Source of the DNA: an uncultured Arthrobacter sp.
Lineage (GTDB): Bacteria; Actinomycetota; Actinomycetes; Actinomycetales; Micrococcaceae
Direction of reading: 5' to 3'
NCBI RefSeq assembly: GCF_947493765.1
Contig: NZ_CANLSZ010000007.1
Location: forward strand, 62,001 to 126,000
DNA length: 64,000 bases
Position 1 is the stretch's first letter. Each line of letters begins with the position of its first letter. Position numbers and translations under genes: made by a program. Positions 1 through 64,000 of the stretch are shown here, in pieces. Under the pieces are notes generated by a model. That model was not told the origin of the DNA, made no database searches, and saw only the letters and a program-made list of their open reading frames with translations.

Positions 1-282
1 GTCGATCTTCCCGGAGAACAGCCAGCTGACCGTGGCGAGCCCGGTATGCGGATGCCGGGCCACCTTCATCCCGCCGGAGGTGGAGACCGGGTCGGGGCCG
101 TAGTGGTCCAGGAAACACCAGGAGCCGATCAGGCTGCGCTTCCGCTGCGGCAGGGTCCGGCGGACGGGCATGGCGCGGGGGCCGCCGAGGGGAACGTCGC
201 GCGGGGGCAGCACCTCCACGCCGTCGGGGTGCCCCTGCTGCCGGCACAGTGTCTCCTCGGGAGCTACTTCGAGATTGCTCAT
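1..282 (-). CDS. Pirin family protein (N-terminal part, runs off the left edge)
   Basis: The first 94 codons of a pirin-like cupin are present; the rest lies beyond the window. The start ATG (280-282) overlaps the TGA of the AhpD-type gene upstream as ATGA, so the pair is translationally coupled. The segment VRRTLPQRKRSLIGSWCFLD followed by HYGPD is the typical pirin N-terminus, and the HPHTGLATVSWLF stretch carries the histidines of the first cupin metal site. Pirins are metal-binding bicupins, some with quercetinase or redox-sensing activity. The substrate here is unknown. Pairing with a carboxymuconolactone-decarboxylase-like peroxidase suggests an oxidative or aromatic-stress role, which is inference. 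Confidence 0.85.
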   Translation of the reverse strand, partial: MSNLEVAPEETLCRQQGHPDGVEVLPPRDVPLGGPRAMPVRRTLPQRKRSLIGSWCFLDHYGPDPVSTSGGMKVARHPHTGLATVSWLFSGKID

Positions 283-785
283 GATGCGTCCGCTGCTGCC
301 GTCTGTGTGGTGTCCTTGCCTGCTGCCGGCCGCTGACGCACGGGGTGCCCGCTGAGGATCGAGACCCGGTTGAAGGCATTCATGGTCACGGCGGCCCACC
401 GGAGGGCCGAGAACTGCTCGTCGGTGAGTTCCTCCCGCGCCGCAGCCAGCTCCGCCTGGAGCCGCGCGTGGTCGGGAAGTTCCGTGGCGGCCTCCCCGAT
501 GATGAGGGCCGCACGCTCGGTGGGCGAGAACACCGTGGTCTCCCGCCAGGCGGGAAGGACGGCGACCTGCTGCTCGCTGGCCCCCGCCTGGCGCGCAAGA
601 CGGACATGCAGGTCGAGGCAGAAGGCACAGCCGTTGAGCTGGGAGATCCGGACGTTGACCAGTTCGATGAGCGACCGCGGGAGACCGGCCGCCTCGGCCG
701 CCTCGGCGACCTTGAGCGCCAGTCCGTTCAGCGCCCTCCAGCTGGCGGGGTCCGACTTGTCCAGAAAAAGATCCTTGCCTGTCAT
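279..785 (-). CDS. AhpD / carboxymuconolactone decarboxylase-family protein
   Basis: This 168-residue protein has the alkylhydroperoxidase D fold. The sequence NGCAFCLDLH contains the CxxC pair and downstream histidine that form the thiol peroxidase site of AhpD-like proteins. I start it at the ATG at 785 because GAGGAG lies four bases upstream; an open frame continues to 821 without a better ribosome site. The stop overlaps the pirin start (ATGA). It probably reduces peroxides or acts on a small organic acid in the cytoplasm. The family assignment is firm and the substrate is not. Confidence 0.85.
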   Translation of the reverse strand: MTGKDLFLDKSDPASWRALNGLALKVAEAAEAAGLPRSLIELVNVRISQLNGCAFCLDLHVRLARQAGASEQQVAVLPAWRETTVFSPTERAALIIGEAATELPDHARLQAELAAAREELTDEQFSALRWAAVTMNAFNRVSILSGHPVRQRPAAGKDTTQTAAADAS

Positions 786-944
786 GCTGCTCCTCACGTC
801 GACCGGTCGAGGGAGGAGCACAGGCCACGTCCGGTGCTCCTCCCAGTCTGTCTCACCCGGTGCGACTTCGGGAACGGGGCACGGTCCGGTGCCGGCCGAC
901 CCGGGCGCGGGCTTCAGACGTGGGCCTTCACCCGACGGCGGGGA

Positions 945-1982
945 TCAGTCGGTCCGGCGCGCGAGGAGCTCCGGGTGGTGGAGCTCGGTGACATCCGGGT
1001 GCGCGCGGACGCGGCCCTTGAGCACGTTGGAGCCGTAGGAGGAGAGCATCGGGTTCTCCGGGTCGTCGGAGACACCGCGCGCGGAGGCCCTCAGTTCATC
1101 GGTGAGGGGAACCGGCTCGATCACCGCGTCGAGGCGTGGTGACCAGAAGAACGGGATGGCGTAGCGGTCCACGCCGGGGGCAGGAGCGGTGACGCGGTGG
1201 ACGGTGGCCGCGAGGTACCCCTCGGTGGCCACCTCGAGCATCTCGCCCAGGTTCACCACGAGCGCTCCGGGGACCGGAGTGACGGGAACCCAGGTGTCCG
1301 TGCCGTGGGGGAGTACCTCCAGTCCGCCCACCTCGTCCTGCAGCAGCAGCGTCACGAAGCCGTAGTCCGCATGGGCGCCGACGCCCTGCGATCCTGCCTC
1401 GTCGACCACCCCGCCCACGTAGTGGACGAGCTTCGCCATCCACGCCGGGGTCTCGGCGAACGGTTCGGCGAAGTGGTCCTCGGGCAGGTGCAGGGCGACG
1501 GCGATCGCCGACAGCAGCTCGGCACCCACCTGCGACATCAGGTCGGCCCAGGCCATCGCCCGGTCCTCGAGTTCCGGCAGGGTCTCGCGGGGCCACAGAT
1601 TGGGACCCTGCAGGAGCCAGTACGGTTCGTCCGCCGGGTACTCGGCCACGGGTGCGCGTTCGGGGGAGAAGTCGATCTGCTCGCGGGCATCGGGGCGGCC
1701 GCGCGTGATCTCGGTCCCCAGGCCGGCGTAGCCGCGGAAGTGGGGCGAGGTGCGGTTGTGGATCGCGAGGCGTTGCTCGAGCGGCAGCTCGAAGAACCGG
1801 CGGGTGACGTCGAAGAGGTCGTCGACCTGGGTGGGGGCGGCGCCGTAGCCGACCACATGGAAGAAGCCGACGGTGTGTGCGGCGGCACGCAGGTCCTCGA
1901 TGAACTCCGGGGTGAAGGAGCCATCGGCCGAACGCGCGGTACTGAGGTCAAGGGTGGGGATCGATCTCGGGGTGTGCAGCAT
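945..1982 (-). CDS. Isopenicillin N synthase-like 2-oxoglutarate/Fe(II) oxygenase
   Basis: About 345 residues with the non-haem dioxygenase layout: an N-terminal DIOX_N block beginning SIPTLDLS, and a C-terminal jelly roll with HADYGFVTLL (the HxD iron ligands), a distal histidine in TVHRVTAP, and RYAIPFFWSP carrying the RxS-like arginine position. Family members hydroxylate, desaturate or cyclise small metabolites using Fe(II) and usually 2-oxoglutarate. The start is uncertain: ATG 1982 fits the family N-terminus, while ATG 2027 adds 15 residues, and neither has a clear ribosome site. An AAAGGAG at 2017-2023 lies between the two but points to no in-frame start codon. The gene stands alone. 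Confidence 0.82.
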   Translation of the reverse strand: MLHTPRSIPTLDLSTARSADGSFTPEFIEDLRAAAHTVGFFHVVGYGAAPTQVDDLFDVTRRFFELPLEQRLAIHNRTSPHFRGYAGLGTEITRGRPDAREQIDFSPERAPVAEYPADEPYWLLQGPNLWPRETLPELEDRAMAWADLMSQVGAELLSAIAVALHLPEDHFAEPFAETPAWMAKLVHYVGGVVDEAGSQGVGAHADYGFVTLLLQDEVGGLEVLPHGTDTWVPVTPVPGALVVNLGEMLEVATEGYLAATVHRVTAPAPGVDRYAIPFFWSPRLDAVIEPVPLTDELRASARGVSDDPENPMLSSYGSNVLKGRVRAHPDVTELHHPELLARRTD

Positions 1983-2197
1983 GCGCAGGAGGCTACGCCC
2001 GGTCCCCGGATGGTGGCTCCTTTGCATTACGCCGTGTTGCGCCGCACATCGGTCCGACCGGCCGTGCGTCGTGGCCCGCGCCCCTTCACTCCTCCCTTGA
2101 TGTGGTGGACACTATGAAGAGTCTCGAGGCCACCGACGAGGCGGCGACGAGACGCCACGTGTGAGCACCCGGTTCCACGCCCAGCGAGGAGCGCGCA

Positions 2198-3256
2198 GTG
2201 AGTGACGAGGTCGAGAGTGACGAGGTCGACGCAGCAGCCTCCGACGTCGATCGCGGGCCGGTGCGCACCACACCGGAGGAGCTGCAGGGTGCATCGGGTC
2301 CGGCGGTCATCGCCACCGCCGGATTGACCAAGCAGTTCAAGGACTTCACCGCCGTGGAGGAGCTGGACCTGGAGATCGGCCGCGGAGAGATCTTCGGATT
2401 CCTCGGACCCAACGGTGCGGGAAAATCCACGACCATCAGGATGCTGTTGGACCAGCTGCGGCCTTCCTCCGGATCCGCGCGCGTGCTGGACCTCGAGGTG
2501 GGTCCGGACTCGCTCGAGATCCACCGACGCATCGGCTACATCCCCGGCGATCTGGCGCTCTACCCGAAGCTCACCGGCACCCAGACGCTGCAGTACTTCG
2601 CACGCCTGCGCGGAAATGTGGACTGGTCCTACGTGCTGGAACTGGCCGAACGGCTCGAGGCCGATCTCGGGAAGAAGGTCGGGGACTACTCGACGGGTAA
2701 TCGGCAGAAGATCGGTCTCATCCAGGCCTTCATGCACCGTCCCGAGCTGCTCATCCTCGACGAGCCCAATGCCGGCCTCGACCCCCTCATGCAGCAGACC
2801 TTCCACGAGATGCTGCGCGAGGTACGCGCTGCCGGTCGCACCGTCTTCCTGTCCTCCCACACCCTCTCCGAGGTGGAACGCGTCGCGGACCGCGTCGGGA
2901 TCATCCGGCGGGGGAAGCTCGTCGTCGTCGAGCGGGTGGACGAGCTCAAGCGCAAGGCCATCCGACGGCTGGACTTCGAGTTCGACCAGCCGGTCCCGGC
3001 CGACATGTTCGAGGGCGTCGCCGGTGTACGGGACGCCGAGATCGACGGCGTCCACGCCAGGATCGCCTACGAGGGGAGCGTCAACGACGTCCTGCAGGCG
3101 GCCCTGGTCCATGAGGTGACCAATCTCCACTCCCGGGACGCGGATCTCGAGGAGATCTTCCTGGCCTTCTACCGTTCCGACGATCCACCCGCCCCGGTGC
3201 CACCGGCCCGGACCGCGACAGCATCGGCACCCAGGGCGGGACGCCGTGTTCGCTGA
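2198..3256 (+). CDS. ABC exporter ATP-binding subunit
   Basis: This is the nucleotide-binding subunit of a three-gene ABC-2 exporter. Walker A (GPNGAGKST) lies near residues 70-78, the signature is the degenerate STGNRQK near 165-171, Walker B (LLILDEP) is near 184-190, and the switch histidine is in SSHTLSE. The first 35 or so residues are an acidic extension outside the ABC fold. The GTG start at 2198 has AGGAG seven bases upstream. The last 11 bases overlap the permease gene. Related three-gene sets export antibiotics or lipids; the cargo here cannot be read from sequence. Confidence 0.9.
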   Translation: MSDEVESDEVDAAASDVDRGPVRTTPEELQGASGPAVIATAGLTKQFKDFTAVEELDLEIGRGEIFGFLGPNGAGKSTTIRMLLDQLRPSSGSARVLDLEVGPDSLEIHRRIGYIPGDLALYPKLTGTQTLQYFARLRGNVDWSYVLELAERLEADLGKKVGDYSTGNRQKIGLIQAFMHRPELLILDEPNAGLDPLMQQTFHEMLREVRAAGRTVFLSSHTLSEVERVADRVGIIRRGKLVVVERVDELKRKAIRRLDFEFDQPVPADMFEGVAGVRDAEIDGVHARIAYEGSVNDVLQAALVHEVTNLHSRDADLEEIFLAFYRSDDPPAPVPPARTATASAPRAGRRVR

Positions 3257-4022
3257 GGTACTGCGGCACGAGAGTCGGCAACGGGCGGTCCCGACCGGCG
3301 TCCTCGGCGGGACCCTCGCCGCCTTCGCCTTCCTCGGGCTCGCTGTCTCCGGCAGCCTCGGCTCCGCCCTCGACTCCCTGACCGCCTCCATGCCCGAGGC
3401 ACTGACGGCGTTCATCGGCGGCGATTCACCGGGCGGCTACGTGGTGGGGGAGATCTTCACCCTGGTGGCACCGATCGCCCTGGTCGCCTACGGCATCATC
3501 GCGGGAGCCGGCCTCTTCGCGGGCGAGGAGCGCGAGGGCACCATGGCCGTCCTGTCGGCTCAACCGGTGACTCGGCGGAGTCTCCTCCTTGCGAAGGCCT
3601 GCAGCCTCCTCCTGAGCCTGGTCGTCATCGCCGGGCTCTTCTGGGGCGGGATGACAGTGGCCGCGCTCGTCTTCGATTCCGAGCTGACCGCAGGTGCTCT
3701 GGCGGCCGGCAGCACCCATCTGGTGATGCTCGCCCTGGCCTTCGCCGCCGTGGCCCTCGCGGTCGGAGCAGCCACCGGCCGTCCCGAGCTGGCCTCCGGA
3801 ACAGCAGGCGGCCTCGCGGTCATCTCCTATCTGACCTCGGCCATGCTGCCACTCGCCGGTCTGGAGCAGTGGGCGCGGCTCAGCCCGTGGCACTACGCCC
3901 TGGGCAGTGATCCGCTGCGCAACGGGATCGATCCCTCCCACCTGGGTGTCTTCGCAGCCATCACAGTCGTCGCACTGGTCGCCGGTCTCGTCGCCGTGAA
4001 CCGCCGCGATCTGAAGGGATGA
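3246..4022 (+). CDS. ABC-2 exporter permease, first subunit
   Basis: This is a 258-residue integral membrane protein with about six hydrophobic segments, beginning with TGVLGGTLAAFAFLGLAVSG. The block EEREGTMAVLSAQPVTRRS is the cytoplasmic loop typical of ABC-2 (NosY/BcrB-type) permeases. The GTG start sits inside the end of the ATPase gene (11-base overlap) and the stop overlaps the next ATG (ATGA), so the three genes form one coupled operon. It probably pairs with the second permease to form a heterodimeric pore. Confidence 0.85.
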   Translation: MFAEVLRHESRQRAVPTGVLGGTLAAFAFLGLAVSGSLGSALDSLTASMPEALTAFIGGDSPGGYVVGEIFTLVAPIALVAYGIIAGAGLFAGEEREGTMAVLSAQPVTRRSLLLAKACSLLLSLVVIAGLFWGGMTVAALVFDSELTAGALAAGSTHLVMLALAFAAVALAVGAATGRPELASGTAGGLAVISYLTSAMLPLAGLEQWARLSPWHYALGSDPLRNGIDPSHLGVFAAITVVALVAGLVAVNRRDLKG

Positions 4023-4900
4023 ACCTCATGACCGCAGCACCCACCACGCCGGCCACTCGCGACAGCACCTCCGGCGGTGGTCGCGGACCGGCCCGTTCGG
4101 TCGGCAGGCACTTCGCCACGATCTGGGCCCGCGCCGTCGGCGACAGGCTGGTGCTCGTCGCCGTCCTGGCCGTCTACGGTCTGGCCATCGGCGCGGGCGT
4201 CGGCGCCCTCTGGCCGCCCCTGCGCGACACCTTCGCGGATCTGGCCCGGAACCTGCCCGCTGCTTTCGACCAGATCCTGGGAGGGCTCTCCATCGGCACA
4301 CCCGAGGGATGGCTCCACGCGGAAATGCTCTCGATCCTCGCTCCGGGCTTCCTCATCGCCGCGGCGATCATCTCCGCCGGAGCGGCGACGGCAGGTGAGG
4401 AGCAGGCACGCACCCTCGGGCTGGTCCTGTCCTCCGGGGTCGGTCGTACCACCTTCCTCGCGGCCAAGACCGCTGCCGTGGTGACGCACCTGCTGCTGGT
4501 CAGCGTCGCGATGTTCCTCGGGATGGTCATCGGCAACGCGATCGGCGACATGGGGATCGGCATCGGAGCCCTGGCATCCTCCGCACTCTGGGTCTTCCTG
4601 TTCGGCCTGATGTACGCGGCGATAGCTCTCACCCTCGGCGCTCTGCTCGGCGACCGGCGCCTGAGCTCGGCGATCACCGCAGGGGTCGCAGCCGTCTCGT
4701 TCGTCCTCGCGACCTTCCTGCCGCTGGACGACGCGCTGACCGGGTGGGCCAAGGTCAATCTCTGGTATCCCTACAGCGGCAACGTGCCCGTCGTCGACGG
4801 CGTCGACGGCGGACTGGCTGCGGTCATGGTGGGCGTCGCCGTCGCGGTGAGCGGCGCCGGGTTCCTCGGTTTCCGCCAGCGCGCCGATCTCCACGGTTGA
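4019..4900 (+). CDS. ABC-2 exporter permease, second subunit
   Basis: A 293-residue membrane protein with about six transmembrane segments and the same loop as its neighbour (AGEEQARTLGLVLSSGVGRT), so the two permeases look like diverged paralogues. A soluble N-terminal tail of about 40 residues precedes the first helix. The start ATG overlaps the previous TGA as ATGA with GAAGGG just upstream. It closes the operon and converges on the acetyltransferase gene 78 bases away. The exported substrate is unknown. Confidence 0.85.
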   Translation: MNLMTAAPTTPATRDSTSGGGRGPARSVGRHFATIWARAVGDRLVLVAVLAVYGLAIGAGVGALWPPLRDTFADLARNLPAAFDQILGGLSIGTPEGWLHAEMLSILAPGFLIAAAIISAGAATAGEEQARTLGLVLSSGVGRTTFLAAKTAAVVTHLLLVSVAMFLGMVIGNAIGDMGIGIGALASSALWVFLFGLMYAAIALTLGALLGDRRLSSAITAGVAAVSFVLATFLPLDDALTGWAKVNLWYPYSGNVPVVDGVDGGLAAVMVGVAVAVSGAGFLGFRQRADLHG

Positions 4901-4978
4901 GCTCCTGGGGGCACTTGCATCGGGACGACGTCACCCGTGCTCCCACCGGCGGCCAGGTCACCATGGAAGCCGACCGGA

Positions 4979-5539
4979 TCAATCGGCGGTGACCACTCGC
5001 GGGGCCAGGGCCAACGACTGCTCGAGGATGTAGTCGTCCTCGAACCGGTCCCCGAGCCGGAACCGCTTGGTGCCGACGATCCGGAAGCCGCTCTTCTCGT
5101 AGAAGCGGATGGCACGGGGATTCTCCTGGTTCACGCCGAGCCACACCCCGGGCAGCCCTGAGCGCGCAGCGAGCTCCAGTGTCGCCGCCATGAGCGCGGC
5201 GGCCGTCCCCCGCCCGTGCTGCTCGGGACGGACGTAGAACTTGCTCAGCTCCACCACGGGGGAGAGGGACAGGGCGGCGAGCACATCCGTGTCAGCGGGC
5301 TGGTCGAGGACCACCATGCTCCATGCCAGGACCCGCGCGTCCTCCCGGAGGCAGAGGATCGTGTGGCCGGGCAGGTCCACCAGGGCGGTGAAGCGCGCGG
5401 CCGAGAGGTGCGTGGCGATGTGCCGCTCGATGTCCTCGGGGCGCGACTCCGGAGGGCAGGCGAGGGGGAAGGTGATCGCGGCGCACTCGGCCAGCGCCTC
5501 GGCGTCGTCCGCTGTCGCCGTCGTGATCCGGATGCTCAT
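4979..5539 (-). CDS. GNAT-family N-acetyltransferase
   Basis: A 186-residue single-domain GNAT protein. The acetyl-CoA pyrophosphate loop is VRPEQHGRGTAAALM (the Q/RxxGxG/A signature) and a later block GVNQENPRAIRFYEKSGF is the usual beta5-alpha4 region with its N...FYxKxGF pattern. The ATG at 5539 is preceded by GGGA. It transfers an acetyl group to an amine, but the acceptor cannot be predicted. It is monocistronic and lies between two convergently arranged genes. Confidence 0.87.
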   Translation of the reverse strand: MSIRITTATADDAEALAECAAITFPLACPPESRPEDIERHIATHLSAARFTALVDLPGHTILCLREDARVLAWSMVVLDQPADTDVLAALSLSPVVELSKFYVRPEQHGRGTAAALMAATLELAARSGLPGVWLGVNQENPRAIRFYEKSGFRIVGTKRFRLGDRFEDDYILEQSLALAPRVVTAD

Positions 5540-5689
5540 GATCCCAATCTAGGGGCCATGGAGGCGTGGCTCGGAGCGGATGGGCCCGGCGTCACGCGAA
5601 ACCGGTGCGAGACTGGACCCGGAGGCCCGGCAGTGACGGCTGTGCCGGGCGGGGCACTGCGTGAATCAGGTCAGGGAGGACCACGATCG

Positions 5690-6700
5690 ATGACGACCAC
5701 ACGGCAGCACACGTACGGACCGGACGTCCTGGGTGGCGACTACGAGGCACGGACCATCCCGCTGCGGCCCGACGACGAGGGCGAGGTTGTGGCCACGCTG
5801 GTGCGCCGGGTGCTGCCGGGAGGATCGCGCCGCGCCGTCCTCTACGTGCACGGCTTCGTGGACTACTTCTTCCAGCAGCATCTCGCCGACGCCTGGCTGG
5901 AAGCCGGGTTCGACTTCTACGCCCTGGACCTGCGGAAGTACGGGCGCTCGCTGCGTGGGCACCAGAGCCCCAACTACATCACGGAACTCGAGGCCTACGA
6001 CGAGGAGCTGGACGCCGCAGCCCGGATCATCCGCGAGGAGGAGGGCCACGACGTCCTGGTGGTCATGGGCCACTCGACCGGCGGCCTGGTGACCTCGCTG
6101 TGGGCCCACGACCGGCGCGGGCACGGCATCGTCGATGCGCTGGTGCTCAACAGTCCGTGGTTCGATCTCAACGCGGGCTTCCTCCAGCGCACGGTCGGCA
6201 CCCTCGCGGTGCGCAAGCTCGGCACGCTGAAGCCGAAGACCGTGGTCAGCTCCCTCGGATCCGCCTACGGGCGCTTTCTGCACCGGGAGTCCGGCGGCGA
6301 GTGGGACTACGATCTCGCCTGGAAGCCGCACCGGGGTTTTCCCGTGGTCGCTGGCTGGCTGCGGGCCATCCGCGCCGGGCACGCACGGCTCAATCGCGGT
6401 CTCGCTATCGACTGCCCGGTGTTCGTGGCCTGCTCCGACGCGAGCTCGAACCCAGCCCGGGAACCGGGCCGCGTCTCCTCCACGGACGTGGTGCTCGACG
6501 TCGGCCAGATAGCGCGCCGCACCCCGAAGCTGGGCGGACTCGTCACCCTGGTGCGGATCACCGGCGGGATCCACGATCTGACGCTCTCGCCGGAACCGGT
6601 GCGGTCCGCGTTCTTCGCCGAGCTGGAGCGCTGGCAGGCGGCCTACGTCCCCGCCGTGCCGCAGGCGGACGCCGCTGAGGGCCGGAGTGACCTGCGCTAG
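5690..6700 (+). CDS. Alpha/beta hydrolase, serine aminopeptidase S33 / lysophospholipase type
   Basis: A 336-residue alpha/beta hydrolase. The nucleophile elbow is GHSTGG (serine near residue 129), the oxyanion segment is YVHGFVDY, and a late GGIHDLTLS probably supplies the catalytic histidine. I start it at ATG 5690, which follows AGGGAGGA with a 10-base spacer, although the frame is open far upstream. It ends in TAG at 6698-6700; the same CTAG is also the stop of the convergent permease gene. It is likely a cytoplasmic esterase or lysophospholipase. Confidence 0.87.
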   Translation: MTTTRQHTYGPDVLGGDYEARTIPLRPDDEGEVVATLVRRVLPGGSRRAVLYVHGFVDYFFQQHLADAWLEAGFDFYALDLRKYGRSLRGHQSPNYITELEAYDEELDAAARIIREEEGHDVLVVMGHSTGGLVTSLWAHDRRGHGIVDALVLNSPWFDLNAGFLQRTVGTLAVRKLGTLKPKTVVSSLGSAYGRFLHRESGGEWDYDLAWKPHRGFPVVAGWLRAIRAGHARLNRGLAIDCPVFVACSDASSNPAREPGRVSSTDVVLDVGQIARRTPKLGGLVTLVRITGGIHDLTLSPEPVRSAFFAELERWQAAYVPAVPQADAAEGRSDLR

Positions 6701-7782
6701 GTCCTCAGTGCATCTGCCAGCTTCACCCGGGCGCCCATGCGCAGGATGGAGTTCTGGTAGATCTTCGCACTGACGACGATCGCGGCGACGCAGGTCGCGA
6801 GCAGGATCACCAGTGACAGAAGCGGCTCCCACCACTGCGCCTCGTCGACGAAGATGCGCACGGGCATGCCGACCGGCGCCGAGAACGGTACGTAGGACAG
6901 GACCGCCATCACCACGGGATTGTCGTTGAAGAAGATCACCAGGAAGTACGGCGCCATGACGAGGAGGGTCAGCGGCGTCGTGGTGGCCCCGATGTCCTCC
7001 TGCCGCGAGACCATCGCACCGGCCGCCGCGTACAACGCCGCGAGCAGGATGAACCCGAACAGGAAGAAGACGGCGAACCATGCCAGCGGCGCGCCGATGC
7101 CGTCGAGCAGTTCGCCCTGGTCGGTGACCGCGAGACCGATCACCGCAATGGCGCTGAGTCCCAGGATCTGGCCCATCGCGAGGATCGTATTGCCGAGTAC
7201 CTTGCCTGCCAGGAGAGCACGCGTCGAGATGGCGGAGATGAGCAGCTCGACGACGCGTGTCTGCTTCTCCTCCACGACACTGGAGGCGATCGTCGTCCCG
7301 AAGGTCAGCGCCGCGACGAAGAAGACCAGGCCGAAGAAGAGGGCCACGAAGTAGCGGAGCTGTTCGTCGACGGCATCCGTGGTCAGCAGCTCGACCTCAG
7401 GGGAGACGCTCAGCATCGCCAGGAGCGTGGTCGGGACGCTGTCCTCGGCGATGAGCGTGTACCCGAACGGTTCGGCGCCGCCGGGGACGAGGGCGGCGTC
7501 GACGTCGCCCGAGGAGACGAGATCGCGTGCCTCGGCGACGCTCGCCACCTCGGTGGTCTCGATGACGTCGTCGAGCTGGGCAACCACCGCTGCGGTCCCC
7601 GGCCTCACGGCGACGGGCGTGCGGGAGTCGGAGTCCGCGGCGACGCCGCCCCAGATCACCCCGATCAGGGCCAGCGCGAACAGGAGGCCGGTCGAGATGA
7701 GGAAGGCCTTGCTGCGCAGCTTCGAGCCGACCTCGCGCTCGGTGACCAGCCAGACGCTCTGGGTGAAGGACCGGGTGTTCAC
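6697..7782 (-). CDS. ABC-2 exporter permease, NatB-like
   Basis: A 361-residue permease of the NatB/YhaP type. It has one N-terminal helix, then a large extracytoplasmic domain (about residues 45-160 with sequence such as PVAVRPGTAAVVAQLDD), then five helices. VVEEKQTRVVELLISAIS is the conserved cytoplasmic element. The GTG at 7780-7782 overlaps the TGA of the ATPase gene (GTGA) and has GGAGG upstream. NatB-type systems export sodium or peptides and bacteriocins. With its ATPase partner it forms a two-gene operon. Confidence 0.88.
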   Translation of the reverse strand: MNTRSFTQSVWLVTEREVGSKLRSKAFLISTGLLFALALIGVIWGGVAADSDSRTPVAVRPGTAAVVAQLDDVIETTEVASVAEARDLVSSGDVDAALVPGGAEPFGYTLIAEDSVPTTLLAMLSVSPEVELLTTDAVDEQLRYFVALFFGLVFFVAALTFGTTIASSVVEEKQTRVVELLISAISTRALLAGKVLGNTILAMGQILGLSAIAVIGLAVTDQGELLDGIGAPLAWFAVFFLFGFILLAALYAAAGAMVSRQEDIGATTTPLTLLVMAPYFLVIFFNDNPVVMAVLSYVPFSAPVGMPVRIFVDEAQWWEPLLSLVILLATCVAAIVVSAKIYQNSILRMGARVKLADALRT

Positions 7783-8663
7783 TGGATGACCTCCTTGAAG
7801 ATCTGGGCGAGGGACGGGTGGCGGGGCGCGAAACTCGCGACGTCCCCCGACTCCATCGCGCGGCGCAGCACACGCTGCACCGTCTCGTCGCTGTCGGCGT
7901 CGAAGATCGCGTACCCGCCGTCGAGCTCGACGACGTCCACCCCCGGCTCGGTCCGCAGCCATCCGGCATCGCCGCCGAGCACGAGCTCCAGGCGGCGCGA
8001 GGAGAACCCGGCGCGTAGCCCGTCACGAGTACCTGCGGCACGGATCGTTCCGCCGGCGATGATCACGAGGTCGTCGCAGAGCCGTTCGACGACGTCGAGC
8101 TGGTGCGAGGAGAAGAGCACGGCCGCGCCCCGGGCCGCTCGGGTCTGGAGCACCCCGGCGACGACGTCGACCGCGAGCGGATCGAGGCCGGAGAACGGTT
8201 CGTCGAGGATGAGGACCTTCGGGTCGTGGACGAGTGCCGCGGCGATCTGTGCGCGCTGCTGGTTGCCGAGGGAGAGGGTCTCCACACTGTCCCTGAGGCG
8301 TTCACCGAGCCCGAGCTCCTCGAGCAGGGCTGTGGCGCGGGTGGTGGCGTCCGCCCTGGAGAAGCCGTGCAGGCGGGCGAGGTACACGATCTGCTCGAGC
8401 ACCTTCATCTTCGGGTACAGGCCGCGTTCCTCGGGCATGTAGCCGAAATTGCGGCGGTCGCCGTCCGTGAGCGGCGCGCCGTCGAGAGTCACCTCACCGG
8501 AGTCGCGGGAGAGCACGCCGAGCATGATCCGCATCGTCGTCGTCTTGCCGGCGCCGTTGCCGCCGACGAAACCCGTCAGGCGACCGTCGTCGATGGTGAA
8601 CGCCACGTCGTCGAGCACGCGGTGTTCGCCGTAGCTCTTGGTGACCCCGGTCAACTGCAGCAT
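7779..8663 (-). CDS. ABC exporter ATP-binding subunit, NatA-like
   Basis: A 294-residue ATPase with Walker A GGNGAGKTT (about residues 34-42), signature LSLGNQQRAQ, Walker B KVLILDEP and D-loop SGLDPL. The C-terminal 90 residues are the extra domain common in NatA/YhaQ proteins. The ATG at 8663 is chosen because AGGAGG lies eight bases upstream; an upstream in-frame start at 8699 would add 12 glycine-rich residues with no ribosome site. It is co-translated with the NatB-like permease. Confidence 0.9.
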   Translation of the reverse strand: MLQLTGVTKSYGEHRVLDDVAFTIDDGRLTGFVGGNGAGKTTTMRIMLGVLSRDSGEVTLDGAPLTDGDRRNFGYMPEERGLYPKMKVLEQIVYLARLHGFSRADATTRATALLEELGLGERLRDSVETLSLGNQQRAQIAAALVHDPKVLILDEPFSGLDPLAVDVVAGVLQTRAARGAAVLFSSHQLDVVERLCDDLVIIAGGTIRAAGTRDGLRAGFSSRRLELVLGGDAGWLRTEPGVDVVELDGGYAIFDADSDETVQRVLRRAMESGDVASFAPRHPSLAQIFKEVIQ

Positions 8664-8841
8664 GCCCCCACCTCCTGATGTCGTGCGCACTGTCGGCACG
8701 ACGACGATGTCACAGCGTCACCCCCGCAGCAGCGAGCCCACCGGATGCACCCTCCCCAGCATCGCGCCTCGCGCATCCGATCCACGGGAGACACGCCCTG
8801 GAGGCGTCGGTACCGCTGGCTCCCGGTGTCACGAGCGCCCT

Positions 8842-9423
8842 TCAGGCGGGAGGGGTGTTCAGTTCGAGTTCGGCCTGTGCAGCCAGGGAGCGGAGCACCC
8901 GCTGGTCCTCGGCGGTGAAGGCACGCGGCCGCTGGTCGATCACGCACAGCGTGCCGATGAGCCAGCCGCCGGGCCCACGCAGGGGGCACCCGGCATAGAA
9001 CCGTATGCGTGGATCACCCGTGACGAGTGCGTTGGCACTGAAGCGCGGATCCTCGTGCGTGTCCTCGACGACGAGGAGATGCTCGTCCTGGATCGTCACG
9101 TTGCACAGCGCATCGCCACGGTCCACGCTGCGGGACAGGGGTCCAGTCACCGAGAACAGGATCTGCTGGTCGGCGGTGATCACACCGATACTGGCCGAGC
9201 TGACCTGGAAGATCTCACGCGCGTAGCGGACGATCCGGTCGAAGCGCTCGGCATCCTCCACCTCGAGAACCTGCGACCGTTCGACGGAGAGCAGGCGCAG
9301 TTTCTCCGCCTCCGACCGGGCGCCGCGACCCGCGTGGGCCGGTGACGCCGCACCGGTGCCGTCGGGTAGGGCAGCATCGTCCTCGGGGTGGACCTCACTG
9401 CAGGTGGTCCTCGCTGGTCTCAT
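8842..9423 (-). CDS. GAF domain-containing protein
   Basis: About 193 residues: a short disordered N-terminus and one GAF domain over most of the length. SIGVITADQQILFSVTG, DTHEDPRFSANALVTGDP, RFYAGCPL and GTLCVIDQRPR are the standard landmarks of stand-alone GAF sensors. There is no kinase, cyclase or helix-turn-helix domain attached. The start is uncertain: ATG 9423 fits best, and an upstream ATG at 9498 adds 25 residues. The role is unknown; it could bind a small ligand or sense redox state. Confidence 0.82.
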   Translation of the reverse strand: MRPARTTCSEVHPEDDAALPDGTGAASPAHAGRGARSEAEKLRLLSVERSQVLEVEDAERFDRIVRYAREIFQVSSASIGVITADQQILFSVTGPLSRSVDRGDALCNVTIQDEHLLVVEDTHEDPRFSANALVTGDPRIRFYAGCPLRGPGGWLIGTLCVIDQRPRAFTAEDQRVLRSLAAQAELELNTPPA

Positions 9424-9595
9424 CGTCGTCTCAGGTCCTGGCAAGCGGGTGGTGGCGAGGGCGTCGGCTGGTCCCCATGATCTCCGACGGTACGGCACCC
9501 GCCACGACCGAGCCGGTAACCGGGGGTGTCGGCTATGTCACGGCTGAGCACGGAAGCACGGGAGCACAGGAGCAGACCGGAGCACCCCGGCACGA

Positions 9596-11356
9596 TCAGA
9601 CGCGCGCGGCGGCGTCCGCGTCGGCTTTGGCGACGAAGCGTCGCACCAGCGCGTCGAACTCGTCCTCCCGCTCGATCTGCGGCATGTGCCCGCACTTCTC
9701 GAACAGGTGGAACTCGGCGTGCGGGAACGCGGCGCGGGCGTGCTCGAGGTGCGACGCCGGGAGCACGCGGTCCTCGTCGCCCCAGACGACCAGGGTGGGC
9801 TTGCGCTGGGCTGCCACACGGCGCAGGAGTTCGGTCCGCCAGCGACGACGCACCCCGCCGAAGGTCCCCAGGTGCCCGGCGACGGCGAGCATGACGTCGT
9901 CGTACCCGGGGTTCCGCCCCACCGCCTGCGCGTGGTCGAGGCGTTCCTCCGTGACGAAGACCTTGTCGTAGAACAGGGCCCGCTCGGTGCGGTAGGCGGC
10001 CTTCCGCGACTTGTCCCGCATGAGCACCCTGCCCACGGGGCGGACGGCGAGCAGGCGCAGGGCGATGGTGACCTCCCTGCCGAAACCGGCGCTGTTCGCG
10101 AGCACCAGGCTCCGGACACGCTCGGGGGCCAGGGCGCTGAGCTTCATGGCGACCGCCCCGCCGAGGGAATTGCCCACCACGTGCAGCGGCCGGCGTTCCC
10201 CGAGGGTGTCGAGCACGGCGAGCACGAAGCGGGCCAGCGTCTCCATGGAGTATTTCCCCTGCGTGCGCTCCGAGAGGCCGAAGCCCGGCAGGTCCACGCT
10301 GATGACGCGGTGGTCCTGTGCGAGGCGGTCGTAGAGGCCCTCCCAGTCCTCGAGGCTGCGCCCGATCCCGTGCAGCAGGAGCACGGGGGTCTTCTCCGCG
10401 ACTCCCTCGTCCCGGTAGCGGACCTTCACGCCGGCCACCCGAAGGTAGCCGTCTCCCAGCACGCCGTCGGGGTCGGCCGGGCCGCTCCCGCGGCCGGTCC
10501 CGGAACCCCGGCGCAGCGCTCCCGGCAGGCGGGAGAGAGCCGCGAGCCGGCGCTGCAGCGTGTCGAAGGACAGCGGCGCCACCCGGGCGACGACGTCGGG
10601 CAGCTTGGCGCTCAGGCCGATGAGCAGACGCGGGGTGCGGTTCCCCACCGCCTCCAGCATGAGCTCCGCCGCCCGGTCGGCGGGGAAGGTCAGGAGCCGG
10701 TCGAAGTCAGCCCGGGCCTTCCTGCTGGCGGCGTCGTCGAGATTGCCGCCGAGGCGGGCGTTCCGCGCGATGTTCGTGCGGATGCCGCCGGGATGCACGG
10801 AGGTGGTGCCGATGCCGCGGGGCAGCAGCTCGTTGCGGAGCGCCTCGGTGAAGCCCCGCAACGCGAACTTCGACGAGGAGTAGGCGGTCTGCCCGCGCGG
10901 AGCCACCAGGCCGAACAGGCTCGACACGTTCACCACGTGGCCGCCGGGGCGCATGAGGGGCAGCAGGTGGTGGGTGAGCAGCACGGGCGCATGGAAGTTC
11001 ACGGCCATGACCCAGTCGAAGTCGTCCATGGTGATCTGGTCGAACATCCCGGCCAGGGCCACGCCGGCGTTGTTGATCAGCAGGTCCACGGTGTCCGTCG
11101 CGGCGAGGATCTCGGCGGCCACCTCGTCGACGGCGTCGCGCCCGGCCAGATCGGCCACGAACGTGGTGATGGACGTGTCCGGGAACGCGGCGCGGATGGA
11201 GGAGGCGACGGCGTCGAGGTTCGCGGCGTCGCGGTCGACGAGCAGCAGCCTGCTCCCGCGCTCGGCCAGCCCGCGGGCGAGATGCTCGCCCATGCCGCCC
11301 GCCGCGCCGGTGACGACGGCGGTGGCGCCCGCGAAGCGGAACGGTGCAGGCTTCAT
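9596..11356 (-). CDS. Fused short-chain dehydrogenase/reductase and alpha/beta hydrolase
   Basis: A 586-residue two-enzyme fusion. Residues 1 to about 275 are a classical SDR: cofactor loop TGAAGGMG (16-23), NNAG (95-98), and YSSSK with Tyr159 and Lys163. After a Gly/Arg/Pro linker (about 283-300), residues 305-586 are an alpha/beta hydrolase with LLLHGIG, nucleophile elbow GNSLGG (Ser397), WGDEDRV acid region and KCGHMPQIE histidine. The start ATG overlaps the stop of the monooxygenase gene (ATGA). An SDR could make a ketone, the flavin enzyme an ester, and the hydrolase could open it. That sequence is inferred from context. The open frame continues far upstream inside the monooxygenase gene but that part is antisense-style shadow. 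Confidence 0.9.
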   Translation of the reverse strand: MKPAPFRFAGATAVVTGAAGGMGEHLARGLAERGSRLLLVDRDAANLDAVASSIRAAFPDTSITTFVADLAGRDAVDEVAAEILAATDTVDLLINNAGVALAGMFDQITMDDFDWVMAVNFHAPVLLTHHLLPLMRPGGHVVNVSSLFGLVAPRGQTAYSSSKFALRGFTEALRNELLPRGIGTTSVHPGGIRTNIARNARLGGNLDDAASRKARADFDRLLTFPADRAAELMLEAVGNRTPRLLIGLSAKLPDVVARVAPLSFDTLQRRLAALSRLPGALRRGSGTGRGSGPADPDGVLGDGYLRVAGVKVRYRDEGVAEKTPVLLLHGIGRSLEDWEGLYDRLAQDHRVISVDLPGFGLSERTQGKYSMETLARFVLAVLDTLGERRPLHVVGNSLGGAVAMKLSALAPERVRSLVLANSAGFGREVTIALRLLAVRPVGRVLMRDKSRKAAYRTERALFYDKVFVTEERLDHAQAVGRNPGYDDVMLAVAGHLGTFGGVRRRWRTELLRRVAAQRKPTLVVWGDEDRVLPASHLEHARAAFPHAEFHLFEKCGHMPQIEREDEFDALVRRFVAKADADAAARV

Positions 11357-12864
11357 GCGTGGATCTCCTGGAGTTCGGGTGCGGGCGTGCCGCTGGAGGC
11401 CGGGCGGTCGAAGACCATGTTCTTCGCGAGATTGCCGCGCAGGGCGGTGGGGGCGTCGAGCAGGTAGTTCTGGCGCATGGTCCACGGCTGCCTGTCGCCC
11501 TGCTTGGGGAACGCCGAGACGGCGCGCTGCACGTAGCCGGAGGTCAGGTCGAGGATGGGCCGGGGCGTCATCCCGCCGTCCGTGGACGGCGCGCCGTAGC
11601 GATGCCCGTGGCGGTCCAGGTAGGTGATGAGGCGGCAGACGTAGCGTGAGCTGAGATCCGCCCGGAGTGTCCAGGAGGCGTTGGTGTAGCCGACGCAGAG
11701 CGCCAGATTCGGCACGCCGCTGACCATCAGTCCCCGGTACACCCAGGAGTCGCCGAGATTCACGGGCTCGCCGTCCACAGTGAAGGTGGCCCCTCCCAGG
11801 GGCAGCATGGACAGCCCGGTGGCGGTGACCACCACGTCGGCCTCCAGCTCCTGCCCCGAGGCCAGGCGGATGCCGTGGGGCGTGAACGTGTCGATGGTGT
11901 CCGTGACCACGGACGCCGTCCCGGCCTTGAGGGCCTTGAACAGATCGGCGCTCGGTGCCACGCAGAGGCGCTGGTCCCACGGGTTGTACGCGGGGGTGAA
12001 GTGCTCGGCCACGAGCTTCTCGTCCCCGACGATACGCTCCGTCTGCGTGCGGATGATCTTCTTCGCGATCTCCGGCCGGCGGCGGCACAGCTGGTAGAAC
12101 GCCTGGGTGAACAGCACGTTCTTGGCGCGGGCCACGTGGTGAGCGAGACGGGCCGGCAGATAACGCCTGGCCGCGTCGGAGAACGTGTCGCGGCTCGGCA
12201 CGGCCGTGACGTAGGTGGGGGAGCGCTGCAGCATGGTCACGTGCGCGGCGTCCTTCGCCATCGAGGGCAGGAGCGTGATCGCGGTGGCTCCACTGCCGAT
12301 CACGACGACGCGCTTGTCACGGTAGTCGAGGTCCTCGGGCCAGAACTGCGGACGGACGATCTGCCCCTGGAAGGACTCCAGACCCTCGAAGGAGGGCTCG
12401 TAGCCGTGGTCGTAGTTGTAGTAGCCGCTGCAGATGTAGAGGAAACCGCAGGTCACGGAGCGGCGCTCCGTGGCGCCGTCGTCGTCGCGCACATCGAGCT
12501 CGAGCGTCCACCGGGCGTCCTCCGAGGACCAGGCGGCGCTGACGAGCCTGGTGCGGAACCGGATCCTGTCCCTGATCCGCTCGTCCTCCGCGGTGGCGCG
12601 GACGTAGGAGAGGATCGAGGAGCCGTCCGCGATGGCCTTGGCCTCGGTCCACGGACGGAACGGGTAGCCGAGGGTGAACATGTCGCTGTCGGAGCGGACA
12701 CCGGGATAGCGGAAGAGGTCCCAGGTGCCGCCCACGGTGTCGCGGGCCTCGAGCACGGCGAAGCTCTTGCCCGGGAGCATGGTCGAGACGCGGTAGGCCG
12801 CGCCGATACCGGAGAGTCCGGCGCCCACGATCACGACGTCGAGGTGTTCGGTGAGAGTGTCCAT
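11353..12864 (-). CDS. Flavin-containing monooxygenase (Baeyer-Villiger / MymA-EtaA type)
   Basis: A 503-residue class B flavin monooxygenase. The FAD site is GAGLSG (14-19), the NADPH site is GSGATA (190-195), and PEDLDYRDKRVVVIGSGATA is near-diagnostic of the MymA/EtaA branch. The Baeyer-Villiger fingerprint FxGxxxHxxxW is present at residues 165-175 but the histidine is arginine (Arg171, codon CGT at 12352-12354). It is the first gene of a two-gene operon, divergent from an AraC regulator. Expected chemistry is NADPH/O2-dependent oxygenation of a ketone or a hydrophobic sulfur or nitrogen compound. Confidence 0.9.
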   Translation of the reverse strand: MDTLTEHLDVVIVGAGLSGIGAAYRVSTMLPGKSFAVLEARDTVGGTWDLFRYPGVRSDSDMFTLGYPFRPWTEAKAIADGSSILSYVRATAEDERIRDRIRFRTRLVSAAWSSEDARWTLELDVRDDDGATERRSVTCGFLYICSGYYNYDHGYEPSFEGLESFQGQIVRPQFWPEDLDYRDKRVVVIGSGATAITLLPSMAKDAAHVTMLQRSPTYVTAVPSRDTFSDAARRYLPARLAHHVARAKNVLFTQAFYQLCRRRPEIAKKIIRTQTERIVGDEKLVAEHFTPAYNPWDQRLCVAPSADLFKALKAGTASVVTDTIDTFTPHGIRLASGQELEADVVVTATGLSMLPLGGATFTVDGEPVNLGDSWVYRGLMVSGVPNLALCVGYTNASWTLRADLSSRYVCRLITYLDRHGHRYGAPSTDGGMTPRPILDLTSGYVQRAVSAFPKQGDRQPWTMRQNYLLDAPTALRGNLAKNMVFDRPASSGTPAPELQEIHA

Positions 12865-12898
12865 GGTCCCAGTATTCCGGCGTCGGAGGTATGTGCGC

Positions 12899-12926
12899 TT
12901 GACTTCGCGCGACAGCTATTTACCCT
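12899..12926 (+). promoter_or_regulatory. Candidate promoter of the AraC regulator
   Basis: TTGACT (12899-12904), a 16-base spacer and TACCCT (12921-12926) lie immediately before the ATG at 12935. If used, the transcript would start at or within two bases of the ATG, giving a leaderless or almost leaderless message. Confidence 0.4.
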
Positions 12927-12934
12927 TGGGTGAC

Positions 12935-13990
12935 ATGGGGTCCGTGATCCGCTCCGCCGGGATGCGCGGCTTCCGCGACGTCGTCGAGCAGTTCGGCGGG
13001 GACGCCGTGGCGCTCGCGGCATTCCACCACGTGCCGCTGGAGGCGATCAACGACGACGACGTCCTCGTCTCCGACGTCGCGGTGGCCAGGCTCCTCGAGG
13101 GCGCCGCCCGCACGCTGCCCTGCCCGGATCTGGGACTGCGCATCTCCGAGTACCAGGACATCGGCATCCTCGGCCCGCTCGCCGTGGCCGTGCAGAACTC
13201 CCCGACGGTGGGAGCGGCCCTGGAGTGCGCCTCGCAGTTCCTCTTCCTCCACAGTCCGGCCCTGCGCTTCTCCATCGTGCCGGACCCCGAGGGCAGGGCC
13301 GGCGACGTGGGCCTGTGCTACGGGTCCTCCGCGGGGGCGCCGCCCCGGCAGGCGAGCGACGCCATCCTGGCGTTCGTCCATCGCATGCTCCGGTTCCTCG
13401 TGGACGGCCCGTACGCGCTCCACTCGGTGCACCTGTCCCATCTGCCCAAGGCCCCGACGAGCCGTTACACCGAATTCTTCGGCGCCGAGGTCCGCTTCGG
13501 GCAGCACGACTCCCTGCTGCGGGTGCCGCGGAGCCTGCTCGACCGGCCGCTGCAGGCGGTAAACCACACCCTGCGGGAGATGGCCCTCGACTACCTGCGG
13601 CACCATTTCCCCGAGCCGGGTCGCGTGGTGGCGCCGACGGTCCGCATCTCGATCGAGCGGATGCTGGGCACGGCCCCGCCGCGCATCGACGCCGCCGCCC
13701 GGCTCCTCGGCATGCACCCGCGGACCCTCCAGCGTCGACTCGCGAGCGAGGGCACCTCGTTCGAGGTGCTGCTCGACGACGCCCGCCGCGACGCCGCGCA
13801 CCGGCTGCTCACCCGGACCGATCTGCCGCTGCAGCAGATCGCGGGCCTCGTGGGTCTCTCCGAGCAGTCCGCGCTCACCAGGTGCGCACACCGCTGGTAC
13901 GGCAGGACCCCGAGCAGCCTGCGGGCAGGCGTCGTGCAGGGCGTCAGCGCACCCCGATCACTCGGTTCCGCCCGGCGAGCACGCCCATGA
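12935..13990 (+). CDS. AraC-family transcriptional regulator, VirS/OruR type
   Basis: A 351-residue regulator. The N-terminal 200 residues match the arabinose-binding-like (DUF4156/OruR) domain, with GLRISEYQDIGILGPLA as its typical start. The C-terminal 90 residues are the double helix-turn-helix: AARLLGMHPRTLQRRLASEG and then IAGLVGLSEQSALTRC, ending RWYGRTPSSLR. ATG 12935 follows GGGTGAC. It is divergent from the monooxygenase gene, as VirS is from mymA in Mycobacterium, so it probably activates the monooxygenase-SDR/hydrolase operon in response to a substrate or acid stress. Its 3' end overlaps the convergent MFS gene by 47 bases. Confidence 0.9.
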   Translation: MGSVIRSAGMRGFRDVVEQFGGDAVALAAFHHVPLEAINDDDVLVSDVAVARLLEGAARTLPCPDLGLRISEYQDIGILGPLAVAVQNSPTVGAALECASQFLFLHSPALRFSIVPDPEGRAGDVGLCYGSSAGAPPRQASDAILAFVHRMLRFLVDGPYALHSVHLSHLPKAPTSRYTEFFGAEVRFGQHDSLLRVPRSLLDRPLQAVNHTLREMALDYLRHHFPEPGRVVAPTVRISIERMLGTAPPRIDAAARLLGMHPRTLQRRLASEGTSFEVLLDDARRDAAHRLLTRTDLPLQQIAGLVGLSEQSALTRCAHRWYGRTPSSLRAGVVQGVSAPRSLGSARRARP

Positions 13991-15146
13991 CGGCGAGCAC
14001 CACCATGATGCCGGCGGTGACGACGAGGGGAAGCGTCCAGTCGCCGCTCAGATCGCGCAGGGCCCCGAAGAGCACCGGACCCACGGCCGCGAGCCCGTAG
14101 CCGACCGACTGCGCCATCCCGGACAGCGACCCCGCCTGGGTGTAGTTGACGCTCCGGAGGCTGAACAGCGAGAGGGCGATCACGATGAGGAAGCCGGAGC
14201 TGATGGAGCCCAGCACCACCCAGAGCAGGGTCAGGCCCGGGACGAAGGCCAGTCCGAGGAAGGTCGCCACGGCGAGCACTGAACTGACGAGGGAGATGAG
14301 CCGCTGGTCCGAGCCGCGATGCAGGATAGCCCCGGCCACGAGACTGGCGAACACACTGATGAGCAGGAAGACGGACAGGTGGACGCCGGCCGTGGGCGCG
14401 GAGACGCCGCGACTCTGCTCGATGGTGGGCAGCCAGGCCATCAGCACGTAGTAGGAGATGGACTGCAGGCCCATGAAGATCGTGACCTGCCACCCGAGGG
14501 CCGAGGCCCAGGGGGAACGGTACGGGGCCTCGGGGGCGGACGCCCCGCTGCTGCCCCCGGTACGCCGGAGCAGCCACGGCAGGAGCACCGCCATGGCGAT
14601 CAGCGCCACGCCCACCCAGATGCCGAGGGCCAGGCGCCACCCGGCGGGTGAGGTCTGGGCCACGGGCACGACGACTGCGGCACCGATCGCCGCCACGGTG
14701 GCCTGCGCCGCGGTGTAGATCCCGGTGACCTGGCTGACCCGGAGGGGGAAGTCGCGCTTCACGAGGGCCGGCAGCAGCACGTTGAGGAAGGCGATCGCCA
14801 GCCCGATCAGGGCCGTTCCTGCCCAGATGACGCCGGGCAGCGGCAGGGAGCGGAGCACGATGCCCGCCGCGAGGATCAGCAGCGACACCCACAGTGCCCG
14901 ATCGAGGCCGAGTTTGGCGGCGAAGACGGGAGCCACGGGGGAGAAGACGGCGAAGGCGATGAGCGGCAGGCCCGTGAAGAAGCCGGCCTCGGCGCTGGAG
15001 AGCCCCAGATCGCCGCTGATGTTGCCGAGTACCGGGCCCACGCTGATGAAGGACACCCGGAGATTGACGGCGATGAGCAGCACGCCGATGAAGGCCATCC
15101 CGAGCCGCGCGGGGCCTGCGGGGGTCCTCCGGGTCACAAGGGACAT
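13944..15146 (-). CDS. MFS transporter, CynX/NimT family
   Basis: A 400-residue, 12-helix major facilitator. The N-terminus IGVLLIAVNLRVSFISVGPV matches the CynX/NimT (cyanate/2-nitroimidazole) family, which uses the LR-(x)-ISVGP pattern in helix 1. I start it at ATG 15146; the frame is open to 15377 but that part is low-hydrophobicity and arginine/proline rich. It may move the substrate of the neighbouring monooxygenase locus, though its promoter is separate and the link is only positional. Confidence 0.85.
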   Translation of the reverse strand: MSLVTRRTPAGPARLGMAFIGVLLIAVNLRVSFISVGPVLGNISGDLGLSSAEAGFFTGLPLIAFAVFSPVAPVFAAKLGLDRALWVSLLILAAGIVLRSLPLPGVIWAGTALIGLAIAFLNVLLPALVKRDFPLRVSQVTGIYTAAQATVAAIGAAVVVPVAQTSPAGWRLALGIWVGVALIAMAVLLPWLLRRTGGSSGASAPEAPYRSPWASALGWQVTIFMGLQSISYYVLMAWLPTIEQSRGVSAPTAGVHLSVFLLISVFASLVAGAILHRGSDQRLISLVSSVLAVATFLGLAFVPGLTLLWVVLGSISSGFLIVIALSLFSLRSVNYTQAGSLSGMAQSVGYGLAAVGPVLFGALRDLSGDWTLPLVVTAGIMVVLAVMGVLAGRNRVIGVR

Positions 15147-15415
15147 CTCACGATCCAATCGGTCGGCGGGAGGCGCGGGCGGGGCGTGGACCGCTGCCTG
15201 CTGCGGCGCGGGACCCAGGCCTGTGGTCACCCTACCTGCGCGGCGGCGCAGCGGCGATCGACGCGGTGTGGCACCCGGGGCGGGGCGCGTCAAGGGTCGC
15301 GGTGATCGGGCCACCTGCCCGCGTGCATTGAAGCACTCCGTTTTCGGTGCTACATCTTGAGGCAGAGGTGCCCGCACAGCTGCGGCTCCCGCCCGTACTC
15401 GACCAGAGGAACCCC

Positions 15416-15730
15416 ATGACCACGTACGACGACGAAAGCCGCACGCTCACCGAGTGGAGCCGCACCCTGGCCCAGGCCCTCCAGATCCTCGATCTGGAAC
15501 TCGACCATGACCGGATCCTGGAGCTCACGCAGCGGTCCTCCCACTACAAGTCCGAGGACGCCGCGGCGATCAGCGCCTTCATGGTCGGCTACGCCGCCGG
15601 ATCGGTGACCACGGAGGGGCGTGACGAGGCGAGTGCCGCCGTCGAGAAGGCCACGAGGACGGTGCTGGCCGTCATCGACAAGGACGAGCAGGCGCAGGAG
15701 AAGCAAGGCTGGACCGGCACGGCCCAGTAG
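15416..15730 (+). CDS. DUF6457-type small protein
   Basis: A 104-residue cytoplasmic protein. The pattern LTEWSRTLAQALQI ... ISAFMVGYAAG matches a small family usually found beside or fused to molybdenum-cofactor genes (DUF6457). AGAGGA lies upstream of ATG 15416, and TTGAAG-N17-TACATC (15330-15358) is a plausible promoter. A YdeP-type molybdoenzyme is encoded 1.4 kb downstream on the other strand, which fits a molybdenum-cofactor link. The function is unproven. Confidence 0.75.
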   Translation: MTTYDDESRTLTEWSRTLAQALQILDLELDHDRILELTQRSSHYKSEDAAAISAFMVGYAAGSVTTEGRDEASAAVEKATRTVLAVIDKDEQAQEKQGWTGTAQ

Positions 15731-15734
15731 GGGC

Positions 15735-17033
15735 TCACCCGGCGAGAGGTGCCCGTCGGCGGGCCGCGACCAGTCGTGTGAGCGTCCATCCCAGGACGGC
15801 CGCGACGGGAACGGCCGCGACGAGCCCGAGGCCCGCGTAGCCGAGCAGCACGAGGGCGGGCCCCGCGAGTGCTCCACCGGTGGCGCCCGCGAGATTCATG
15901 AGCAGGTCGGAGGACCCCTGGGCCGGTGCGCGTTCGGTGACCCCGACCGCACCGGCGAGCAGGGCCGACGCCGAGACGATGCAGGCCGACCAGCCGAACC
16001 CCAGCAGGACCAGGCTCACGGTCACCAGGGCCTCGGACTCCGCGCCGCGCCAGGCCGTGAGGAGCGCGGCGAGCAGGAGCAGCTGGCCGCACAGGATCCC
16101 GCGGGTGGTCCCGGCGCGATCCGCGACCCACCCGAAGACCGGCGACAGCGCGTACATGCCCGCCACGTGCAGGCTGATGGTCAGACCGACCACCGAGAGA
16201 CCGGCGCCGTGATCGTGGAGGTGCACCGGGGTCATCGCCATGAGCGAGACCATCGCCGCGTGGGCCACGGCGATGCTCACCACGGCGTAGCGCGCGGCCG
16301 GGGTGCGCGCGAGGACGGCGAGACCGCGCCGCTTCGCGGGAGCGACCCCGGGACCGCCGTCGGTGCGCTCGGCAGCCTGGAGCCGGAGCGCGGTCAGCAG
16401 GGGGTCGGGCCGCAGCCCCAGCCGGTACAGCAGGGCAGCTCCCACCTGCGCCGCCGCGGAGAAGACGAAGCCGCCGCTGAGCGCGGGGATGCCGAGGATC
16501 CCCGCCACGGCCTCGCCGGGTTCGAAGAGATTCGGGCCGAGGACCGCGCCGATGGTGGTCGACCACACCACGAGGGCGAGGCTGCGGCCGCGCGTCTGCT
16601 CGGACGCGAGATCCGTCGCGGCGAAGCGGGCCTGCAGACCCGTGGCCGAACCGACGCCCAGGAGGACCAGCGCAGCGAGCAGCAGCGGGAAGAGGGACAG
16701 GGACGCCGCCGTGATCGCCAGCAGGGCACCCGAGCCGGCCACCACGGCACCGGCGGACAGGGAGACACTGCGTCCCCTGCGCTGGGCGAGTGTGGCGAGG
16801 GGGACCGCAGCGGCTGCGGCGCCGAGGGTGGCCATGGTCGCGGCCATGCCCGACCAGGCACTCGACCCGGAGAGCTCGGCCGCGAGGAGCGCCCCGAGGG
16901 ACAGCGTGGCCCCGGCACCGATGCCGCCGAGGACCTGGGCGACGACGAGCACGCGGATCACGTGGCGTTGCTGCTCCCGCGGATCGGCCGGCGGATGGGT
17001 CGGCCGGCCGTGCATCACCTGGTCCTGCTCCAT
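15735..17033 (-). CDS. MFS transporter
   Basis: A 432-residue, 12-helix major facilitator. Helix 1 starts VIRVLVVAQVLGGIGAGATL and the helix 2-3 loop LAQRRGRSVSL is a degenerate form of the MFS A-motif. GGAAGG six bases before ATG 17033 supports this start. It ends four bases from the convergent DUF6457 gene. No substrate is apparent; DHA1-like efflux is the likeliest reading. It is 94 bases downstream of the molybdoenzyme gene and could be co-transcribed with it. Confidence 0.85.
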   Translation of the reverse strand: MEQDQVMHGRPTHPPADPREQQRHVIRVLVVAQVLGGIGAGATLSLGALLAAELSGSSAWSGMAATMATLGAAAAAVPLATLAQRRGRSVSLSAGAVVAGSGALLAITAASLSLFPLLLAALVLLGVGSATGLQARFAATDLASEQTRGRSLALVVWSTTIGAVLGPNLFEPGEAVAGILGIPALSGGFVFSAAAQVGAALLYRLGLRPDPLLTALRLQAAERTDGGPGVAPAKRRGLAVLARTPAARYAVVSIAVAHAAMVSLMAMTPVHLHDHGAGLSVVGLTISLHVAGMYALSPVFGWVADRAGTTRGILCGQLLLLAALLTAWRGAESEALVTVSLVLLGFGWSACIVSASALLAGAVGVTERAPAQGSSDLLMNLAGATGGALAGPALVLLGYAGLGLVAAVPVAAVLGWTLTRLVAARRRAPLAG

Positions 17034-17127
17034 CCGGCGCCTTCCGCTGTGCGTGCTGACGACAGAACTCTACCGGCGCACCGGGGGATGCGCCGGTAGA
17101 GGATCCAGCCGGGAAGGGGCGGCGCGC

Positions 17128-19539
17128 TCAGGCGTTCGCGGTCTCCCGGGCCGGTGCGCCGGCGTCGGCCGGCGCGAATCCGTCCGGCTCGTTCCGGGGC
17201 GCCTCGGAGGTCGCGGCGGCGTGGTGCTCGGACGGCGCGCGGTGCGAACTGGGCTCGAAGCGCACGATGACCTGCTTGGACAGCGGGGTGTTGCTGCCCT
17301 GCGCCACCTCGTCGAGGGGCACGAGCACATTGGCCTCCGGGTAGTAGGCGGCAGCACAGCCCCGTGACGTGGGGTAGGAGACCACGCGGAAGGCGCGGAG
17401 CACACGCTCGACGCCGTCGTCGTGCACGCCGTGGATATCCACGTTCTGCCCGTCCTCCAGACCCAGCTCGGAGATGTCCTCCGGGTTGATGAACACCACG
17501 TGGCGGCCCTTCTTGATGCCCCGGTAGCGGTCGTTGTGCCCGTAGATGGTGGTGTTGAACTGATCGTGCGAGCGCAGCGTCTGGAGGATCAGCGTGCCCT
17601 CCGGCCGCTCCACGTAGTGCAGGTCGTTGACCGTGATCACGGCCTTGCCCGTCGGGGTGTTGAACGTCCGCGAGTCCCGTGGACCGTTGGGGAGCACGAA
17701 GCCGCCGTCCTGGCGGATCTTCCGGTTGTAGTCCTCGCAGCCCTCCACCACCTGGGAGATGTGCCGGCGGATGAGATCGTAGTCCTGCTCGAAGCCCTCC
17801 CAGTCGGCGTTGATGCGATCGCCGACCGTGGCCCGGGCGAGGCGGCTGATGATCGCCGTCTCGGAGAGCAGGTTCTCGGAGACGGGCTCCACGCTGCCCC
17901 AGGACGGGTGGACGGCGCAGACCGTGTCCTCGACCGAGACGAACTGCTCGCCGGTGGCCTGGCGGTCGATCTCCGTGCGGCCCTTGCACGGCAGGATCAG
18001 CGCTTCCTTGCCGGTCACCACGTGGGAGCGGTTGAGCTTGATGGAGACCTGCACCGTCAGATCCGTGTTCTCGAAGGCCTTCTCCGCCACATTGGTGTCG
18101 GAGATGGCGGAGACCAGGTTGCCACCGAGGGCCATGAAAGCCTTGATGCGTCCGTCGGTCATCGCCTTGATGGTCTCCACGGCGTCCGTGCCGTGCTCCT
18201 GCGGCGGCTGGAAGTCGAACTCCTTGCCGAGGGCATCCATGAAGGTGGCAGGCATCTGTTCCCAGATGCCCATGGTGCGGTCGCCCTGGACGTTGCTGTG
18301 CCCGCGGATCGGTGAGGCACCGGCCCCGGGCTTGCCCATGTTGCCGCGCAGCAGGAGGAGGTTGATGATCTCCTTGATCGTCGCGACGCCCTTCCGCTGC
18401 TGCGTGATACCCATCGCCCAGGTGATGATCACCTTGTCGGCGGCGATGTAGCGGGCGGCCAGCTCGTCGATCTCCTCGATCCGGAGCCCGGTGGCCTCCA
18501 CCACGGTGGCGTCGTCGAGCTTGAGCAGGTACTCACGGAGTTCGTCGAGGCCCTCGCAGTACTCGTCGAGGAAGGCGTGGTCGAGGACCGTGCCGGGGTT
18601 CTTCGCCTCCGCCTCGAAGACGCGCTTCGACACGGCCTGGAGCAGGGCCATGTCGCCGCCGAGCCGGATCTGGAGGAACTGGTCCGCCAGTTCGGTGCCC
18701 TTGCCTGCGACGCCGCGGACGGTCTGCGGGTTCTTGTAGCGCTTGAGGCCCGCCTCGGGGAGGGGGTTGACGGCGACGATCTGCCCGCCGGTCTGCTTGC
18801 AGGCCTCCAGCTCGGTGAGCATACGCGGGTGGTTGGTGCCCGGGTTCTGGCCCATGAGGATGATCAGGTCCGCGTCGGCGTAGTCGTCGAACGTCACGGT
18901 CGCCTTGCCGATCCCGATGGTCTGGCCCATGGCCCAGCCCGAGGACTCATGGCACATGTTGGAGCAGTCCGGCAGGTTGTTGGTGCCGTAGGCGCGGACG
19001 AAGAGCTGGTAGAGGAACGCGGCCTCGTTGGACGCGCGGCCGCTCGTGTAGAACGCGGCCTCGTCGGGGGAGTCGAGGCTGTTCAGCCGGGAACTGATGA
19101 TCTGGAACGCCTCGTCCCAGCTGACCGGCCGGTAGTGGTCCTCACCCTCGGGCTTGTAGAGCGGTTCGGTGAGGCGGCCCTGCATGCCCATCCAGAACTC
19201 CGAGCGCTCGCGGAGCTCGGTGAGGGAGTTCTCGGCCCAGAACTCGGTGGGGATGACCAGCGGTGCCGCTTCCCAGGTGACGGCCTTGGCGCCGTTCTCG
19301 CAGAACTCGAAGGTCTTGCGCTTGTGCGGGTCCGGCCAGGCGCAGCTGGGGCAGTCGAAGCCCTTCTTCTGGTTCATCTTCAGCACGGTGCGGGCCGTGC
19401 GCTCCACGCCCATGTGCTCGACGGCGGGCTTCATGGAGTGGTAGACACCGGGAACGCCGGCGGCCCATTCCTTCGGGCGGTCCTCCACGTGGAGATCCTT
19501 CTCGTCGACTTCCTCTACGTGGGCTTCATTGCGCGTCAT
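17128..19539 (-). CDS. FdhF/YdeP-family molybdopterin oxidoreductase
   Basis: An 803-residue molybdoenzyme of the DMSO-reductase superfamily. The N-terminal FeS region CPSCAWPDPHKRKTFEFCEN is the YdeP signature, followed by the molybdopterin domain (RPVSWDEAFQIISS, SGRASNEAAFLYQL, GQNPGTNHPRM) and a C-terminal molydop-binding domain (LRSHDQFNTTIYGHNDRYRG). The last 45 residues are a low-complexity tail. YdeP proteins lack a known physiological substrate and are linked to acid resistance in E. coli. ATG 19539 has GAGGA upstream. No formate dehydrogenase accessory gene is adjacent. Confidence 0.92.
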   Translation of the reverse strand: MTRNEAHVEEVDEKDLHVEDRPKEWAAGVPGVYHSMKPAVEHMGVERTARTVLKMNQKKGFDCPSCAWPDPHKRKTFEFCENGAKAVTWEAAPLVIPTEFWAENSLTELRERSEFWMGMQGRLTEPLYKPEGEDHYRPVSWDEAFQIISSRLNSLDSPDEAAFYTSGRASNEAAFLYQLFVRAYGTNNLPDCSNMCHESSGWAMGQTIGIGKATVTFDDYADADLIILMGQNPGTNHPRMLTELEACKQTGGQIVAVNPLPEAGLKRYKNPQTVRGVAGKGTELADQFLQIRLGGDMALLQAVSKRVFEAEAKNPGTVLDHAFLDEYCEGLDELREYLLKLDDATVVEATGLRIEEIDELAARYIAADKVIITWAMGITQQRKGVATIKEIINLLLLRGNMGKPGAGASPIRGHSNVQGDRTMGIWEQMPATFMDALGKEFDFQPPQEHGTDAVETIKAMTDGRIKAFMALGGNLVSAISDTNVAEKAFENTDLTVQVSIKLNRSHVVTGKEALILPCKGRTEIDRQATGEQFVSVEDTVCAVHPSWGSVEPVSENLLSETAIISRLARATVGDRINADWEGFEQDYDLIRRHISQVVEGCEDYNRKIRQDGGFVLPNGPRDSRTFNTPTGKAVITVNDLHYVERPEGTLILQTLRSHDQFNTTIYGHNDRYRGIKKGRHVVFINPEDISELGLEDGQNVDIHGVHDDGVERVLRAFRVVSYPTSRGCAAAYYPEANVLVPLDEVAQGSNTPLSKQVIVRFEPSSHRAPSEHHAAATSEAPRNEPDGFAPADAGAPARETANA

Positions 19540-19900
19540 GACGAACGTCCTCTTCCGTGCCCTGTGTCGGGCGCTCCTCGACAGATGATCCACCGTGTCG
19601 TTTGTACTAGGCCTAGCAGGAGGAGGGAGAGTATCGCAAGCCTCGGCCGTGTCAAGGGGTGGGTTGACGCGATCCGGGCGACGCGGCGATGGCCCTCCGG
19701 CCCACCATTTGATTAGTTGACCTAACGAAAACAGGGGCGTACTGTTACCTGGAGCAACCGAATGCCCAGGGCGACACGCGTCGGGTGCCGGCACAACTGC
19801 AGAGCCTGCAGTTCTGGTACTCCACGCGATGTCACGCCGCACGGGCGGGGACGGCCGTCATCCGGGCCCTGCGTCCCAGACCACGAAGGAAACCCCACCG
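19540..19900. promoter_or_regulatory. Divergent intergenic region, molybdoenzyme / QacA-like pump
   Basis: This 361-base gap has no gene. It holds the palindrome CTAGGCCTAG (19607-19616) in front of the molybdoenzyme, and a promoter with an overlapping operator-like repeat in front of the MFS pump (listed separately). The pump transcript would have a leader of about 150 bases with no obvious attenuator. Confidence 0.5.
19713..19745 (+). promoter_or_regulatory. Promoter of the MFS pump with overlapping MarR-like operator
   Basis: TTGACC (19717-19722), exactly 17 bases, then TACTGT (19740-19745) form a good sigma-70-type promoter. The inverted repeat TTAG-TTGAC-CTAA (19713-19725) covers the -35 box, as expected for a MarR- or TetR-type repressor site. 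No such regulator is encoded next to it. Confidence 0.55.
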
Positions 19901-21766
19901 ATGGCCCTCCATCCCACCGCGGCGACAGCGACCGAGGTAGTCCCACCACCCACGGCAGCGTCTGCCCCGGCCGGCGAGCCGATGAGCCACCGGCAGGTCC
20001 TGCAGGCCCTCACCGGCCTCCTCGCGGGACTGTTCACCGCCATCCTGAGCAGCACCATCGTGGCGAATGCCCTGCCCACCATCATGAGTGAGCTGAACGG
20101 TTCGCAGACGGACTTCGCCTGGGTCATCACCGCGGCGCTGCTGGCCAATGCCGCCACTACCCCCATCTGGGGCAAGTTCGCCGACCTGTTCGACAAGAAG
20201 CTGCTGGTGCAGGTCAGCATCGTCATCTTCGTGGCCGGTTCGGTCCTGGCGGGCTTCGCCGGGAGCATCCCGCTGCTGTTGACGGCCCGCGTCATCCAGG
20301 GTGTCGCCATGGGCGGGCTCACCGCGCTGGCCCAGGCCATCATCGGCACCATCATCGCCCCGCGGGAACGCGGCCGGTACGCCGGCTACATGGGCGGGGT
20401 CATGGCCGTCGCGACGGCCGGCGGACCGCTCCTCGGCGGGCTCATCGTGGACTCCCCGCTGGGCTGGCGCTGGACCTTCTTCGTCTGCGTCCCCTTCGCG
20501 ATCATCGCGCTGGTGCTGCTGCAGCTCACCCTGAAGCTTCCCGACACCCGCCGCAAGGCCCGCATCGACTGGCTCGGCTCCATCCTGCTCACCGCGGGGG
20601 TCAGCCTGTTGCTCATCTGGGTCTCCTTCGCCGGCAAGGAGGGCTACTACGACTGGTTCTCGAGGGAGAGCGCCCTCATGGTCGGCGGCAGCGTGATCCT
20701 GCTGGCACTGCTGCTCGTGGTCGAGTCGAAGGTGCCCGAGCCGATCATCCCGCTCAGGATCATCTCCCAGCGCACCACGGCCCTCGCGATCGTCGCGTCC
20801 GTCGCCGTCGGGATCGCCCTGTTCGCCAGCTCCAGCTACATCGGCCAGTACTACCAGGTGGCCCGCGGCGCCACGCCCACCGAGGCGGGGCTCCTGACCC
20901 TGCCCATGATCGCCGGCAACCTGCTCGGGTCCATCGGTGCCGGAGCGCTCGTGACGCGGTACGGCAAGTGGAAGAGGTACCTGATCGCAGGATCCGTGCT
21001 CCTGATCGCGGGCCTGGGCCTCGCGGGGACGATCGACCACCTCACGGACCTGTGGCTCGTGGGCGTCTACACCTTCGTCTTCGGCCTGGGCCTGGGTCTG
21101 ATGCTCCAGAATCTCGTGCTCGCGGTGCAGAACACCGTCGCCGTCCGTGACATCGGCTCGGCCAGTGCCTCCGTGGCGTTCTTCCGCTCGCTCGGCGGTG
21201 CCGCGGGCGTCGCGGTCCTCGGTGCGATCCTCGGGACCCAGGTGAGCACCCGGACAGCCGACGGGCTCGCCGCAGCCGGGGTTCCGGCCGGCGCCGGTGG
21301 TGCCGCGGGCGGCTCCCTGGACCTCGTGGATCTCCCTGAGCCGATCGCGGAGATCGTCCGCAGCGCCTTCGGGGACAGTACGGCCATCATCTTCATCATC
21401 ACGGCGGCCATCGCGGTCATCGCCCTGATCTGCGTGCTGTTCATCGAGGAGACCCCGCTGCGGCGCACGGTCGACCTGGTGCAACCCGCCCCCGCCGGCC
21501 CTGCCTCCTCGATCGCAGCCGAAGCACCGGGTGCCATGCCGGCGACCGACGGCTCGACGGCCGGCGGCGCGGCGACCCCACCGGCCGGAACCGGGGCCGA
21601 TGGCGCCGCGGGAAGCGGCGCCGGGCACGATGCCGAGGTCCTCGCCGTCCAGCCCTCGCGGGGCCGGCGCAGCGCCGGACCGGTCACCATCCTGAGGTCC
21701 GACGTCGAGCGCGTGACGCGCGAGCTGGCGGAGCTGGACGCGGGCGGAGCGGAGCGGCACCAGTAG
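19901..21766 (+). CDS. EmrB/QacA-family (DHA2) multidrug MFS transporter
   Basis: A 621-residue, 14-helix DHA2 pump. Motifs include LSSTIVANALPTIMSEL in helix 1, WGKFADLFDKK (motif A), RVIQGVAMGGL (motif B) and GGVMAVATAGGPLLGGL (motif C, the antiporter motif). After the last helix an 85-residue Ala/Gly/Pro-rich cytoplasmic tail follows. GAAGGA precedes ATG 19901. It probably exports cationic or hydrophobic drugs using the proton gradient. A strong promoter with a repressor-like repeat lies 150 bases upstream. Confidence 0.9.
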   Translation: MALHPTAATATEVVPPPTAASAPAGEPMSHRQVLQALTGLLAGLFTAILSSTIVANALPTIMSELNGSQTDFAWVITAALLANAATTPIWGKFADLFDKKLLVQVSIVIFVAGSVLAGFAGSIPLLLTARVIQGVAMGGLTALAQAIIGTIIAPRERGRYAGYMGGVMAVATAGGPLLGGLIVDSPLGWRWTFFVCVPFAIIALVLLQLTLKLPDTRRKARIDWLGSILLTAGVSLLLIWVSFAGKEGYYDWFSRESALMVGGSVILLALLLVVESKVPEPIIPLRIISQRTTALAIVASVAVGIALFASSSYIGQYYQVARGATPTEAGLLTLPMIAGNLLGSIGAGALVTRYGKWKRYLIAGSVLLIAGLGLAGTIDHLTDLWLVGVYTFVFGLGLGLMLQNLVLAVQNTVAVRDIGSASASVAFFRSLGGAAGVAVLGAILGTQVSTRTADGLAAAGVPAGAGGAAGGSLDLVDLPEPIAEIVRSAFGDSTAIIFIITAAIAVIALICVLFIEETPLRRTVDLVQPAPAGPASSIAAEAPGAMPATDGSTAGGAATPPAGTGADGAAGSGAGHDAEVLAVQPSRGRRSAGPVTILRSDVERVTRELAELDAGGAERHQ

Positions 21767-21775
21767 CATCGAGGG

Positions 21776-22510
21776 GTGAAACCGTTCCTCCTGCTGGCCA
21801 CCCGCGCCGAGAACCACGCCGCCGACGCCGAGTACCGCAGCTTCCTGCGCGTCGGCGGTCTCGCCGAGTCCGAGCTGCACCGGGTACGCCTGGAGGAAGG
21901 GCCCATGCCCGAGCTCGACCTGGCCGACTACTCCGGGATCTTCCTCGGCGGGAGTCCGTTCAACTCCTCGGATCCTGAGGAGGCGAAGACCGGCGTGCAG
22001 CACCGTGTGGAGCATGAGCTGGAGGTGCTCCTGGACCGGGTGGTGCCCGAGGACTTCCCGTTCCTGGGTGCCTGCTACGGCGTCGGCACCCTCGGCCGGC
22101 ACCAGGGCGCCGTCGTCGACACCACCTACGCCGAACCCATCGGTGCGGTGGAGATCACCGTGAGCGAGGACGGCGCCGCCGACCCGCTGCTGGCCGCGCT
22201 GCCGTCGTCGTTCGCGGCGTACGTGGGGCACAAAGAGGCCTGCGCCACCCTGCCGCGCGGAGCGGTACTCCTGGCCTCCTCGGCCACGTGCCCCGTGCAG
22301 ATGTTCCGGGTGGGGTCCAACGTCTACGCCACGCAGTTCCACCCCGAGCTCGACGTCGAGGCGCTCGTGGGCCGGATCAGCACGTACCGCCACGCGGGCT
22401 ACTTCCCGCCGGAGCAGGCCGAGGAGTACATGGAGCGTGCGCGGGCCACGATCGTGGACCAGCCCGAGGCCATCCTGCGCTCCTTCGTGATGCGGTACGC
22501 ACGCACCTGA
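21776..22510 (+). CDS. Class I glutamine amidotransferase-like protein (GuaA_N type)
   Basis: A 244-residue stand-alone amidotransferase domain. The nucleophile elbow is FLGACYGVGTL with the catalytic cysteine, and QFHPELD carries the His and Glu of the triad. Helix FLGGSPFNSSDP is typical of the GMP-synthase-like branch. It starts with GTG 21776, nine bases after the pump stop, so it is likely co-transcribed. Free-standing members hydrolyse gamma-glutamyl amides or serve partners; none is encoded here. Confidence 0.87.
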   Translation: MKPFLLLATRAENHAADAEYRSFLRVGGLAESELHRVRLEEGPMPELDLADYSGIFLGGSPFNSSDPEEAKTGVQHRVEHELEVLLDRVVPEDFPFLGACYGVGTLGRHQGAVVDTTYAEPIGAVEITVSEDGAADPLLAALPSSFAAYVGHKEACATLPRGAVLLASSATCPVQMFRVGSNVYATQFHPELDVEALVGRISTYRHAGYFPPEQAEEYMERARATIVDQPEAILRSFVMRYART

Positions 22511-22656
22511 CACCTGACACCTGCGCCGTCCGGTGGTCTCTCTCCGTCGGGAGGTCCCGTCCGCCGGCGTGCGACGATCCTGCCCCAATCCTGCGGCGGC
22601 ACGCCCGCAGGCAGGGGGAGCGCGGCCTACGCTTGTGGTGTGGGGGACGAGCGGTC

Positions 22657-23007
22657 GTGACGGTGGGTCATGCGGACGGTGAGCAGCACGAGCGGGCCCG
22701 GAGGGCGGCCGAGCGTGCAGCGCGCCTCGTGGAGGAACTGACCCGGGCGCGGATCGACGTCGAGCTCTTCGAGCGGCAGCGTCGGCGCAGTCCGCTCCCC
22801 GGCCCGGCAGGAGCGGCCGCGGGGACGCGTGGTCCGCGCAGGCGGCCGGCCCTGCTGACCCTGGGGCTCTGGCTCATCACGCTCTACCTGCTCGTCACGA
22901 TGCTCGCGCAGGAGCCCCCGAACGCGACGGACTCCACCGTGTACCAGCCGCGTGCCGTGCTGGAGCTGACGACGGCGCCCGCACCGGCCGACGGCGCCCT
23001 CGCGTAG
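22657..23007 (+). CDS. Hypothetical small membrane protein
   Basis: About 116 residues from GTG 22657, which has GGGGGA nine bases upstream. A charged Arg/Glu-rich region (ERARRAAERAARLVEEL, likely an amphipathic helix) is followed by one transmembrane segment, LLTLGLWLITLYLLVTMLAQ, and a short outside tail. I recognise no family. Codon bias fits the neighbourhood, but the short length and alternative frames leave doubt that it is real. Confidence 0.5.
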   Translation: MTVGHADGEQHERARRAAERAARLVEELTRARIDVELFERQRRRSPLPGPAGAAAGTRGPRRRPALLTLGLWLITLYLLVTMLAQEPPNATDSTVYQPRAVLELTTAPAPADGALA

Positions 23008-23068
23008 CGTTCCTGCCGTCCGCCCGGTCCGGACCGGCGTCCCTGTCCTCCGTCGGACCCGGGCGGTA

Positions 23069-24379
23069 GTGTCGGAGGACGCGCCGAGCAGGGCCGACCC
23101 GGAAGAGGTAACCGTCATCCGTACCACCACGAGCACCGCCCCGAGGGGTCGCACGGTTCCCGTCACCCTCGCCGCAGGCGAGCAGCGGCATCACCAGGTG
23201 CTCATCATCGGGGGAGGGAACGCCGGCATCTCGCTGGCCGCGCGTCTGCGCCGCTACCGGTTCAAGGACATCGCCGTCGTCGAGCCCAAGAGCCGCCATC
23301 TGTACCAGCCGCTCTTCTCCCACATCGCCGGCGGGACCGCCGACGCCTTCGAGGCAGTCAGGCTGCAGTCCGCCGTGACGCCCCAGGGCGTCGCCTGGAT
23401 CCAGGACAAGGCCGTGGACGTCAGTACGGACACGCACACGGTCCTCCTGGAGTCGGGCTCGGCCGTCACCTACGACCACCTGGTGATCTGCCCCGGGATG
23501 CAGAACGACTGGTCCGCCGTACCCGGGCTGAAGGAGGCCATGGAGGGGCCCTACGGTGCCTCGAACTACGAGTACGAACTCGCGCCGAAGGCGTGGGATC
23601 TGCTCCGCCGGATGACCGGCGGCACCGTGGTCTTCACACAGCCGTCGGGCCCGGCGTCGTGCGCCGGCGCCGCGCAGAAGCCCCTCTACCTCGCGTGCGA
23701 CCACTGGCGGCGCGAGGGCGTGCTCGAGGACATCAGGGTGGTGCTGGCCGTGGCCACGCCCACGATCTTCGGGATGGAGATCATCGACGAGGAGCTGAAC
23801 CGGAAGATCGACGAGTACGGCATCGAGGTGCGCTTCAGCACGGAGCTGGCCTCGGTGGAGCCGCAGGAGCGGACGGTGCAGCTGCTCGACACCGCGACCG
23901 GTACTGCGGAGACCCTCTCCTACGACGTCCTGCACGCGGTCCCACCGCAGTCGGCACCCCAGTGGCTGAAGACCACGGATCTGCCGTCGCCGGGCGATCG
24001 CGCGGGGTTCGTGGAGGTGGATCCCCTGATCCTGCGGCACCCCCGCTTCCCGGAGGTGTGGTCGCTGGGAGATTCCGCGTCCACGCTGAACTCGAAGTCC
24101 GGGGCGGCCCTCCGTACCCAGGCCAAGGTCCTCGCCAAGAACCTGCGGGCGGTCACCCGGGGCAGGAAGCCCACCACGAAGTACAACCAGTACTCCGCGT
24201 GCCCCTTCGTGGTCAGCCGGAACACCGTGGTCTTCTCGGAGTTCGACGACAAGTACTCGCCGATGCCCACGGTGCCGGGGTGGAACAACCTCGCCCGCGA
24301 GCGTCGGCTGACGTTCATCGCCGAGCGCGTGATGCTGCCGAGGATCTACTGGAACCTGATCCTCCGCGGGCTGGCCTGA
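23069..24379 (+). CDS. sqr: FAD/NAD(P)-dependent oxidoreductase, sulfide:quinone oxidoreductase-like
   Basis: A 436-residue flavoprotein. GGGNAG (48-53) binds FAD, and three cysteines sit where SQR needs them: Cys141 (CPGMQND), Cys198 (SCAGAAQK) and Cys378 (YSACPF). WSLGDSAS is the second FAD motif, and the C-terminal helices may dock on the membrane. It would oxidise sulfide to polysulfide and reduce quinone. The start is unclear. GTG 23069 has no ribosome site, while GGAAGAGG (23101-23108) is followed eight bases later by an in-frame ATC at 23117, giving a start exactly where the family N-terminus would be expected. Confidence 0.85.
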   Translation: MSEDAPSRADPEEVTVIRTTTSTAPRGRTVPVTLAAGEQRHHQVLIIGGGNAGISLAARLRRYRFKDIAVVEPKSRHLYQPLFSHIAGGTADAFEAVRLQSAVTPQGVAWIQDKAVDVSTDTHTVLLESGSAVTYDHLVICPGMQNDWSAVPGLKEAMEGPYGASNYEYELAPKAWDLLRRMTGGTVVFTQPSGPASCAGAAQKPLYLACDHWRREGVLEDIRVVLAVATPTIFGMEIIDEELNRKIDEYGIEVRFSTELASVEPQERTVQLLDTATGTAETLSYDVLHAVPPQSAPQWLKTTDLPSPGDRAGFVEVDPLILRHPRFPEVWSLGDSASTLNSKSGAALRTQAKVLAKNLRAVTRGRKPTTKYNQYSACPFVVSRNTVVFSEFDDKYSPMPTVPGWNNLARERRLTFIAERVMLPRIYWNLILRGLA

Positions 24380-24404
24380 TCCTCCTGGGCCGGCCTGGTC
24401 CTCC

Positions 24405-24460
24405 GCTCTCCTCCGCGGACTGGCCAGGGCCGGCTCTCCTCCGCGGACTGGCCGGGGCCG
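24405..24460. repeat. 28-bp tandem repeat, two units
   Basis: Two adjacent 28-base units (24405-24432, 24433-24460) differ at one base. A third unit begins but stops after four bases. Each contains CTCCTCCGCGGACTGGCC. A degraded copy of the same string forms the 3' end of the flavoprotein gene (CTCCGCGGGCTGGCCTGA, 24362-24379), so the array looks like a duplication of that gene end. Confidence 0.8.
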
Positions 24461-24467
24461 GCTCGGG

Positions 24468-24779
24468 CTACCGGGTCAGGTCCTGGTACTCGGGGTGGCG
24501 CTCGATGTAGGCGGCCACGAAGGCGCACTGCGGCACCACGGCAAGCTGCTGCGCCCGCGCGTCGTCGAGCGCGTATCCGATGAGCGAGCTGCCCACGCCT
24601 CGGCCCTCCGCCTCCGGCTGCACCACGGTATGCGTGAACACGATGGTGTCACCGGAGCGCTCGTACGCTGCGATCCCGACGCTCTCGCCGTCGAGCGTGG
24701 CGGTGTAGCGCTGCTGCGCCTCGTCGTTGCTGACGTCGACCGTGGTCGACCCGGACTCCTGTGCTCCCTGGCTACTCAT
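24468..24779 (-). CDS. GNAT-like N-acetyltransferase, YjdJ/GCN5-related type
   Basis: A 103-residue small GNAT of the YidJ/YjdJ kind. RYTATLDGESVGIAAYE opens the fold, and VVQPEAEGRGVGSSLIGYAL is the acetyl-CoA loop (R/QxxGxG). The C-terminal CAFVAAYIERHPEYQDL is the typical end (hydrophobic-CxxYIxKHPEYxDL). Family members may acetylate proteins or CoA-linked amines. ATG 24779 fits the family length but lacks a visible ribosome site. Confidence 0.82.
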   Translation of the reverse strand: MSSQGAQESGSTTVDVSNDEAQQRYTATLDGESVGIAAYERSGDTIVFTHTVVQPEAEGRGVGSSLIGYALDDARAQQLAVVPQCAFVAAYIERHPEYQDLTR

Positions 24780-24973
24780 GGAGTCACTGTGGCACGCCGT
24801 TCGCGGGAGGGTCAACGCCGGGCGCGATCGGTCGGGAATCGCCGCGCCCGATCCGGGAATAGGACTCCGCCGGGGGCTGAACACCCGATCCACGCTGGTC
24901 AGCGTGCAGGCGCGGGGACTACCGTCGAAGGGAAGATATCCACTCGACACCACCTCGATACGAAGGAGTCCAC

Positions 24974-25627
24974 ATGTCACGCGTAGCCATCATCGGCGGG
25001 CACGGAAAAGTCGCCCTGCACCTCACGAAGATCCTCACCGGCCAGGATCACCAGGTGAGTTCGCTGTTCCGGAACCAGGATCATTCGCAGGAGGTGGAGC
25101 AGGCCGGCGCCACCCCCGTGGTCGCCGATCTCGCCGAGCTGTCGAAGGACCAGATGGCCGAGATCTTCCGCGGACACGACGCCGTGGTCTGGTCCGCAGG
25201 CTCCGGCGGGAGCAGCCCCGAGGCGACGTACGCCGTCGACCGCGACGCCGCGATCCGTTCGATGGACGCTGCGAAGGAGGCCGCCGTGGGTCGGTACGTC
25301 ATGGTGTCCTACCTCGGTGCGGGCAAGGACCACGGTGTCCCTGAGGACGACGGCTTCTTTCACTACGCGGAGGCGAAGGCCGCCGCGGACGAGCACCTCC
25401 GCAACTCGGAGCTCGCCTGGACCATTCTCGGCCCGGGCGCACTCACCACCGATGTCGGCACCGGGAAGATCGAGGTCTCCAGCAAGCCCCAGAATGATTC
25501 CGTGCCGCGCGAGGACGTGGCCCACGTGGCCGCCGTCGTGCTCGGCAACCTCGGGACCGTGGACAGGACCATCGAGTTCACCAGCGGGGACACCCCCATC
25601 GCCGAGGCCGTCGAAGCCTCGCTGTAG
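24974..25627 (+). CDS. NAD(P)H-binding protein, atypical SDR (YwnB/ NmrA-like)
   Basis: A 217-residue atypical short-chain dehydrogenase. The cofactor loop is GGHGKVALHL (GxxGxxx), followed by SSLFRNQDHS, DLAELSKDQM and AVVWSAGSGG, then the VMVSYLGAG and FHYAEAKAAADEHLR segment with Tyr and Lys. AAGGAG before ATG 24974 supports the start. These YwnB/BLVRB-like proteins reduce flavins or serve as redox sensors. A strong bidirectional terminator follows the stop codon. Confidence 0.88.
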   Translation: MSRVAIIGGHGKVALHLTKILTGQDHQVSSLFRNQDHSQEVEQAGATPVVADLAELSKDQMAEIFRGHDAVVWSAGSGGSSPEATYAVDRDAAIRSMDAAKEAAVGRYVMVSYLGAGKDHGVPEDDGFFHYAEAKAAADEHLRNSELAWTILGPGALTTDVGTGKIEVSSKPQNDSVPREDVAHVAAVVLGNLGTVDRTIEFTSGDTPIAEAVEASL

Positions 25628-25656
25628 TTCTGCCGCGGTCCTCGAACCGCAGCCGG

Positions 25657-25688
25657 AAGGCGGCGCCCGAAGCGGGCGCCGCCTTCTT
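25657..25688. terminator. Bidirectional intrinsic terminator
   Basis: A perfect 13-base-pair stem (25657-25669 with 25673-25685) closes on a 3-base loop (AAG) and is followed by TTCTT on the plus strand; on the minus strand the stem is flanked by TT. It lies between the convergent genes ending at 25627 and 25702. Confidence 0.85.
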
Positions 25689-25701
25689 CGTGTCCGGGGA
25701 C

Positions 25702-26418
25702 CTACTTCTTGGTGCGGCGGCTCCCGCCGTGCCAGTCCTCCTGCAGGCCTGCCTCGCCGTCGTCCACCCCGAAGCTGCGCAGTTGCGGGCGCTCCCGCAG
25801 GCTCCGCTTGAGTTCGGCGAAGCCGGAGAAGCGGGCGAGGCCCACCACGTGGTCCCACAGTTCCACGGCGTCGTCGGCGGCGGGCAGCCTGCTGATGACG
25901 GGTCCGAAGAACGCGACACCCTCCGGCGGGTCGAACTGGATGATCGGCGTGCCGACATCCTTGCCGGTCAGTGCCAGCGCCTCGTCGGTCTCGGCCTGGA
26001 TCACGGCGTCCAGCGACGAGTCCTCCAGCGCCTCCGCGAGCTCCGCGGGCAGCTCCAGCTCTGCGAGGAGGGGCAGGAGGAAGTCGGCGGTGCCACGGTA
26101 GCCGCCGTCGGAGGTGTCCTCGCGGGTGTCGAAGATCTCGGTGCCGAGGCGTTCGTAGAGGCGGGCCACGGCCTCGGTCCCGTGCTCGTCCCGGGTGCGT
26201 GCAGCGACCCGGAGCAGGCGCAGCCCGGCGGTGTGACCGGTCTCGTAGCCGGCGGGGAAGTGTGCGCCGTAGTCGATGTGGCTGTTGAGGAGGCGGAGCG
26301 AGATGAAGCGCCACTCCACCGAGTACTCGCGCTGCTGGGCCACCATGCGCACCCACTTGCTGGTCATCCAGGCGAAGGGGCAGACGGGATCGAAGTAGAA
26401 CCTGATGTCGGGGGTCAT
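25702..26418 (-). CDS. DsbA-family protein, related to mycothiol-dependent nitroreductase Rv2466c
   Basis: A 238-residue thioredoxin-fold protein. The N-terminal IRFYFDPVCPFAWMTSKW, the later GKDVGTPIIQFDPPEGVAFFGPV (the cis-Pro loop, TP) and the C-terminal LWDHVVGLARFSGFAELKR align with the Rv2466c branch. Rv2466c has CPWC; here the second cysteine is alanine (CPFA), so the protein is a one-cysteine form. That suits mycothiolation or reduction with mycothiol as the resolving thiol rather than intramolecular disulfides. It would act in the cytoplasm on electrophiles or nitroheterocycles. Confidence 0.85.
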   Translation of the reverse strand: MTPDIRFYFDPVCPFAWMTSKWVRMVAQQREYSVEWRFISLRLLNSHIDYGAHFPAGYETGHTAGLRLLRVAARTRDEHGTEAVARLYERLGTEIFDTREDTSDGGYRGTADFLLPLLAELELPAELAEALEDSSLDAVIQAETDEALALTGKDVGTPIIQFDPPEGVAFFGPVISRLPAADDAVELWDHVVGLARFSGFAELKRSLRERPQLRSFGVDDGEAGLQEDWHGGSRRTKK

Positions 26419-26753
26419 GGCTTCACGCTAGGGACCGGGCATATCCGGGTCAAGGCGGCCTTCACAGTGCGCAATCGGGACTCTGCGCGGTTGGGCTGGC
26501 GCACACCGTGGTCGCGCGGTCCGGGCTCCTGCGTCTTGGACCAGGGACTTTGCAGGGCGAGGTGGCGCTTCCGACGGCGTGTCGCAGGGCGCCGCAGCGT
26601 GCGCAGCGTGGAAGACCCCGATCCGGCACCCCGGGAGCCCGACGATACCGCCATCGTCCGCATGATGACGTGGGAGACGGCGAGCTGGTGTGAGGCCGAC
26701 GCTGGCCGGGGCCCTTTTTTATCTCGGGTCTGTGCAATTTCGGGGTCTGCGCC

Positions 26754-26836
26754 GATCCGGGGATTTCGGGCGGCAACGTGCACCCGCGACGGCGTGTCGC
26801 GCCACGACACGCTGGTGCCGTCGCCGAAGTCCCCGG
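26754..26836 (+). repeat. Dispersed intergenic repeat, copy A (core)
   Basis: An 83-base block that starts GATCCGGGG and ends AAGTCCCCGG and aligns with 40263-40346 and 53925-54008. It contains the hairpin CGTGTCG-CGCCA-CGACACG (26793-26811), identical in the arms to the other copies. Its right end runs directly into the 28-bp tandem array. Confidence 0.75.
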
Positions 26837-26840
26837 TCAG

Positions 26841-26977
26841 GAACCCCCGGTCGAGAACACCCGACCAGGAACACCCGGTCGAGAACACCCGACCAGGAAC
26901 ACCCGGTCGAGAACACCCGACCAGGAACCCCCGGTCGAGAACACCCGACCAGGAACCCCCGGTCGAGAACACCTGAC
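26841..26977 (+). repeat. 28-bp tandem repeat, about 4.9 units
   Basis: Units start at 26841, 26869, 26897, 26925 and 26953 (the last is 25 bases, with one change). Each unit is two 14-base halves, GAACCCCCGGTCGA (or GAACACCC...) and GAACACCCGACCAG, that share GAACxCCC and contain the complementary GGTCG/CGACC, so every unit can fold. Unit-to-unit variation is a single C/A position. There is no spacer sequence, so it is not a CRISPR array. Confidence 0.9.
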
Positions 26978-27030
26978 GTCGGCGAACGCCCTGTCGACGC
27001 ACTTCCGCGGCCAGTCGGACCGCGGAAGGG

Positions 27031-27828
27031 TCAGGAGGTGGCGATGTCCTTCGAGGCGTAGTCGAAGCGGAACGTCACCGCGCTGTCCGAGAGCAGGTGG
27101 AGTTCGTGGTTGGCGCCGTCGCGAACCCCGAAACGGCCGTAGTTCTCGTCCCAGGAGCCGTTGACCAGCACCTTGTACTGGTAGGTTCCGGCCGGCAGCT
27201 GCAGGGTCTGGTGCCAGGAGTTCGCCGCGGCGTCGTACGAGAGCTGCAGCTCGCGGAGATCGGTGGACCAGTGACCCGCCTCGCCGAGGATCGGATCGAA
27301 ATCGCCGGAGAGGGCCACGGACTGCGGCTGATCGTGCCACGCCTCGACCGTGGAGGAGTCCGCCTCCGCGGAGGACACCTCGAGGTCGACGGCGGTGTCC
27401 GGGGGAGTGGGGTCCTCGGCGGGCGTGAACTGCACTTCCTCTCCCAGCTGCTCGGGGGACGGGGGTGCGTGCTCCACGGAGGCGGGCTGCTCGGGCACGG
27501 GGTCGCCGGTCAGCATGGCGTTGACGAACTGGTCCGCGTCGGGGAAGGCCGCAACGGCGCGGGTGCCCTCCTCGGTGGCCGTCCAGCCGGCGCGGCCCTT
27601 GACGAGCCACCCGGCCTTGACGAGCTTCGCCGTCGCCGTCGTCAGCGCCTTGAAGCCCCGGGGGATCCCGCCCGAGAGGAGCTCGGCTTCCTTGTCGTCG
27701 AACGGGACCTCGGCAACAACCTGTGACAGCAGCTCGCTCGGAGCGGCGCCGGAGCCCGACGCCTGATGGTCGGCCAGGATGGCGAGCGTGGCACGCAGGC
27801 GGGCGTTGGTGTGATTCCGGGGGGCGAT
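27031..27828 (-). CDS. Winged-helix / carbohydrate-binding (pullulanase X25-like) protein, apparent ATC start
   Basis: About 265 residues. N-terminal part (1-105): a winged-helix-like region, NARLRATLAILADHQASG ... LTTATAKLVKAGWLVKGRAG. An acidic Pro/Glu linker follows (106-155), then a 95-residue domain, SVALSGDFDPILGEAGHW ... QLPAGTYQYKVLVNGSWDEN, with the fold pattern of X25/CBM48-type starch-binding or AMPK-beta modules. The first ATG, at 27516, would delete the winged helix. The frame is open and coding-like for another 104 codons upstream with no ATG, GTG or TTG; a strong AAGGAG stands six bases before an ATC at 27826-27828. I take ATC as the start. Function unknown; possibly a regulator of glycogen or maltodextrin use. 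Confidence 0.7.
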   Translation of the reverse strand: MAPRNHTNARLRATLAILADHQASGSGAAPSELLSQVVAEVPFDDKEAELLSGGIPRGFKALTTATAKLVKAGWLVKGRAGWTATEEGTRAVAAFPDADQFVNAMLTGDPVPEQPASVEHAPPSPEQLGEEVQFTPAEDPTPPDTAVDLEVSSAEADSSTVEAWHDQPQSVALSGDFDPILGEAGHWSTDLRELQLSYDAAANSWHQTLQLPAGTYQYKVLVNGSWDENYGRFGVRDGANHELHLLSDSAVTFRFDYASKDIATS

Positions 27829-27905
27829 GACAATCTCCTTCGTCGACTTCCTGGGTAGATCGATTTTATCGGATGACTCTCCATTCCGGTGCTACGCTCC
27901 GCCCG

Positions 27906-28346
27906 ATGACGTTTTCCACGCGCACCGGCCCGCTCAGAACCGTCGCACGCGTGGCGCTCGGGGCGTTCCTCCTGGTGGCCGGGACCGCGCACCTCACCGT
28001 CGCGCGGGAGGCCTTCGCCGCGCAGGTACCGTCCTGGCTCCCGCTGGACACGGACGCCGTCGTCGTCGTGTCGGGTGTCGTGGAGCTCCTGCTCGGTGCC
28101 GCGTTGATCGCCCTCCGCCGGTATCGTGTGCCGATCGGGTGGGTGGTGGCGGGATTCTTCGTGGTGGTCCTTCCCGGGAACATCGCCCAGTACGTGGAGG
28201 GCGTGAGCGCCTTCGGGCTCGATTCCGACGGCGCCCGCCTCACCCGCCTCTTCTTCCAGCCGGTCCTCGTGGTGTGGGCCCTGTGGTCCACCGGCGCCTG
28301 GCAGGACCGCGACTCCCTCCGGACGCGGGGCCGGGCCCGGAACTGA
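27906..28346 (+). CDS. DoxX-family membrane protein
   Basis: A 146-residue, four-helix membrane protein. ARVALGAFLLVAGTAHLTVAREAF is the opening of DoxX/DoxD-like proteins, followed by VVVVSGVVELLLGAALIAL and a final helix near LFFQPVLVVWALWSTGAW. A -10-like TACGCT (27893-27898) ends seven bases before ATG 27906 and there is no ribosome site, so the mRNA is probably leaderless. The family supports sulfur or redox homeostasis; the partner here is unknown. Confidence 0.82.
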   Translation: MTFSTRTGPLRTVARVALGAFLLVAGTAHLTVAREAFAAQVPSWLPLDTDAVVVVSGVVELLLGAALIALRRYRVPIGWVVAGFFVVVLPGNIAQYVEGVSAFGLDSDGARLTRLFFQPVLVVWALWSTGAWQDRDSLRTRGRARN

Positions 28347-28422
28347 CCGACCGCTGACGAGGAATCGTCAGTAAGCTTCGAACAACAGCACGTTGCCTCG
28401 CCCCAGGACCCCGGGAGACACC

Positions 28423-29292
28423 ATGAAGACCCTTCGACCCCTCAAATCCGTCGAGAAGCTCGAGAACGCCACCTGGCTGGACGCGGTGGCGAACCCGATG
28501 CGCGACCTGGTGCAGGCCGTCATCAAGCCCGGCGCTGTTCGCGACATCCTGCACGGCGTGCCGATCGGGCACCCGCTGCACCCGCTGATGGTCCTCGTGC
28601 CGACCGGCACCTGGCTGTCGGCTGCCGTCCTGGACGCAGTGCCCGGCTCGAAGGCGGCGTCGGCGATCCTCATCGGTACCGGTGTGGTCAGCGCCGCCCC
28701 GACGGCGCTCAGCGGCTGGACCGACTGGTCCGAAGGGCACGAGCAGCAGCTGCGGGTGGGCGTGGTCCACGCCGCCGCGAACGCCGTCGCCGTCGGTCTC
28801 TACTCGCTGTCGCTGGTGCAGCGGCTACGCGGCCGGTCGGGCAAGGTGCTCTCGTACACGGGGCTCGCGGTGGTCTCCGCCGGAGGATTCCTCGGCGGTC
28901 ACATGGCGTACCGGCAGGCGCTGGGGGCCAACCACTCGGAGGACGTGCCGCACCGGGTGGAGCCCGGGTGGCATGCCATCGGGGCGCTCGCCGAGTTGCC
29001 GGACGGCAGGCTGGAGAAGCGGGTGCTCGGCGAGGTTCCCCTCGTGGTCTTCCGTCAGGGCGACGAGGTGTCGGTGCTCTCCGCCACCTGCAGCCACCTC
29101 TCCGCGCCACTCGACGAGGGGACGGTCAGCTACGACGACGGCGATCCCTGCCTCACCTGTCCCTGGCACAACAGCATGTTCTCGCTGAGGAACGGCGAGG
29201 TGCTGCGAGGCCCGGCCACGTCGCCGCAGCCGTCCTTCGAGACGCGGATCGTCGCGGGGACCGTGGAGGTGAGCCTGCCGAACGCAGGCTGA
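28423..29292 (+). CDS. DUF2231 membrane domain fused to a Rieske [2Fe-2S] domain
   Basis: A 289-residue fusion. Residues up to about 155 hold a DUF2231-type membrane domain (GVPIGHPLHPLMVLVPTGTW, histidine-rich, several helices). The C-terminal 105 residues are a Rieske ferredoxin with ligands in TCSHLSAPLDEG (CxH) and CLTCPWHNSMF (CxxH). It would be a membrane-anchored electron carrier facing the cytoplasm or the membrane surface. CGGGAGA supports the ATG at 28423. A long hairpin terminator follows. Confidence 0.88.
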   Translation: MKTLRPLKSVEKLENATWLDAVANPMRDLVQAVIKPGAVRDILHGVPIGHPLHPLMVLVPTGTWLSAAVLDAVPGSKAASAILIGTGVVSAAPTALSGWTDWSEGHEQQLRVGVVHAAANAVAVGLYSLSLVQRLRGRSGKVLSYTGLAVVSAGGFLGGHMAYRQALGANHSEDVPHRVEPGWHAIGALAELPDGRLEKRVLGEVPLVVFRQGDEVSVLSATCSHLSAPLDEGTVSYDDGDPCLTCPWHNSMFSLRNGEVLRGPATSPQPSFETRIVAGTVEVSLPNAG

Positions 29293-29345
29293 TCGGCGGC
29301 GCTGTCGGAAGGCTGCGGGGCGTGGCCGGACCTCCGGCGCCCGGA

Positions 29346-29386
29346 CACGACGATGCCCGGCACAGTGCGTGCCGGGCATAGTCGTG
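29346..29386. terminator. Bidirectional intrinsic terminator
   Basis: A perfect 11-base-pair stem (ATGCCCGGCAC, 29353-29363, with 29369-29379) closes on a 5-base loop. CACGAC and GTCGTG flank it and extend the stem by six pairs after one mismatch. It separates the converging genes that end at 29292 and 29401. Confidence 0.75.
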
Positions 29387-29400
29387 CGTGCTGTCTCCGC

Positions 29401-29868
29401 TCAGGCGGTTGCCCGACGGCGTACCACGAACGCACCTCCGAGTGCTGCGAGGACCAGTCCGCCACCGAGGGCGAGGGCCCCGGCGTCGTTGGTCGCCGGA
29501 GCCTGCGCGACGCCGGTATCGGCACCACCCACCGGCATCTGGCCCATCTGCTGCACCTCGGGCTGGGGCTGCGGCATGGGCGTGACCGGCGGGTCCTGCG
29601 GAACCATGGGCTCGTTCTCCGCGACGATCCGCGCCACGATGCTCGCGTCGTACGGAGGATTACCTGCTGCGTCACAACCTGTGGCGTCGTCGTCCGAGTT
29701 GAGGCCCGGCTGGTAGCCGGGGGTACCAACGGGAATGTTGTAGACCCCGACGTTCGCGGCTGCCGTGCAGTTCTCGAACGGCAGGCCGACCGCGAGGGCC
29801 GGTGACGCCGAGAACAGAGCGAGGCCTGCTGCGGCCGAGGTGGCAAGGGCGATGGACGTCTTCTTCAT
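29401..29868 (-). CDS. Secreted Excalibur-like calcium-binding protein with C-terminal anchor
   Basis: A 155-residue exported protein. MKKTSIALATSAAAGLALFS with ASPALA is a signal peptide. FENCTAAANVGVYNIPVGTPG ... LNSDDDATGCD matches the Excalibur calcium-binding domain (F-x-NC ... DxDxDGxGC). A Pro/Gln/Met-rich region follows, then a hydrophobic C-terminus (LALGGGLVLAALGGAFVV) ending in RRRATA. The tail looks like a sorting signal without an LPxTG motif, so the protein is probably anchored by the helix alone. CAGGAG supports ATG 29868. Confidence 0.82.
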   Translation of the reverse strand: MKKTSIALATSAAAGLALFSASPALAVGLPFENCTAAANVGVYNIPVGTPGYQPGLNSDDDATGCDAAGNPPYDASIVARIVAENEPMVPQDPPVTPMPQPQPEVQQMGQMPVGGADTGVAQAPATNDAGALALGGGLVLAALGGAFVVRRRATA

Positions 29869-30018
29869 GGGAAACTCCTGAGACCTGGAAGATGATGGTC
29901 GTCCGACCGTACTGCATGATCACGACGAATCGGGGAACGCAGCTCGCGGGTACACCTGTGGTTGCGTGCCGCAGCTCCGTGGTCTACCCGGCGGATGGCC
30001 CGGTCCGGAGACCTCCGA

Positions 30019-30366
30019 TCAGGCGTTCGCGTCGGGGCGGTAGGGCGGGTAGCTCGGAGGAGGAACGGTGCCGCTCCCTGCATTGCCACGGCGGACGAGC
30101 TCGCCGGTGTTCTCAGCCGTGCGGATGGCCGCAATGAGGGATTCCAGTCCCACGCGTGCCAGGACCAGGTACAGGAGACTGAAGATGGGGCCGATGATCA
30201 GGAGCACCAGGATGCCGAGGAGCGAGCTCTGCTGGAAGCTCAGGACGACGAACAGGAGGTAGGAGATGGCGATCACCACCATCACCAGGAGATAGACGAT
30301 CTTCGCGATACTGGGCGCGATGAAGGTGGTGAAGGAAAAATCGAAGAGCGCTTTCATGATCCCCAT
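30019..30366 (-). CDS. DUF4282 membrane protein
   Basis: A 115-residue membrane protein. ALFDFSFTTFIAPSIAKIVYLL is the DUF4282 opening; two helices follow, and GLESLIAAIRTAENTGEL is the conserved end of the domain. A short Pro-rich tail follows. The start is either ATG 30366 or ATG 30357; the second has a GGGGA just upstream. Family function is unknown. Confidence 0.85.
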   Translation of the reverse strand: MGIMKALFDFSFTTFIAPSIAKIVYLLVMVVIAISYLLFVVLSFQQSSLLGILVLLIIGPIFSLLYLVLARVGLESLIAAIRTAENTGELVRRGNAGSGTVPPPSYPPYRPDANA

Positions 30367-30443
30367 ATTCGGTCGACGGTCGAGTGTCGGACCGACTGTA
30401 CAGCGAGGACCGCGCCCGACGGCCCAGGACTCACCGGCGTGCG

Positions 30444-31997
30444 CTACTGCGTGGCGTCCTCACCCGCCCAGGCCTCGGCGAAGAACTGCGGGGAGCGCGA
30501 TTCCAGCAGTCCGGCATACGTGTCCGGGTCCAGTGCCTGCGCGGAGTGCGCCGGTATCTCGGAGGTGAAGGCGGAGACGCCCAGGCCGGCTGCGCCGTCC
30601 TGCAGTGTGAGTCCGGCCGCCTCCAGGATGGTGGGGTACAGGTTCAGCTGGTCCACGCGGGGACGAACCGTACCGGCCGGCTCGGCGCCCGGGACCCAGA
30701 TGCGATTGAAGATGGTGCGGTTCGGGTGGTCGTCGAGCTGCTCGTGGAAGGCGTCGCCCGCACTCATGTGCTTGAGGTGGTCACCCATGATCACCACGGC
30801 GGTGTCCTCGAGATAGCCCTCGGCCTCCAGGTGGTCGACGAACCCGGCCACCTGGGTCATGGAGCAGGCGAAGACCGAGGTGACGGCGTCCTGCGTGTCC
30901 ACGTCGCAGTAGTCGTACACGTGCACGGGCTCGTGGGTGTCCAGGGTCAGGACCGAGAGGTTGAACGGCTCACCGGTCCGCTCGGACTCCGCGTGGAGCT
31001 CGTCCACGGTGGTCGTGGCATTGGCCATGAGACGCTCGTCGCTCAGGCCCCAGTCGCTGCGGAAGCTCGTCTCGGGTTCGCCCGCTGCCCGCCAGTCGGT
31101 CAGGCCCTTCACCACGGAGTACTCGTGGGTGCGCAGGAACGTGTCCTTCGCGGCGAAGCGCGCGTTCGCACCACCCAGGAAGACATTGGTGTAGCCGTGG
31201 TCCCCCAGCACGTCGCCCAGGCAGGTGGTTCCGCCCAGGTACGTCTCGACGTCGTCGCTCGGCTTGTCGGAGACGCTGCTGCCGGAACTCCCCGCCGGAC
31301 GAAGCGGCACGCCGCACTGGGTGGAGGTGAGGCCGGCCATGGTCCACCCCCCGCTCCGGTACTGCTGGAGGTCCTCGATGCTCTGCCACCCGTCGGAGGC
31401 CTTCGTGGCCTCCTTCAGGGGCGCGAAGGCGTCCTTCTCGAAGAGCTGGTCGTCCTCCAGGGTCGCCTCGCCGGACTCGAGGTAGATGAGGACGAGGTTG
31501 CGCTTGCCCGCGTCATCGGTGATGACGGGCTGCGCGTAGTAGTCGCCGATGTCGAAGTCGGAGTTGGCCGCCTGGATGTACTTCCCGAGGTTCACGGTGT
31601 CGGCGAAGGCCGTGGTGCCGCCGACGACCACCGCGCCGACCAGCGCCGTGGCGACAGTCCGCGTGATCCACGGCGAGCGGCGCGACCGTCCGGCGTACGT
31701 GGCGCGACGGCGGGTGCGACGCCGGAGATACCACCACAGGGCGATACCCGTGGTGAGGAGCAGGGGCACCACACCGACGCCGATGATCCCCAGCCAGACG
31801 ACGGCGCCGCCCCCGCCGTCGGTCTCCAGGGAGGTCAGGTTCAGGAGCATCTGGCCCACGGAGATCTCGCCCCAGAAGAATCGGATCCCGATGGCAGCGA
31901 TGAGCAGTGCGAGGCCGGCCCAGAGGAGGACGAAGACCAGGGTCTGGGCGGCGACGGCGCCGGCTCGTCGGGTCAGGCGCAGGCCGCGCTCATACAT
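30444..31997 (-). CDS. LTA synthase-like sulfatase-family phosphoglycerol/alkyl transferase
   Basis: A 517-residue membrane protein: three N-terminal helices (LVFVLLWAGLALLIAAIGI, WLGIIGVGVVPLLLTTGIAL, TVATALVGAVVVGGTTAFA), a linker and an extracytoplasmic alkaline-phosphatase-fold domain. Landmarks are LVLIYLESGEATLED (metal-binding Glu), AGLTSTQCGVPL (nucleophile Thr region), LDTHEPVHVYD and MGDHLKHMS (metal Asp/His). Known relatives transfer phosphoglycerol to teichoic or periplasmic glucan chains. LtaS has five helices; this has three. ATG 31997 has GAGG eight bases upstream; an in-frame upstream extension is unlikely. Confidence 0.85.
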   Translation of the reverse strand: MYERGLRLTRRAGAVAAQTLVFVLLWAGLALLIAAIGIRFFWGEISVGQMLLNLTSLETDGGGGAVVWLGIIGVGVVPLLLTTGIALWWYLRRRTRRRATYAGRSRRSPWITRTVATALVGAVVVGGTTAFADTVNLGKYIQAANSDFDIGDYYAQPVITDDAGKRNLVLIYLESGEATLEDDQLFEKDAFAPLKEATKASDGWQSIEDLQQYRSGGWTMAGLTSTQCGVPLRPAGSSGSSVSDKPSDDVETYLGGTTCLGDVLGDHGYTNVFLGGANARFAAKDTFLRTHEYSVVKGLTDWRAAGEPETSFRSDWGLSDERLMANATTTVDELHAESERTGEPFNLSVLTLDTHEPVHVYDYCDVDTQDAVTSVFACSMTQVAGFVDHLEAEGYLEDTAVVIMGDHLKHMSAGDAFHEQLDDHPNRTIFNRIWVPGAEPAGTVRPRVDQLNLYPTILEAAGLTLQDGAAGLGVSAFTSEIPAHSAQALDPDTYAGLLESRSPQFFAEAWAGEDATQ

Positions 31998-32198
31998 GAC
32001 ATCGCCTCGCCTTCCAATAGCCCGCCCGATGTTCGAACGTCCTTGACATCCACCCGGTTCCTGGGCCGGTAGAAGCCTAGCGTCGCCACAGGGGCTGTCA
32101 ACACTCGTATCGGCTCTCCTCATGGTGTGTTGCCCTCTGACTGCTCGGGTGCGGCCGTGCTCCGCAGGGGCTTTCGACGACTGGGACGGGCCCGGAGG

Positions 32199-32223
32199 CG
32201 GCGTGTCACCCCGCAACACGCCG
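32199..32223. repeat. Dispersed intergenic repeat, copy D hairpin
   Basis: CGGCGTGT (32199-32206) and ACACGCCG (32216-32223) make a perfect 8-bp stem with a 9-base loop. GGCGTGTC and the following GTCCGAAAGCCCCG resemble the hairpin and right flank of copies A, B and C, so this looks like a more diverged member. The assignment is weaker than for the others. Confidence 0.55.
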
Positions 32224-32250
32224 ATCCTTGGTCCGAAAGCCCCGATTTGG

Positions 32251-32334
32251 GACGGTGCCGGACTGGAAGGCCCCGGTTCGGAGCTCGAAATCCCCGGTTT
32301 GAGACGGTGCCGGACTGGAAGGCCCCGGTTCGGA
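32251..32334 (+). repeat. Direct repeat, 32 bases perfect, 52-base period
   Basis: The 32-base string beginning GACGGTGCCGG and ending GGTTCGGA occurs at 32251-32282 and again, unchanged, at 32303-32334. The 20 bases between include TCGAAATCCCCGG, a motif also seen in the other intergenic repeats. Confidence 0.85.
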
Positions 32335-32392
32335 ACGAGGTGGGCTCGAAAGCCCCGGCCCCGGCCCCGGACCCCGGGGCGGCAGGGCGGCC

Positions 32393-33094
32393 CTACCGCG
32401 TGGAGGGGGTGTCACCCGCCGCGTTGCGCGCCGCGAGGATGTGCGTACGCATTACTGCCTCCGCCCACTCGCCGTCGCGCGCGTCGGCCGCTGCCACGAG
32501 CTCCGCGTGATGCTGCATGGAGCGGCGCAGCGCTGCCTCGCTGTACTTGCGGAAGGTGTGCGCGACGACGGCGGGGCGCATCACGGCCTGCAGCGCGGTG
32601 GCCACGTGCCGGTTGCCGCACCGCTCGATGAAGATCCCGTGGAAGGCGGCATTCAGGGGGCTGAGTCCGTCCATGTCGCCGCCACCGTCCACCACGGCTT
32701 CCATCCGAGCGCTCAGGGAGGCGAGTTCGGCGACGTCGTCGTCGGTCAGGTGGGGCACGGAGAGCCGTACGGCGTGGGGCTCGAATCCGGAGCGGACGTC
32801 ATAGAGCCCGGCGACGTCCTCGGTGGAGAAGTCCACCACCTGCGCGCCCTTGTTGCGGCTGAGGTCCACGAGTCCCTCGGCGGCGAGGCGGTTCAGGGCC
32901 TCCCTGATGGGCGTGCGGCTCACGCCGATGCGGTCCGCGAGGGTGGTCTCGCGCAGCCAGGCACCCGCGGCCAGCTCGCCCGAGGCGATCATGGCCCGCA
33001 CCTGCCCGTAGGCGCTCACGTCGCGATCCGGTACAGCACGAGGTGCAGTGTCGCGGGTGGGTGCGTCGGACGGCGTGCTGTTCACGGTGCTCAC
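32393..33094 (-). CDS. GntR/FadR-type transcriptional regulator (FCD domain)
   Basis: A 233-residue regulator. The winged helix is ETTLADRIGVSRTPIREALNRL plus EGLVDLSRNKGAQV; the FCD ligand domain follows with YDVRSGFEPHAVRL, and FHGIFIERCGNRHV carries ligand-metal histidines. The GTG at 33092-33094 overlaps the TGA of the lyase-like gene (GTGA), so it is the last gene of a three-gene operon. It probably controls that operon and the divergent hydantoinase genes through the TTGTAT(A/G)C sites at 35304-35377. Confidence 0.9.
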   Translation of the reverse strand: MSTVNSTPSDAPTRDTAPRAVPDRDVSAYGQVRAMIASGELAAGAWLRETTLADRIGVSRTPIREALNRLAAEGLVDLSRNKGAQVVDFSTEDVAGLYDVRSGFEPHAVRLSVPHLTDDDVAELASLSARMEAVVDGGGDMDGLSPLNAAFHGIFIERCGNRHVATALQAVMRPAVVAHTFRKYSEAALRRSMQHHAELVAAADARDGEWAEAVMRTHILAARNAAGDTPSTR

Positions 33095-34044
33095 GCTAGC
33101 GCGTCGGGCCAGCTCGCCACAGCCAATCCGGCGCGCGTCCCGCCGCGGGAGACGAAGGACGACGACGCCCGACCGGTGAGCTCCACGATCCGGTGCGAGG
33201 CGAGCATGTACGTCTCCAGATCGATCCCGGTCGCGATGCCGAGCCCGTCACACAGGTGCACCAGGTCCTCGAGAGCCGCATTGCCGAGCACCGAGGGATC
33301 TCCGGGAAACCACAGGTCCCCGCCGAGCCCCGCGAAGGAGCCCTCGAGCCAGGTGGCGCCGGCCAGCATCGCCGCCAGTGCATTGGCGGGTGCGAAGCCG
33401 TTGCGATTGTGCAGATGGACGCCGACGTCGAGCCCCGGGTACAGGCTCCGCACCTCGGCGATGCCGTCGAAGATCTCCCCGGGCTCCTCCTCACCCGAGG
33501 TCGCGGCCAGATACACGCCCGCGGCACCGGCGTCGACCGCTGCCTGCACCACTCGCAGGCGCTCCTCCCGGGTGACCGGGCCCCGCGCGGGAGCGAAGAA
33601 CGCGCACGCGACGGCGACGACGAGCCGCGTGCCGGTGTCGGCGGCGAGCACCCCGATGCGCGCGACATCGGCGAGGATCTCGTCGGTGCCCAGGCGCTGG
33701 TTCTTCAGGCTCACGGCCTCGTCCGCGGAGGCGACTACCACGAGTTCGTCGAGGCCGCAGTCCACCGCCCGTTCGGCGCCGCGGTAGTTCGGAGCGAGCC
33801 CCCGGTATCGCACCCCGGGGACGCGGGGCACGGCGGCCATGAGCTCTGCGGCGTCGGCGAGCTGGGGGAGCACCTTCGGGTGGGCGAAGCTCACGGCCTC
33901 GATCTCCCGCAGACCGGCATCGATGAGCAGGTGCACCAGCTCGAGCTTGGCCGCGGTGGGCACCATCGCCGGGACGGACTGCAGGCCGTCGCGGAGCCCC
34001 ACCTCCACGAGGCGGATGGTCGAGGGAAGCCCGGGGATGCTCAT
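33091..34044 (-). CDS. Hydroxymethylglutaryl-CoA lyase-like protein with altered active site
   Basis: A 317-residue TIM barrel of the HMG-CoA lyase family. GLRDGLQ (16-22) and the metal pair His210/His212 in VHLHNRNG are present. The mobile loop that in true HMG-CoA lyase reads GLGGCPYA with its catalytic cysteine is GLGGDLWFPG here (Asp243), so classical HMG-CoA lyase activity is doubtful. An aldol-type cleavage of another branched acyl-CoA made by the CoA transferase is more likely. ATG 34044 overlaps the transferase stop (ATGA). Confidence 0.85.
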   Translation of the reverse strand: MSIPGLPSTIRLVEVGLRDGLQSVPAMVPTAAKLELVHLLIDAGLREIEAVSFAHPKVLPQLADAAELMAAVPRVPGVRYRGLAPNYRGAERAVDCGLDELVVVASADEAVSLKNQRLGTDEILADVARIGVLAADTGTRLVVAVACAFFAPARGPVTREERLRVVQAAVDAGAAGVYLAATSGEEEPGEIFDGIAEVRSLYPGLDVGVHLHNRNGFAPANALAAMLAGATWLEGSFAGLGGDLWFPGDPSVLGNAALEDLVHLCDGLGIATGIDLETYMLASHRIVELTGRASSSFVSRGGTRAGLAVASWPDALA

Positions 34045-35252
34045 GCCAGTTTGCGTTCGCGCAGGGAGGCGAGCCTGGCGTCGTCGACCCCGATCTCCGC
34101 GAGGACGGCCTGCGTGTGCTCGCCGAGGGCGGGGCCGGGCCAGCGGATGCTGCCGGTGGTGCGGCTGAGCTTCGGGAAGACATTCTGCTGGGCCACGGGC
34201 CCGAGGACGGGGTGGTCCACCTCGGTGATGGACTCGCGGGCCAGGTACTGGGGGTCGGTGAGCATGTCCTCGGGGCGGAAGATCTTGCCCGCGGGGACGC
34301 CGTGCTCGCCGAGCGTGGCCTCGAGGGCCTCGGCACCCTGCGTGGAGGTGTACTCGCCGATCAGTGCATCGAGTTCGGCCTGGCGTTCGCCACGCGCACC
34401 GTGGGTGGCGTAGCGGGGATCGGTGGCCAGCTCGGGTCGGCCGATCGCCGTGGCGAGGCGGGCGAACACGGTGTCCTGGTTCGCCGCGATGAGCATCCAC
34501 GTGCCGTCGGCCGTCGGGTACACATTGCTCGGTGCCACATTGGGCAGGATGGCGCCGGTCCGCTCGCGCTGGTAGCCCGAGACCTGCCACTCCGGGACGA
34601 GCGACTCCATGACGCCGAGCACCGCCTCGTAGATAGCGGAGTCCACCATCTGGCCCCGGCCGCTGACCTCGCGCTCGCGGACGGCGGCGAGCGCGCCGAT
34701 GGTGGCGAACAGGGCTGCCAGCGTGTCACCGATGGAGATGCCGACGCGGGAGGGCGGCGTGGACGGATCGCCCACCACGTAGCGCAGTCCGCCCATCGCT
34801 TCGCCGATCGCCCCGTACCCGGCGCGCTGGGAGTAGGGGCCGTCCTGGCCGAAGCCGGAGACGCGGACCATGATCAGCCCGGGGTTCAGCTCGGCCAGGG
34901 CGGGGTAGCCCAGGCCCCAGCGTTCCATGGTGCCGGGCCGGAAGTTCTCGATCACGATGTCCGCGCCGGCGATCAGCGTGCGGGCCAGTTCCTGGCACTC
35001 GGGGTCGCGGAGATTCAGGGTGACGGAGCGTTTGTTACGCCCTACCACGGACCACCACAGCGACTGGCCCTGCGGGAGCTGCCGGCCCCACTGGCGCAGC
35101 GGGTCGCCCGTGGCCGGGTCCTCGATCTTGACGACGTCGGCGCCGAGATCGCCGAGCATCTGTCCGCAGAACGGGCCGGCCAGGAGCTGGCCCAGCTCCA
35201 CGACGCGGAGACCGGCGAGGGGGCCCGTGGCGGGGGTATCACTGGCTGTCAT
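34041..35252 (-). CDS. CaiB/BaiF-type (type III) CoA-transferase
   Basis: A 403-residue type III CoA transferase. LRVVELGQLLAGPFCGQMLGDLGADVVKIE is the family opening, followed by NKRSVTLNL and FRPGTMERWGLGY. The usual catalytic Asp position in the GPYSQRAGYG segment is Gly, with EAMGG next to it; a subset of the family looks like this. GGAGG lies eight bases before ATG 35252. It is the first gene of an operon with an HMG-CoA-lyase-like enzyme and a GntR regulator, and would activate a carboxylic acid to its CoA ester for cleavage. Confidence 0.88.
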   Translation of the reverse strand: MTASDTPATGPLAGLRVVELGQLLAGPFCGQMLGDLGADVVKIEDPATGDPLRQWGRQLPQGQSLWWSVVGRNKRSVTLNLRDPECQELARTLIAGADIVIENFRPGTMERWGLGYPALAELNPGLIMVRVSGFGQDGPYSQRAGYGAIGEAMGGLRYVVGDPSTPPSRVGISIGDTLAALFATIGALAAVREREVSGRGQMVDSAIYEAVLGVMESLVPEWQVSGYQRERTGAILPNVAPSNVYPTADGTWMLIAANQDTVFARLATAIGRPELATDPRYATHGARGERQAELDALIGEYTSTQGAEALEATLGEHGVPAGKIFRPEDMLTDPQYLARESITEVDHPVLGPVAQQNVFPKLSRTTGSIRWPGPALGEHTQAVLAEIGVDDARLASLRERKLA

Positions 35253-35568
35253 CGGCGGGCCTCCAGGGCGGGACGGGGGATGTCGCCGGTAGCGGCACCC
35301 TGAACGTATACAACGTCGCACCTCGAAGCGTTCTCGGTCAAGAAGAATGCGGGAAAACGTGTGAAGTTGTATGCAATCTCTTGACGTCGGGACTGCCCCA
35401 CCCCTACGCTGGCTCGCAGTGGAGCGGTGACGTCGGTCACACAGTTGGAGCTCTCCCCCTAGGGTTCCGGCGGACCGGCGTCACCGCCCCACCGGTTCCC
35501 GGCCCCGCCCCTTCCGGGCGCGGCCGGGAGCTTCCACGCTCACGAGGCATCACACAAGAGGAGACCTG
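35253..35568. promoter_or_regulatory. Divergent control region of the CoA-transferase and hydantoinase operons
   Basis: The region holds a good plus-strand promoter (TTGACG 35382-35387, 18 bases, TACGCT 35406-35411) for the hydantoinase operon, and two TTGTAT(A/G)C motifs: 35304-35313 read on the minus strand (TTGTATACGT) and 35368-35377 on the plus strand (TTGTATGCAA). These look like FCD-GntR half-sites and the second sits directly before the -35 box. The rest (35420-35568) is a GC-rich leader of about 150 bases. Confidence 0.6.
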
Positions 35569-37662
35569 ATGGCGTTTCGGCTCGGCGTAGACGTGGGCGG
35601 TACGTTCACGGACATCCTCCTGATCAACGAGGATTCCGGGGAGACCCACCGCTTCAAGACGGCGTCCACGCCCGAGGACCAGTCGATCGGCGTGCTGCAC
35701 GGGATCGAGCAGGTGTGCCGGGCGGCCGGTGTCCCGACGTCGGAGGTGACCGAGGTGCTGCACGGCACCACCGCCGCCACCAATGCGATCCTCGAGCACA
35801 AGGGTGCCCGCGTGGGTCTGGTGACCACGAAGGGCTTCCGGCAGGTGCTGCAGATAGCCCGCTCCTTCGTGCCCGGTGGCCTGGCCGGGTGGATCATCTG
35901 GCCCAAGCCTGAGCCGCTCGCGGACCTCGAGGACACCGTGGAGGTGGCCGAACGCGTGACCACCGGCGGTGAGGTTCGTATTGCCCTCGACGACGACGAC
36001 GTCCGCACCCAGCTCCGCCGCCTGAGGAAGCGCGGCATCGAGGCCCTGAGCATCAGCCTCATCAATTCCTTCGCCTACGGCGCCCACGAGGCACGCGTCG
36101 CGGAGCTGGCTGCCGAGGAGCTGCCCGGCGTCCCCGTCTCCGTGTCCTCCGTGGTGCTGCCCGAGCTCCGCGAGTACGAGCGCACCATCACCACCGTGGC
36201 CAACGCCTATGTGCAGGGCCAGGTCTCGCGCTACGTGGGCAATCTGGAGGAGAAACTCACGGCGGCCGGAATCGACGGCGCCCTGTCCATCCTCCGCAGC
36301 GACGGCGGGCTCGTCTCGGGCAAGGTCGCCGCGGACAACCCGGTGTCGCTGCTGCTCTCCGGCCCGGCCGGTGGCGTGACCGGTGCGGTCTGGGCCGCCG
36401 AGCAGGCGGGATTCAAGGACCTGCTCACTTTCGACATGGGCGGCACCTCCACGGATGTGGCGCTGGTCCAGGACCTCACCCCGCGCATCGGCCGTGAGAC
36501 CTCGGTGGGCGATCTCACGGTCCGCGCCACCTCCGTGGACGTCCGCACGGTCGGTGCCGGCGGTGGCTCCGTCGCGCACGTCCCGCAGCTGACAGGAGCG
36601 CTCCGTGTGGGGCCGCAGTCCGCCGGCGCGGCACCCGGTCCGGCGTCGTACGGGAAGGGCGGCACCGAGCCCACGGTCACGGACGCGAACGTGGTGCTCG
36701 GGTATCTGCCCGCGCAGCTCGCGGGCGGCGAGATAGCGCTCGACGTCGACGCCGCGGCGACCGCCGTCGCCACGATCGCCGACGCCCTGGGCCTGGGTGG
36801 CGCCGAGAACGCGGCCGAGGGCATCATCGACATCGTCAACGAGAACATCTACGGCGCGCTGAAGCTCGTCTCCACCCAGCAGGGCTTCGATCCGCGGGAC
36901 TTCGCGCTGGTGGCCTTCGGCGGCGCCGGGCCCCTGCACGCCAATGCGCTGGGCAAGCTCACCGGCGCCTGGCCGGTGATCATCCCGCCGTCGCCCGGGG
37001 TGCTCTGCGCCTACGGGGACGCGACCACGAGCCTGCGCGACGAATCGGCCCGGACCCTCGTGAAGCGTTTCAGCGAGCTGGGCGACGCCGAGGTGCGTAC
37101 CGTCCTGGAGGAACTGGCCGCCACCGCGCGCGAATCGCTGCTGGCCGCCGGTCTGCGCGAGGACGAGCTGACGGTCACCTACTCGGCGGATCTGCGGTAC
37201 CACGGGCAGGGCTTCGAGATCCCCATCGGGGTGGACCTGGCGACCTTCACGGACGACGGCGGCCTGGCGGCCCTGCGCTCCAGCTTCGATGCCGAGCACG
37301 AGCGGCTGTTCGCGTTCCTGCTGGACAACGAGCACGAGCTCGTCACCGCCCGCGCCACGGTCAGCGGCCCCCGGCCCGAGGTCGCGGCGATCACCCTGGA
37401 GAGCGGCAGCGCCGATCCGCGGGCGGCGCTGCGCACAACCGACAGCATCTTCGTGGCCGGGGAGCGGGTGGAGGCGTCCATCTACGACCGTGAGCTGCTG
37501 CTCGCAGGGAATGTGGTCACCGGACCCGCCGTCATCGCGGAGATGGACTCCACCACGCTGGTGCTCCCGGGCCACACCGCCACCGTGCACCAGCACGGGA
37601 GCCTGCTCATCCGGCCCCTCGACGAGACCACCACCACCTCGTCCACCACCAGTGAGGACTGA
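35569..37662 (+). CDS. hyuA: Hydantoinase A / 5-oxoprolinase-like ATPase subunit
   Basis: A 697-residue protein of the hydantoinase/oxoprolinase superfamily. The N-terminus RLGVDVGGTFTDILL is the phosphate loop of the actin-like ATPase fold; FDMGGTSTDVAL is the second one, and GYLPAQLAGGEIALD plus ALVAFGGAGPLHANAL are family blocks. It opens cyclic amides (N-methylhydantoin, 5-oxoproline, caprolactam) with ATP hydrolysis, with HyuB as partner. GAGGAG precedes ATG 35569. Three bases separate it from hyuB. Confidence 0.92.
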   Translation: MAFRLGVDVGGTFTDILLINEDSGETHRFKTASTPEDQSIGVLHGIEQVCRAAGVPTSEVTEVLHGTTAATNAILEHKGARVGLVTTKGFRQVLQIARSFVPGGLAGWIIWPKPEPLADLEDTVEVAERVTTGGEVRIALDDDDVRTQLRRLRKRGIEALSISLINSFAYGAHEARVAELAAEELPGVPVSVSSVVLPELREYERTITTVANAYVQGQVSRYVGNLEEKLTAAGIDGALSILRSDGGLVSGKVAADNPVSLLLSGPAGGVTGAVWAAEQAGFKDLLTFDMGGTSTDVALVQDLTPRIGRETSVGDLTVRATSVDVRTVGAGGGSVAHVPQLTGALRVGPQSAGAAPGPASYGKGGTEPTVTDANVVLGYLPAQLAGGEIALDVDAAATAVATIADALGLGGAENAAEGIIDIVNENIYGALKLVSTQQGFDPRDFALVAFGGAGPLHANALGKLTGAWPVIIPPSPGVLCAYGDATTSLRDESARTLVKRFSELGDAEVRTVLEELAATARESLLAAGLREDELTVTYSADLRYHGQGFEIPIGVDLATFTDDGGLAALRSSFDAEHERLFAFLLDNEHELVTARATVSGPRPEVAAITLESGSADPRAALRTTDSIFVAGERVEASIYDRELLLAGNVVTGPAVIAEMDSTTLVLPGHTATVHQHGSLLIRPLDETTTTSSTTSED

Positions 37663-37665
37663 TCC

Positions 37666-39540
37666 ATGGCACAGCTGATCGAAACCGCCACCTCCGAGCT
37701 CACCGCCGTGGACGTGGACGTGGTGACCCTCGACCTGATCGAGAACGCCCTGCGCAGCGCACGCTACGAGATGGACGAGACACTCTTCCGCACGGCGCTG
37801 TCGCCGGGCATCCGGGAACAGCACGACGAGTTCCCGCTGATCGCCGATCCCGAGGGGAAGATGATCGTGGGCCAGTTCGGGCTCTCCATCCCGGACTTCC
37901 TGGCCAACTTCGACGGGACCATCGAGGAGGGCGATGTCCTGATGACCTCGGACCCGTACTCCTGCGGTGCGGCGATCAGCCATGCGAACGACTGGCTGGT
38001 GGTGATGCCCATCTTCTTCGACGGGCGGATCGTCGGCTGGGCGTCCCAGTTCGGGCACATGACCGACGTCGGCGGCAAGACCCCTGCGTCCATGCCCACG
38101 GACGCGCGGACCATCTTCGAGGAGGGCGTGATCATCCCGCCCTTCAAGCTGTACCGGAAGGGCGAGCGCGACGACACGTCGCTGGGGATCATCCTCAACC
38201 AGGTGCGCAAGCCCGACTGGAACCGGGCGGATCTCAACGGGATCGTGGCCGCCTGCCGCACGGCGTCGCGCCGCGTGCAGGAGATGTGCGCACGCTTCGG
38301 GGTGGACACCTACACCTCCGCGCTGAACGCCCTGCTGGACCGCAACTACCGGGCCATGAAGGCGCTGCTGGCCATGGTGTTCGAGGAGGGCAAGCCGCTC
38401 TCCTTCACCGACTACATCGACGACGACGGCCGCGGCTACGGACCGTACGAGCTGACCATGACGCTCACGCGCACGGGCGACAAGGTACTGATCGACCTCA
38501 CGGGCAGCAGCCCGCAGGCGCAGGGACCCATCAACTACTACATCAACGAGAATCTGATCCGGATGTTCTTCGGCATCTACATGATCACCGTCGCCGATCC
38601 GCAGATCCTCTGGAATGACGGCTTCTACCCGCTGGTGGACGTGGAGATCCCGGAGAACTCCTTCTGGAAGCCGGCGTACCCGGCGGCGCTCAACGGGCGC
38701 AACCATGGTATCGGCCGGTTGTTCGATCTCTTCGGCGGGCTCCTCGGCCAGGCCAACCCGGACCTGCTGAACGCGGCCGGCTTCTCCTCCTCCCCGCACT
38801 TCATGTACTCGGGGAACTACAGCGCCGGCGAGCGGAAGGGCGAGTGGTTCCAGCTCTACTCGATCGGCTTCGGCGGTATCCCGGGCCGGCCGGTGGGCGA
38901 CGGGCCAGACGGCCACTCGCTGTGGCCCTCGTTCGTCAACATCCCGTGCGAGTACCTGGAGAGCTACTATCCGCTGATCATCGACTGCTGGGAGACCATC
39001 CCGGACACCGGCGGCGCGGGCCTGCACCGCGGCGGTAACGGCGTGGACGTGGCGTACCGCTTCCTGGAGGCCGGGACCATCGCCATCCACGACGACCGCT
39101 GGCTCACCTACCCGTGGGGTGTGAAGGGCGGCGAGCCGGGGGCGCGCGGCACCAAGTGGATCGACCGCGCTGACGGTAGCCGGGAGGTACTGCCGTCCAA
39201 GGTGCACGACGTCGCCGTCGGCAAGGACGACGTCCTCCACTTCGTGACGTGGGGCGGTGGCGGCTGGGGTGACCCGCTGGCCCGTGACCCGGAGCTGGTG
39301 TGCAAGGAGGTGCGGCGCGGCCTGGTCACGCAGGCCGGCGCACGGGCCTACGGGGTGGTGTGCGACGACGACGGCGACCTCGACGCTGCTGCCACCTCCG
39401 CATTGCGTGATGCGCTGCGTGAGGGTCGGGAGGAGCCGCTGCCGCTGTTCAACCGCGGCGATTCCATGGAGAACCTGCTGGCCAACAGCCTCACCGAGAC
39501 CGGACTCCCGGCGCCGACGCCTCCGCTGGCGGTGCTGTGA
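37666..39540 (+). CDS. hyuB: Hydantoinase B / oxoprolinase-family catalytic subunit
   Basis: A 624-residue protein. DLIENALRSARYEMDETLFRTALSP and ISHANDWLVVMPIFFDGRIVGWASQFGHM are the conserved HyuB opening and its metal-binding histidine region. GGAGLHRGGNGVDVAYRF and VTWGGGGWGDPLARDP close the family core. It forms the ring-opening enzyme with HyuA. The stop overlaps the next GTG as GTGA. Given the amidase that follows, N-methylhydantoin is an attractive substrate, but caprolactam- or succinimide-like rings cannot be excluded. Confidence 0.92.
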   Translation: MAQLIETATSELTAVDVDVVTLDLIENALRSARYEMDETLFRTALSPGIREQHDEFPLIADPEGKMIVGQFGLSIPDFLANFDGTIEEGDVLMTSDPYSCGAAISHANDWLVVMPIFFDGRIVGWASQFGHMTDVGGKTPASMPTDARTIFEEGVIIPPFKLYRKGERDDTSLGIILNQVRKPDWNRADLNGIVAACRTASRRVQEMCARFGVDTYTSALNALLDRNYRAMKALLAMVFEEGKPLSFTDYIDDDGRGYGPYELTMTLTRTGDKVLIDLTGSSPQAQGPINYYINENLIRMFFGIYMITVADPQILWNDGFYPLVDVEIPENSFWKPAYPAALNGRNHGIGRLFDLFGGLLGQANPDLLNAAGFSSSPHFMYSGNYSAGERKGEWFQLYSIGFGGIPGRPVGDGPDGHSLWPSFVNIPCEYLESYYPLIIDCWETIPDTGGAGLHRGGNGVDVAYRFLEAGTIAIHDDRWLTYPWGVKGGEPGARGTKWIDRADGSREVLPSKVHDVAVGKDDVLHFVTWGGGGWGDPLARDPELVCKEVRRGLVTQAGARAYGVVCDDDGDLDAAATSALRDALREGREEPLPLFNRGDSMENLLANSLTETGLPAPTPPLAVL

Positions 39541-40229
39541 CGGCTGCACCCGGCTCCTCGTCTCAGTCCTCGTCGCCCGGATCCGTTCCGGCGGTCACTC
39601 CGCCGGTTGGTTCTCCCTCGTCGGGGTCCTTCTCGACAGGGTTCGACGGCGCACTGACACCGGGTCGGCGTCGGGCGGTGATCGCCGTCGACCTGATGCG
39701 GGCGTACTTCGACGAGGAGAGTCCGCTGTGCCTGCCGTCGTCGGACTGCCTGGCAGGAGCCGCCGCCGTCCTCGCCTCGGCCCGTGCGGCCGGGTACCCG
39801 GTGTTCCACACGGTGGTCAGGTTCGACGACGCCGAGCACGGTGGCGTCTTCCTGCGGAAGGTCCCGGCGCTGCGCCTCTTGATCAGTCCCTCACCGGGGG
39901 AGACCCCGCCGCTGGGGGAGTTGATGCCCCAGGTCGCCCCGATTGCGGGGGAGACCGTGGTGGTGAAGCAGTCGGCCAGCGCGTTCTTCGGCACCGATCT
40001 GGCCGACCAGCTGCGCGCGGCGGAGGTGGACACGGTGATCATCGTCGGAGTGAGCACCAGCGGGTGCGTGCGGGCGACCGCGGTGGATGCCGTGCAGCAC
40101 AATTTCGTGCCGCTCGTGGTGCGCGAGGCCGTCGGGGATCGCGACGACGCCGTACAGCGGTCGGCGCTGTACGACCTGCAGGCGAAGTACGCCGAGGTCG
40201 TGGGGCTGGACGTGATCCTGGGCGGCTAG
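39537..40229 (+). CDS. Isochorismatase-family amidase, N-carbamoylsarcosine amidohydrolase-like
   Basis: A 230-residue cysteine hydrolase. VIAVDLMRAYF supplies the catalytic Asp, VVKQSASAFFGTDL the Lys, and VGVSTSGCVRATAVDAVQ the Cys, in the isochorismatase triad. The blocks GGVFLRKVPAL, STSGCVRA, VVREAVGDR and AKYAEVVGL resemble the Arthrobacter N-carbamoylsarcosine amidase closely. A 45-residue Ser/Pro-rich leader precedes the fold. Coupled to hyuB (GTGA), it probably hydrolyses the N-carbamoyl product to an amino acid, CO2 and ammonia. The last codons lie inside the intergenic repeat copy B. Confidence 0.88.
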   Translation: MTAAPGSSSQSSSPGSVPAVTPPVGSPSSGSFSTGFDGALTPGRRRAVIAVDLMRAYFDEESPLCLPSSDCLAGAAAVLASARAAGYPVFHTVVRFDDAEHGGVFLRKVPALRLLISPSPGETPPLGELMPQVAPIAGETVVVKQSASAFFGTDLADQLRAAEVDTVIIVGVSTSGCVRATAVDAVQHNFVPLVVREAVGDRDDAVQRSALYDLQAKYAEVVGLDVILGG

Positions 40230-40350
40230 GGCTGGGGTCGAGGTGGGCGGTTGGCGCGTTCAGATCCGGGGTTTTTGCCTATCGGATCCTGCCGTAGGCC
40301 GGCGTGTCGTGCCGCGACACGGTGCCGTGGCGCTCGAAGTCCCCGGACAG
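40218..40350 (+). repeat. Dispersed intergenic repeat, copy B
   Basis: The block aligns with 53880-54012 in full: the first 55 bases are identical, and the rest differs at scattered positions. It carries the hairpin CGTGTCG-TGCCG-CGACACG (40303-40321). The repeat begins inside the preceding gene: CTG GGC GGC TAG, the final codons and stop, are part of it. Confidence 0.88.
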
Positions 40351-40626
40351 GCACCGACACGGGGCGCTCACAGGTCCGGAGCCGGCGTCGAGACAACGCC
40401 GCCGCGCAGAAGCAGCCGATGACGTGCGGCTCGGGAGCCGTCACTCCCTGTGCTGCATGACAAACAGGGAATGACCAGTCCCCACGGTGGGAGTTGCACA
40501 CCCCGAATCACCCACTCCGAGTAACGTAGGATTGTAGACAGTCCCCGTCCGGTCCGTCGGCGGGAGGCGAACCTGATTGCGCGCCCGGGGGGTCGCGACC
40601 GAACCCCGAGTGGAAGGTGGTCACCC
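40230..40626. other. Intergenic region before the ectoine-like module, no gene
   Basis: The first 120 bases are the repeat copy B. The next stretch (40351-40520) is unique and without a gene. A palindromic operator for the downstream GntR gene is at 40529-40544. A -10-like TAGGAT (40527-40532) overlaps it; I found no good -35 box. Confidence 0.7.
40529..40544. promoter_or_regulatory. GntR operator candidate 1 (autoregulation)
   Basis: GGATTGT-AG-ACAGTCC, 7-base arms with one mismatch, centre AG, 83 bases before the GntR ATG. It matches the ATTGT-N2-ACAAT pattern of the other two sites at 45193-45210 and 46274-46285. Confidence 0.6.
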
Positions 40627-41439
40627 ATGCAGAGATTCGAGCCCGTCGTCCGCGAATCCACGCCCTCGATCATCGCCGGCAAATTGCGCACCGCGATCGG
40701 TCTGGGCCACATTCCTCCGGGGGCCCAACTCGGCGAGGCCGAGCTTGCCAAGGAGCTCGGCGTGAGCCGGGGTCCGCTCCGCGAGGCCATGCAGCGGCTG
40801 ACCCAGGAGGGCCTGCTCATCAGCATCCGCAACCGTGGGCTGTTCGTCATCACCATGACGGACGACGAAGTCCGGGACATGTACGTAGCGCGAACCGCCG
40901 TCGAACGGGCTGCCGCCGAGCTCATCCTGCAGAAGGGTGCCGAAGACGTCGCGGCCCAGCTGGTGAACCTGGTGAAAGCCATGAAGAAGGCAGCTGACCG
41001 GAACGACCTGGATGCCATGTCCGAGGCCGACATGGCCTATCACGCCACCCTCGTCGCGGCGGCGGGTAGTAGCCGGCTGACGCGGATGCACCAGACCCTG
41101 CTGACGGAGACGCGCATGTGCCTGACGGCCCTCGAGAAGAGATACCCGGACCCCCACACCCGGGTGGCTGAGCACCAGGCCATCGCCGAAGCACTGGGTG
41201 CAGGCAACGCCGACCTGGTGGGCAAGCTGCTCATCAGCCACATGGACGACGCCCTGCAGCGGCTCACCGGCACTGAGAACACCGGCAAGGAAAGCGCCGG
41301 CACTGAGAACACCGGAACTGAGAACACCGGAACTGAGATCACCGGCGCTGAGAACACCGGAACTGAGAACACCGGCGCTGAGAAGCCTGGCGACGAGATC
41401 AGCGGCACTGACAGCGACAGGCAGCCGGCGACCGCCTAG
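40627..41439 (+). CDS. GntR/FadR-type regulator with pentapeptide-repeat tail
   Basis: A 270-residue regulator. The DNA-binding part is LGEAELAKELGVSRGPLREAMQRL with ISIRNRGLFV as the wing; the FCD domain follows (ARTAVERAAAEL, HTRVAEHQAIAEAL) with its ligand histidines. The last 55 residues are pentapeptide repeats based on GTENT, encoded by a 15-bp repeat at 41269-41403. The tail is unlikely to fold and probably does not bind ligand. GGAAGGTGG precedes ATG 40627. It probably represses the ectoine-hydrolase and aminotransferase operons through the palindromes found at their promoters. Confidence 0.88.
   Translation: MQRFEPVVRESTPSIIAGKLRTAIGLGHIPPGAQLGEAELAKELGVSRGPLREAMQRLTQEGLLISIRNRGLFVITMTDDEVRDMYVARTAVERAAAELILQKGAEDVAAQLVNLVKAMKKAADRNDLDAMSEADMAYHATLVAAAGSSRLTRMHQTLLTETRMCLTALEKRYPDPHTRVAEHQAIAEALGAGNADLVGKLLISHMDDALQRLTGTENTGKESAGTENTGTENTGTEITGAENTGTENTGAEKPGDEISGTDSDRQPATA
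41269..41403 (+). repeat. 15-bp in-frame coding repeat (pentapeptides GTENT)
   Basis: Nine 15-base units within the GntR gene encode GTENT, GKESA, GTENT, GTENT, GTEIT, GAENT, GTENT, GAEKP and GDEIS; a degenerate tenth (GTDSD) follows. The unit GGAACTGAGAACACC resembles half-units of the intergenic tandem array near 26.9 kb (GAACACC). Confidence 0.85.
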
Positions 41440-41499
41440 CCCCGGACTCGCCGGCTGCAGCTGGTGCCGAATCGGCTATCGGGCCGGCGCGTCCTCACC

Positions 41500-42738
41500 T
41501 CAGGTCCCGCCATGCCGCAGACACAGGAGCGCGTAAGCACGAGCGGCTGCAACGATCTCCGCGACACGGACGGATTCGTTCACCTGGTGTGCCTGGTCGT
41601 TCAGCCCACCCGGGCCCATGACGATGGTCGGTACGCCGAGATCGCGGGCCACGAATCCGCCGTCGCAGGCAGCTGTCCAACCGCTGATGGTGCTCTCCAC
41701 ACCGACGTCGGCCAGCGCGGACACGGCATTGGCCACGAGCGGATGGGCCTCGGGAGTACGGAAGCCGGGCATCTCCATGGAGACTGCGGCCTCGACCGAG
41801 ATGCCGTCCGAATCGATGCCGGCGTCACTGATCTGCGTCATCAGCCTGTCCCGGATCAGGCCTGCGTCGTCGTCGGGCATGAGGCGTCGATCCAGCGATA
41901 CCGAACATCGGTCCGCCACCATGGAGATTCCGGTGCCGCCCGTGATGAGGCCGATGTTCCAGGTGCCCGCGCCGAGCAGCGGGTCCGGCTGGGACTGGAG
42001 CCGGGCATGGTCGGCGCGGACGAGGTCCAGGATCCTCGCGGCGGCGTCGATCGCGTTCCGCCCGTCCGCGGGCCGCCCGGAGTGGGCCGACCTACCGGTG
42101 ATCTCCAGGTCGAGGTAGCTGTCTCCGCGGCAACCGATCACGGTCGTGAGGTCCGTCGGCTCGGCCACGACGCACGCCGAGTAGGAGAAGGCTGGGTCGG
42201 CGAGGGCAGCGGCGGTGAAGGCGCGGATGCCGATGCCGCGGTCCTCCTCGTCCACGGTGCATGCCAGCGCCGTGGTGAAGGGCAGCTCCACGCCGGCCTC
42301 CCGCAGGGCCTTCAGGGCGACGACGACGGCGGCCAGACCGCCCTTCATGTCCGTGGACCCGCGTCCGACGAGCCGCCCGTCCCGGGTGTACGGCTCGAAG
42401 GGGGGCCGGTCCCAGCCCGTCCCGGCCGGTACGACATCCGAGTGGCCGAGGAACAGGACGCCAGGCAGGGTGCCGCCCGGCAGGACGGCTGTGAGGTTCG
42501 GCCGACCCGGTGCCACCGTGTCGGTCGATACGTCGAGCCCGGAGCGTTCACAGAAGTCCTTCAGGACCTCCACGGTGGCCTCCTCGGTGCCGCCGGGGTT
42601 CTCCCCGCCGGCGGCCACCAGCGCCATGGTCAGGGAGACGAGGTCGTCCTCGCGGATGAGGCCGAGCACGTCCTGTTCGATGGCCGATCGTTCACGGGAC
42701 GTCAGCTCTCGATGCTGCCGGCCAGGAGCCGTCGTCAA
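41500..42738 (-). CDS. M20 (ArgE/DapE/ACY1-type) metallopeptidase, candidate N-acyl deacetylase
   Basis: A 412-residue zinc amidohydrolase. VLFLGHSDVVPAG carries the first metal His/Asp, GRGSTDMKGGLAAVV the bridging Asp, CTVDEEDRGIG the catalytic/metal Glu pair, and GGLNDQAHQVNESV the distal His. I start it at TTG 42738, which overlaps the stop of the aminotransferase (TTGA), so the two are coupled; the first ATG (42603) would delete the N-terminal 45 residues. Third gene of the ectoine-hydrolase operon. If that assignment holds, it could remove the acetyl group from N-acetyl-diaminobutyrate. Confidence 0.88.
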   Translation of the reverse strand: MTTAPGRQHRELTSRERSAIEQDVLGLIREDDLVSLTMALVAAGGENPGGTEEATVEVLKDFCERSGLDVSTDTVAPGRPNLTAVLPGGTLPGVLFLGHSDVVPAGTGWDRPPFEPYTRDGRLVGRGSTDMKGGLAAVVVALKALREAGVELPFTTALACTVDEEDRGIGIRAFTAAALADPAFSYSACVVAEPTDLTTVIGCRGDSYLDLEITGRSAHSGRPADGRNAIDAAARILDLVRADHARLQSQPDPLLGAGTWNIGLITGGTGISMVADRCSVSLDRRLMPDDDAGLIRDRLMTQISDAGIDSDGISVEAAVSMEMPGFRTPEAHPLVANAVSALADVGVESTISGWTAACDGGFVARDLGVPTIVMGPGGLNDQAHQVNESVRVAEIVAAARAYALLCLRHGGT

Positions 42739-43988
42739 CGGTTGTCCGTGCCTCTCAGGGCCTGGAGCTCCACGTCCATCGCACGGCGGAGGCGGAGGAT
42801 GCCCTCCTCGGCCCGTTCGGGAGTGGTGGAGGCGAAGCAGAGCCGCAGGGCGTCGTCGAACCTGCCGCTGGCGGACAGGGCCGGCCCGGGGATGAAGGCC
42901 ACGCCTTCGGCGAGTGCTGTCTCGAAGAGCTTGCTCGTCGAGATCCGCGCGTCCTCGCCCTGGAGTGTGAGCCAGAGGAAGAAGCCGCCTTCGGGGTCGG
43001 TCGTGGTGACCCTGGTGCCCAGATTCCGGTGCAGGCTCTCCTGCATGGAGTCCTTGCGGTGCCTGTATTCGGTCCGCAGGCCCGCGAGGTGTGAATCGAG
43101 GCCACCGCGGCGGATGAACTCGGCCACGATGTGCTGGCCGGGGACGTTGGTGCACGTGTCCATGGCCTGCTTGGCGTTGATGACGAGCTGGCGCAGCGCC
43201 GGGTCCGTGTCCACCCAGCCCACGCGCAGTCCTGGGGCCAGGATCTTGGAGAACGTGCGGACGGAGAACAGCAGCGGGTCGCCGGGACTCAGGGCCTGCA
43301 GGGACGGCAGGTCGTCACCCTGGAATCGCAGCAGACCGTAGGGGTCGTCGTCGATGATCACGGAGTTCCACTCGTGCGCCAGCTCCAGGAGCTGGTGGCG
43401 CCGTGGCAGGGAGAGCGTGGTCCCGGAGGGGTTCTGGAAGTTCGGGATGGTGTAGATGGCCTTGGGGGTACGGCCGGCGGCGGCGATCAGCTCCGGCAGG
43501 GCCTCCACGACGAGGCCGTTCTCGTCGGTCGGTGCCTCGAGCAGTTCGGCGCCGTAGCTCAGGGCGGTGGCGCTGCCGTTGGTGTAGGTGGGGCTTTCCA
43601 CGATGACCAGGTCACCGGGGTCGATGAAGATCTTGCAGGCCAGGTCGAGGCCCTGCATCCCCCCGGCTGTGATGGTGATGCGGTCCTCGGTGGTGGGATC
43701 CGATGTCCCTGCCAGGTAATCGACGAGATTCTCCAGCAGCACCGGCTCGCCCTCGGTGGCGCCGTAGGTCATGGAGCTGTGGTCGAACACCTGGTCCGCG
43801 ATGTCGCGGAACTCGGCCAGAGGCACGGCCTCGTTCGCCGGGGAGCCCATGGCGAAGCGGACGATGTCGTGCGTCTGGGCGGCCAGCAGCGACGTGCTGG
43901 AGTCGATGACCGAGCCGACGAGGCCGGCTGCGCGGTCTGCCAGAGGCAGGGTGGCACGGGATCGGGTGGCGGAGTGGTCGACGGTCAT
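42735..43988 (-). CDS. PLP-dependent aminotransferase (fold type I, kynurenine/LysN-type)
   Basis: A 417-residue aminotransferase. TITAGGMQGLDLACKIFIDPGDLVIVESPTY binds the cofactor phosphate, TIPNFQNPSGTTLS and IIDDDPYGLLRF surround the PLP ring, and SKILAPGLRVGW carries the Schiff-base Lys. It begins at ATG 43988 with AAAGGCGG upstream, two bases after the M24 stop. The branch contains kynurenine and 2-aminoadipate transaminases with wide substrate choice. It is the second gene of the operon. Its amino donor or acceptor in the pathway is open. Confidence 0.87.
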   Translation of the reverse strand: MTVDHSATRSRATLPLADRAAGLVGSVIDSSTSLLAAQTHDIVRFAMGSPANEAVPLAEFRDIADQVFDHSSMTYGATEGEPVLLENLVDYLAGTSDPTTEDRITITAGGMQGLDLACKIFIDPGDLVIVESPTYTNGSATALSYGAELLEAPTDENGLVVEALPELIAAAGRTPKAIYTIPNFQNPSGTTLSLPRRHQLLELAHEWNSVIIDDDPYGLLRFQGDDLPSLQALSPGDPLLFSVRTFSKILAPGLRVGWVDTDPALRQLVINAKQAMDTCTNVPGQHIVAEFIRRGGLDSHLAGLRTEYRHRKDSMQESLHRNLGTRVTTTDPEGGFFLWLTLQGEDARISTSKLFETALAEGVAFIPGPALSASGRFDDALRLCFASTTPERAEEGILRLRRAMDVELQALRGTDNR

Positions 43989-43990
43989 GG

Positions 43991-45172
43991 CTAGCCGCCT
44001 TTCTGGATGAGTTCTCGGGGGAAGCTGGTGAACGTCTCCACGCCGTCGGCGGTGACGCGGATCGATTCGGAGAGTTCGTAGCCGTAGCTGTCCATCCACA
44101 TGCCGCCGATGACGTGGAAGGTCATGTTCTCCGCGAGGATGGACTCGTCCTCGGAGCGGATCGAGATGGTGCGCTCGCCCCAGTCCGGCGGGTAGCCGAC
44201 GCCGATCGAGTACCCGATACGGGAGGGCTTCTCCAGGCCGTGTTCGGCCAGACTCCAGTTCCAGGCGCGGGCGAGTTCGCGGACGGGGACGCCCGGCTGG
44301 ACGCGGTTCAGCACGGCGTCGAGGCCGTCGGCGACGGCGTCGGCCAGCTTCGCCAGACGCTCCGGCTTCTTCCCCAGTGTCAGCGTGCGCGCCAAGGGGG
44401 TGTGGTACCGCCGGTGTGCCCCGGCAAGCTCGACGACGACGGACTGGCCGGCCTCGAAGCGGTCGGCGTTCCAGGTCAGGTGCGGGGTGTCCGATGCCTC
44501 ACCCGTCGGGAGCAGCGGCACGATGGCAGGATAGTCACCGCCGATGTCGTCGGTGCCCGTGATCTGGGCCTGGCTGATGGCCGCAGCGGCGTCGCACTGG
44601 CGGACGCCGACGTCGATCGTCTCGACGGCGGCTTCCATGGCTGCCATGCAGACCTGTGCCGCGCCGCGCATCAGCTGGATCTCGGCCGGGGACTTCACGG
44701 AGCGGACCCAGTTCACCAGCTCGAAGCTGTCCACGAGCGTCCATTCCGGGATGGCGTTGACCAGGGACCGATAGGCCTTGGGGGAGAAGAAGTGGGAGTC
44801 CATCTCCAGGCCCACGCAGCCCTTGGCCGCCGCGGCGATGAGATGGCGCTCGCGCAGGGCGAAGGCCACCCAGTCGAAGGGGTGCAGGTGCGGGCGGTGC
44901 ACATAGCGCTCGGGGTATCCCACGATGCACTCCGGCGGCAGCCAGGTGGTGCGGAAGGCGCCGTCGGCATCCATGGCCCGGGCGAAGAGCAGCATGGGAC
45001 CGTCGGCGGGGACGAAGACCAGCTGCGGGGTGTAGAAGGACCACGCGTTGTACCCCGTGAGGTAATAGATGTTGGCGGGATCGGTGACCAGCAGGGCGGA
45101 GAGCCCCTGCTGTTGCAGGCGCACGCGCACACCGGCCAACCGGGCGTCGTACTCCTCTTGGCTGAACAGCAA
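43991..45172 (-). CDS. doeA: M24-family ectoine hydrolase-like protein (DoeA/EutD type)
   Basis: A 393-residue pita-bread protein. LVTDPANIYYLTGYNAWSFY, GGDYPAIVPLLPTGEASD, PHLTWNADRFEAGQSVVV and SRIGYSIGVGYPPDWGERT match the DoeA/EutD branch much better than creatinase or Xaa-Pro dipeptidase. DoeA opens ectoine to N-acetyl-2,4-diaminobutyrate. The start is TTG 45172 with GGAGGTGG just upstream. It is first of a three-gene operon (M24, aminotransferase, M20), and a palindromic operator lies just upstream at 45193-45210. The specific substrate is inferred from homology and gene context. Confidence 0.82.
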   Translation of the reverse strand: MLFSQEEYDARLAGVRVRLQQQGLSALLVTDPANIYYLTGYNAWSFYTPQLVFVPADGPMLLFARAMDADGAFRTTWLPPECIVGYPERYVHRPHLHPFDWVAFALRERHLIAAAAKGCVGLEMDSHFFSPKAYRSLVNAIPEWTLVDSFELVNWVRSVKSPAEIQLMRGAAQVCMAAMEAAVETIDVGVRQCDAAAAISQAQITGTDDIGGDYPAIVPLLPTGEASDTPHLTWNADRFEAGQSVVVELAGAHRRYHTPLARTLTLGKKPERLAKLADAVADGLDAVLNRVQPGVPVRELARAWNWSLAEHGLEKPSRIGYSIGVGYPPDWGERTISIRSEDESILAENMTFHVIGGMWMDSYGYELSESIRVTADGVETFTSFPRELIQKGG

Positions 45173-45192
45173 GGGCCACCTCCGGCACGTCG

Positions 45193-45210
45193 TAGATTGT
45201 CTACAATCTA
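45193..45210. promoter_or_regulatory. GntR operator candidate 2 (M24 operon)
   Basis: TAGATTGT-CT-ACAATCTA, a perfect 8-base inverted repeat with a 2-base centre. On the minus strand it overlaps a possible -10 box, TTAGAT, which stands 17 bases from TTGTGT. It is 20 bases upstream of the TTG start of the DoeA-like gene. Confidence 0.65.
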
Positions 45211-45259
45211 ACTCATGTGGTGCGGCTCACACAAACCGCGGGGTCGAACGGTTCGGCGA

Positions 45260-46267
45260 TCAGTGGGTACTGACGTAGCCGCGGTGCTTGTCCACGACGC
45301 CGGTCAGATTCCCGCCTGCTGTCCACTCCTCCAGCTTGTCCAGGAACTGCTCTGCCAGCGCGTCACGCCAGCCGATCACGTCCCCGCACATGTGGGCGGA
45401 CATATGCACGTTCTCCATGGTCCAGAACGGGTGGTCTGCCGGGAGGGGCTCCTCCCGGAACACGTCCAGTGAGGCGGCCGCGATCCGGCCTTCCCGGAGG
45501 GCCTCGATGAGGGCGGATTCGTCCACCAGGGCACCGCGGCCCACGTTGACGAGGTGCGCGGACGATTTCAGGACCGCGAGGACGCGGGCGTCCACCAGGT
45601 CGCGGGTCTGCTCGGTGAGCGGGGCGATGAGTACCAGGTGGTCCGCCCAGCCTGCATGTTGCGCCAGGTCCGCGCTCCGGTGGACCACCCCGAAGTCCGG
45701 ATCATCCTCGCGCGCCGTGCGACCGACGCCGCGGACCTCCAGTCCCACGGCGCGCAGCAGCCGGGCAGTGGCGCGCCCGATACCGCCCGTACCCACGACC
45801 AGGGCGTGCGAGCCACCGCTGCGAGTGACTTCGCGGTGCTGCCAGACGGCGCGCTGCTGGAGGGCCTTGCTCAGGTGCAGCTGCTTGTCGTGGGCCAGGA
45901 CGGAGGCCAGGACGAACTCCGCGATGGGCTGATCGAAGGTGCCGTGGGCGTTCGTCACCACGACGTCGGAGGACCGCAGCTCGTCGAACATCATGGCGTC
46001 GACGCCGGCCGCGGCCACGTGCACCCACTTCAGTGCATCCGCCTGTGGCCACGCCTCCCTCAGCGCCGAGGAGAAGAAGTCCCAGAGGAAGAGGACGTCG
46101 GCTCCGATAGCCGCGCGGGCAAGGCCGGCGGCGTCCGTCACGGTCACCTCCGCCAGTGCCCCGATCTCGGCCAGGTTGTAGGGGAGCGGTTGTCCTTCGG
46201 CGGCGAGAACGACAACGCGGGGTGCGCGGCTCTCCTCAGTGGTAGGCACGGTCCAACCGTAAAGCAT
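45260..46267 (-). CDS. D-2-hydroxyacid dehydrogenase
   Basis: A 335-residue NAD-dependent dehydrogenase. VVGTGGIGRATARLLRAVG is the Rossmann loop, VNVGRGALVDESALIEAL supplies Arg, the Glu is in DVFREEPLP, and HMSAHMCGD holds the active-site His. It would interconvert a 2-oxoacid and a D-2-hydroxyacid. ATG 46267 gives a very short leader, only a few bases after the operator at 46274; a GTG at 46249 is possible. It is transcribed away from the aminotransferase and toward the M24 operon, 87 bases ahead of it. Confidence 0.88.
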   Translation of the reverse strand: MLYGWTVPTTEESRAPRVVVLAAEGQPLPYNLAEIGALAEVTVTDAAGLARAAIGADVLFLWDFFSSALREAWPQADALKWVHVAAAGVDAMMFDELRSSDVVVTNAHGTFDQPIAEFVLASVLAHDKQLHLSKALQQRAVWQHREVTRSGGSHALVVGTGGIGRATARLLRAVGLEVRGVGRTAREDDPDFGVVHRSADLAQHAGWADHLVLIAPLTEQTRDLVDARVLAVLKSSAHLVNVGRGALVDESALIEALREGRIAAASLDVFREEPLPADHPFWTMENVHMSAHMCGDVIGWRDALAEQFLDKLEEWTAGGNLTGVVDKHRGYVSTH

Positions 46268-46273
46268 CGCCCG

Positions 46274-46285
46274 ATTGTTGACAAT
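46274..46285. promoter_or_regulatory. GntR operator candidate 3 (divergent promoters)
   Basis: ATTGT-TG-ACAAT, a perfect 5-base inverted repeat with a 2-base centre. It overlaps the TTGACA -35 box of the aminotransferase promoter and stands seven bases before the ATG of the divergent dehydrogenase, so a bound regulator would block both. Confidence 0.7.
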
Positions 46286-46307
46286 AAACAGCTGTGACCT
46301 GCATCAT
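46278..46307 (+). promoter_or_regulatory. Promoter of the aminotransferase operon
   Basis: TTGACA (46278-46283), 18 bases, then CATCAT (46302-46307); the ATG at 46315 begins seven bases later, about where transcription would start. No ribosome site precedes the ATG, so the message is probably leaderless. Confidence 0.6.
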
Positions 46308-46314
46308 AGTGCGC

Positions 46315-47592
46315 ATGACTTCGCTCAGCCCGGCACTCAAGCAAGCAACCCCCGTCGTCGTGGATCGTGCTCTCGGCAGCTGGATCTACGGGACCGACGG
46401 CAGGGACTATCTGGACTTCACCACGGGTATCGGCGTGACGAGCACCGGGCACTGCCATCCGAAGGTGGTGGCCGCCGCACGCGAGCAGGTGGGCAAGATC
46501 ATCCACGCCCAATACACCACGGTGATGCACAAGCCGCTGCTGGAGCTCACCGAGAAGCTCGGGGAGGTCCTTCCCACCGGCCTCGATTCCGTGTTCTACG
46601 CCACCTCGGGATCCGAAGCCGTCGAGGCCGCCATCCGCCTGGCGCGCATGGCCACCGGGCGCCCCAACATCGTGGTGTTCCAGGGAGGGTTCCACGGTCG
46701 CACCGTCGCCGCCGCGTCCATGACCACGGCGGGGACCAGGTTCTCCGCAGGATTCGCACCCCTGATGGCAGGGGTCCACATGTCCGCCTTCCCCTACGCG
46801 TACCGCTACGGCTGGGACGAGGACGTGGCCGTCGCCTTCGCCCTGCAGGAGCTCGACTACCTGCTGCAGACCCGCACGGCGCCGAACGACACCGCGGCCT
46901 TCCTCATCGAACCCGCGCTGGGTGACGGCGGGTACCTGCCTACACCGCCTGCCTTCATGGAGGGGCTGCGGGAACGCGCCGACACCCACGGCATCCAGCT
47001 GATCTTCGACGAGGTCCAGGCCGGCGTCGGCCGCACCGGCAGGTTCTGGGGCCACCAGTACTCCGCCGCCACACCGGACATCCTCGTCACGGCGAAGGGC
47101 ATCGCCTCCGGCTTCCCCATCTCCGCGATCGCCGCGTCCACCGAGACCATGTCCAAGGCCTGGCCCGGTTCCCAGGGCGGGACGTACGGCGGCAACGCCG
47201 TGTCCGCCGCGGCCGGCGTCGCGACACTCGAGGTGGTGAAGGAGGAGGGGCTCGTGGAGAACTCCCGCCTCCGCGGTGAGCAGCTGCAGGTCGGACTGAA
47301 GGAGATCCAGGACCGCTGCCCGGCGATCGGCGACGTCCGCGGACGCGGCCTGATGCAGGGCATCGAGTTCAGCCGCGAGGACGGCACGCCCGACGGCGTC
47401 ATGGCCGCCGCGGTCCAGCAGGCCACCGTGGACCAGGGCCTGCTCACCCTGACCTGCGGCCCCGCCGGCAACGTGATCCGTCTGATCCCCGCCCTGGTGG
47501 TCACGCCCGAGGAGATCTCCACCGGGCTGGAGCGCTTCGAGGCGGCGGTGGCCGCCGTCGTCGGCGCCGTCACCGCCACGTCGGGAGGCTGA
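46315..47592 (+). CDS. Class III aminotransferase (4-aminobutyrate / diaminobutyrate transaminase family)
   Basis: A 425-residue ornithine/GABA-type aminotransferase. YATSGSEAVEAAIRLAR binds the phosphate, IFDEVQAGVGRTG carries the PLP aspartate, VTAKGIASGFPIS the Schiff-base Lys, and GGTYGGNAVSAA the subunit-shared Thr. If the cluster degrades ectoine it would be the DoeD step, diaminobutyrate to aspartate semialdehyde. ATG 46315 is chosen because it agrees with a leaderless promoter; a GTG at 46294 adds seven residues. First gene of a four-gene operon. Confidence 0.88.
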   Translation: MTSLSPALKQATPVVVDRALGSWIYGTDGRDYLDFTTGIGVTSTGHCHPKVVAAAREQVGKIIHAQYTTVMHKPLLELTEKLGEVLPTGLDSVFYATSGSEAVEAAIRLARMATGRPNIVVFQGGFHGRTVAAASMTTAGTRFSAGFAPLMAGVHMSAFPYAYRYGWDEDVAVAFALQELDYLLQTRTAPNDTAAFLIEPALGDGGYLPTPPAFMEGLRERADTHGIQLIFDEVQAGVGRTGRFWGHQYSAATPDILVTAKGIASGFPISAIAASTETMSKAWPGSQGGTYGGNAVSAAAGVATLEVVKEEGLVENSRLRGEQLQVGLKEIQDRCPAIGDVRGRGLMQGIEFSREDGTPDGVMAAAVQQATVDQGLLTLTCGPAGNVIRLIPALVVTPEEISTGLERFEAAVAAVVGAVTATSGG

Positions 47593-47600
47593 GGCGACAG

Positions 47601-50600
47601 ATGACCGTGTCCTCCCCGCCGGATACCCCCGCCGTCGTGCCTGCCGCTGCACCCGACGCCGCGCAGCAGGCGGTGCTCGAGCACTTGGCCGCCGCAGGCG
47701 TCGACGCCGACGGCTCACCCCGGCGGCTGGCGGAGTACTCCTACGACGCGTCCAATTACCGCGTCCCGCCGCTCGCCGTGGTGTTCCCGCGGTCCACGGA
47801 GGACGTGGTGGCCACGCTGGCGGTCTGCCGGCAGACCGGAACCCCGCTGATCAGCCGCGGTGGTGGGACGTCCATGGCGGGCAATGCCGTCGGGCCGGGG
47901 GTGGTGCTGGACTTTTCACGGCACTTCGACCGGATCCACGGCTTCGATGAAGCGGCCGGCACGGTGTCCGTGGACCCGGGCGTGGTGCTCGCCGTCCTGT
48001 CCCGCGAGGCGGAGCAGGCAACCGATAACCGGTTCACCTTCGCCCCGGACCCGTCGTCCAGGACCCGGGCCACCGTGGGGGGTTCGCTGGGCAACGACGC
48101 CTGCGGCAACCACTCCGTGCGCTACGGCCGCACCTCGGACCACGTGGTGGAGCTCGACGTCATCACCTCCGACGGCGCACAGCTCACGGCCACTGCGGGC
48201 GGGCTGCGCGCCACGCACCCGGGGGACGGCTTCGCCGCAGCCCGCGCTGCCGCCCTCAACACCTCGCTCACAGAGCTCGCCCACCGCAACCTGGCGACCT
48301 TCCGCACCGAACTGGGCCGCATCCCACGGCAGGTCTCGGGCTACCACCTGGCCAACCTGCTGCCGGAGAACGGCTTCGACGTGGCCCGTGCCCTGGTGGG
48401 CTCGGAGGGCACCTGCGCGATCATCACCGGTGCCCGGATGAAGCTCGTGCCCAAGCCGGCCAGTGCGCTCCTGGTCTGCCTCGGCTACGCGGACGTGGTG
48501 GAGGCGGCCCGGGACATCGGAACCATCCTGGAGTTCTCCCCGGCGGCCGTCGAGGGCATCGACGAAGCGATCGTGGACACGATGCGGTTCCGCCGGGGCG
48601 AGGACGCGGTGCTGGGCCTGCCGGAGGGCAAGGCGTGGCTGTACGTGGACCTCGACGGCGAGGATCCCGCCGCCGTGGAGGCCGAAGCCGGTCGCCTGCT
48701 GGCCCGTCTCCGGGAGAACGGCCGCCTCGTGGCGGGCAGGCCGGTGCCCGACGCCGTCGAGCGGGCTTCCCTCTGGCGGGTCCGCGAGGACGGGGCCGGG
48801 CTGTCGTCCCGCCTCTCCACGGGCGGCGAGTCGTGGCCCGGCTGGGAGGACTCCGCCGTCGCGCCGGAGAAGCTCGCGGACTACCTCGCCGAGGTGCGCG
48901 GACTGCTGGACAGCTACGGACTCAAAGGAGTCATGTACGGGCATTTCGGGGCCGGCTGCATGCACATCCGCATCACGTACGATCTGCGCACGGATGAGGG
49001 CCGCGAGGCCTTCCGGGACTTCTCCCGCGCGGCGGCCCGGCTGGTGGTGCGGCACGGCGGTTCGCTCTCCGGCGAGCACGGGGACGGCAGGGCCCGCTCG
49101 CAGCTACTGCCCCTGATGTACTCGCACTCCATACTGCAGGCGTTCGCCGACTATCGCCGCCTGTGGGATCCCGCGGGCATCCTGAACCCGGGCTCGCTCA
49201 CCGACCCCGACCCGCTGGACGCGCAGCTGGCCCTGGACGGTGTGCCGCAGCGCGAGTGGCGGACCAGCTTCGACCTGCGGCCACTGCACTCCGGCGGAGG
49301 TTCCTCCGCCGAGACGGACAAGCCCGCGAACGAGAGCGGAAGCGGCAGCGATCCGTGGGTCCACGCGCTCCAGGCCTGCATCGGCGTGGGCCGCTGCCGC
49401 ACGGATTCCGGCGGGGTGATGTGCCCCAGCTACCGGGCCACGGGCGACGAGAAGGATTCCACCCGCGGCCGCGCCCGCGTGCTGCAGGACATGGTCCGCG
49501 GCGCGCGCACCGTGGAGGAGGGCTGGAGATCCGAGGAGGTCCGGGAGGCCCTGGACCTCTGCCTGTCGTGCAAGGCCTGCTCGAGCGACTGCCCCACGGG
49601 CGTGGACATGGCCACCTACAAGTCCGAGTTCTTCGACCACTACTACCGGGGCAGGCTGCGGCCGCTCTCCCATTTCTCCCTGGGCTGGCTGCCGCGGTGG
49701 CTGAAGCTCACCGGCCGCGTGGCTCCGCTCGTCAACGCCGTGCTGGCAACGCCCCTCGGCACGCTGGCAGCCGCGCTCGGCGGTCTCACCACGGCGCGCT
49801 CCCTGCCGCGGTTCGCCCGCGGCAGCGCATGGCGCGGGGAGGTCGCTGCTGCAGGGGTGGTGATGCCGGGGCGGCTGCGCAAGGACAGGAGGCGTGACGG
49901 CGTCGCGCCCGGTTCCGCCGCGGAGGGTGTGGTCTTGTTCGTGGACACCTTCACCCGCGGCTTCCGGCCCGAGGTGGCCGGTGCCGCAGCCCGCGTGCTG
50001 ACCGAGGCGGAAGGGCGCACAGAGTGCGCGGCCGACGCGTGCTGCGGCCTGACCTGGATCTCCATCGGCCAGCTGGACACCGCCAGGCGATTGCTCGGCA
50101 AGGCTGCCGAGGCGCTCGACGACGGCACGGACCGCCCCATCGTGGTGGTGGAACCCAGCTGTGCCGCGGCGCTCCGCAAGGACCTGCCCGAGCTGGTCCA
50201 CACCGATCAGGCGCGGCGCGTGGCAGCCCGGGTGCGCAGTTTCGCCGCGCACGTCGATCAGCTCACGCGCGCAGGCTGGACGCCGACGCCGGAGGAGGCG
50301 CTCCCGGAGAAGGTGGTGCTGCAGACGCACTGCCACGAGTACTCCGTCTTCGGAGCCGGCACCCAGAAGGCCACGCTCACCGCCGTCGGCATCACCGACG
50401 TCGTGGACGCCACCGGCTGCTGCGGCGTGGCAGGGAACTTCGGCTTCGAGAAGGAGCACTACGAGGTGAGCATGCTCGTCGCCGAGCAGGCGCTGGCTCC
50501 GGCGCTGCGCAGCACGGGCCGGGAGTCCGTGGTGCTCACCGACGGCTTCTCCTGCGCCATGCAGGTCGAGCAGCTCGACGGCGAGCGGCAGGGCAGACAC

Positions 50601-50738
50601 CTCGCCCAGCTGCTCGATCCCGGCACGGGTACGCGTGGCGCACCACGTCCGGGCCCAGGAGAAACAGCCCGTACCGCCCGACCCAGCCGCCCCGCAGCGG
50701 TCCCCGACCTCCCACTTCCTCACGACAAGGACTCCTGA
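47601..50738 (+). CDS. FAD-binding oxidase with two [4Fe-4S] and CCG domains (D-2-hydroxyglutarate/D-lactate dehydrogenase type)
   Basis: A 1045-residue fusion in the GlcD-GlcF (YdiJ/Dld-II) layout. N-terminal FAD-binding PCMH domain: ISRGGGTSMAGNAVGPGVVL and DPSSRTRATVGGSLGNDACG. FAD-oxidase C domain: GVMYGHFGAGCMHIRIT and GSLSGEHGDGRARS. Then ferredoxin cysteines in CIGVGRCRTDSGGVMCPS and CLSCKACSSDCPTG, and two CCG cysteine motifs near the end (DACCGLTW, TGCCGVAGN). It oxidises a D-2-hydroxyacid and passes electrons to the respiratory chain. It starts eight bases after the aminotransferase stop. Confidence 0.9.
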   Translation: MTVSSPPDTPAVVPAAAPDAAQQAVLEHLAAAGVDADGSPRRLAEYSYDASNYRVPPLAVVFPRSTEDVVATLAVCRQTGTPLISRGGGTSMAGNAVGPGVVLDFSRHFDRIHGFDEAAGTVSVDPGVVLAVLSREAEQATDNRFTFAPDPSSRTRATVGGSLGNDACGNHSVRYGRTSDHVVELDVITSDGAQLTATAGGLRATHPGDGFAAARAAALNTSLTELAHRNLATFRTELGRIPRQVSGYHLANLLPENGFDVARALVGSEGTCAIITGARMKLVPKPASALLVCLGYADVVEAARDIGTILEFSPAAVEGIDEAIVDTMRFRRGEDAVLGLPEGKAWLYVDLDGEDPAAVEAEAGRLLARLRENGRLVAGRPVPDAVERASLWRVREDGAGLSSRLSTGGESWPGWEDSAVAPEKLADYLAEVRGLLDSYGLKGVMYGHFGAGCMHIRITYDLRTDEGREAFRDFSRAAARLVVRHGGSLSGEHGDGRARSQLLPLMYSHSILQAFADYRRLWDPAGILNPGSLTDPDPLDAQLALDGVPQREWRTSFDLRPLHSGGGSSAETDKPANESGSGSDPWVHALQACIGVGRCRTDSGGVMCPSYRATGDEKDSTRGRARVLQDMVRGARTVEEGWRSEEVREALDLCLSCKACSSDCPTGVDMATYKSEFFDHYYRGRLRPLSHFSLGWLPRWLKLTGRVAPLVNAVLATPLGTLAAALGGLTTARSLPRFARGSAWRGEVAAAGVVMPGRLRKDRRRDGVAPGSAAEGVVLFVDTFTRGFRPEVAGAAARVLTEAEGRTECAADACCGLTWISIGQLDTARRLLGKAAEALDDGTDRPIVVVEPSCAAALRKDLPELVHTDQARRVAARVRSFAAHVDQLTRAGWTPTPEEALPEKVVLQTHCHEYSVFGAGTQKATLTAVGITDVVDATGCCGVAGNFGFEKEHYEVSMLVAEQALAPALRSTGRESVVLTDGFSCAMQVEQLDGERQGRHLAQLLDPGTGTRGAPRPGPGETARTARPSRPAAVPDLPLPHDKDS

Positions 50739-50739
50739 C

Positions 50740-52233
50740 ATGACAACGCCGACCACCAGCACCGCGCGGACCTCGCAGCACGCGCTCGACACGATCGCCA
50801 GGGTCAGCACGGGCCTGTTCATCGACGGCGAGTGGACCGAAGCGGCCTCCGGCAAACGGTTCGACGTCGTCAACCCCGCCACCGAGGAGGTCATCGCCAG
50901 CGTGGCCGACGGCGGTCCGGACGATGCGCAGCGCGCCATCGAGACCGCCGGACGCGTGCAGAAGGAGTGGGCCAGGACGTCGCCCCGGGAGCGCAGCGAG
51001 ATCCTGCGCCGCGCCTACGATCTGACCATGGCCCGCCAGGACGAGGTGGCCCTCATCATGACCACCGAGATGGGCAAACCCTTCGCGGAGGCCCGGGGCG
51101 AGGTCGCCTACGCGGCCGAGTTCCTCCGCTGGTTCTCGGAGGAGGCGGTGCGGATCGGCGGCGACCTCACCAGCACGGGCGACGGGAGGAACCGGATCCT
51201 CGTCTCCAAGGAACCCGTGGGCCCGTGCGTGCTGGTCACGCCATGGAACTTCCCGCTGGCGATGGGCACCCGCAAGATCGGTCCGGCGATCGCAGCCGGC
51301 TGCACCATGGTGTTCAAGCCGGCCAATCTCACCCCGCTGTCCTCCCTCGCGCTCGTGGACATCCTCGTCGAGGCGGGCCTGCCCAGGGGAGTGCTCAACG
51401 TCGTCTGCACCACCAAAGCGTCGGACGTGGTGACGCCCTGGATGGCCAGCGGAATCGCCCGCAAGGTCAGCTTCACCGGTTCCACCGAGGTGGGCGTCCT
51501 GCTCCTGAAGCAGGCAGCGCAGCACGTGATGCGGTCGTCGATGGAACTCGGCGGAAACGCTCCGTTCATCGTGTTCGAGGACGCGGACCTCGACCGCGCG
51601 GTGGACGGCGCCGTGGCCGCCAAGATGCGCAACATGGGCGAGGCCTGCACCGCGGCCAACCGATTGTTCGTCCAGCGTCCGGTCGCCGACGACTTCGCCC
51701 GGCGGCTCGCCGCACGCCTGGGCGCCCTGTCGGTGGGCGACGGCGCCGAATCCGGGACCGACGTCGGCCCCCTGGTGGAGGAGAAGGCGCTCACGAAGGT
51801 GCAGGAGTTGGTGGACGACGCGGTATCCAGGGGCGCCGACGTCGTGTGCGGCGGCTCTCGGCCCGAGCGCCCGGGCTACTTCTACACGCCCACGGTGCTG
51901 TCCGGTGTTCACCCGGACTCCGACCTGATGAGCCAGGAGATCTTCGGGCCGGTGGCACCGGTGGTGCCCTTCGACACCGAGGACGACGTCGTCCGGCTGG
52001 CCAACGACACCCCGTGGGGGCTGGTGGGCTACCTCTTCACGCAGGACGTGGACCGCGGCTTCCGCGTGGGCGATGCGCTCGAGGTGGGCATGGTGGGGCT
52101 CAACACCGGCATCGTCTCCAACCCCGCGGCGCCCTTCGGAGGGGTCAAGGCCTCCGGGCTGGGCCGTGAGGGCGGACGCGTGGGCATCGAGGAATTCCTC
52201 GAGACCAAGTACATGGCCATGCCGCGCAGCTGA
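50740..52233 (+). CDS. NAD(P)-dependent aldehyde dehydrogenase (succinate-/aspartate-semialdehyde type)
   Basis: A 497-residue aldehyde dehydrogenase. VTPWNFPLAMGTRKIGPAIA binds cofactor, SFTGSTEVG closes the Rossmann part, MELGGNAPFIVFEDADLD has the general-base Glu, and NMGEACTAANRLFV the catalytic Cys. EIFGPVAPVVPF and FGGVKASGLGREG complete the SSADH pattern. It begins one base after the FAD oxidase stop, at ATG 50740. In an ectoine pathway it would be the DoeC step (aspartate semialdehyde to aspartate); succinate semialdehyde is the other natural reading. Confidence 0.92.
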   Translation: MTTPTTSTARTSQHALDTIARVSTGLFIDGEWTEAASGKRFDVVNPATEEVIASVADGGPDDAQRAIETAGRVQKEWARTSPRERSEILRRAYDLTMARQDEVALIMTTEMGKPFAEARGEVAYAAEFLRWFSEEAVRIGGDLTSTGDGRNRILVSKEPVGPCVLVTPWNFPLAMGTRKIGPAIAAGCTMVFKPANLTPLSSLALVDILVEAGLPRGVLNVVCTTKASDVVTPWMASGIARKVSFTGSTEVGVLLLKQAAQHVMRSSMELGGNAPFIVFEDADLDRAVDGAVAAKMRNMGEACTAANRLFVQRPVADDFARRLAARLGALSVGDGAESGTDVGPLVEEKALTKVQELVDDAVSRGADVVCGGSRPERPGYFYTPTVLSGVHPDSDLMSQEIFGPVAPVVPFDTEDDVVRLANDTPWGLVGYLFTQDVDRGFRVGDALEVGMVGLNTGIVSNPAAPFGGVKASGLGREGGRVGIEEFLETKYMAMPRS

Positions 52234-52303
52234 GTGCCGTGCGGCGGAACACCGAGATGGACCTCACCTCCTGACGAGAACCACACAATCGAAGGACGAA
52301 CCA

Positions 52304-53761
52304 ATGACGACCAGTCCCCAGCCCGTGGAGCAGACTCAGCCCGAACCCCTCGCCGCCCCCGGCGAGGAACCCTGTACCGAGGAGGGCAAACGGTCACTCC
52401 ACCGGTCCATCCTCGGTTCCGCCCTCGGTAACGCCGTCGAGTGGTTCGACTACGGGGTGTACGGCTACCTCACCATCTACATGGCCACCAACTTCTTCGG
52501 CTCCACGGAGGGCGACGGCGGCCTCGGCGTCACCCTCACCCTCGCTACCCTCGCGCTGTCCTTCCTGGTGAGGCCGCTGGGCGGTCTCATCCTCGGACCG
52601 CTCGGTGACAGGGTGGGCCGGCAGAAGGTCATGGTGCTCACCGTGACCATGATGACGCTGGCCACGGGCGCCATCGGTCTGCTGCCGACGCTGGCCACCG
52701 CAGGCCTGTTGGCCCCGGCGCTGCTGCTGGTCTGCCGGCTGGTGCAGGGCTTCTCGGCAGGTGGCGAGTACGGGGGTGCTGCCGTGTACATGGCAGAGTG
52801 CGCTCCGGACCGGCGCCGCGGATTCTTCGGATCGTTCCTGGAGTTCGGTACCACGGTGGGCTTCATCCTGGCGGCAGTGGTCTGCACATCGCTGATCACC
52901 ATCGTGGGGGACCAGGGCATGGAGGACGGCTGGTGGCGTCTGCCGTTCCTGCTGACCATCCCGCTCGGTCTCACCGCGCTGTGGATCAGGACCCGGCTGG
53001 CCGAGGCGCCGGTGTTCTCCGAGGCCTCGGAGAGCCGTGAGACCGCCAAGCCGCCCATCCGCAACGTGCTGAGGAACAACTGGCGCCAGCTCCTGGTCCT
53101 GGCCGGTTTCGTGGTGCTCCTCAACGTGGCGTTCTACCTGATCCTCGGGTACATGCCGACCTACATGAGCAGTCAGCTCGGTCACAGTCCGGCGCAGGGC
53201 AACTGGATGCTGGTGGCCATCATGGCGCTGATGCTCGTGGCGATCCCGTTCGCCGGGAGGTTGTCCGACCGCGTGGGACGCAAGCCGCTGCTGCTCGTGG
53301 CGGCCGGTGGGTACACGCTGTTGTCGGTGCCCGCGATCATGCTGCTGGGCATGCCGAGCCTGATCCTGCAGTTCGTGGGCCTGGCCGTGCTCGGTCTGCT
53401 CCTGGTGATCCTGGTGTCGTCGGTCTCCTCGACGCTTCCGGCGCTGTTCCCCACGGCGGTGCGGTACACGGGTTTCGCGATCGGCTACAACTTCTCCACC
53501 GCGTTCTTCGCCGGGCCGTCGCAGACGGTGGCCAACCAGCTGATCGAGACCACCGGGAACCAGCTGGTACCCGGGTGGTACATGGCCATCGCCGGGTTGA
53601 TCGGCCTCGTGAGCGTGCTGTGCATGCGGGAGACCGCCCAGGCAACGCTGCGCGGCGAGGAGCTTCCGGGCCTGCCCGAGTCCGTCGGCCTCCCGAAGCC
53701 CGGCTATGTGGAGGCGAACCGCGCGGACGCCGCGGAGCGCCGTGCGAGCTTCGCGAGCTGA
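52304..53761 (+). CDS. MFS transporter, proline/betaine (ProP)-like metabolite:H+ symporter
   Basis: A 485-residue, 12-helix symporter of the MHS family. ALGNAVEWFDYGVYGYLTIYMA is its signature first helix, GDRVGRQKVMVLTVTMM motif A, and RLVQGFSAGGEYGGAAVYMAE the core of helix 5. LSDRVGRKPLL in the second half repeats motif A. GAAGGA precedes ATG 52304, 70 bases behind the dehydrogenase. ProP-type carriers take up proline, betaine and ectoine, which fits the suggested pathway. A strong terminator follows. Confidence 0.9.
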   Translation: MTTSPQPVEQTQPEPLAAPGEEPCTEEGKRSLHRSILGSALGNAVEWFDYGVYGYLTIYMATNFFGSTEGDGGLGVTLTLATLALSFLVRPLGGLILGPLGDRVGRQKVMVLTVTMMTLATGAIGLLPTLATAGLLAPALLLVCRLVQGFSAGGEYGGAAVYMAECAPDRRRGFFGSFLEFGTTVGFILAAVVCTSLITIVGDQGMEDGWWRLPFLLTIPLGLTALWIRTRLAEAPVFSEASESRETAKPPIRNVLRNNWRQLLVLAGFVVLLNVAFYLILGYMPTYMSSQLGHSPAQGNWMLVAIMALMLVAIPFAGRLSDRVGRKPLLLVAAGGYTLLSVPAIMLLGMPSLILQFVGLAVLGLLLVILVSSVSSTLPALFPTAVRYTGFAIGYNFSTAFFAGPSQTVANQLIETTGNQLVPGWYMAIAGLIGLVSVLCMRETAQATLRGEELPGLPESVGLPKPGYVEANRADAAERRASFAS

Positions 53762-53812
53762 GTCTCCCGAGCGGAGCTGCTGGGCCGGCTGACCGCCGAG
53801 CCCGCAGGTGGG

Positions 53813-53847
53813 GGCGGCCGCCTGGCTCGGGCGGCCGCCTTCCTTTG
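53813..53847 (+). terminator. Intrinsic terminator of the MFS gene
   Basis: GGCGGCCGCC (53813-53822) and an identical, self-complementary copy (53830-53839) form a 10-bp stem around a 7-base loop; TTCCTTTG follows. It is the end of the operon that starts at 46315. Confidence 0.7.
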
Positions 53848-53879
53848 TCATGTAGTCGAGATAGGCCGGGATCGTTCTG

Positions 53880-54012
53880 CTGGGCGGCTAGGGCTGGGGT
53901 CGAGGTGGGCGGTTGGCGCGTTCAGATCCGGGGTCTTTGCCGGTCGTGTCCTGCCGTAGGCCGGCGTGTCGTGCCGCGACACGGTGTCGCGACGCCGAAA
54001 GCCCCCGGACCA
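53880..54012 (+). repeat. Dispersed intergenic repeat, copy C
   Basis: Aligned with 40218-40350; the first 55 bases are identical, including the string CTGGGCGGCTAG that ends the amidase gene at copy B. The hairpin CGTGTCG-TGCCG-CGACACG is at 53965-53983. Beyond 54012 the two copies lose similarity. Confidence 0.88.
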
Positions 54013-54071
54013 GTACAGAACCGGCCGCACCGACGACCCCGTGGACGGCACCGACGACGCCGAGCTGAGCC

Positions 54072-54971
54072 CTACCCCCGCCGGATGCTCGCCAACTGGT
54101 AGCGCTCCTGCCGGATCCGGGCATGCAGCCACGAGCTGACGTTCTCCACCTCGGCGGTCCGGCGCAGCTCGGCGATGAAGGTGTTGAAATCCTGCAGCGA
54201 GGTGAACGGCACGGTGGCAATGAGGTCGTAGCGGCCGATGGTCCGGGCCATGAACTCCAGCCCCCGCCGCCCGGAGATCCGGTGGACGGCCTCGACCCCC
54301 TCGCCGCCCAGATTGAGCCCCAGGCCGAACACGAGGCTCCCCGCGGAATCCGAGCGTTGCCCAAGGGCCCCGATGCGCATGACGCCGGAGGCGAGGAGCC
54401 GGCGCACGCGGGCACGGACGGCGGTGATGGACAGGCCTGCACTCGCCGCCAGTGCCGCATAGGTTGCGCGGCCGTCGTGCTGGAGCATCTCGATGATGGT
54501 CGAGTCCGACGCGTCGAGGTCCGCGTACGGTCCTTCCGGCTCGGCACCGAGGAAGAAGCTGTTGAGCACCTGCTGATAGATGAGATACCGGACATCCGAC
54601 ACCCCCTCGATGGACCTGATGCGCCGGAGGACACCCTGCAGATCGCCCAGGGTCCTCGTGTGCACCTCCACGATGAGCTGCTCCGGCCCCACGATCTCGG
54701 AGATGAAGACGGCAGGCAGCTGCTCGGCGATGACATCGACCACCCGCTCGAGGTCTCCTGAGAGTTTCACCGCGAGGTGCGCCATCACGTTCAGCCCCAG
54801 CAGTCGGGGATGCACGGCCGCGACGATGCGCAATTCGTCCGACTCCAGCATCGGGGTCAGCCGGGCAGCGATGGACGCCCGCGTGGTTCCGAGCATCCGG
54901 GCCAGTTCCGTGAACGAGAGGCGCCCGTCCTTCCGCAGCAGGACGAGAGCCCCCTCCGTGATCGGATCCAT
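54072..54971 (-). CDS. Lrp/AsnC-family regulator with two tandem modules
   Basis: A 299-residue regulator carrying two Lrp modules. The first helix-turn-helix is LSFTELARMLGTTRASIAARL and its RAM domain follows (FISEIVGPEQLIVEV); the second helix-turn-helix is ATYAALAASAGLSITAVRARVRRL with a second RAM domain (FMARTIGRYDLIATV). Such double-headed proteins occur in actinobacteria. ATG 54971 fits the family start, and an earlier GTG at 55013 is possible. It is divergent from the amino-acid ABC transporter and is likely its regulator. Confidence 0.9.
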   Translation of the reverse strand: MDPITEGALVLLRKDGRLSFTELARMLGTTRASIAARLTPMLESDELRIVAAVHPRLLGLNVMAHLAVKLSGDLERVVDVIAEQLPAVFISEIVGPEQLIVEVHTRTLGDLQGVLRRIRSIEGVSDVRYLIYQQVLNSFFLGAEPEGPYADLDASDSTIIEMLQHDGRATYAALAASAGLSITAVRARVRRLLASGVMRIGALGQRSDSAGSLVFGLGLNLGGEGVEAVHRISGRRGLEFMARTIGRYDLIATVPFTSLQDFNTFIAELRRTAEVENVSSWLHARIRQERYQLASIRRG

Positions 54972-55038
54972 GAAACCTACATCCCTCGTGAAGTACCGTT
55001 TTTCAGCTTGCACAGCACTTTAGGTGCCTTACGACAAA

Positions 55039-55071
55039 TTATGCATAACTCGACAGTACGAAAGTACTGTC
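55039..55071. promoter_or_regulatory. Palindromes between the Lrp gene and the ABC importer
   Basis: TTATGCATAA (55039-55048) is a perfect 10-base palindrome, and GACAGTAC-GAAA-GTACTGTC (55052-55071) is an 8-base perfect inverted repeat. Both lie in an AT-richer stretch, the usual setting of Lrp-type binding sites, and may bind the adjacent double Lrp. Confidence 0.55.
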
Positions 55072-55172
55072 CGGGTGCAATTATGACGCACATACGGTTG
55101 ACGCAGGTCGATTGCGACTCCAGACTTTCATCACGACGCCAGGCGGCGATCGTTCGACCTGATGGAGTGAGC

Positions 55173-56012
55173 ATGAAGAAGTTAGCAACGACCTGCACCG
55201 TCGCCGTCCTGGCTCTGATCCTGAGCGGCTGCGGCGGCTCGGAGGAGAGCAGCAGCTCCAGCAGCTCGGCAGGGCCGGAAGGTCTGGTGAACGAGGGCAA
55301 GCTCACCGCCTGCATCGATCCCGAGTACGCACCGCTGGAGTACTACGAGAACGGCTCCGACGGCGAGATCGTGGGCTTCGACGCCGACGGCATCCGTGCG
55401 CTCGCGGAGCACTGGGGCGTCGAGGCGAACATGAACGTGACCTCGTTCGACGGGCTCATGCCACAGCTCCAGTCCGGATCGTGCGACATGATCTACGGCG
55501 GTCTCTACATGTCCGAGGAACGTCTGGCGATCGCCGATGCCAGCCCGGTCATGAACGCCGGTCCCACCATCCTGACCACTCCTGACGAGGCGGCGGGCCT
55601 CACCGAGGCCGCTGACCTGTGCGGGCTCACCGTGGCCGCGCAGGCAGCGTCCGCGAACGCCATCTCCATCAACGAGGTCTCCGAGACATGCGTTTCCGAC
55701 GGTATGGATGCGATCAAGGTCGACGAGTACCCGAAGACCGCGGAGACCGTCCTCGCCGTGCTGAACGGGAAGGCCGACGCCCTTGTGGAGACCAACGTGG
55801 CGGCCGCCTACATGGTCACGCAGAACGAGGGGAAGCTGGCGGAGGCGGGCGACATCTTTGAACTCGACACCACCTTCGGGGTCTTCAGTCGCAAGGACGA
55901 TCCCATCTCCCCGGCGATCGCCGAGGGCCTGAAGGCTCTCCAGGCCGACGGCACCATGGCGGAGATCGCGGAGAAGTACAACCTCGATCCCTCGATCACC
56001 GACGTCGACTAA
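55173..56012 (+). CDS. Amino-acid ABC importer, solute-binding lipoprotein
   Basis: A 279-residue lipoprotein. The signal peptide ends at the lipobox LSGC (Cys20). A Ser-rich linker follows, then a type II (SBP_bac_3) domain: LTACIDPEYAPLEYYENGS, IVGFDADGIRALAEHWG, FDGLMPQLQSGSCDMIYGGL. EYPKTAETVLAVLNGKADALVE is the second-lobe region. The ligand is a polar amino acid or a close relative. TGGAG six bases before ATG 55173 supports the start; it precedes the permease and ATPase. Confidence 0.9.
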   Translation: MKKLATTCTVAVLALILSGCGGSEESSSSSSSAGPEGLVNEGKLTACIDPEYAPLEYYENGSDGEIVGFDADGIRALAEHWGVEANMNVTSFDGLMPQLQSGSCDMIYGGLYMSEERLAIADASPVMNAGPTILTTPDEAAGLTEAADLCGLTVAAQAASANAISINEVSETCVSDGMDAIKVDEYPKTAETVLAVLNGKADALVETNVAAAYMVTQNEGKLAEAGDIFELDTTFGVFSRKDDPISPAIAEGLKALQADGTMAEIAEKYNLDPSITDVD

Positions 56013-56044
56013 CCACGCCCCCCACACCTTGAGAGGGGGCCCGC

Positions 56045-56776
56045 ATGGGCTTCGATTTCGACATCTTCTTCGAGCAGCTCTTCAGTTCCAGCTATCTGAA
56101 GGGCGCGCTGCTGTCCATCGGCGTCGCGGTGGTCTCGCTCGTCATCGCGACGGCGATCGGCTTCGTCGTCGCGCTCGGCAGGGTGGGGAAGTCCCAGTTC
56201 GGCCGGGTCCCGGCCGGTGCGTACGTCTGGTTCTTCCGGGCCATCCCCGCCCTGCTGGTGCTTCTCATCATGTGGAATGCGCTGCCGCAGATCCTGCCGA
56301 GCCTCCGGTCGGACTGGTACTCGCCCTTCGTGGCGGCATCGATCGGCCTCGGGCTGGTCGAGGCCGCGTTCATGGCCGAGATCATCCGGTCGGCGCTGCT
56401 CAGCGTGGATGACGGCCAGCCGCTCGCGGGCCGGGCCCTGGGCATGAAGCCGGCCACGGTGATGCTGAAGGTCACCATCCCGCAGGCCATCCGCATCGCG
56501 CTGCCTCCCACGACGAACGAGTTCATCGGTCTGATCAAGTACTCCTCGCTGGCGTCCGTGATCTCCCTCCGGGAGCTGCTGACGACGGCGCAGGTGGGCG
56601 TCAACATCACCTTCCGCTATGCCGAGTACTACTCGGTGGCCATCATCTACTACCTCGTGATCGTCAGCGTGATCACCGTCTTCCAGACGATGATCGAGCG
56701 CCGCTTCGCGTGGATCTCGGTCAAGCCGACCAAGAAGCGCAAAGCCGAATCCGTCCCTGCAGGAGGTCTCGCATGA
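56045..56776 (+). CDS. Amino-acid ABC importer permease (HisM family)
   Basis: A 243-residue permease with about five helices. [17 protein letters not shown] and [35 protein letters not shown] (residues around 110-145) form the EAA loop that contacts the ATPase. AGAGGGGG precedes ATG 56045. Its 3' end overlaps the ATPase start (ATGA). Only one permease gene is present in the set, so it must work as a homodimer. Confidence 0.9.
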
Positions 56777-57552
56777 GCCACGCCAGTGTTGCCCCCGTCC
56801 AGGACCTGACCCTCCAGGTCAAGGATCTGCACAAGGCGTACGGCGGCAACGAGGTGCTCAAGGGCGTCGAGTTCCAGATCGCCAAGGGGCAGGTCAAGGC
56901 GGTCCTCGGTCCGTCCGGATCCGGGAAGTCGACCATGCTCCGGCTGATGGCCCTCCTCGAGCCGTCCGACAGGGGCGACATCCTGCTGCACGGTGAGCGG
57001 ATCGGTGTGAACGACGGCGGCCGCCACCTCCCGGAGCGGACCCTGGCCGTGCAGCGCAGGGACATCGGGATGGTGTTCCAGAAGTTCAATCTCTTCCCGC
57101 ACCTCTCCGCCGTCCGGAACGTGGCCCTCGCCCTGACGGCCGTGCAGCAGGTCAAGCGACACACGGCCCTCGAGCGGGCCCACGAGATGCTGGAGCGCGT
57201 GGGCCTGTCCGAGCGCGCCGACCACTTCCCGTCGGAACTCAGTGGCGGGCAGCAGCAACGCGTGGCCATCGCCCGGGCCCTCGTCCTCGACCCGGACGTG
57301 ATGCTGTTCGACGAACCCACGTCGGCGCTCGATCCGGAGCTCGTGGGCGAAGTGCTCGACGTCATGGAGGGGCTCGCGAGGGGCGGCATGACCATGATCG
57401 TCGTCACCCACGAGGTCCGGTTCGCCCGACGCGTGGCCGATGAGGTGACGCTCTTCGACAACGGCGTGATCGTGGAGCAGGCCCCTCCGGAGGACTTCTT
57501 CGACCGCCCGCAGCACGAACGGACCCGGCGCTTCCTCAGCCACGTCCACTAG
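56773..57552 (+). CDS. Amino-acid ABC importer ATPase
   Basis: A 259-residue ATPase of the HisP/GlnQ family. Walker [11 protein letters not shown]-loop region [15 protein letters not shown], signature LSGGQQQRV, Walker [16 protein letters not shown] and switch His in [14 protein letters not shown] sits six bases before ATG 56773. With the lipoprotein and permease genes it completes an importer. Confidence 0.92.
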
Positions 57553-57612
57553 CCCGGACCGCTCCCTGTAACTGCTCCAGAGAACTGCTTGACGAACCCC
57601 CAGGAGGTGACG

Positions 57613-58587
57613 ATGTCCACCCACGCGCAGGTACGCCCCATCAGGATCGCCGTGTGTTCCGATCTGGCCGATCTGGACGTCCGCACGGTCTTCGGCGCCC
57701 TCGAGTCCGCGGGCCATTCGGTCACCCTGCTCCAGGGCAGCGACTCGGAGGCCATCGTCGCGGATGCGGTCGATGCCGATGCCCTCATGCTGGGCTACGG
57801 CAGCCTCGACGACGACGCGTTCGCCCGCCTCCCGGCGCTGCGCATGGTGGCCCTGGCGTCCATGGGCTTCGACAACGTCGACGTCGAGGCTGCCCACCGG
57901 CGTGGGGTCGCGGTGTCGAACATCGTCGGGGCGGCGACCGAGGAGGTGGCGCTCCATGCCCTCGCCCTCATCCTCGACGCGCTCAGGGGCATCTCCGCCC
58001 ACGACCGCGCAGTCAGGGCGGGCGGCTGGGACCTCGCGGCGGTCCCGCTGCCGCGGCGGGGGAGCGGGCTGACCCTCGGCATCATCGGTCTCGGGCGGAT
58101 CGGCCTGGCCCTCGCGGAGCAGGCCGCCCCGATCTTCGGCCGCATCATCGGGTACGACCCGGTCCCGTGTGAGCGCAGCGGTGTTGAGCAGGTGTCCCTC
58201 GAGGTCGCCCTCCGTGAGGCCGATGTGATCTCGCTCCACCTTCCGCTGACCGAGGAGACCACCGGGTTCCTGGACGCCGGGCGGCTGGGTGAGCTGAGAC
58301 GCGGAGCGGTGATCGTCAACGTCAGCCGCGGCGGTCTCATCGACGCGGCCGCCCTCCGGGACGCGCTCGACGACGGCAGGATCGGGGCCGCCGGGCTGGA
58401 CGTCCTCGACGAGGAACCACCGCCGCAGGACCACGCCCTCATGAACCACCCGCGCGTCACGCTCACACCGCACGCGGCCTTCCTGTCCGACGCCGCGCTC
58501 GCCGACTACGTGCGGCTGCAGGCCGACAACGTCCTCACCTGGGCCAGGACCGGCAGACCGCTCACCCCGGTCCCGACCGACTCCTGA
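57613..58587 (+). CDS. CtBP-like D-2-hydroxyacid dehydrogenase
   Basis: A 324-residue NAD-binding dehydrogenase. GIIGLGRIGLALAEQ is the dinucleotide loop, VNVSRGGLIDAAALRDAL carries Arg, the Glu is in LDVLDEEPPP, and LTPHAAFLSD contains the catalytic His. GGAGGTGACG precedes ATG 57613. It may reduce an oxoacid made from the imported amino acid, or oxidise a hydroxyacid. The substrate cannot be seen from sequence. Confidence 0.88.
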   Translation: MSTHAQVRPIRIAVCSDLADLDVRTVFGALESAGHSVTLLQGSDSEAIVADAVDADALMLGYGSLDDDAFARLPALRMVALASMGFDNVDVEAAHRRGVAVSNIVGAATEEVALHALALILDALRGISAHDRAVRAGGWDLAAVPLPRRGSGLTLGIIGLGRIGLALAEQAAPIFGRIIGYDPVPCERSGVEQVSLEVALREADVISLHLPLTEETTGFLDAGRLGELRRGAVIVNVSRGGLIDAAALRDALDDGRIGAAGLDVLDEEPPPQDHALMNHPRVTLTPHAAFLSDAALADYVRLQADNVLTWARTGRPLTPVPTDS

Positions 58588-58624
58588 CCCCCTCGCCTCC
58601 CACCTTTCCCCACGGAGTACCCTC

Positions 58625-60301
58625 ATGCGCCGACTCGCACGCCCGCTCACCGCCAACCCCAGACCGGTCATCGTCACGGCCTCGGTCATCCACACCGTCG
58701 ACGACGACACCCCGACCGCCACCGCGATGCTCGTGGTGGACGGGCGGATCGCCCTGCTGGGCGACGTCGAGCACTGCCGCGCCGCTGCGGCGACCCTCTC
58801 CGGCCGCGAGGCGGAAGAGGTCGACTACGGTGACGCCACGATCGTGCCGGGCTTCATCGACGCCCACGCGCACCCCCTGATGTACGGGCAGCTCATGACG
58901 TGGGTGGACTGCGGGCCGGACAAGGCGTCGTCCATCCCCGAGATCGTGGAACTGCTCCGGACCGCCGCGGAATCCGCGCCCGCCGACCTCCCCGTCCGCG
59001 GCTACGGCTACGAGCAGCGCAATCTCCTCGAGGGCCGGCACCCCACCCGCCAGGAGCTCGATCAGGTCTCCACCGCCCGCGAGGTCTACCTCATGAACGC
59101 CAGCGGTCACGGGGGCGTCGTCAACACGCTGACGCTGACCCGCGCCGGAATCGACCGGGACACGCCCAACCCAGCCGGCGGGGAGTTCTTCCGCACCGAC
59201 GACGGCGATCTCACGGGTGAGCTCAGCGATGCCGCCTGCAACATCCTCACAGGCGTCCACGGCGTCGACGTCGGTCACCACGGCCCCAACTTCCACCTCG
59301 AGGACGAGCCCGCCGAGCATCTGCGCCAGCTCGAGGCCGCGCAGCAGAACTTCCTCGCCGGCGGCGTCACGGCCATCGGCGACTGCCAGGTCTCCCGCCG
59401 CGAGTTCGACATGTACCTGCGGCTGGCCGAGCGCGGGGAACTGAAGACCCGCATCTCCATGTACGTGCTGTCCCATCTGCTCGACGAGGTACTCGAACTC
59501 GGGATGCACGGCCCCTTCGGCAACGACGCCCTGAGCTTCGCCGGGATCAAGCTCTACGCCGACGGCACCCTCGGTGGCTGGACGGCGTACTTCCCCGACG
59601 GCTACGTGGGCGACCCCTGCCGCACCGGGCAGCTCTACCACTCGCCGGAGGACTACGACGCCCTGGTGCGGCGCGCCCACGCAGCCGGCCTGCAGACCGC
59701 CACCCACGCGCAGTCGCCGGACGCCATCGAGATGGTGGTCTCCACGATCGAGCGGGCGCTCCAGGACAGGCCCGACGCCGATGCCCGCCACCGGATCGAG
59801 CACTGCGGACTGCCGACCCCCGAGCAGATCAGCCGCATGGCCGCCGCCGGTATCAGGCCGGTCAACCAGCCCCAGCACTACTACAACTGGGGTGAGGGCG
59901 TCACGGACGCGATCGGCACCGTGGGGGAGCGCTTCAATCCGCTCGGCGAGTTCATCGCCGCGGGAGTGCCTGTGACCATCTCCTCGGACGCCCCCGTGGC
60001 GGAACCTGTCCCGCTCGAGGCCCTCCAGGTCTCCGTGACGCGCGAGACGAGGCGGGGCCACCGCCTCGGCGACGACGCGCTGCGCATCGACGTCGGGCAG
60101 GCCCTGCGGGCCCACACCATCAACGCGGCCGTCAGTCTCGGCCGGGAGGACGAGATCGGCTCCCTGTCGCCCGGTAAGCTCGCAGACTTCGCCGTCCTGG
60201 GTGAGGATCCCCTCACCGTGGCGGCCGCATCGATCGGCACCATCACCGTCCTGGCCACCTGGGTGGGCGGTCAGCAGAAGTACCGGAGGACACCAGCATG
60301 A
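58625..60301 (+). CDS. Amidohydrolase family protein (YtcJ type)
   Basis: A 558-residue metal-dependent amidohydrolase (amidohydrolase 3). FIDAHAHPLMYG carries the HxH pair, ATHAQSPDAIEMV and ARHRIEHCG metal/active-site histidines, and ISSDAPVAEPVPLEAL the Asp near the C-terminus. It overlaps the next gene by 4 bases (ATGA). It hydrolyses a C-N bond; no exact substrate is evident. Confidence 0.88.
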   Translation: MRRLARPLTANPRPVIVTASVIHTVDDDTPTATAMLVVDGRIALLGDVEHCRAAAATLSGREAEEVDYGDATIVPGFIDAHAHPLMYGQLMTWVDCGPDKASSIPEIVELLRTAAESAPADLPVRGYGYEQRNLLEGRHPTRQELDQVSTAREVYLMNASGHGGVVNTLTLTRAGIDRDTPNPAGGEFFRTDDGDLTGELSDAACNILTGVHGVDVGHHGPNFHLEDEPAEHLRQLEAAQQNFLAGGVTAIGDCQVSRREFDMYLRLAERGELKTRISMYVLSHLLDEVLELGMHGPFGNDALSFAGIKLYADGTLGGWTAYFPDGYVGDPCRTGQLYHSPEDYDALVRRAHAAGLQTATHAQSPDAIEMVVSTIERALQDRPDADARHRIEHCGLPTPEQISRMAAAGIRPVNQPQHYYNWGEGVTDAIGTVGERFNPLGEFIAAGVPVTISSDAPVAEPVPLEALQVSVTRETRRGHRLGDDALRIDVGQALRAHTINAAVSLGREDEIGSLSPGKLADFAVLGEDPLTVAAASIGTITVLATWVGGQQKYRRTPA

Positions 60302-61953
60302 GTTTCGAGAACACCGGCGGGCGCGCCCTGATGCGCACCATCCGCAACTACGGCGTGGACACCGTCTTCGGCATCCCCGGGACGCACAACCTGGAGTTCT
60401 ACCGGGTACTGGGCGATCTCGGCATCGCGGCGGTGACCACCCGTCACGAACAGGGCGCCGGGTACGCCGCCGACGGGTGGTCGCAGCGGCGCGGACTTCC
60501 CGGCGTCGTCATCACCACCAGCGGGCCGGGCCTGCTCAACGCGCTGTCCGCCGCCGGCACCGCGTTCTGCGAGTCGCGGCCGCTGCTGATCCTCTCGCCC
60601 GGGACGCCGCGCGGCACGGGGTTCGAGGACCGCGGCCTGCTGCACGAGTCGAAGGACCCCACCGGTGCGGCCGGTTCCGTGATGCTCTGGAGCCGGCGGG
60701 TGGAGAGCGACGCCGAGGCCGTCGAGGCCATCCACGACGCCTTCCGCCTGTTCGAGTCGGGCAGGCCGCGCCCCGTGCACATCGAGGTGCCGCTCGACGT
60801 GCTCGAGGCCGCCTCCACGGCCGAGGAGAGCGCACTCGAGCGGCGCCGGTTCGACCTCGCGGTGCCGGAGCAGTCAGGACTCGACGCCGCAGCCCGGATG
60901 CTCGACGGCGCCTCACGGCCCGTCATCATCGCCGGCGGCGGCGCACTCCCGGCCGCGGACGAGCTGCTGCTCCTCGCCGAGACGCTCGGCGCCCCGGTGA
61001 TCACCTCCCTCAACGGCAAGGCCGCCATCCCCGAGTCCCACCCGCTCTCCCTGCGCGCGGAACTCCGCCTCGCGGCGACGCTGCCGATCATCGAGGCCGC
61101 GGACGTGGTGCTCATCATCGGCAGCAAGGTCGGCGAGGCTGAGCTGTGGGGCAGGACGCTCGAACCCCGGGGCAGCATCATCCGCATCGACATCGACGAG
61201 AACCGGATCGAGGCCAACCTGGCGGCCGACGTCGCCGTCGTGGGGGACAGCCGCGTCGCGCTGCCCGCGCTGCGCAGGCTCCTCACGCGGGAGCCACGGC
61301 AGCCGGAGGGTCTCGACGCGATCCGGCAGGCCCAGCGTGAGGAGGCGGACGCCTTCTCGCCGGGTGTCATGAGGCTGGCGCGGGAGATCACGGCGCTGCT
61401 GCCGGGGCATGCCACCGTGAGCGGGGACTCCTCGCAGATCACCTACTACGGCATGACCTCCGCCGTGGTGCAGGAGGAACCGAAGAAGTTCCTCTACATG
61501 CCGGCCTACGCGACCCTCGGGTACGGGCTGCCCGCGGCGATCGGCGCAGCCGTGGCGGAACCGGACTCAAGCGTGGTCTGCGTGCTGGGCGACGGCGCGC
61601 TCATGTTCTCTGTGCAGGAGCTCGTCACGGCTGCCGAGCAGAAGCTGAATCTCACGGTGGTCTGCGTGGACAACGGCGGCTACCAGGAGATCCGCGAGAA
61701 CGAGGTGGACCGCGGTATCGAACCCGTGGGCGTGGAGCTGGTGCAGCCGGACTGGCCGCTGCTCGCCGTCGCCTTCGGCGGATCGGGCCACACCGCCACC
61801 GACTACGCGTCGCTGCGCTCCACCCTCACCGCGGCGATCGCCGAGCCGGGCGTCAGCCTCGTCCACGTCCCCTTCGCGCTGTTCCAGCCAGACGACGCCG
61901 ACGCCGACGCCGCGACCGAGAAGGCAGGAGATGTCCATGCAGCACAGCGCTGA
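60298..61953 (+). CDS. Thiamine diphosphate-dependent enzyme (acetolactate synthase/decarboxylase family)
   Basis: A 551-residue ThDP enzyme. RHEQGAGYAADGWSQ contains the cofactor-activating Glu; the FAD/central domain is at residues 190-330; the ThDP/Mg motif is GDGALMFSVQELVTAAEQK plus VDNGGY. Its start ATG overlaps the amidohydrolase stop. Relatives decarboxylate 2-oxoacids such as benzoylformate or 2-ketoarginine, or condense pyruvate. With a dehydrogenase and amidases here, a decarboxylase role is likelier than acetolactate synthesis. Confidence 0.88.
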   Translation: MSFENTGGRALMRTIRNYGVDTVFGIPGTHNLEFYRVLGDLGIAAVTTRHEQGAGYAADGWSQRRGLPGVVITTSGPGLLNALSAAGTAFCESRPLLILSPGTPRGTGFEDRGLLHESKDPTGAAGSVMLWSRRVESDAEAVEAIHDAFRLFESGRPRPVHIEVPLDVLEAASTAEESALERRRFDLAVPEQSGLDAAARMLDGASRPVIIAGGGALPAADELLLLAETLGAPVITSLNGKAAIPESHPLSLRAELRLAATLPIIEAADVVLIIGSKVGEAELWGRTLEPRGSIIRIDIDENRIEANLAADVAVVGDSRVALPALRRLLTREPRQPEGLDAIRQAQREEADAFSPGVMRLAREITALLPGHATVSGDSSQITYYGMTSAVVQEEPKKFLYMPAYATLGYGLPAAIGAAVAEPDSSVVCVLGDGALMFSVQELVTAAEQKLNLTVVCVDNGGYQEIRENEVDRGIEPVGVELVQPDWPLLAVAFGGSGHTATDYASLRSTLTAAIAEPGVSLVHVPFALFQPDDADADAATEKAGDVHAAQR

Positions 61954-63508
61954 GCTCACCGAGCAGGCCCGCGCGACGGCCCGGCAGTGGATCGACGACC
62001 ACATGGCCGAGCTGTCGGGGTGGCACTCGAAGATCTGGGACCTGGCCGAACCCGCATGGCGGGAGTACGAGTCGGCGGCCTGGTACGTCGCGACGCTGCG
62101 GGAGTACGGGTTCGACGTCGAGGAGGGCTCGGCGGGCATGCCCACGGCCTTCTCCGCGACCTGGCGCAACGGGGACGGCCCTGCCCTCCTGACGTACGCC
62201 GAGTACGACGCCGTGCCGGGCAACAGCCAGTCGGCCACCACGCAGCAGGAGCCGCGCGAGGGCCTCAGCGCGCTCGCGCCGGGCCACACGGATCCGCACT
62301 CCGCCCTGGGCATCTCCACCTTGGCGGGGCTGCTCGGGACGCAGCACGCCATGACGGTGCACCGGATCCCCGGGACCCTCCGGTACACGGGCGAGCCGGC
62401 GGAGAAGATGCACGGGTCCAAGGTGGTGCACGGGCTGCGCGGCTACTACGACGACGTCGACGCGATCGTGAGCTTCCATCCCTTCTACATGCTGCCGCTG
62501 TGCAACACGGCGCGCTGGGACACGCAGTGCGGGGCCTACTACAGCAAGGTCTACACCTTCCGCTGCGACGAACCCGAGACCTGGCAGATCGGGGCCGATC
62601 CCAACTCGCCCATCCCGGCGTCGCACTCCGCGGCCCGGGCCCCCGGTGCCAATGTGGCGCTCATGACCATGTACTCGGCCTCACGGTCCATGCAGGATGC
62701 CATGCTGCCCAGCGTGGGCGGGTGGAGCCTGTCGGACGCGATCCTGCTGGACGGTCAGGCGACCGCGGACAATCTGCCCCAGCGCGTGGCCCGCATCCAG
62801 TTCTCCTGGCGCACCCCGGACATCGCCATGGCCGAGCACGTCCTGGCCGTCCTCGACCGCAACGCCGAGCACGCGGCGGCCATGGCCCACTGCGCGCTGG
62901 AGGAACGCTGGGTGGCGCGCAGCCGTCCCGGACGGACCAACCACGCCCTCGCCGAGCTGCTGTACCGGAATCTCAGCGCCGTCGGAGCACCTGAGTACGA
63001 CGCCGAGGCCGTCGCCGCTGCGAACGAGATCCAGCGCGCTCTCGGCGTGGAGCCCACGTCCAAGCCGTTCCTGGACGAGTGCGAGCAGCTCATCGAACCG
63101 CAGGAGGCCGAGCGGCTGCTGCGCGAGCACATGCCGGCGTGGCAGCGGAACTGGACCAGCGACGACTACGTGGAGATGACCCACTACGCCCCCACGGTCC
63201 GCTTCTACGTGGCGCGTCCGGCGCTGAAGCCGGTCCCGGGGAGCGGTGCGTACCCCGGCTGGGTCATGAACGCCCTCGGTGGCATACCTGCAACCATCGA
63301 TCCCACCATCGAGGTGGCGGGGAAGACCATCGCCGGAACCTTCATCGACCTGCTGTGCACCCCGGAGGCGCTCGAGGCGGCGCGGCAGGAGTTCGAGCAG
63401 CGCACGGCTGACGATCCGATGCCGGCCCTGCTGGACAAGGACTTCGAACCGCCGATCGACCTGCCGTGGCCGGACTACCGCTCGTCCGGCGGGCACCGGC
63501 ACTGGTGA
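61937..63508 (+). CDS. M20D-type amidohydrolase, AbgB-like
   Basis: A 523-residue zinc amidohydrolase in the AbgB (p-aminobenzoyl-glutamate hydrolase B) branch. LTYAEYDAVPGNSQS is the first metal region, GYYDDVDAIVSFHP and RYTGEPAEKMHGSKV the conserved centre. Two ATGs compete: 61931 abuts the ribosome site, while 61937 has GGAG six bases upstream and is preferred. It overlaps the ThDP gene by 17 bases. It would release an amino acid from an N-acyl compound in the cytoplasm. Confidence 0.85.
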   Translation: MQHSAELTEQARATARQWIDDHMAELSGWHSKIWDLAEPAWREYESAAWYVATLREYGFDVEEGSAGMPTAFSATWRNGDGPALLTYAEYDAVPGNSQSATTQQEPREGLSALAPGHTDPHSALGISTLAGLLGTQHAMTVHRIPGTLRYTGEPAEKMHGSKVVHGLRGYYDDVDAIVSFHPFYMLPLCNTARWDTQCGAYYSKVYTFRCDEPETWQIGADPNSPIPASHSAARAPGANVALMTMYSASRSMQDAMLPSVGGWSLSDAILLDGQATADNLPQRVARIQFSWRTPDIAMAEHVLAVLDRNAEHAAAMAHCALEERWVARSRPGRTNHALAELLYRNLSAVGAPEYDAEAVAAANEIQRALGVEPTSKPFLDECEQLIEPQEAERLLREHMPAWQRNWTSDDYVEMTHYAPTVRFYVARPALKPVPGSGAYPGWVMNALGGIPATIDPTIEVAGKTIAGTFIDLLCTPEALEAARQEFEQRTADDPMPALLDKDFEPPIDLPWPDYRSSGGHRHW

Positions 63509-63582
63509 GGGGCGGCCGTATCCAGTGACGTCGGGTGCCGGGACCGGACCGAAGGTGACGGCACGGTGGCCTCGCGCGTGCG

Positions 63583-64000
63583 CTAGCCCACCGGCTTCCC
63601 GGTGAGGAGGTTCCGGGTGAAGCTCAACACGTCCTCCTGAAGTCCGGGGTGCGCTCGCGGATCGGGTTCGGTGGAGGATGCGAAAGTCTCCAGCGCCTCC
63701 AGCGCCCGTGAGATGAGCGGCTCCGGCGAGCGGAGGCGCCAGGAGGTTGCCTCCTCGACGAGGTCTGCACGCGTGAGCTCCGTATGACGGTAGGTGCCGT
63801 TGACGGACATGGCCATCCGCACGTCCGTGGGCTGGTGGCGCATGGGCACGACGTCGTACGCGGGGGCGAGTTCGGAGCGGCCGTCGGGGTGGTGGAGCAG
63901 GGACAGGTTCTTCGCATGCAGATCGAGGTTGCCGAGAGCGACGGCGAGGACAGTCATCGTGAGGAGGCGTTCGAGGGACTCGTTGTCCCCATTGCGGCGG
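63583..64000 (-). CDS. HipA-like serine/threonine kinase, C-terminal part (runs off right edge)
   Basis: The last 138 codons of a HipA-type kinase. GNLDLHAKNLSLLHHPDGRS is the catalytic-loop block (HxxN metal site in DLHAKN) and APAYDVVPM the following one. The gene continues beyond base 64000. HipA kinases act as toxins paired with the HipB antitoxin, or as HipA-type domain proteins; no antitoxin gene is visible in the window. Confidence 0.8.
   Translation of the reverse strand, partial: RRNGDNESLERLLTMTVLAVALGNLDLHAKNLSLLHHPDGRSELAPAYDVVPMRHQPTDVRMAMSVNGTYRHTELTRADLVEEATSWRLRSPEPLISRALEALETFASSTEPDPRAHPGLQEDVLSFTRNLLTGKPVG

Follow-up and report, generated by a model that had tools for sequence, protein, structure and literature searches.

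A candidate FCD-type GntR regulon with palindromic operators in a probable ectoine-type gene module of Arthrobacter

Introduction

Three similar palindromes precede genes of a probable ectoine-type module in an uncultured Arthrobacter sp., raising two questions: which protein reads them, and which compound does the module handle? For the window analyzed here, a stretch of 64,000 nucleotides, the first-pass annotation had proposed that a single GntR repressor governs the entire module (40.6–53.8 kb). The EnuR/EutR regulon of proteobacterial ectoine utilization comprises genes for ectoine hydrolase, aminotransferase, aldehyde dehydrogenase, and the Ehu transporter, as described in PMC8739950 and PMC5320631. 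For Gram-positive bacteria, ectoine consumption rests so far on sequence-based proposals only, according to a 2026 report of putative clusters (PMC13188858) whose main text mentions neither Arthrobacter, GntR, nor FCD. The words ectoine, DoeA, and EutD are likewise absent from the main text of the FadR-subfamily compilation (Suvorova et al. 2015, PMC4494728). Our literature search found no paper joining ectoine hydrolase, Arthrobacter, and GntR, and among the titles listed in wider searches none concerned an FCD regulator of ectoine genes.

Results

The module (Table 1) begins with gntR, whose product matches the GntR winged-helix family PF00392 at 59.6 bits (cut-off 27) and the FCD family PF07729 at 86.4 bits (cut-off 24.3). 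Residues D135, H139, H183, and H205 are invariant in 45/45 ortholog sequences, and the C-terminal tail contains a 15-bp tandem repeat. The class I/II aminotransferase is similar to the aminotransferase domain found in MocR proteins but lacks a winged helix.

Table 1. Genes, predicted operators, and promoters of the module, in window coordinates
Feature	Position	Strand	Remarks
Operator 1 (predicted)	40531..40542		ATTGTAGACAGT, one mismatch; 85-96 bp 5' of the gntR ATG
gntR	40627..41439	+	FadR-subfamily regulator, GntR wHTH + FCD; Pfam PF00392 and PF07729 above cut-off
M20 metallopeptidase-family deacylase (ArgE/DapE-like)	41500..42738	-	Start codon uncertain
Class I/II aminotransferase	42735..43988	-	Start codon uncertain
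M24 hydrolase, DoeA/EutD-like	43991..45172	-	From profile and solved-structure comparison
Operator 2 (predicted)	45196..45207		ATTGTCTACAAT; core of an 18-bp palindrome, 45193-45210
M24-operon promoter (inferred)	45205..45234	-	TTGTGT (45234-45229), 18 nt, TAGATT (45210-45205)
D-2-hydroxyacid dehydrogenase family	45260..46267	-	
Operator 3 (predicted)	46274..46285		ATTGTTGACAAT; between the divergent dehydrogenase and class-III aminotransferase genes
Promoter of aminotransferase operon	46278..46307	+	TTGACA, 18 nt, CATCAT; -35 inside operator 3
Class-III aminotransferase	46315..47592	+	ATG preferred over upstream GTG codons
FAD-linked oxidase with Fe-S domain (GlcD/D-2-hydroxyglutarate dehydrogenase-like)	47601..50738	+	
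Succinate-semialdehyde-dehydrogenase-like (SSADH) aldehyde dehydrogenase	50740..52233	+	
MFS transporter, ProP/metabolite:H+ symporter type	52304..53761	+	

The sites lie where the first-pass annotation had placed them: at the promoters of gntR and the M24 operon and in the gap from which the dehydrogenase and aminotransferase genes diverge. The sequence ATTGT-N2-ACAAT, which it had ascribed to all three, is exact at operators 2 and 3 and carries one mismatch at operator 1. These are the only two exact copies of ATTGTNNACAAT in the window, a number reached in 0/100 shuffles, and the genome search that the annotation had suggested found no further copy of ATTGTnnACAAT in 2,986,442 bases. With at most one mismatch, the motif occurs at 8 places genome-wide (1 for the reversed control pattern), three of which are the cluster sites; four of the other five lie within ORFs and the fifth has no ORF called nearby, by a crude gene caller. 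The looser TTGTNNACAA is not enriched across the genome (6 places, two of them in the cluster, against 12 for the reversed control). We rejected a chance near-match as the explanation of operator 1, because the same imperfect sequence, ATTGTAGACAGT, recurs at gntR in 11/14 loci with a close ortholog (at least 85% identity). The neighboring HyuA/HyuB/isochorismatase genes (35569-40229) were also considered as regulon members and rejected: no homologs were found at E 1e-15 in loci L014-L105, and no exact site precedes them in the window.

Related loci carry the motif at corresponding promoters. Counting the window, one copy per locus, and only loci with upstream DNA, a site scoring 10/10 precedes the class-III aminotransferase in 29/29 loci and the dehydrogenase in 29/29, M24 has a site of at least 9/10 in 25/40, and gntR one of at least 8/10 in 22/27. 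Operon-internal genes seldom reach 9/10 (SSADH 0/32, class I/II aminotransferase 0/40, M20 0/36, oxidase 1/23). Twelve of the 15 M24 genes below 9/10 follow SSADH on the same strand at a distance of 34-148 bp, and the three that do not (L048, L050, and L053) score only 7/10; four other M24 genes, which follow SSADH at 168-175 bp, carry an exact site within the gap. Across 57 loci, several of which repeat one genome, the gntR ortholog's own promoter carries a site of at least 8/10 in 52, against a background of 226/5,000 stretches drawn at random from these loci. In the remaining five, gntR follows a DUF3830 gene, itself preceded by an amidase gene where the sequence covers it; a literature search on DUF3830 found no paper. 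TTGTnnACAA occurs 101 times in 39 non-Brevibacterium loci, where the runner-up among 64 palindromes of like composition occurs 11 times, and is absent from 24 Brevibacterium loci, in which M24 is present with mostly no other cluster gene. In relatives, the motif also pointed to ehuB, an amidase, and EutA-like genes.

What the module handles is less certain. Our analysis somewhat favors a pathway that imports and degrades ectoine, hydroxyectoine, or a closely similar compound, which is plausible because, among the family genomes, EhuB was found only in those bearing the regulator and every ehuB found carries the site. A search for EhuB independent of the motif (E 1e-60) found it in 9/295 family genomes, all nine belonging to the 64 that encode the regulator (chance 7e-7); in 9/9, ehuB is preceded by a site located at -97 to -104 (eight exact, one with one mismatch). 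In one of the nine (L141), each of EhuA, B, C, and D scores above its cut-off, beside the module. The nearest solved structures to M24 are by far those of ectoine hydrolase (6twk/6twj, E 3.7e-102; the next match is at 1e-19), with 156/385 aligned residues (40.5%) identical to 6twk.

A serious competitor, though the less probable, keeps regulon and regulator unchanged and has the M24 and M20 enzymes and the two aminotransferases act on some other N-acylated or cyclic amino compound. Against the ectoine assignment, M24 falls below the DoeA cut-off, EutE was not found, and several of the enzymes are a poor fit. The M24 score is 408 bits, with a cut-off of 613 bits for the DoeA equivalog TIGR02993 (388-407 bits for relatives' M24 in L083, L060, and L068). 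No match to the EutE/DoeB profile TIGR02994 was found in the window's genome at E 0.001, a search whose control matched in 1/14 genomes and in none above cut-off, and no EhuB in the window's genome exceeds its cut-off (best 77 against 190.9 bits). The class-III aminotransferase has GABA aminotransferases as its best solved matches, and the best profile of the aldehyde dehydrogenase is SSADH, below cut-off. The published accounts of the ectoine route consulted here assign no step to the dehydrogenase, the oxidase, or the class I/II aminotransferase. EutA-like proteins of relatives reach 84-94 against 318 bits, and one matches arylmalonate decarboxylase and maleate isomerase among solved structures; the AMDase/EutA family had no match in the window's genome, nor in the control genomes, where the search was equally blank. 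The earlier "(hydroxy)ectoine-type" label is supported by relatives in which an EhuABCD-type transporter bears the same operator, and is weakened by the M24 score and by the EutE and EhuB searches.

We consider it well supported that a single FCD-type GntR governs the whole module, because several genera have kept the sites at matching promoters, the regulator co-occurs with them even when encoded elsewhere in the genome, and its DNA-reading residues fit TTGT. All 12 cluster genomes without gntR in the compared stretch have an ortholog elsewhere (52-85% identity); nine Brevibacterium genomes have none, their best match being at E 3.1e-29 and 30-34% identity (eight with identity listed). Exact sites average 3.5 per genome in the 64 family genomes with the ortholog and 1.0 in the 231 others, against 0.33 and 0.21 for the reversed control pattern. 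Four of the 64 have no exact site, and 125/231 genomes without the ortholog have at least one exact match, so the motif is not exclusive to this regulator. Pro at position 40, Asn at 59, and the absence of Arg at 28 are compatible with TTGT; in the FadR-subfamily compilation, Pro at 40 avoids G/C and Asn at 59 leans to A/T, the latter not significantly (PMC4494728). The site also has the pattern of that subfamily, a palindrome with TKGT/ACMA boxes whose GT and AC are 2-3 nt apart.

Genuine operators might instead be bound by another FCD-GntR paralog. The window's genome has 10 scored GntR-like matches, and paralogs of 26% and 38% identity, likewise with Asn59 and Ala28, adjoin identical ATTGTTGACAAT sites in two loci (L136 and L137). 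We nevertheless regard this as improbable, given the site at the ortholog's own promoter in nearly all loci, with the exceptions behind DUF3830, the presence of an ortholog in the 12 cluster genomes and its absence from the nine Brevibacterium genomes, and the confinement of exact sites in the window's genome to the cluster.

Repression as the mode of control is suggested by the overlap of the predicted operators with -35 or -10 boxes. The aminotransferase-operon promoter is the only promoter-like match of a consensus scan in 40400-46400. Its gene's ATG lies 8 bp past the -10, so the transcript is probably leaderless; the alternative is an in-frame upstream ATG or GTG, present in some sequences (28 nt from TTGACA in 5/25, 31 nt in the window). 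The putative M24-operon promoter, not reported by the consensus scan, has its -10 overlapping operator 2, and operator 1 overlaps the end of TAGGAT, a -10-like hexamer. Reading the palindrome as part of the promoter (a TTGACA box palindromic by accident) or as chance, with no repressor bound, is very hard to credit: operator 3 includes a perfect -35 box and 29/29 aminotransferase sites (25 distinct sequences compared) read ATTGTTGACAAT towards the gene, but at M24 and gntR the palindrome lies on the -10 side with other center bases, a plain promoter has no need of a palindrome, and the motif is missing from Brevibacterium loci.

Discussion

We propose, with a probability of roughly 0.8, that the FCD-type GntR protein uses the three palindromes as operators and would thereby repress four units of a probable ectoine-type pathway: gntR itself, the operon of M24, the class I/II aminotransferase, and M20, the single dehydrogenase gene, and the operon that runs from the class-III aminotransferase through the oxidase and aldehyde dehydrogenase to the transporter. 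Sites, conservation, positions, and co-occurrence are read from the DNA itself; for binding, repression, inducer, and substrate, we infer the following. GntR would cover the -35 box TTGACA within operator 3 and the -10 boxes TAGATT and TAGGAT at operators 2 and 1, until a pathway metabolite in the FCD pocket releases it. M24 may open the ring, with M20 then deacylating the product, and the class-III aminotransferase and aldehyde dehydrogenase may carry out the last steps. The first-pass proposal of one repressor for the module is well supported by conserved sites, co-occurrence, and recognition residues as to the single regulator, with repression itself the probable mode suggested by operator-promoter overlap.

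The system combines features of several known ones. As in the FadR-subfamily regulons described in PMC4494728, a winged helix joined to an FCD domain goes with an A/T-rich palindrome with TKGT/ACMA boxes. With the EnuR/EutR regulon, as described in PMC8739950 and PMC5320631, it shares a comparable gene set, the half-sites ATTGT/ACAAT, and sites overlapping the core promoter; however, EnuR belongs to the MocR/GabR proteins, carries a PLP domain, and has the cited consensus ATTGT-N6-ACAAT, whereas here the regulator is of FCD type and the spacing is N2. ATTGT-N6-ACAAT is absent from the window even with one mismatch allowed, and no EhuR/EnuR in the window's genome exceeds the cut-off (best 177 against 480 bits). 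The putative Gram-positive clusters, in the account of PMC13188858, likewise have an EutD-like hydrolase without EutE, together with an amidohydrolase gene (abgB), an aldehyde dehydrogenase, and an MFS or Ehu transporter; in the Bacillota clusters described there the regulator is PucR, unlike the GntR here. An FCD regulator in place of EnuR, within an otherwise known kind of regulon, is thus plausibly what is new.

A more far-reaching and tentative idea, which we consider unlikely as a whole, is that Arthrobacter, Kocuria, Williamsia, and their kin rewired the ectoine pathway, with a FadR-type regulator replacing the MocR-type EnuR, the ATTGT/ACAAT half-site kept, the spacing shortened from 6 to 2 bp, and the aminotransferase mRNA leaderless with its -35 buried in the operator, so that a single 12-bp sequence would act as the operator of the two divergent units and also as a promoter element of one of them. 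A compact regulon with a defined operator would offer a direct, cheap test of Gram-positive ectoine consumption, and the operator motif may be used to find further genes of the pathway.

A conserved operator set and its probable regulon

The operators around a GntR regulator gene form a real and conserved set, and the regulon that they define is well supported. The neighbors of this gene encode an M20 deacylase, class I/II aminotransferase, M24 hydrolase, D-2-hydroxyacid dehydrogenase, class-III aminotransferase, FAD/Fe-S oxidase, SSADH-like aldehyde dehydrogenase, and ProP-like MFS transporter. The exact 12-mer, ATTGT-N2-ACAAT, occurs twice in the window, as in none of 100 shuffles, and nowhere else in the 2,986,442-base genome. 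Because the gntR-proximal site carries a single mismatch, the first-pass annotation, which reported all three sites as sharing this sequence, slightly overstated the case: two sites are exact and one is not. With at most one mismatch, the genome has the motif at 8 places, three of them within the cluster, and the reversed pattern at 1. The shorter TTGTNNACAA is not enriched genome-wide (6 versus 12 for the reversed control).

Window features of the regulon and adjoining DNA
Feature	Position	Description
HyuA, HyuB, isochorismatase-family hydrolase	35569-40229	
gntR operator	40531-40542	ATTGTAGACAGT
gntR	40627-41439	GntR winged helix and FCD domain, both exceeding Pfam cut-offs
gntR 3' repeats	41265-41411	about ten 15-bp tandem repeats
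M24 operator	45196-45207	ATTGTNNACAAT
CRP-like element	45216-45231 (-)	TGTGA-N6-CCACA
Dehydrogenase/aminotransferase operator	46274-46285	ATTGTNNACAAT
Promoter-like match	46278-46307	TTGACA, 18 nt, CATCAT
Lrp/AsnC-type regulator	54072-55013	two-unit
Stretch after the module	54072-58587	includes the Lrp/AsnC-type gene

The gntR repeats encode a Gly-Thr-Glu-Asn-rich tail, classed by Pfam as pentapeptide repeats. The hydrolase encoded with HyuA and HyuB has N-carbamoylsarcosine amidohydrolase as its best solved match (E 3e-37), and this stretch is possibly an N-methylhydantoin/creatinine route that adjoins the regulon and is not conserved with it. Beyond the module come the Lrp/AsnC-type gene (no match at E 1e-15 among loci L014-L105), an ABC transporter of the amino-acid type, and another D-2-hydroxyacid dehydrogenase.

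Our comparison set, 63 loci from one bacterial-genome scan with the M24 protein, extends no farther than close relatives because the scan used a single protein. Its 39 non-Brevibacterium loci (Arthrobacter, Pseudarthrobacter, Sinomonas, Kocuria, Tersicoccus, Williamsia, Mobilicoccus, and one Kitasatospora record) hold 101 copies of TTGTnnACAA in 732,532 bases, the runner-up among 64 same-composition palindromes reaching 11. The 24 Brevibacterium loci hold none in 467,236 bases; they carry M24 and mostly lack the remaining cluster genes, except for an M20 homolog in L075 and AT1 (class I/II aminotransferase), M20, and MFS homologs in L087, while most have a distant class-III aminotransferase (27-29% identity).

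Position of the sites

Each gene received the score of its best 12-mer, counted over 10 fixed bases, in 250 bp upstream plus 30 bp. The counts include the window and take one best copy per locus, only where upstream DNA was covered. A 10/10 site precedes the class-III aminotransferase in 29/29 and the dehydrogenase in 29/29; where these genes are divergent and adjoining, a single site is common to both. M24 has 10/10 in 21 and 9/10 in 4 of 40, and gntR has 10/10 in 8, 9/10 in 11, and 8/10 in 3 of 27. Full matches also precede the amidase (11/14), EutA-like (7/9), MFS (6/30), and DUF3830 (5/17) genes. Sites of at least 9/10 are found at 1 of 23 oxidase genes and at none of the SSADH (0/32), AT1 (0/40), or M20 (0/36) genes. 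Among 10,000 random 280-bp windows of Brevibacterium loci, none scored 10 and 92 scored 9.

Exceptions to this pattern are mostly orderly. Twelve of the 15 M24 genes below 9/10 lie 34-148 bp downstream of SSADH on the same strand and could therefore be read from the other operon; L048, L050, and L053 have no such explanation. Where M24 lies 168-175 bp past SSADH (L054, L055, L056, L058), the gap contains an exact site. All five site-less gntR genes lie downstream of DUF3830; in L057, L063, and L068 a site precedes the amidase heading the gene row, and the other two sequences end short of the amidase position.

Promoters and proposed repression

All 29 aminotransferase sites (25 distinct sequences) read ATTGTTGACAAT in the gene direction and therefore contain a perfect TTGACA box within the operator; that of the window begins the only promoter-like match in 40400-46400. 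The start codon called by script lies 35-37 nt from this box in 19 of the 25 distinct sequences; in the other 6 the call fell on an ATG or GTG lying upstream in frame, and an ATG is visible farther on. With such spacing, transcription would begin roughly at the ATG, and the aminotransferase mRNA is likely leaderless. The pattern ahead of M24 in the window is TTGTGT, 18 nt, TAGATT. Its -10 overlaps the operator, and a ribosome site of GGAGG type follows downstream; at gntR a TAGGAT overlaps the edge of the site. A repressor on the operator would exclude polymerase at all three promoters; we infer both repression and an inducer.

A gntR ortholog at 50% identity or more is present in 57 loci, several of them one genome repeated, and 52 of the 57 have a site of 8/10 or higher upstream of the gene. 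When stretches were drawn at random from these loci without masking the sites, 226 of 5,000 also reached 8. The ATTGTAGACAGT form recurs in 11 of 14 loci whose ortholog is 85-92% identical, and the nearest relative, A. echini, has just an 8/10 site farther upstream. This conserved asymmetry suggests a weaker site for self-control.

The CRP-like element lies 23-24 bp ahead of the M24 operator, at the same place in relatives. Among 24 distinct M24 upstream regions with a recognizable site, it scores 9/10 in 11 and 8/10 in 3, all from Arthrobacter, Pseudarthrobacter, or Sinomonas, and 4-5 in the other 10; of 20,000 random windows, 43 reach 9/10 and 173 reach 8/10. Since it overlaps the inferred M24 -35, a cAMP-receptor-type protein could act there.

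The regulator

The earlier proposal of one GntR repressor for the whole 40.6-53.8 kb module gains support from genomes in which the cluster stretch lacks gntR: all 12 carry an ortholog (52-85% identity) at another place in the genome or record set, that of L051 probably being the one adjoining L050, with which it shares a metagenome bin. In 9 Brevibacterium genomes taken from the 24 loci, the best regulator match has E 3.1e-29, and the 8 with a listed identity are 30-34% identical. Across 295 family genomes, exact 12-mers average 3.5 in the 64 whose listed matches include an ortholog at 50% identity or more (60 with at least one) versus 1.0 in the 231 others (125 with at least one); the reversed pattern averages 0.33 and 0.21. 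The motif is thus linked to the regulator and not private to it.

D135, H139, H183, and H205, which we take to be the usual FCD metal ligands, are invariant in 45/45 ortholog sequences. All 45 also have Pro40 and Asn59, with Ala, Ser, Met, Thr, or Gln, not Arg, at position 28, in numbering that we mapped onto a FadR-subfamily scheme (Suvorova et al., PMC4494728). That source relates particular residues to which base stands second in the TKGT box: Pro at 40 disfavors G/C there, and Asn at 59 tends toward A/T without reaching significance. The regulator residues fit TTGT rather than TGGT.

Elsewhere in the bacterial family, L136, L137, and L146 carry identical ATTGTTGACAAT sites around ABC-transporter genes, adjoining other GntR proteins in L136 and L137 (26% and 38% identity). 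A single operator word seems to serve several GntR paralogs.

Substrate of the pathway

EnuR/EutR, the ectoine repressor already known, belongs to the MocR class and has the consensus ATTGT-N6-ACAAT, as cited in PMC8739950; the half-site matches that found here, and spacing and regulator class differ. The N6 motif is absent from the window, and no EnuR above cut-off was found in its genome. A 2026 paper (PMC13188858) describes putative Gram-positive clusters, called provisional, in which EutE is missing and the genes present include those for an amidohydrolase, an aldehyde dehydrogenase, and transporters of MFS or Ehu type; its main text does not mention Arthrobacter, GntR, or FCD.

The best NCBIfam model for M24 is the ectoine hydrolase DoeA/EutD, and its nearest solved structure is ectoine hydrolase 6twk (E 3.7e-102; 156/385 aligned residues identical), the next other protein standing at 1e-19. 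Against an ectoine assignment, the M24 score (408 bits) falls under the 613 cut-off, neither EutE nor an EhuB above cut-off was found in the genome of the window, the EutA-like proteins of relatives have low EutA scores, and three cluster enzymes have no known role.

In relatives the regulon extends to an amidase, DUF3830, two EutA/arylmalonate-decarboxylase-like proteins, and an ABC transporter. DUF3830 (L043 14609-15118 and relatives) is a frequent member that adjoins the amidase; a literature search by name gave no paper. The L141 transporter passes every curated cut-off (EhuB 264.5/190.9, EhuC 258.1/197.0, EhuD 259.9/205.2, EhuA 374/345.4 bits). Searching the 295 genomes with L141 EhuB at E 1e-60, disregarding the motif, returned 9, all among the 64 with the regulator (hypergeometric 7e-7). 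The operator precedes ehuB in 9/9, at -97 to -104 (8 exact, 1 with one mismatch), with TTGACA gene-ward in each. This co-occurrence, together with the operator at ehuB, favors ectoine or hydroxyectoine, and we put the probability that the pathway is an ectoine pathway at roughly 0.6.
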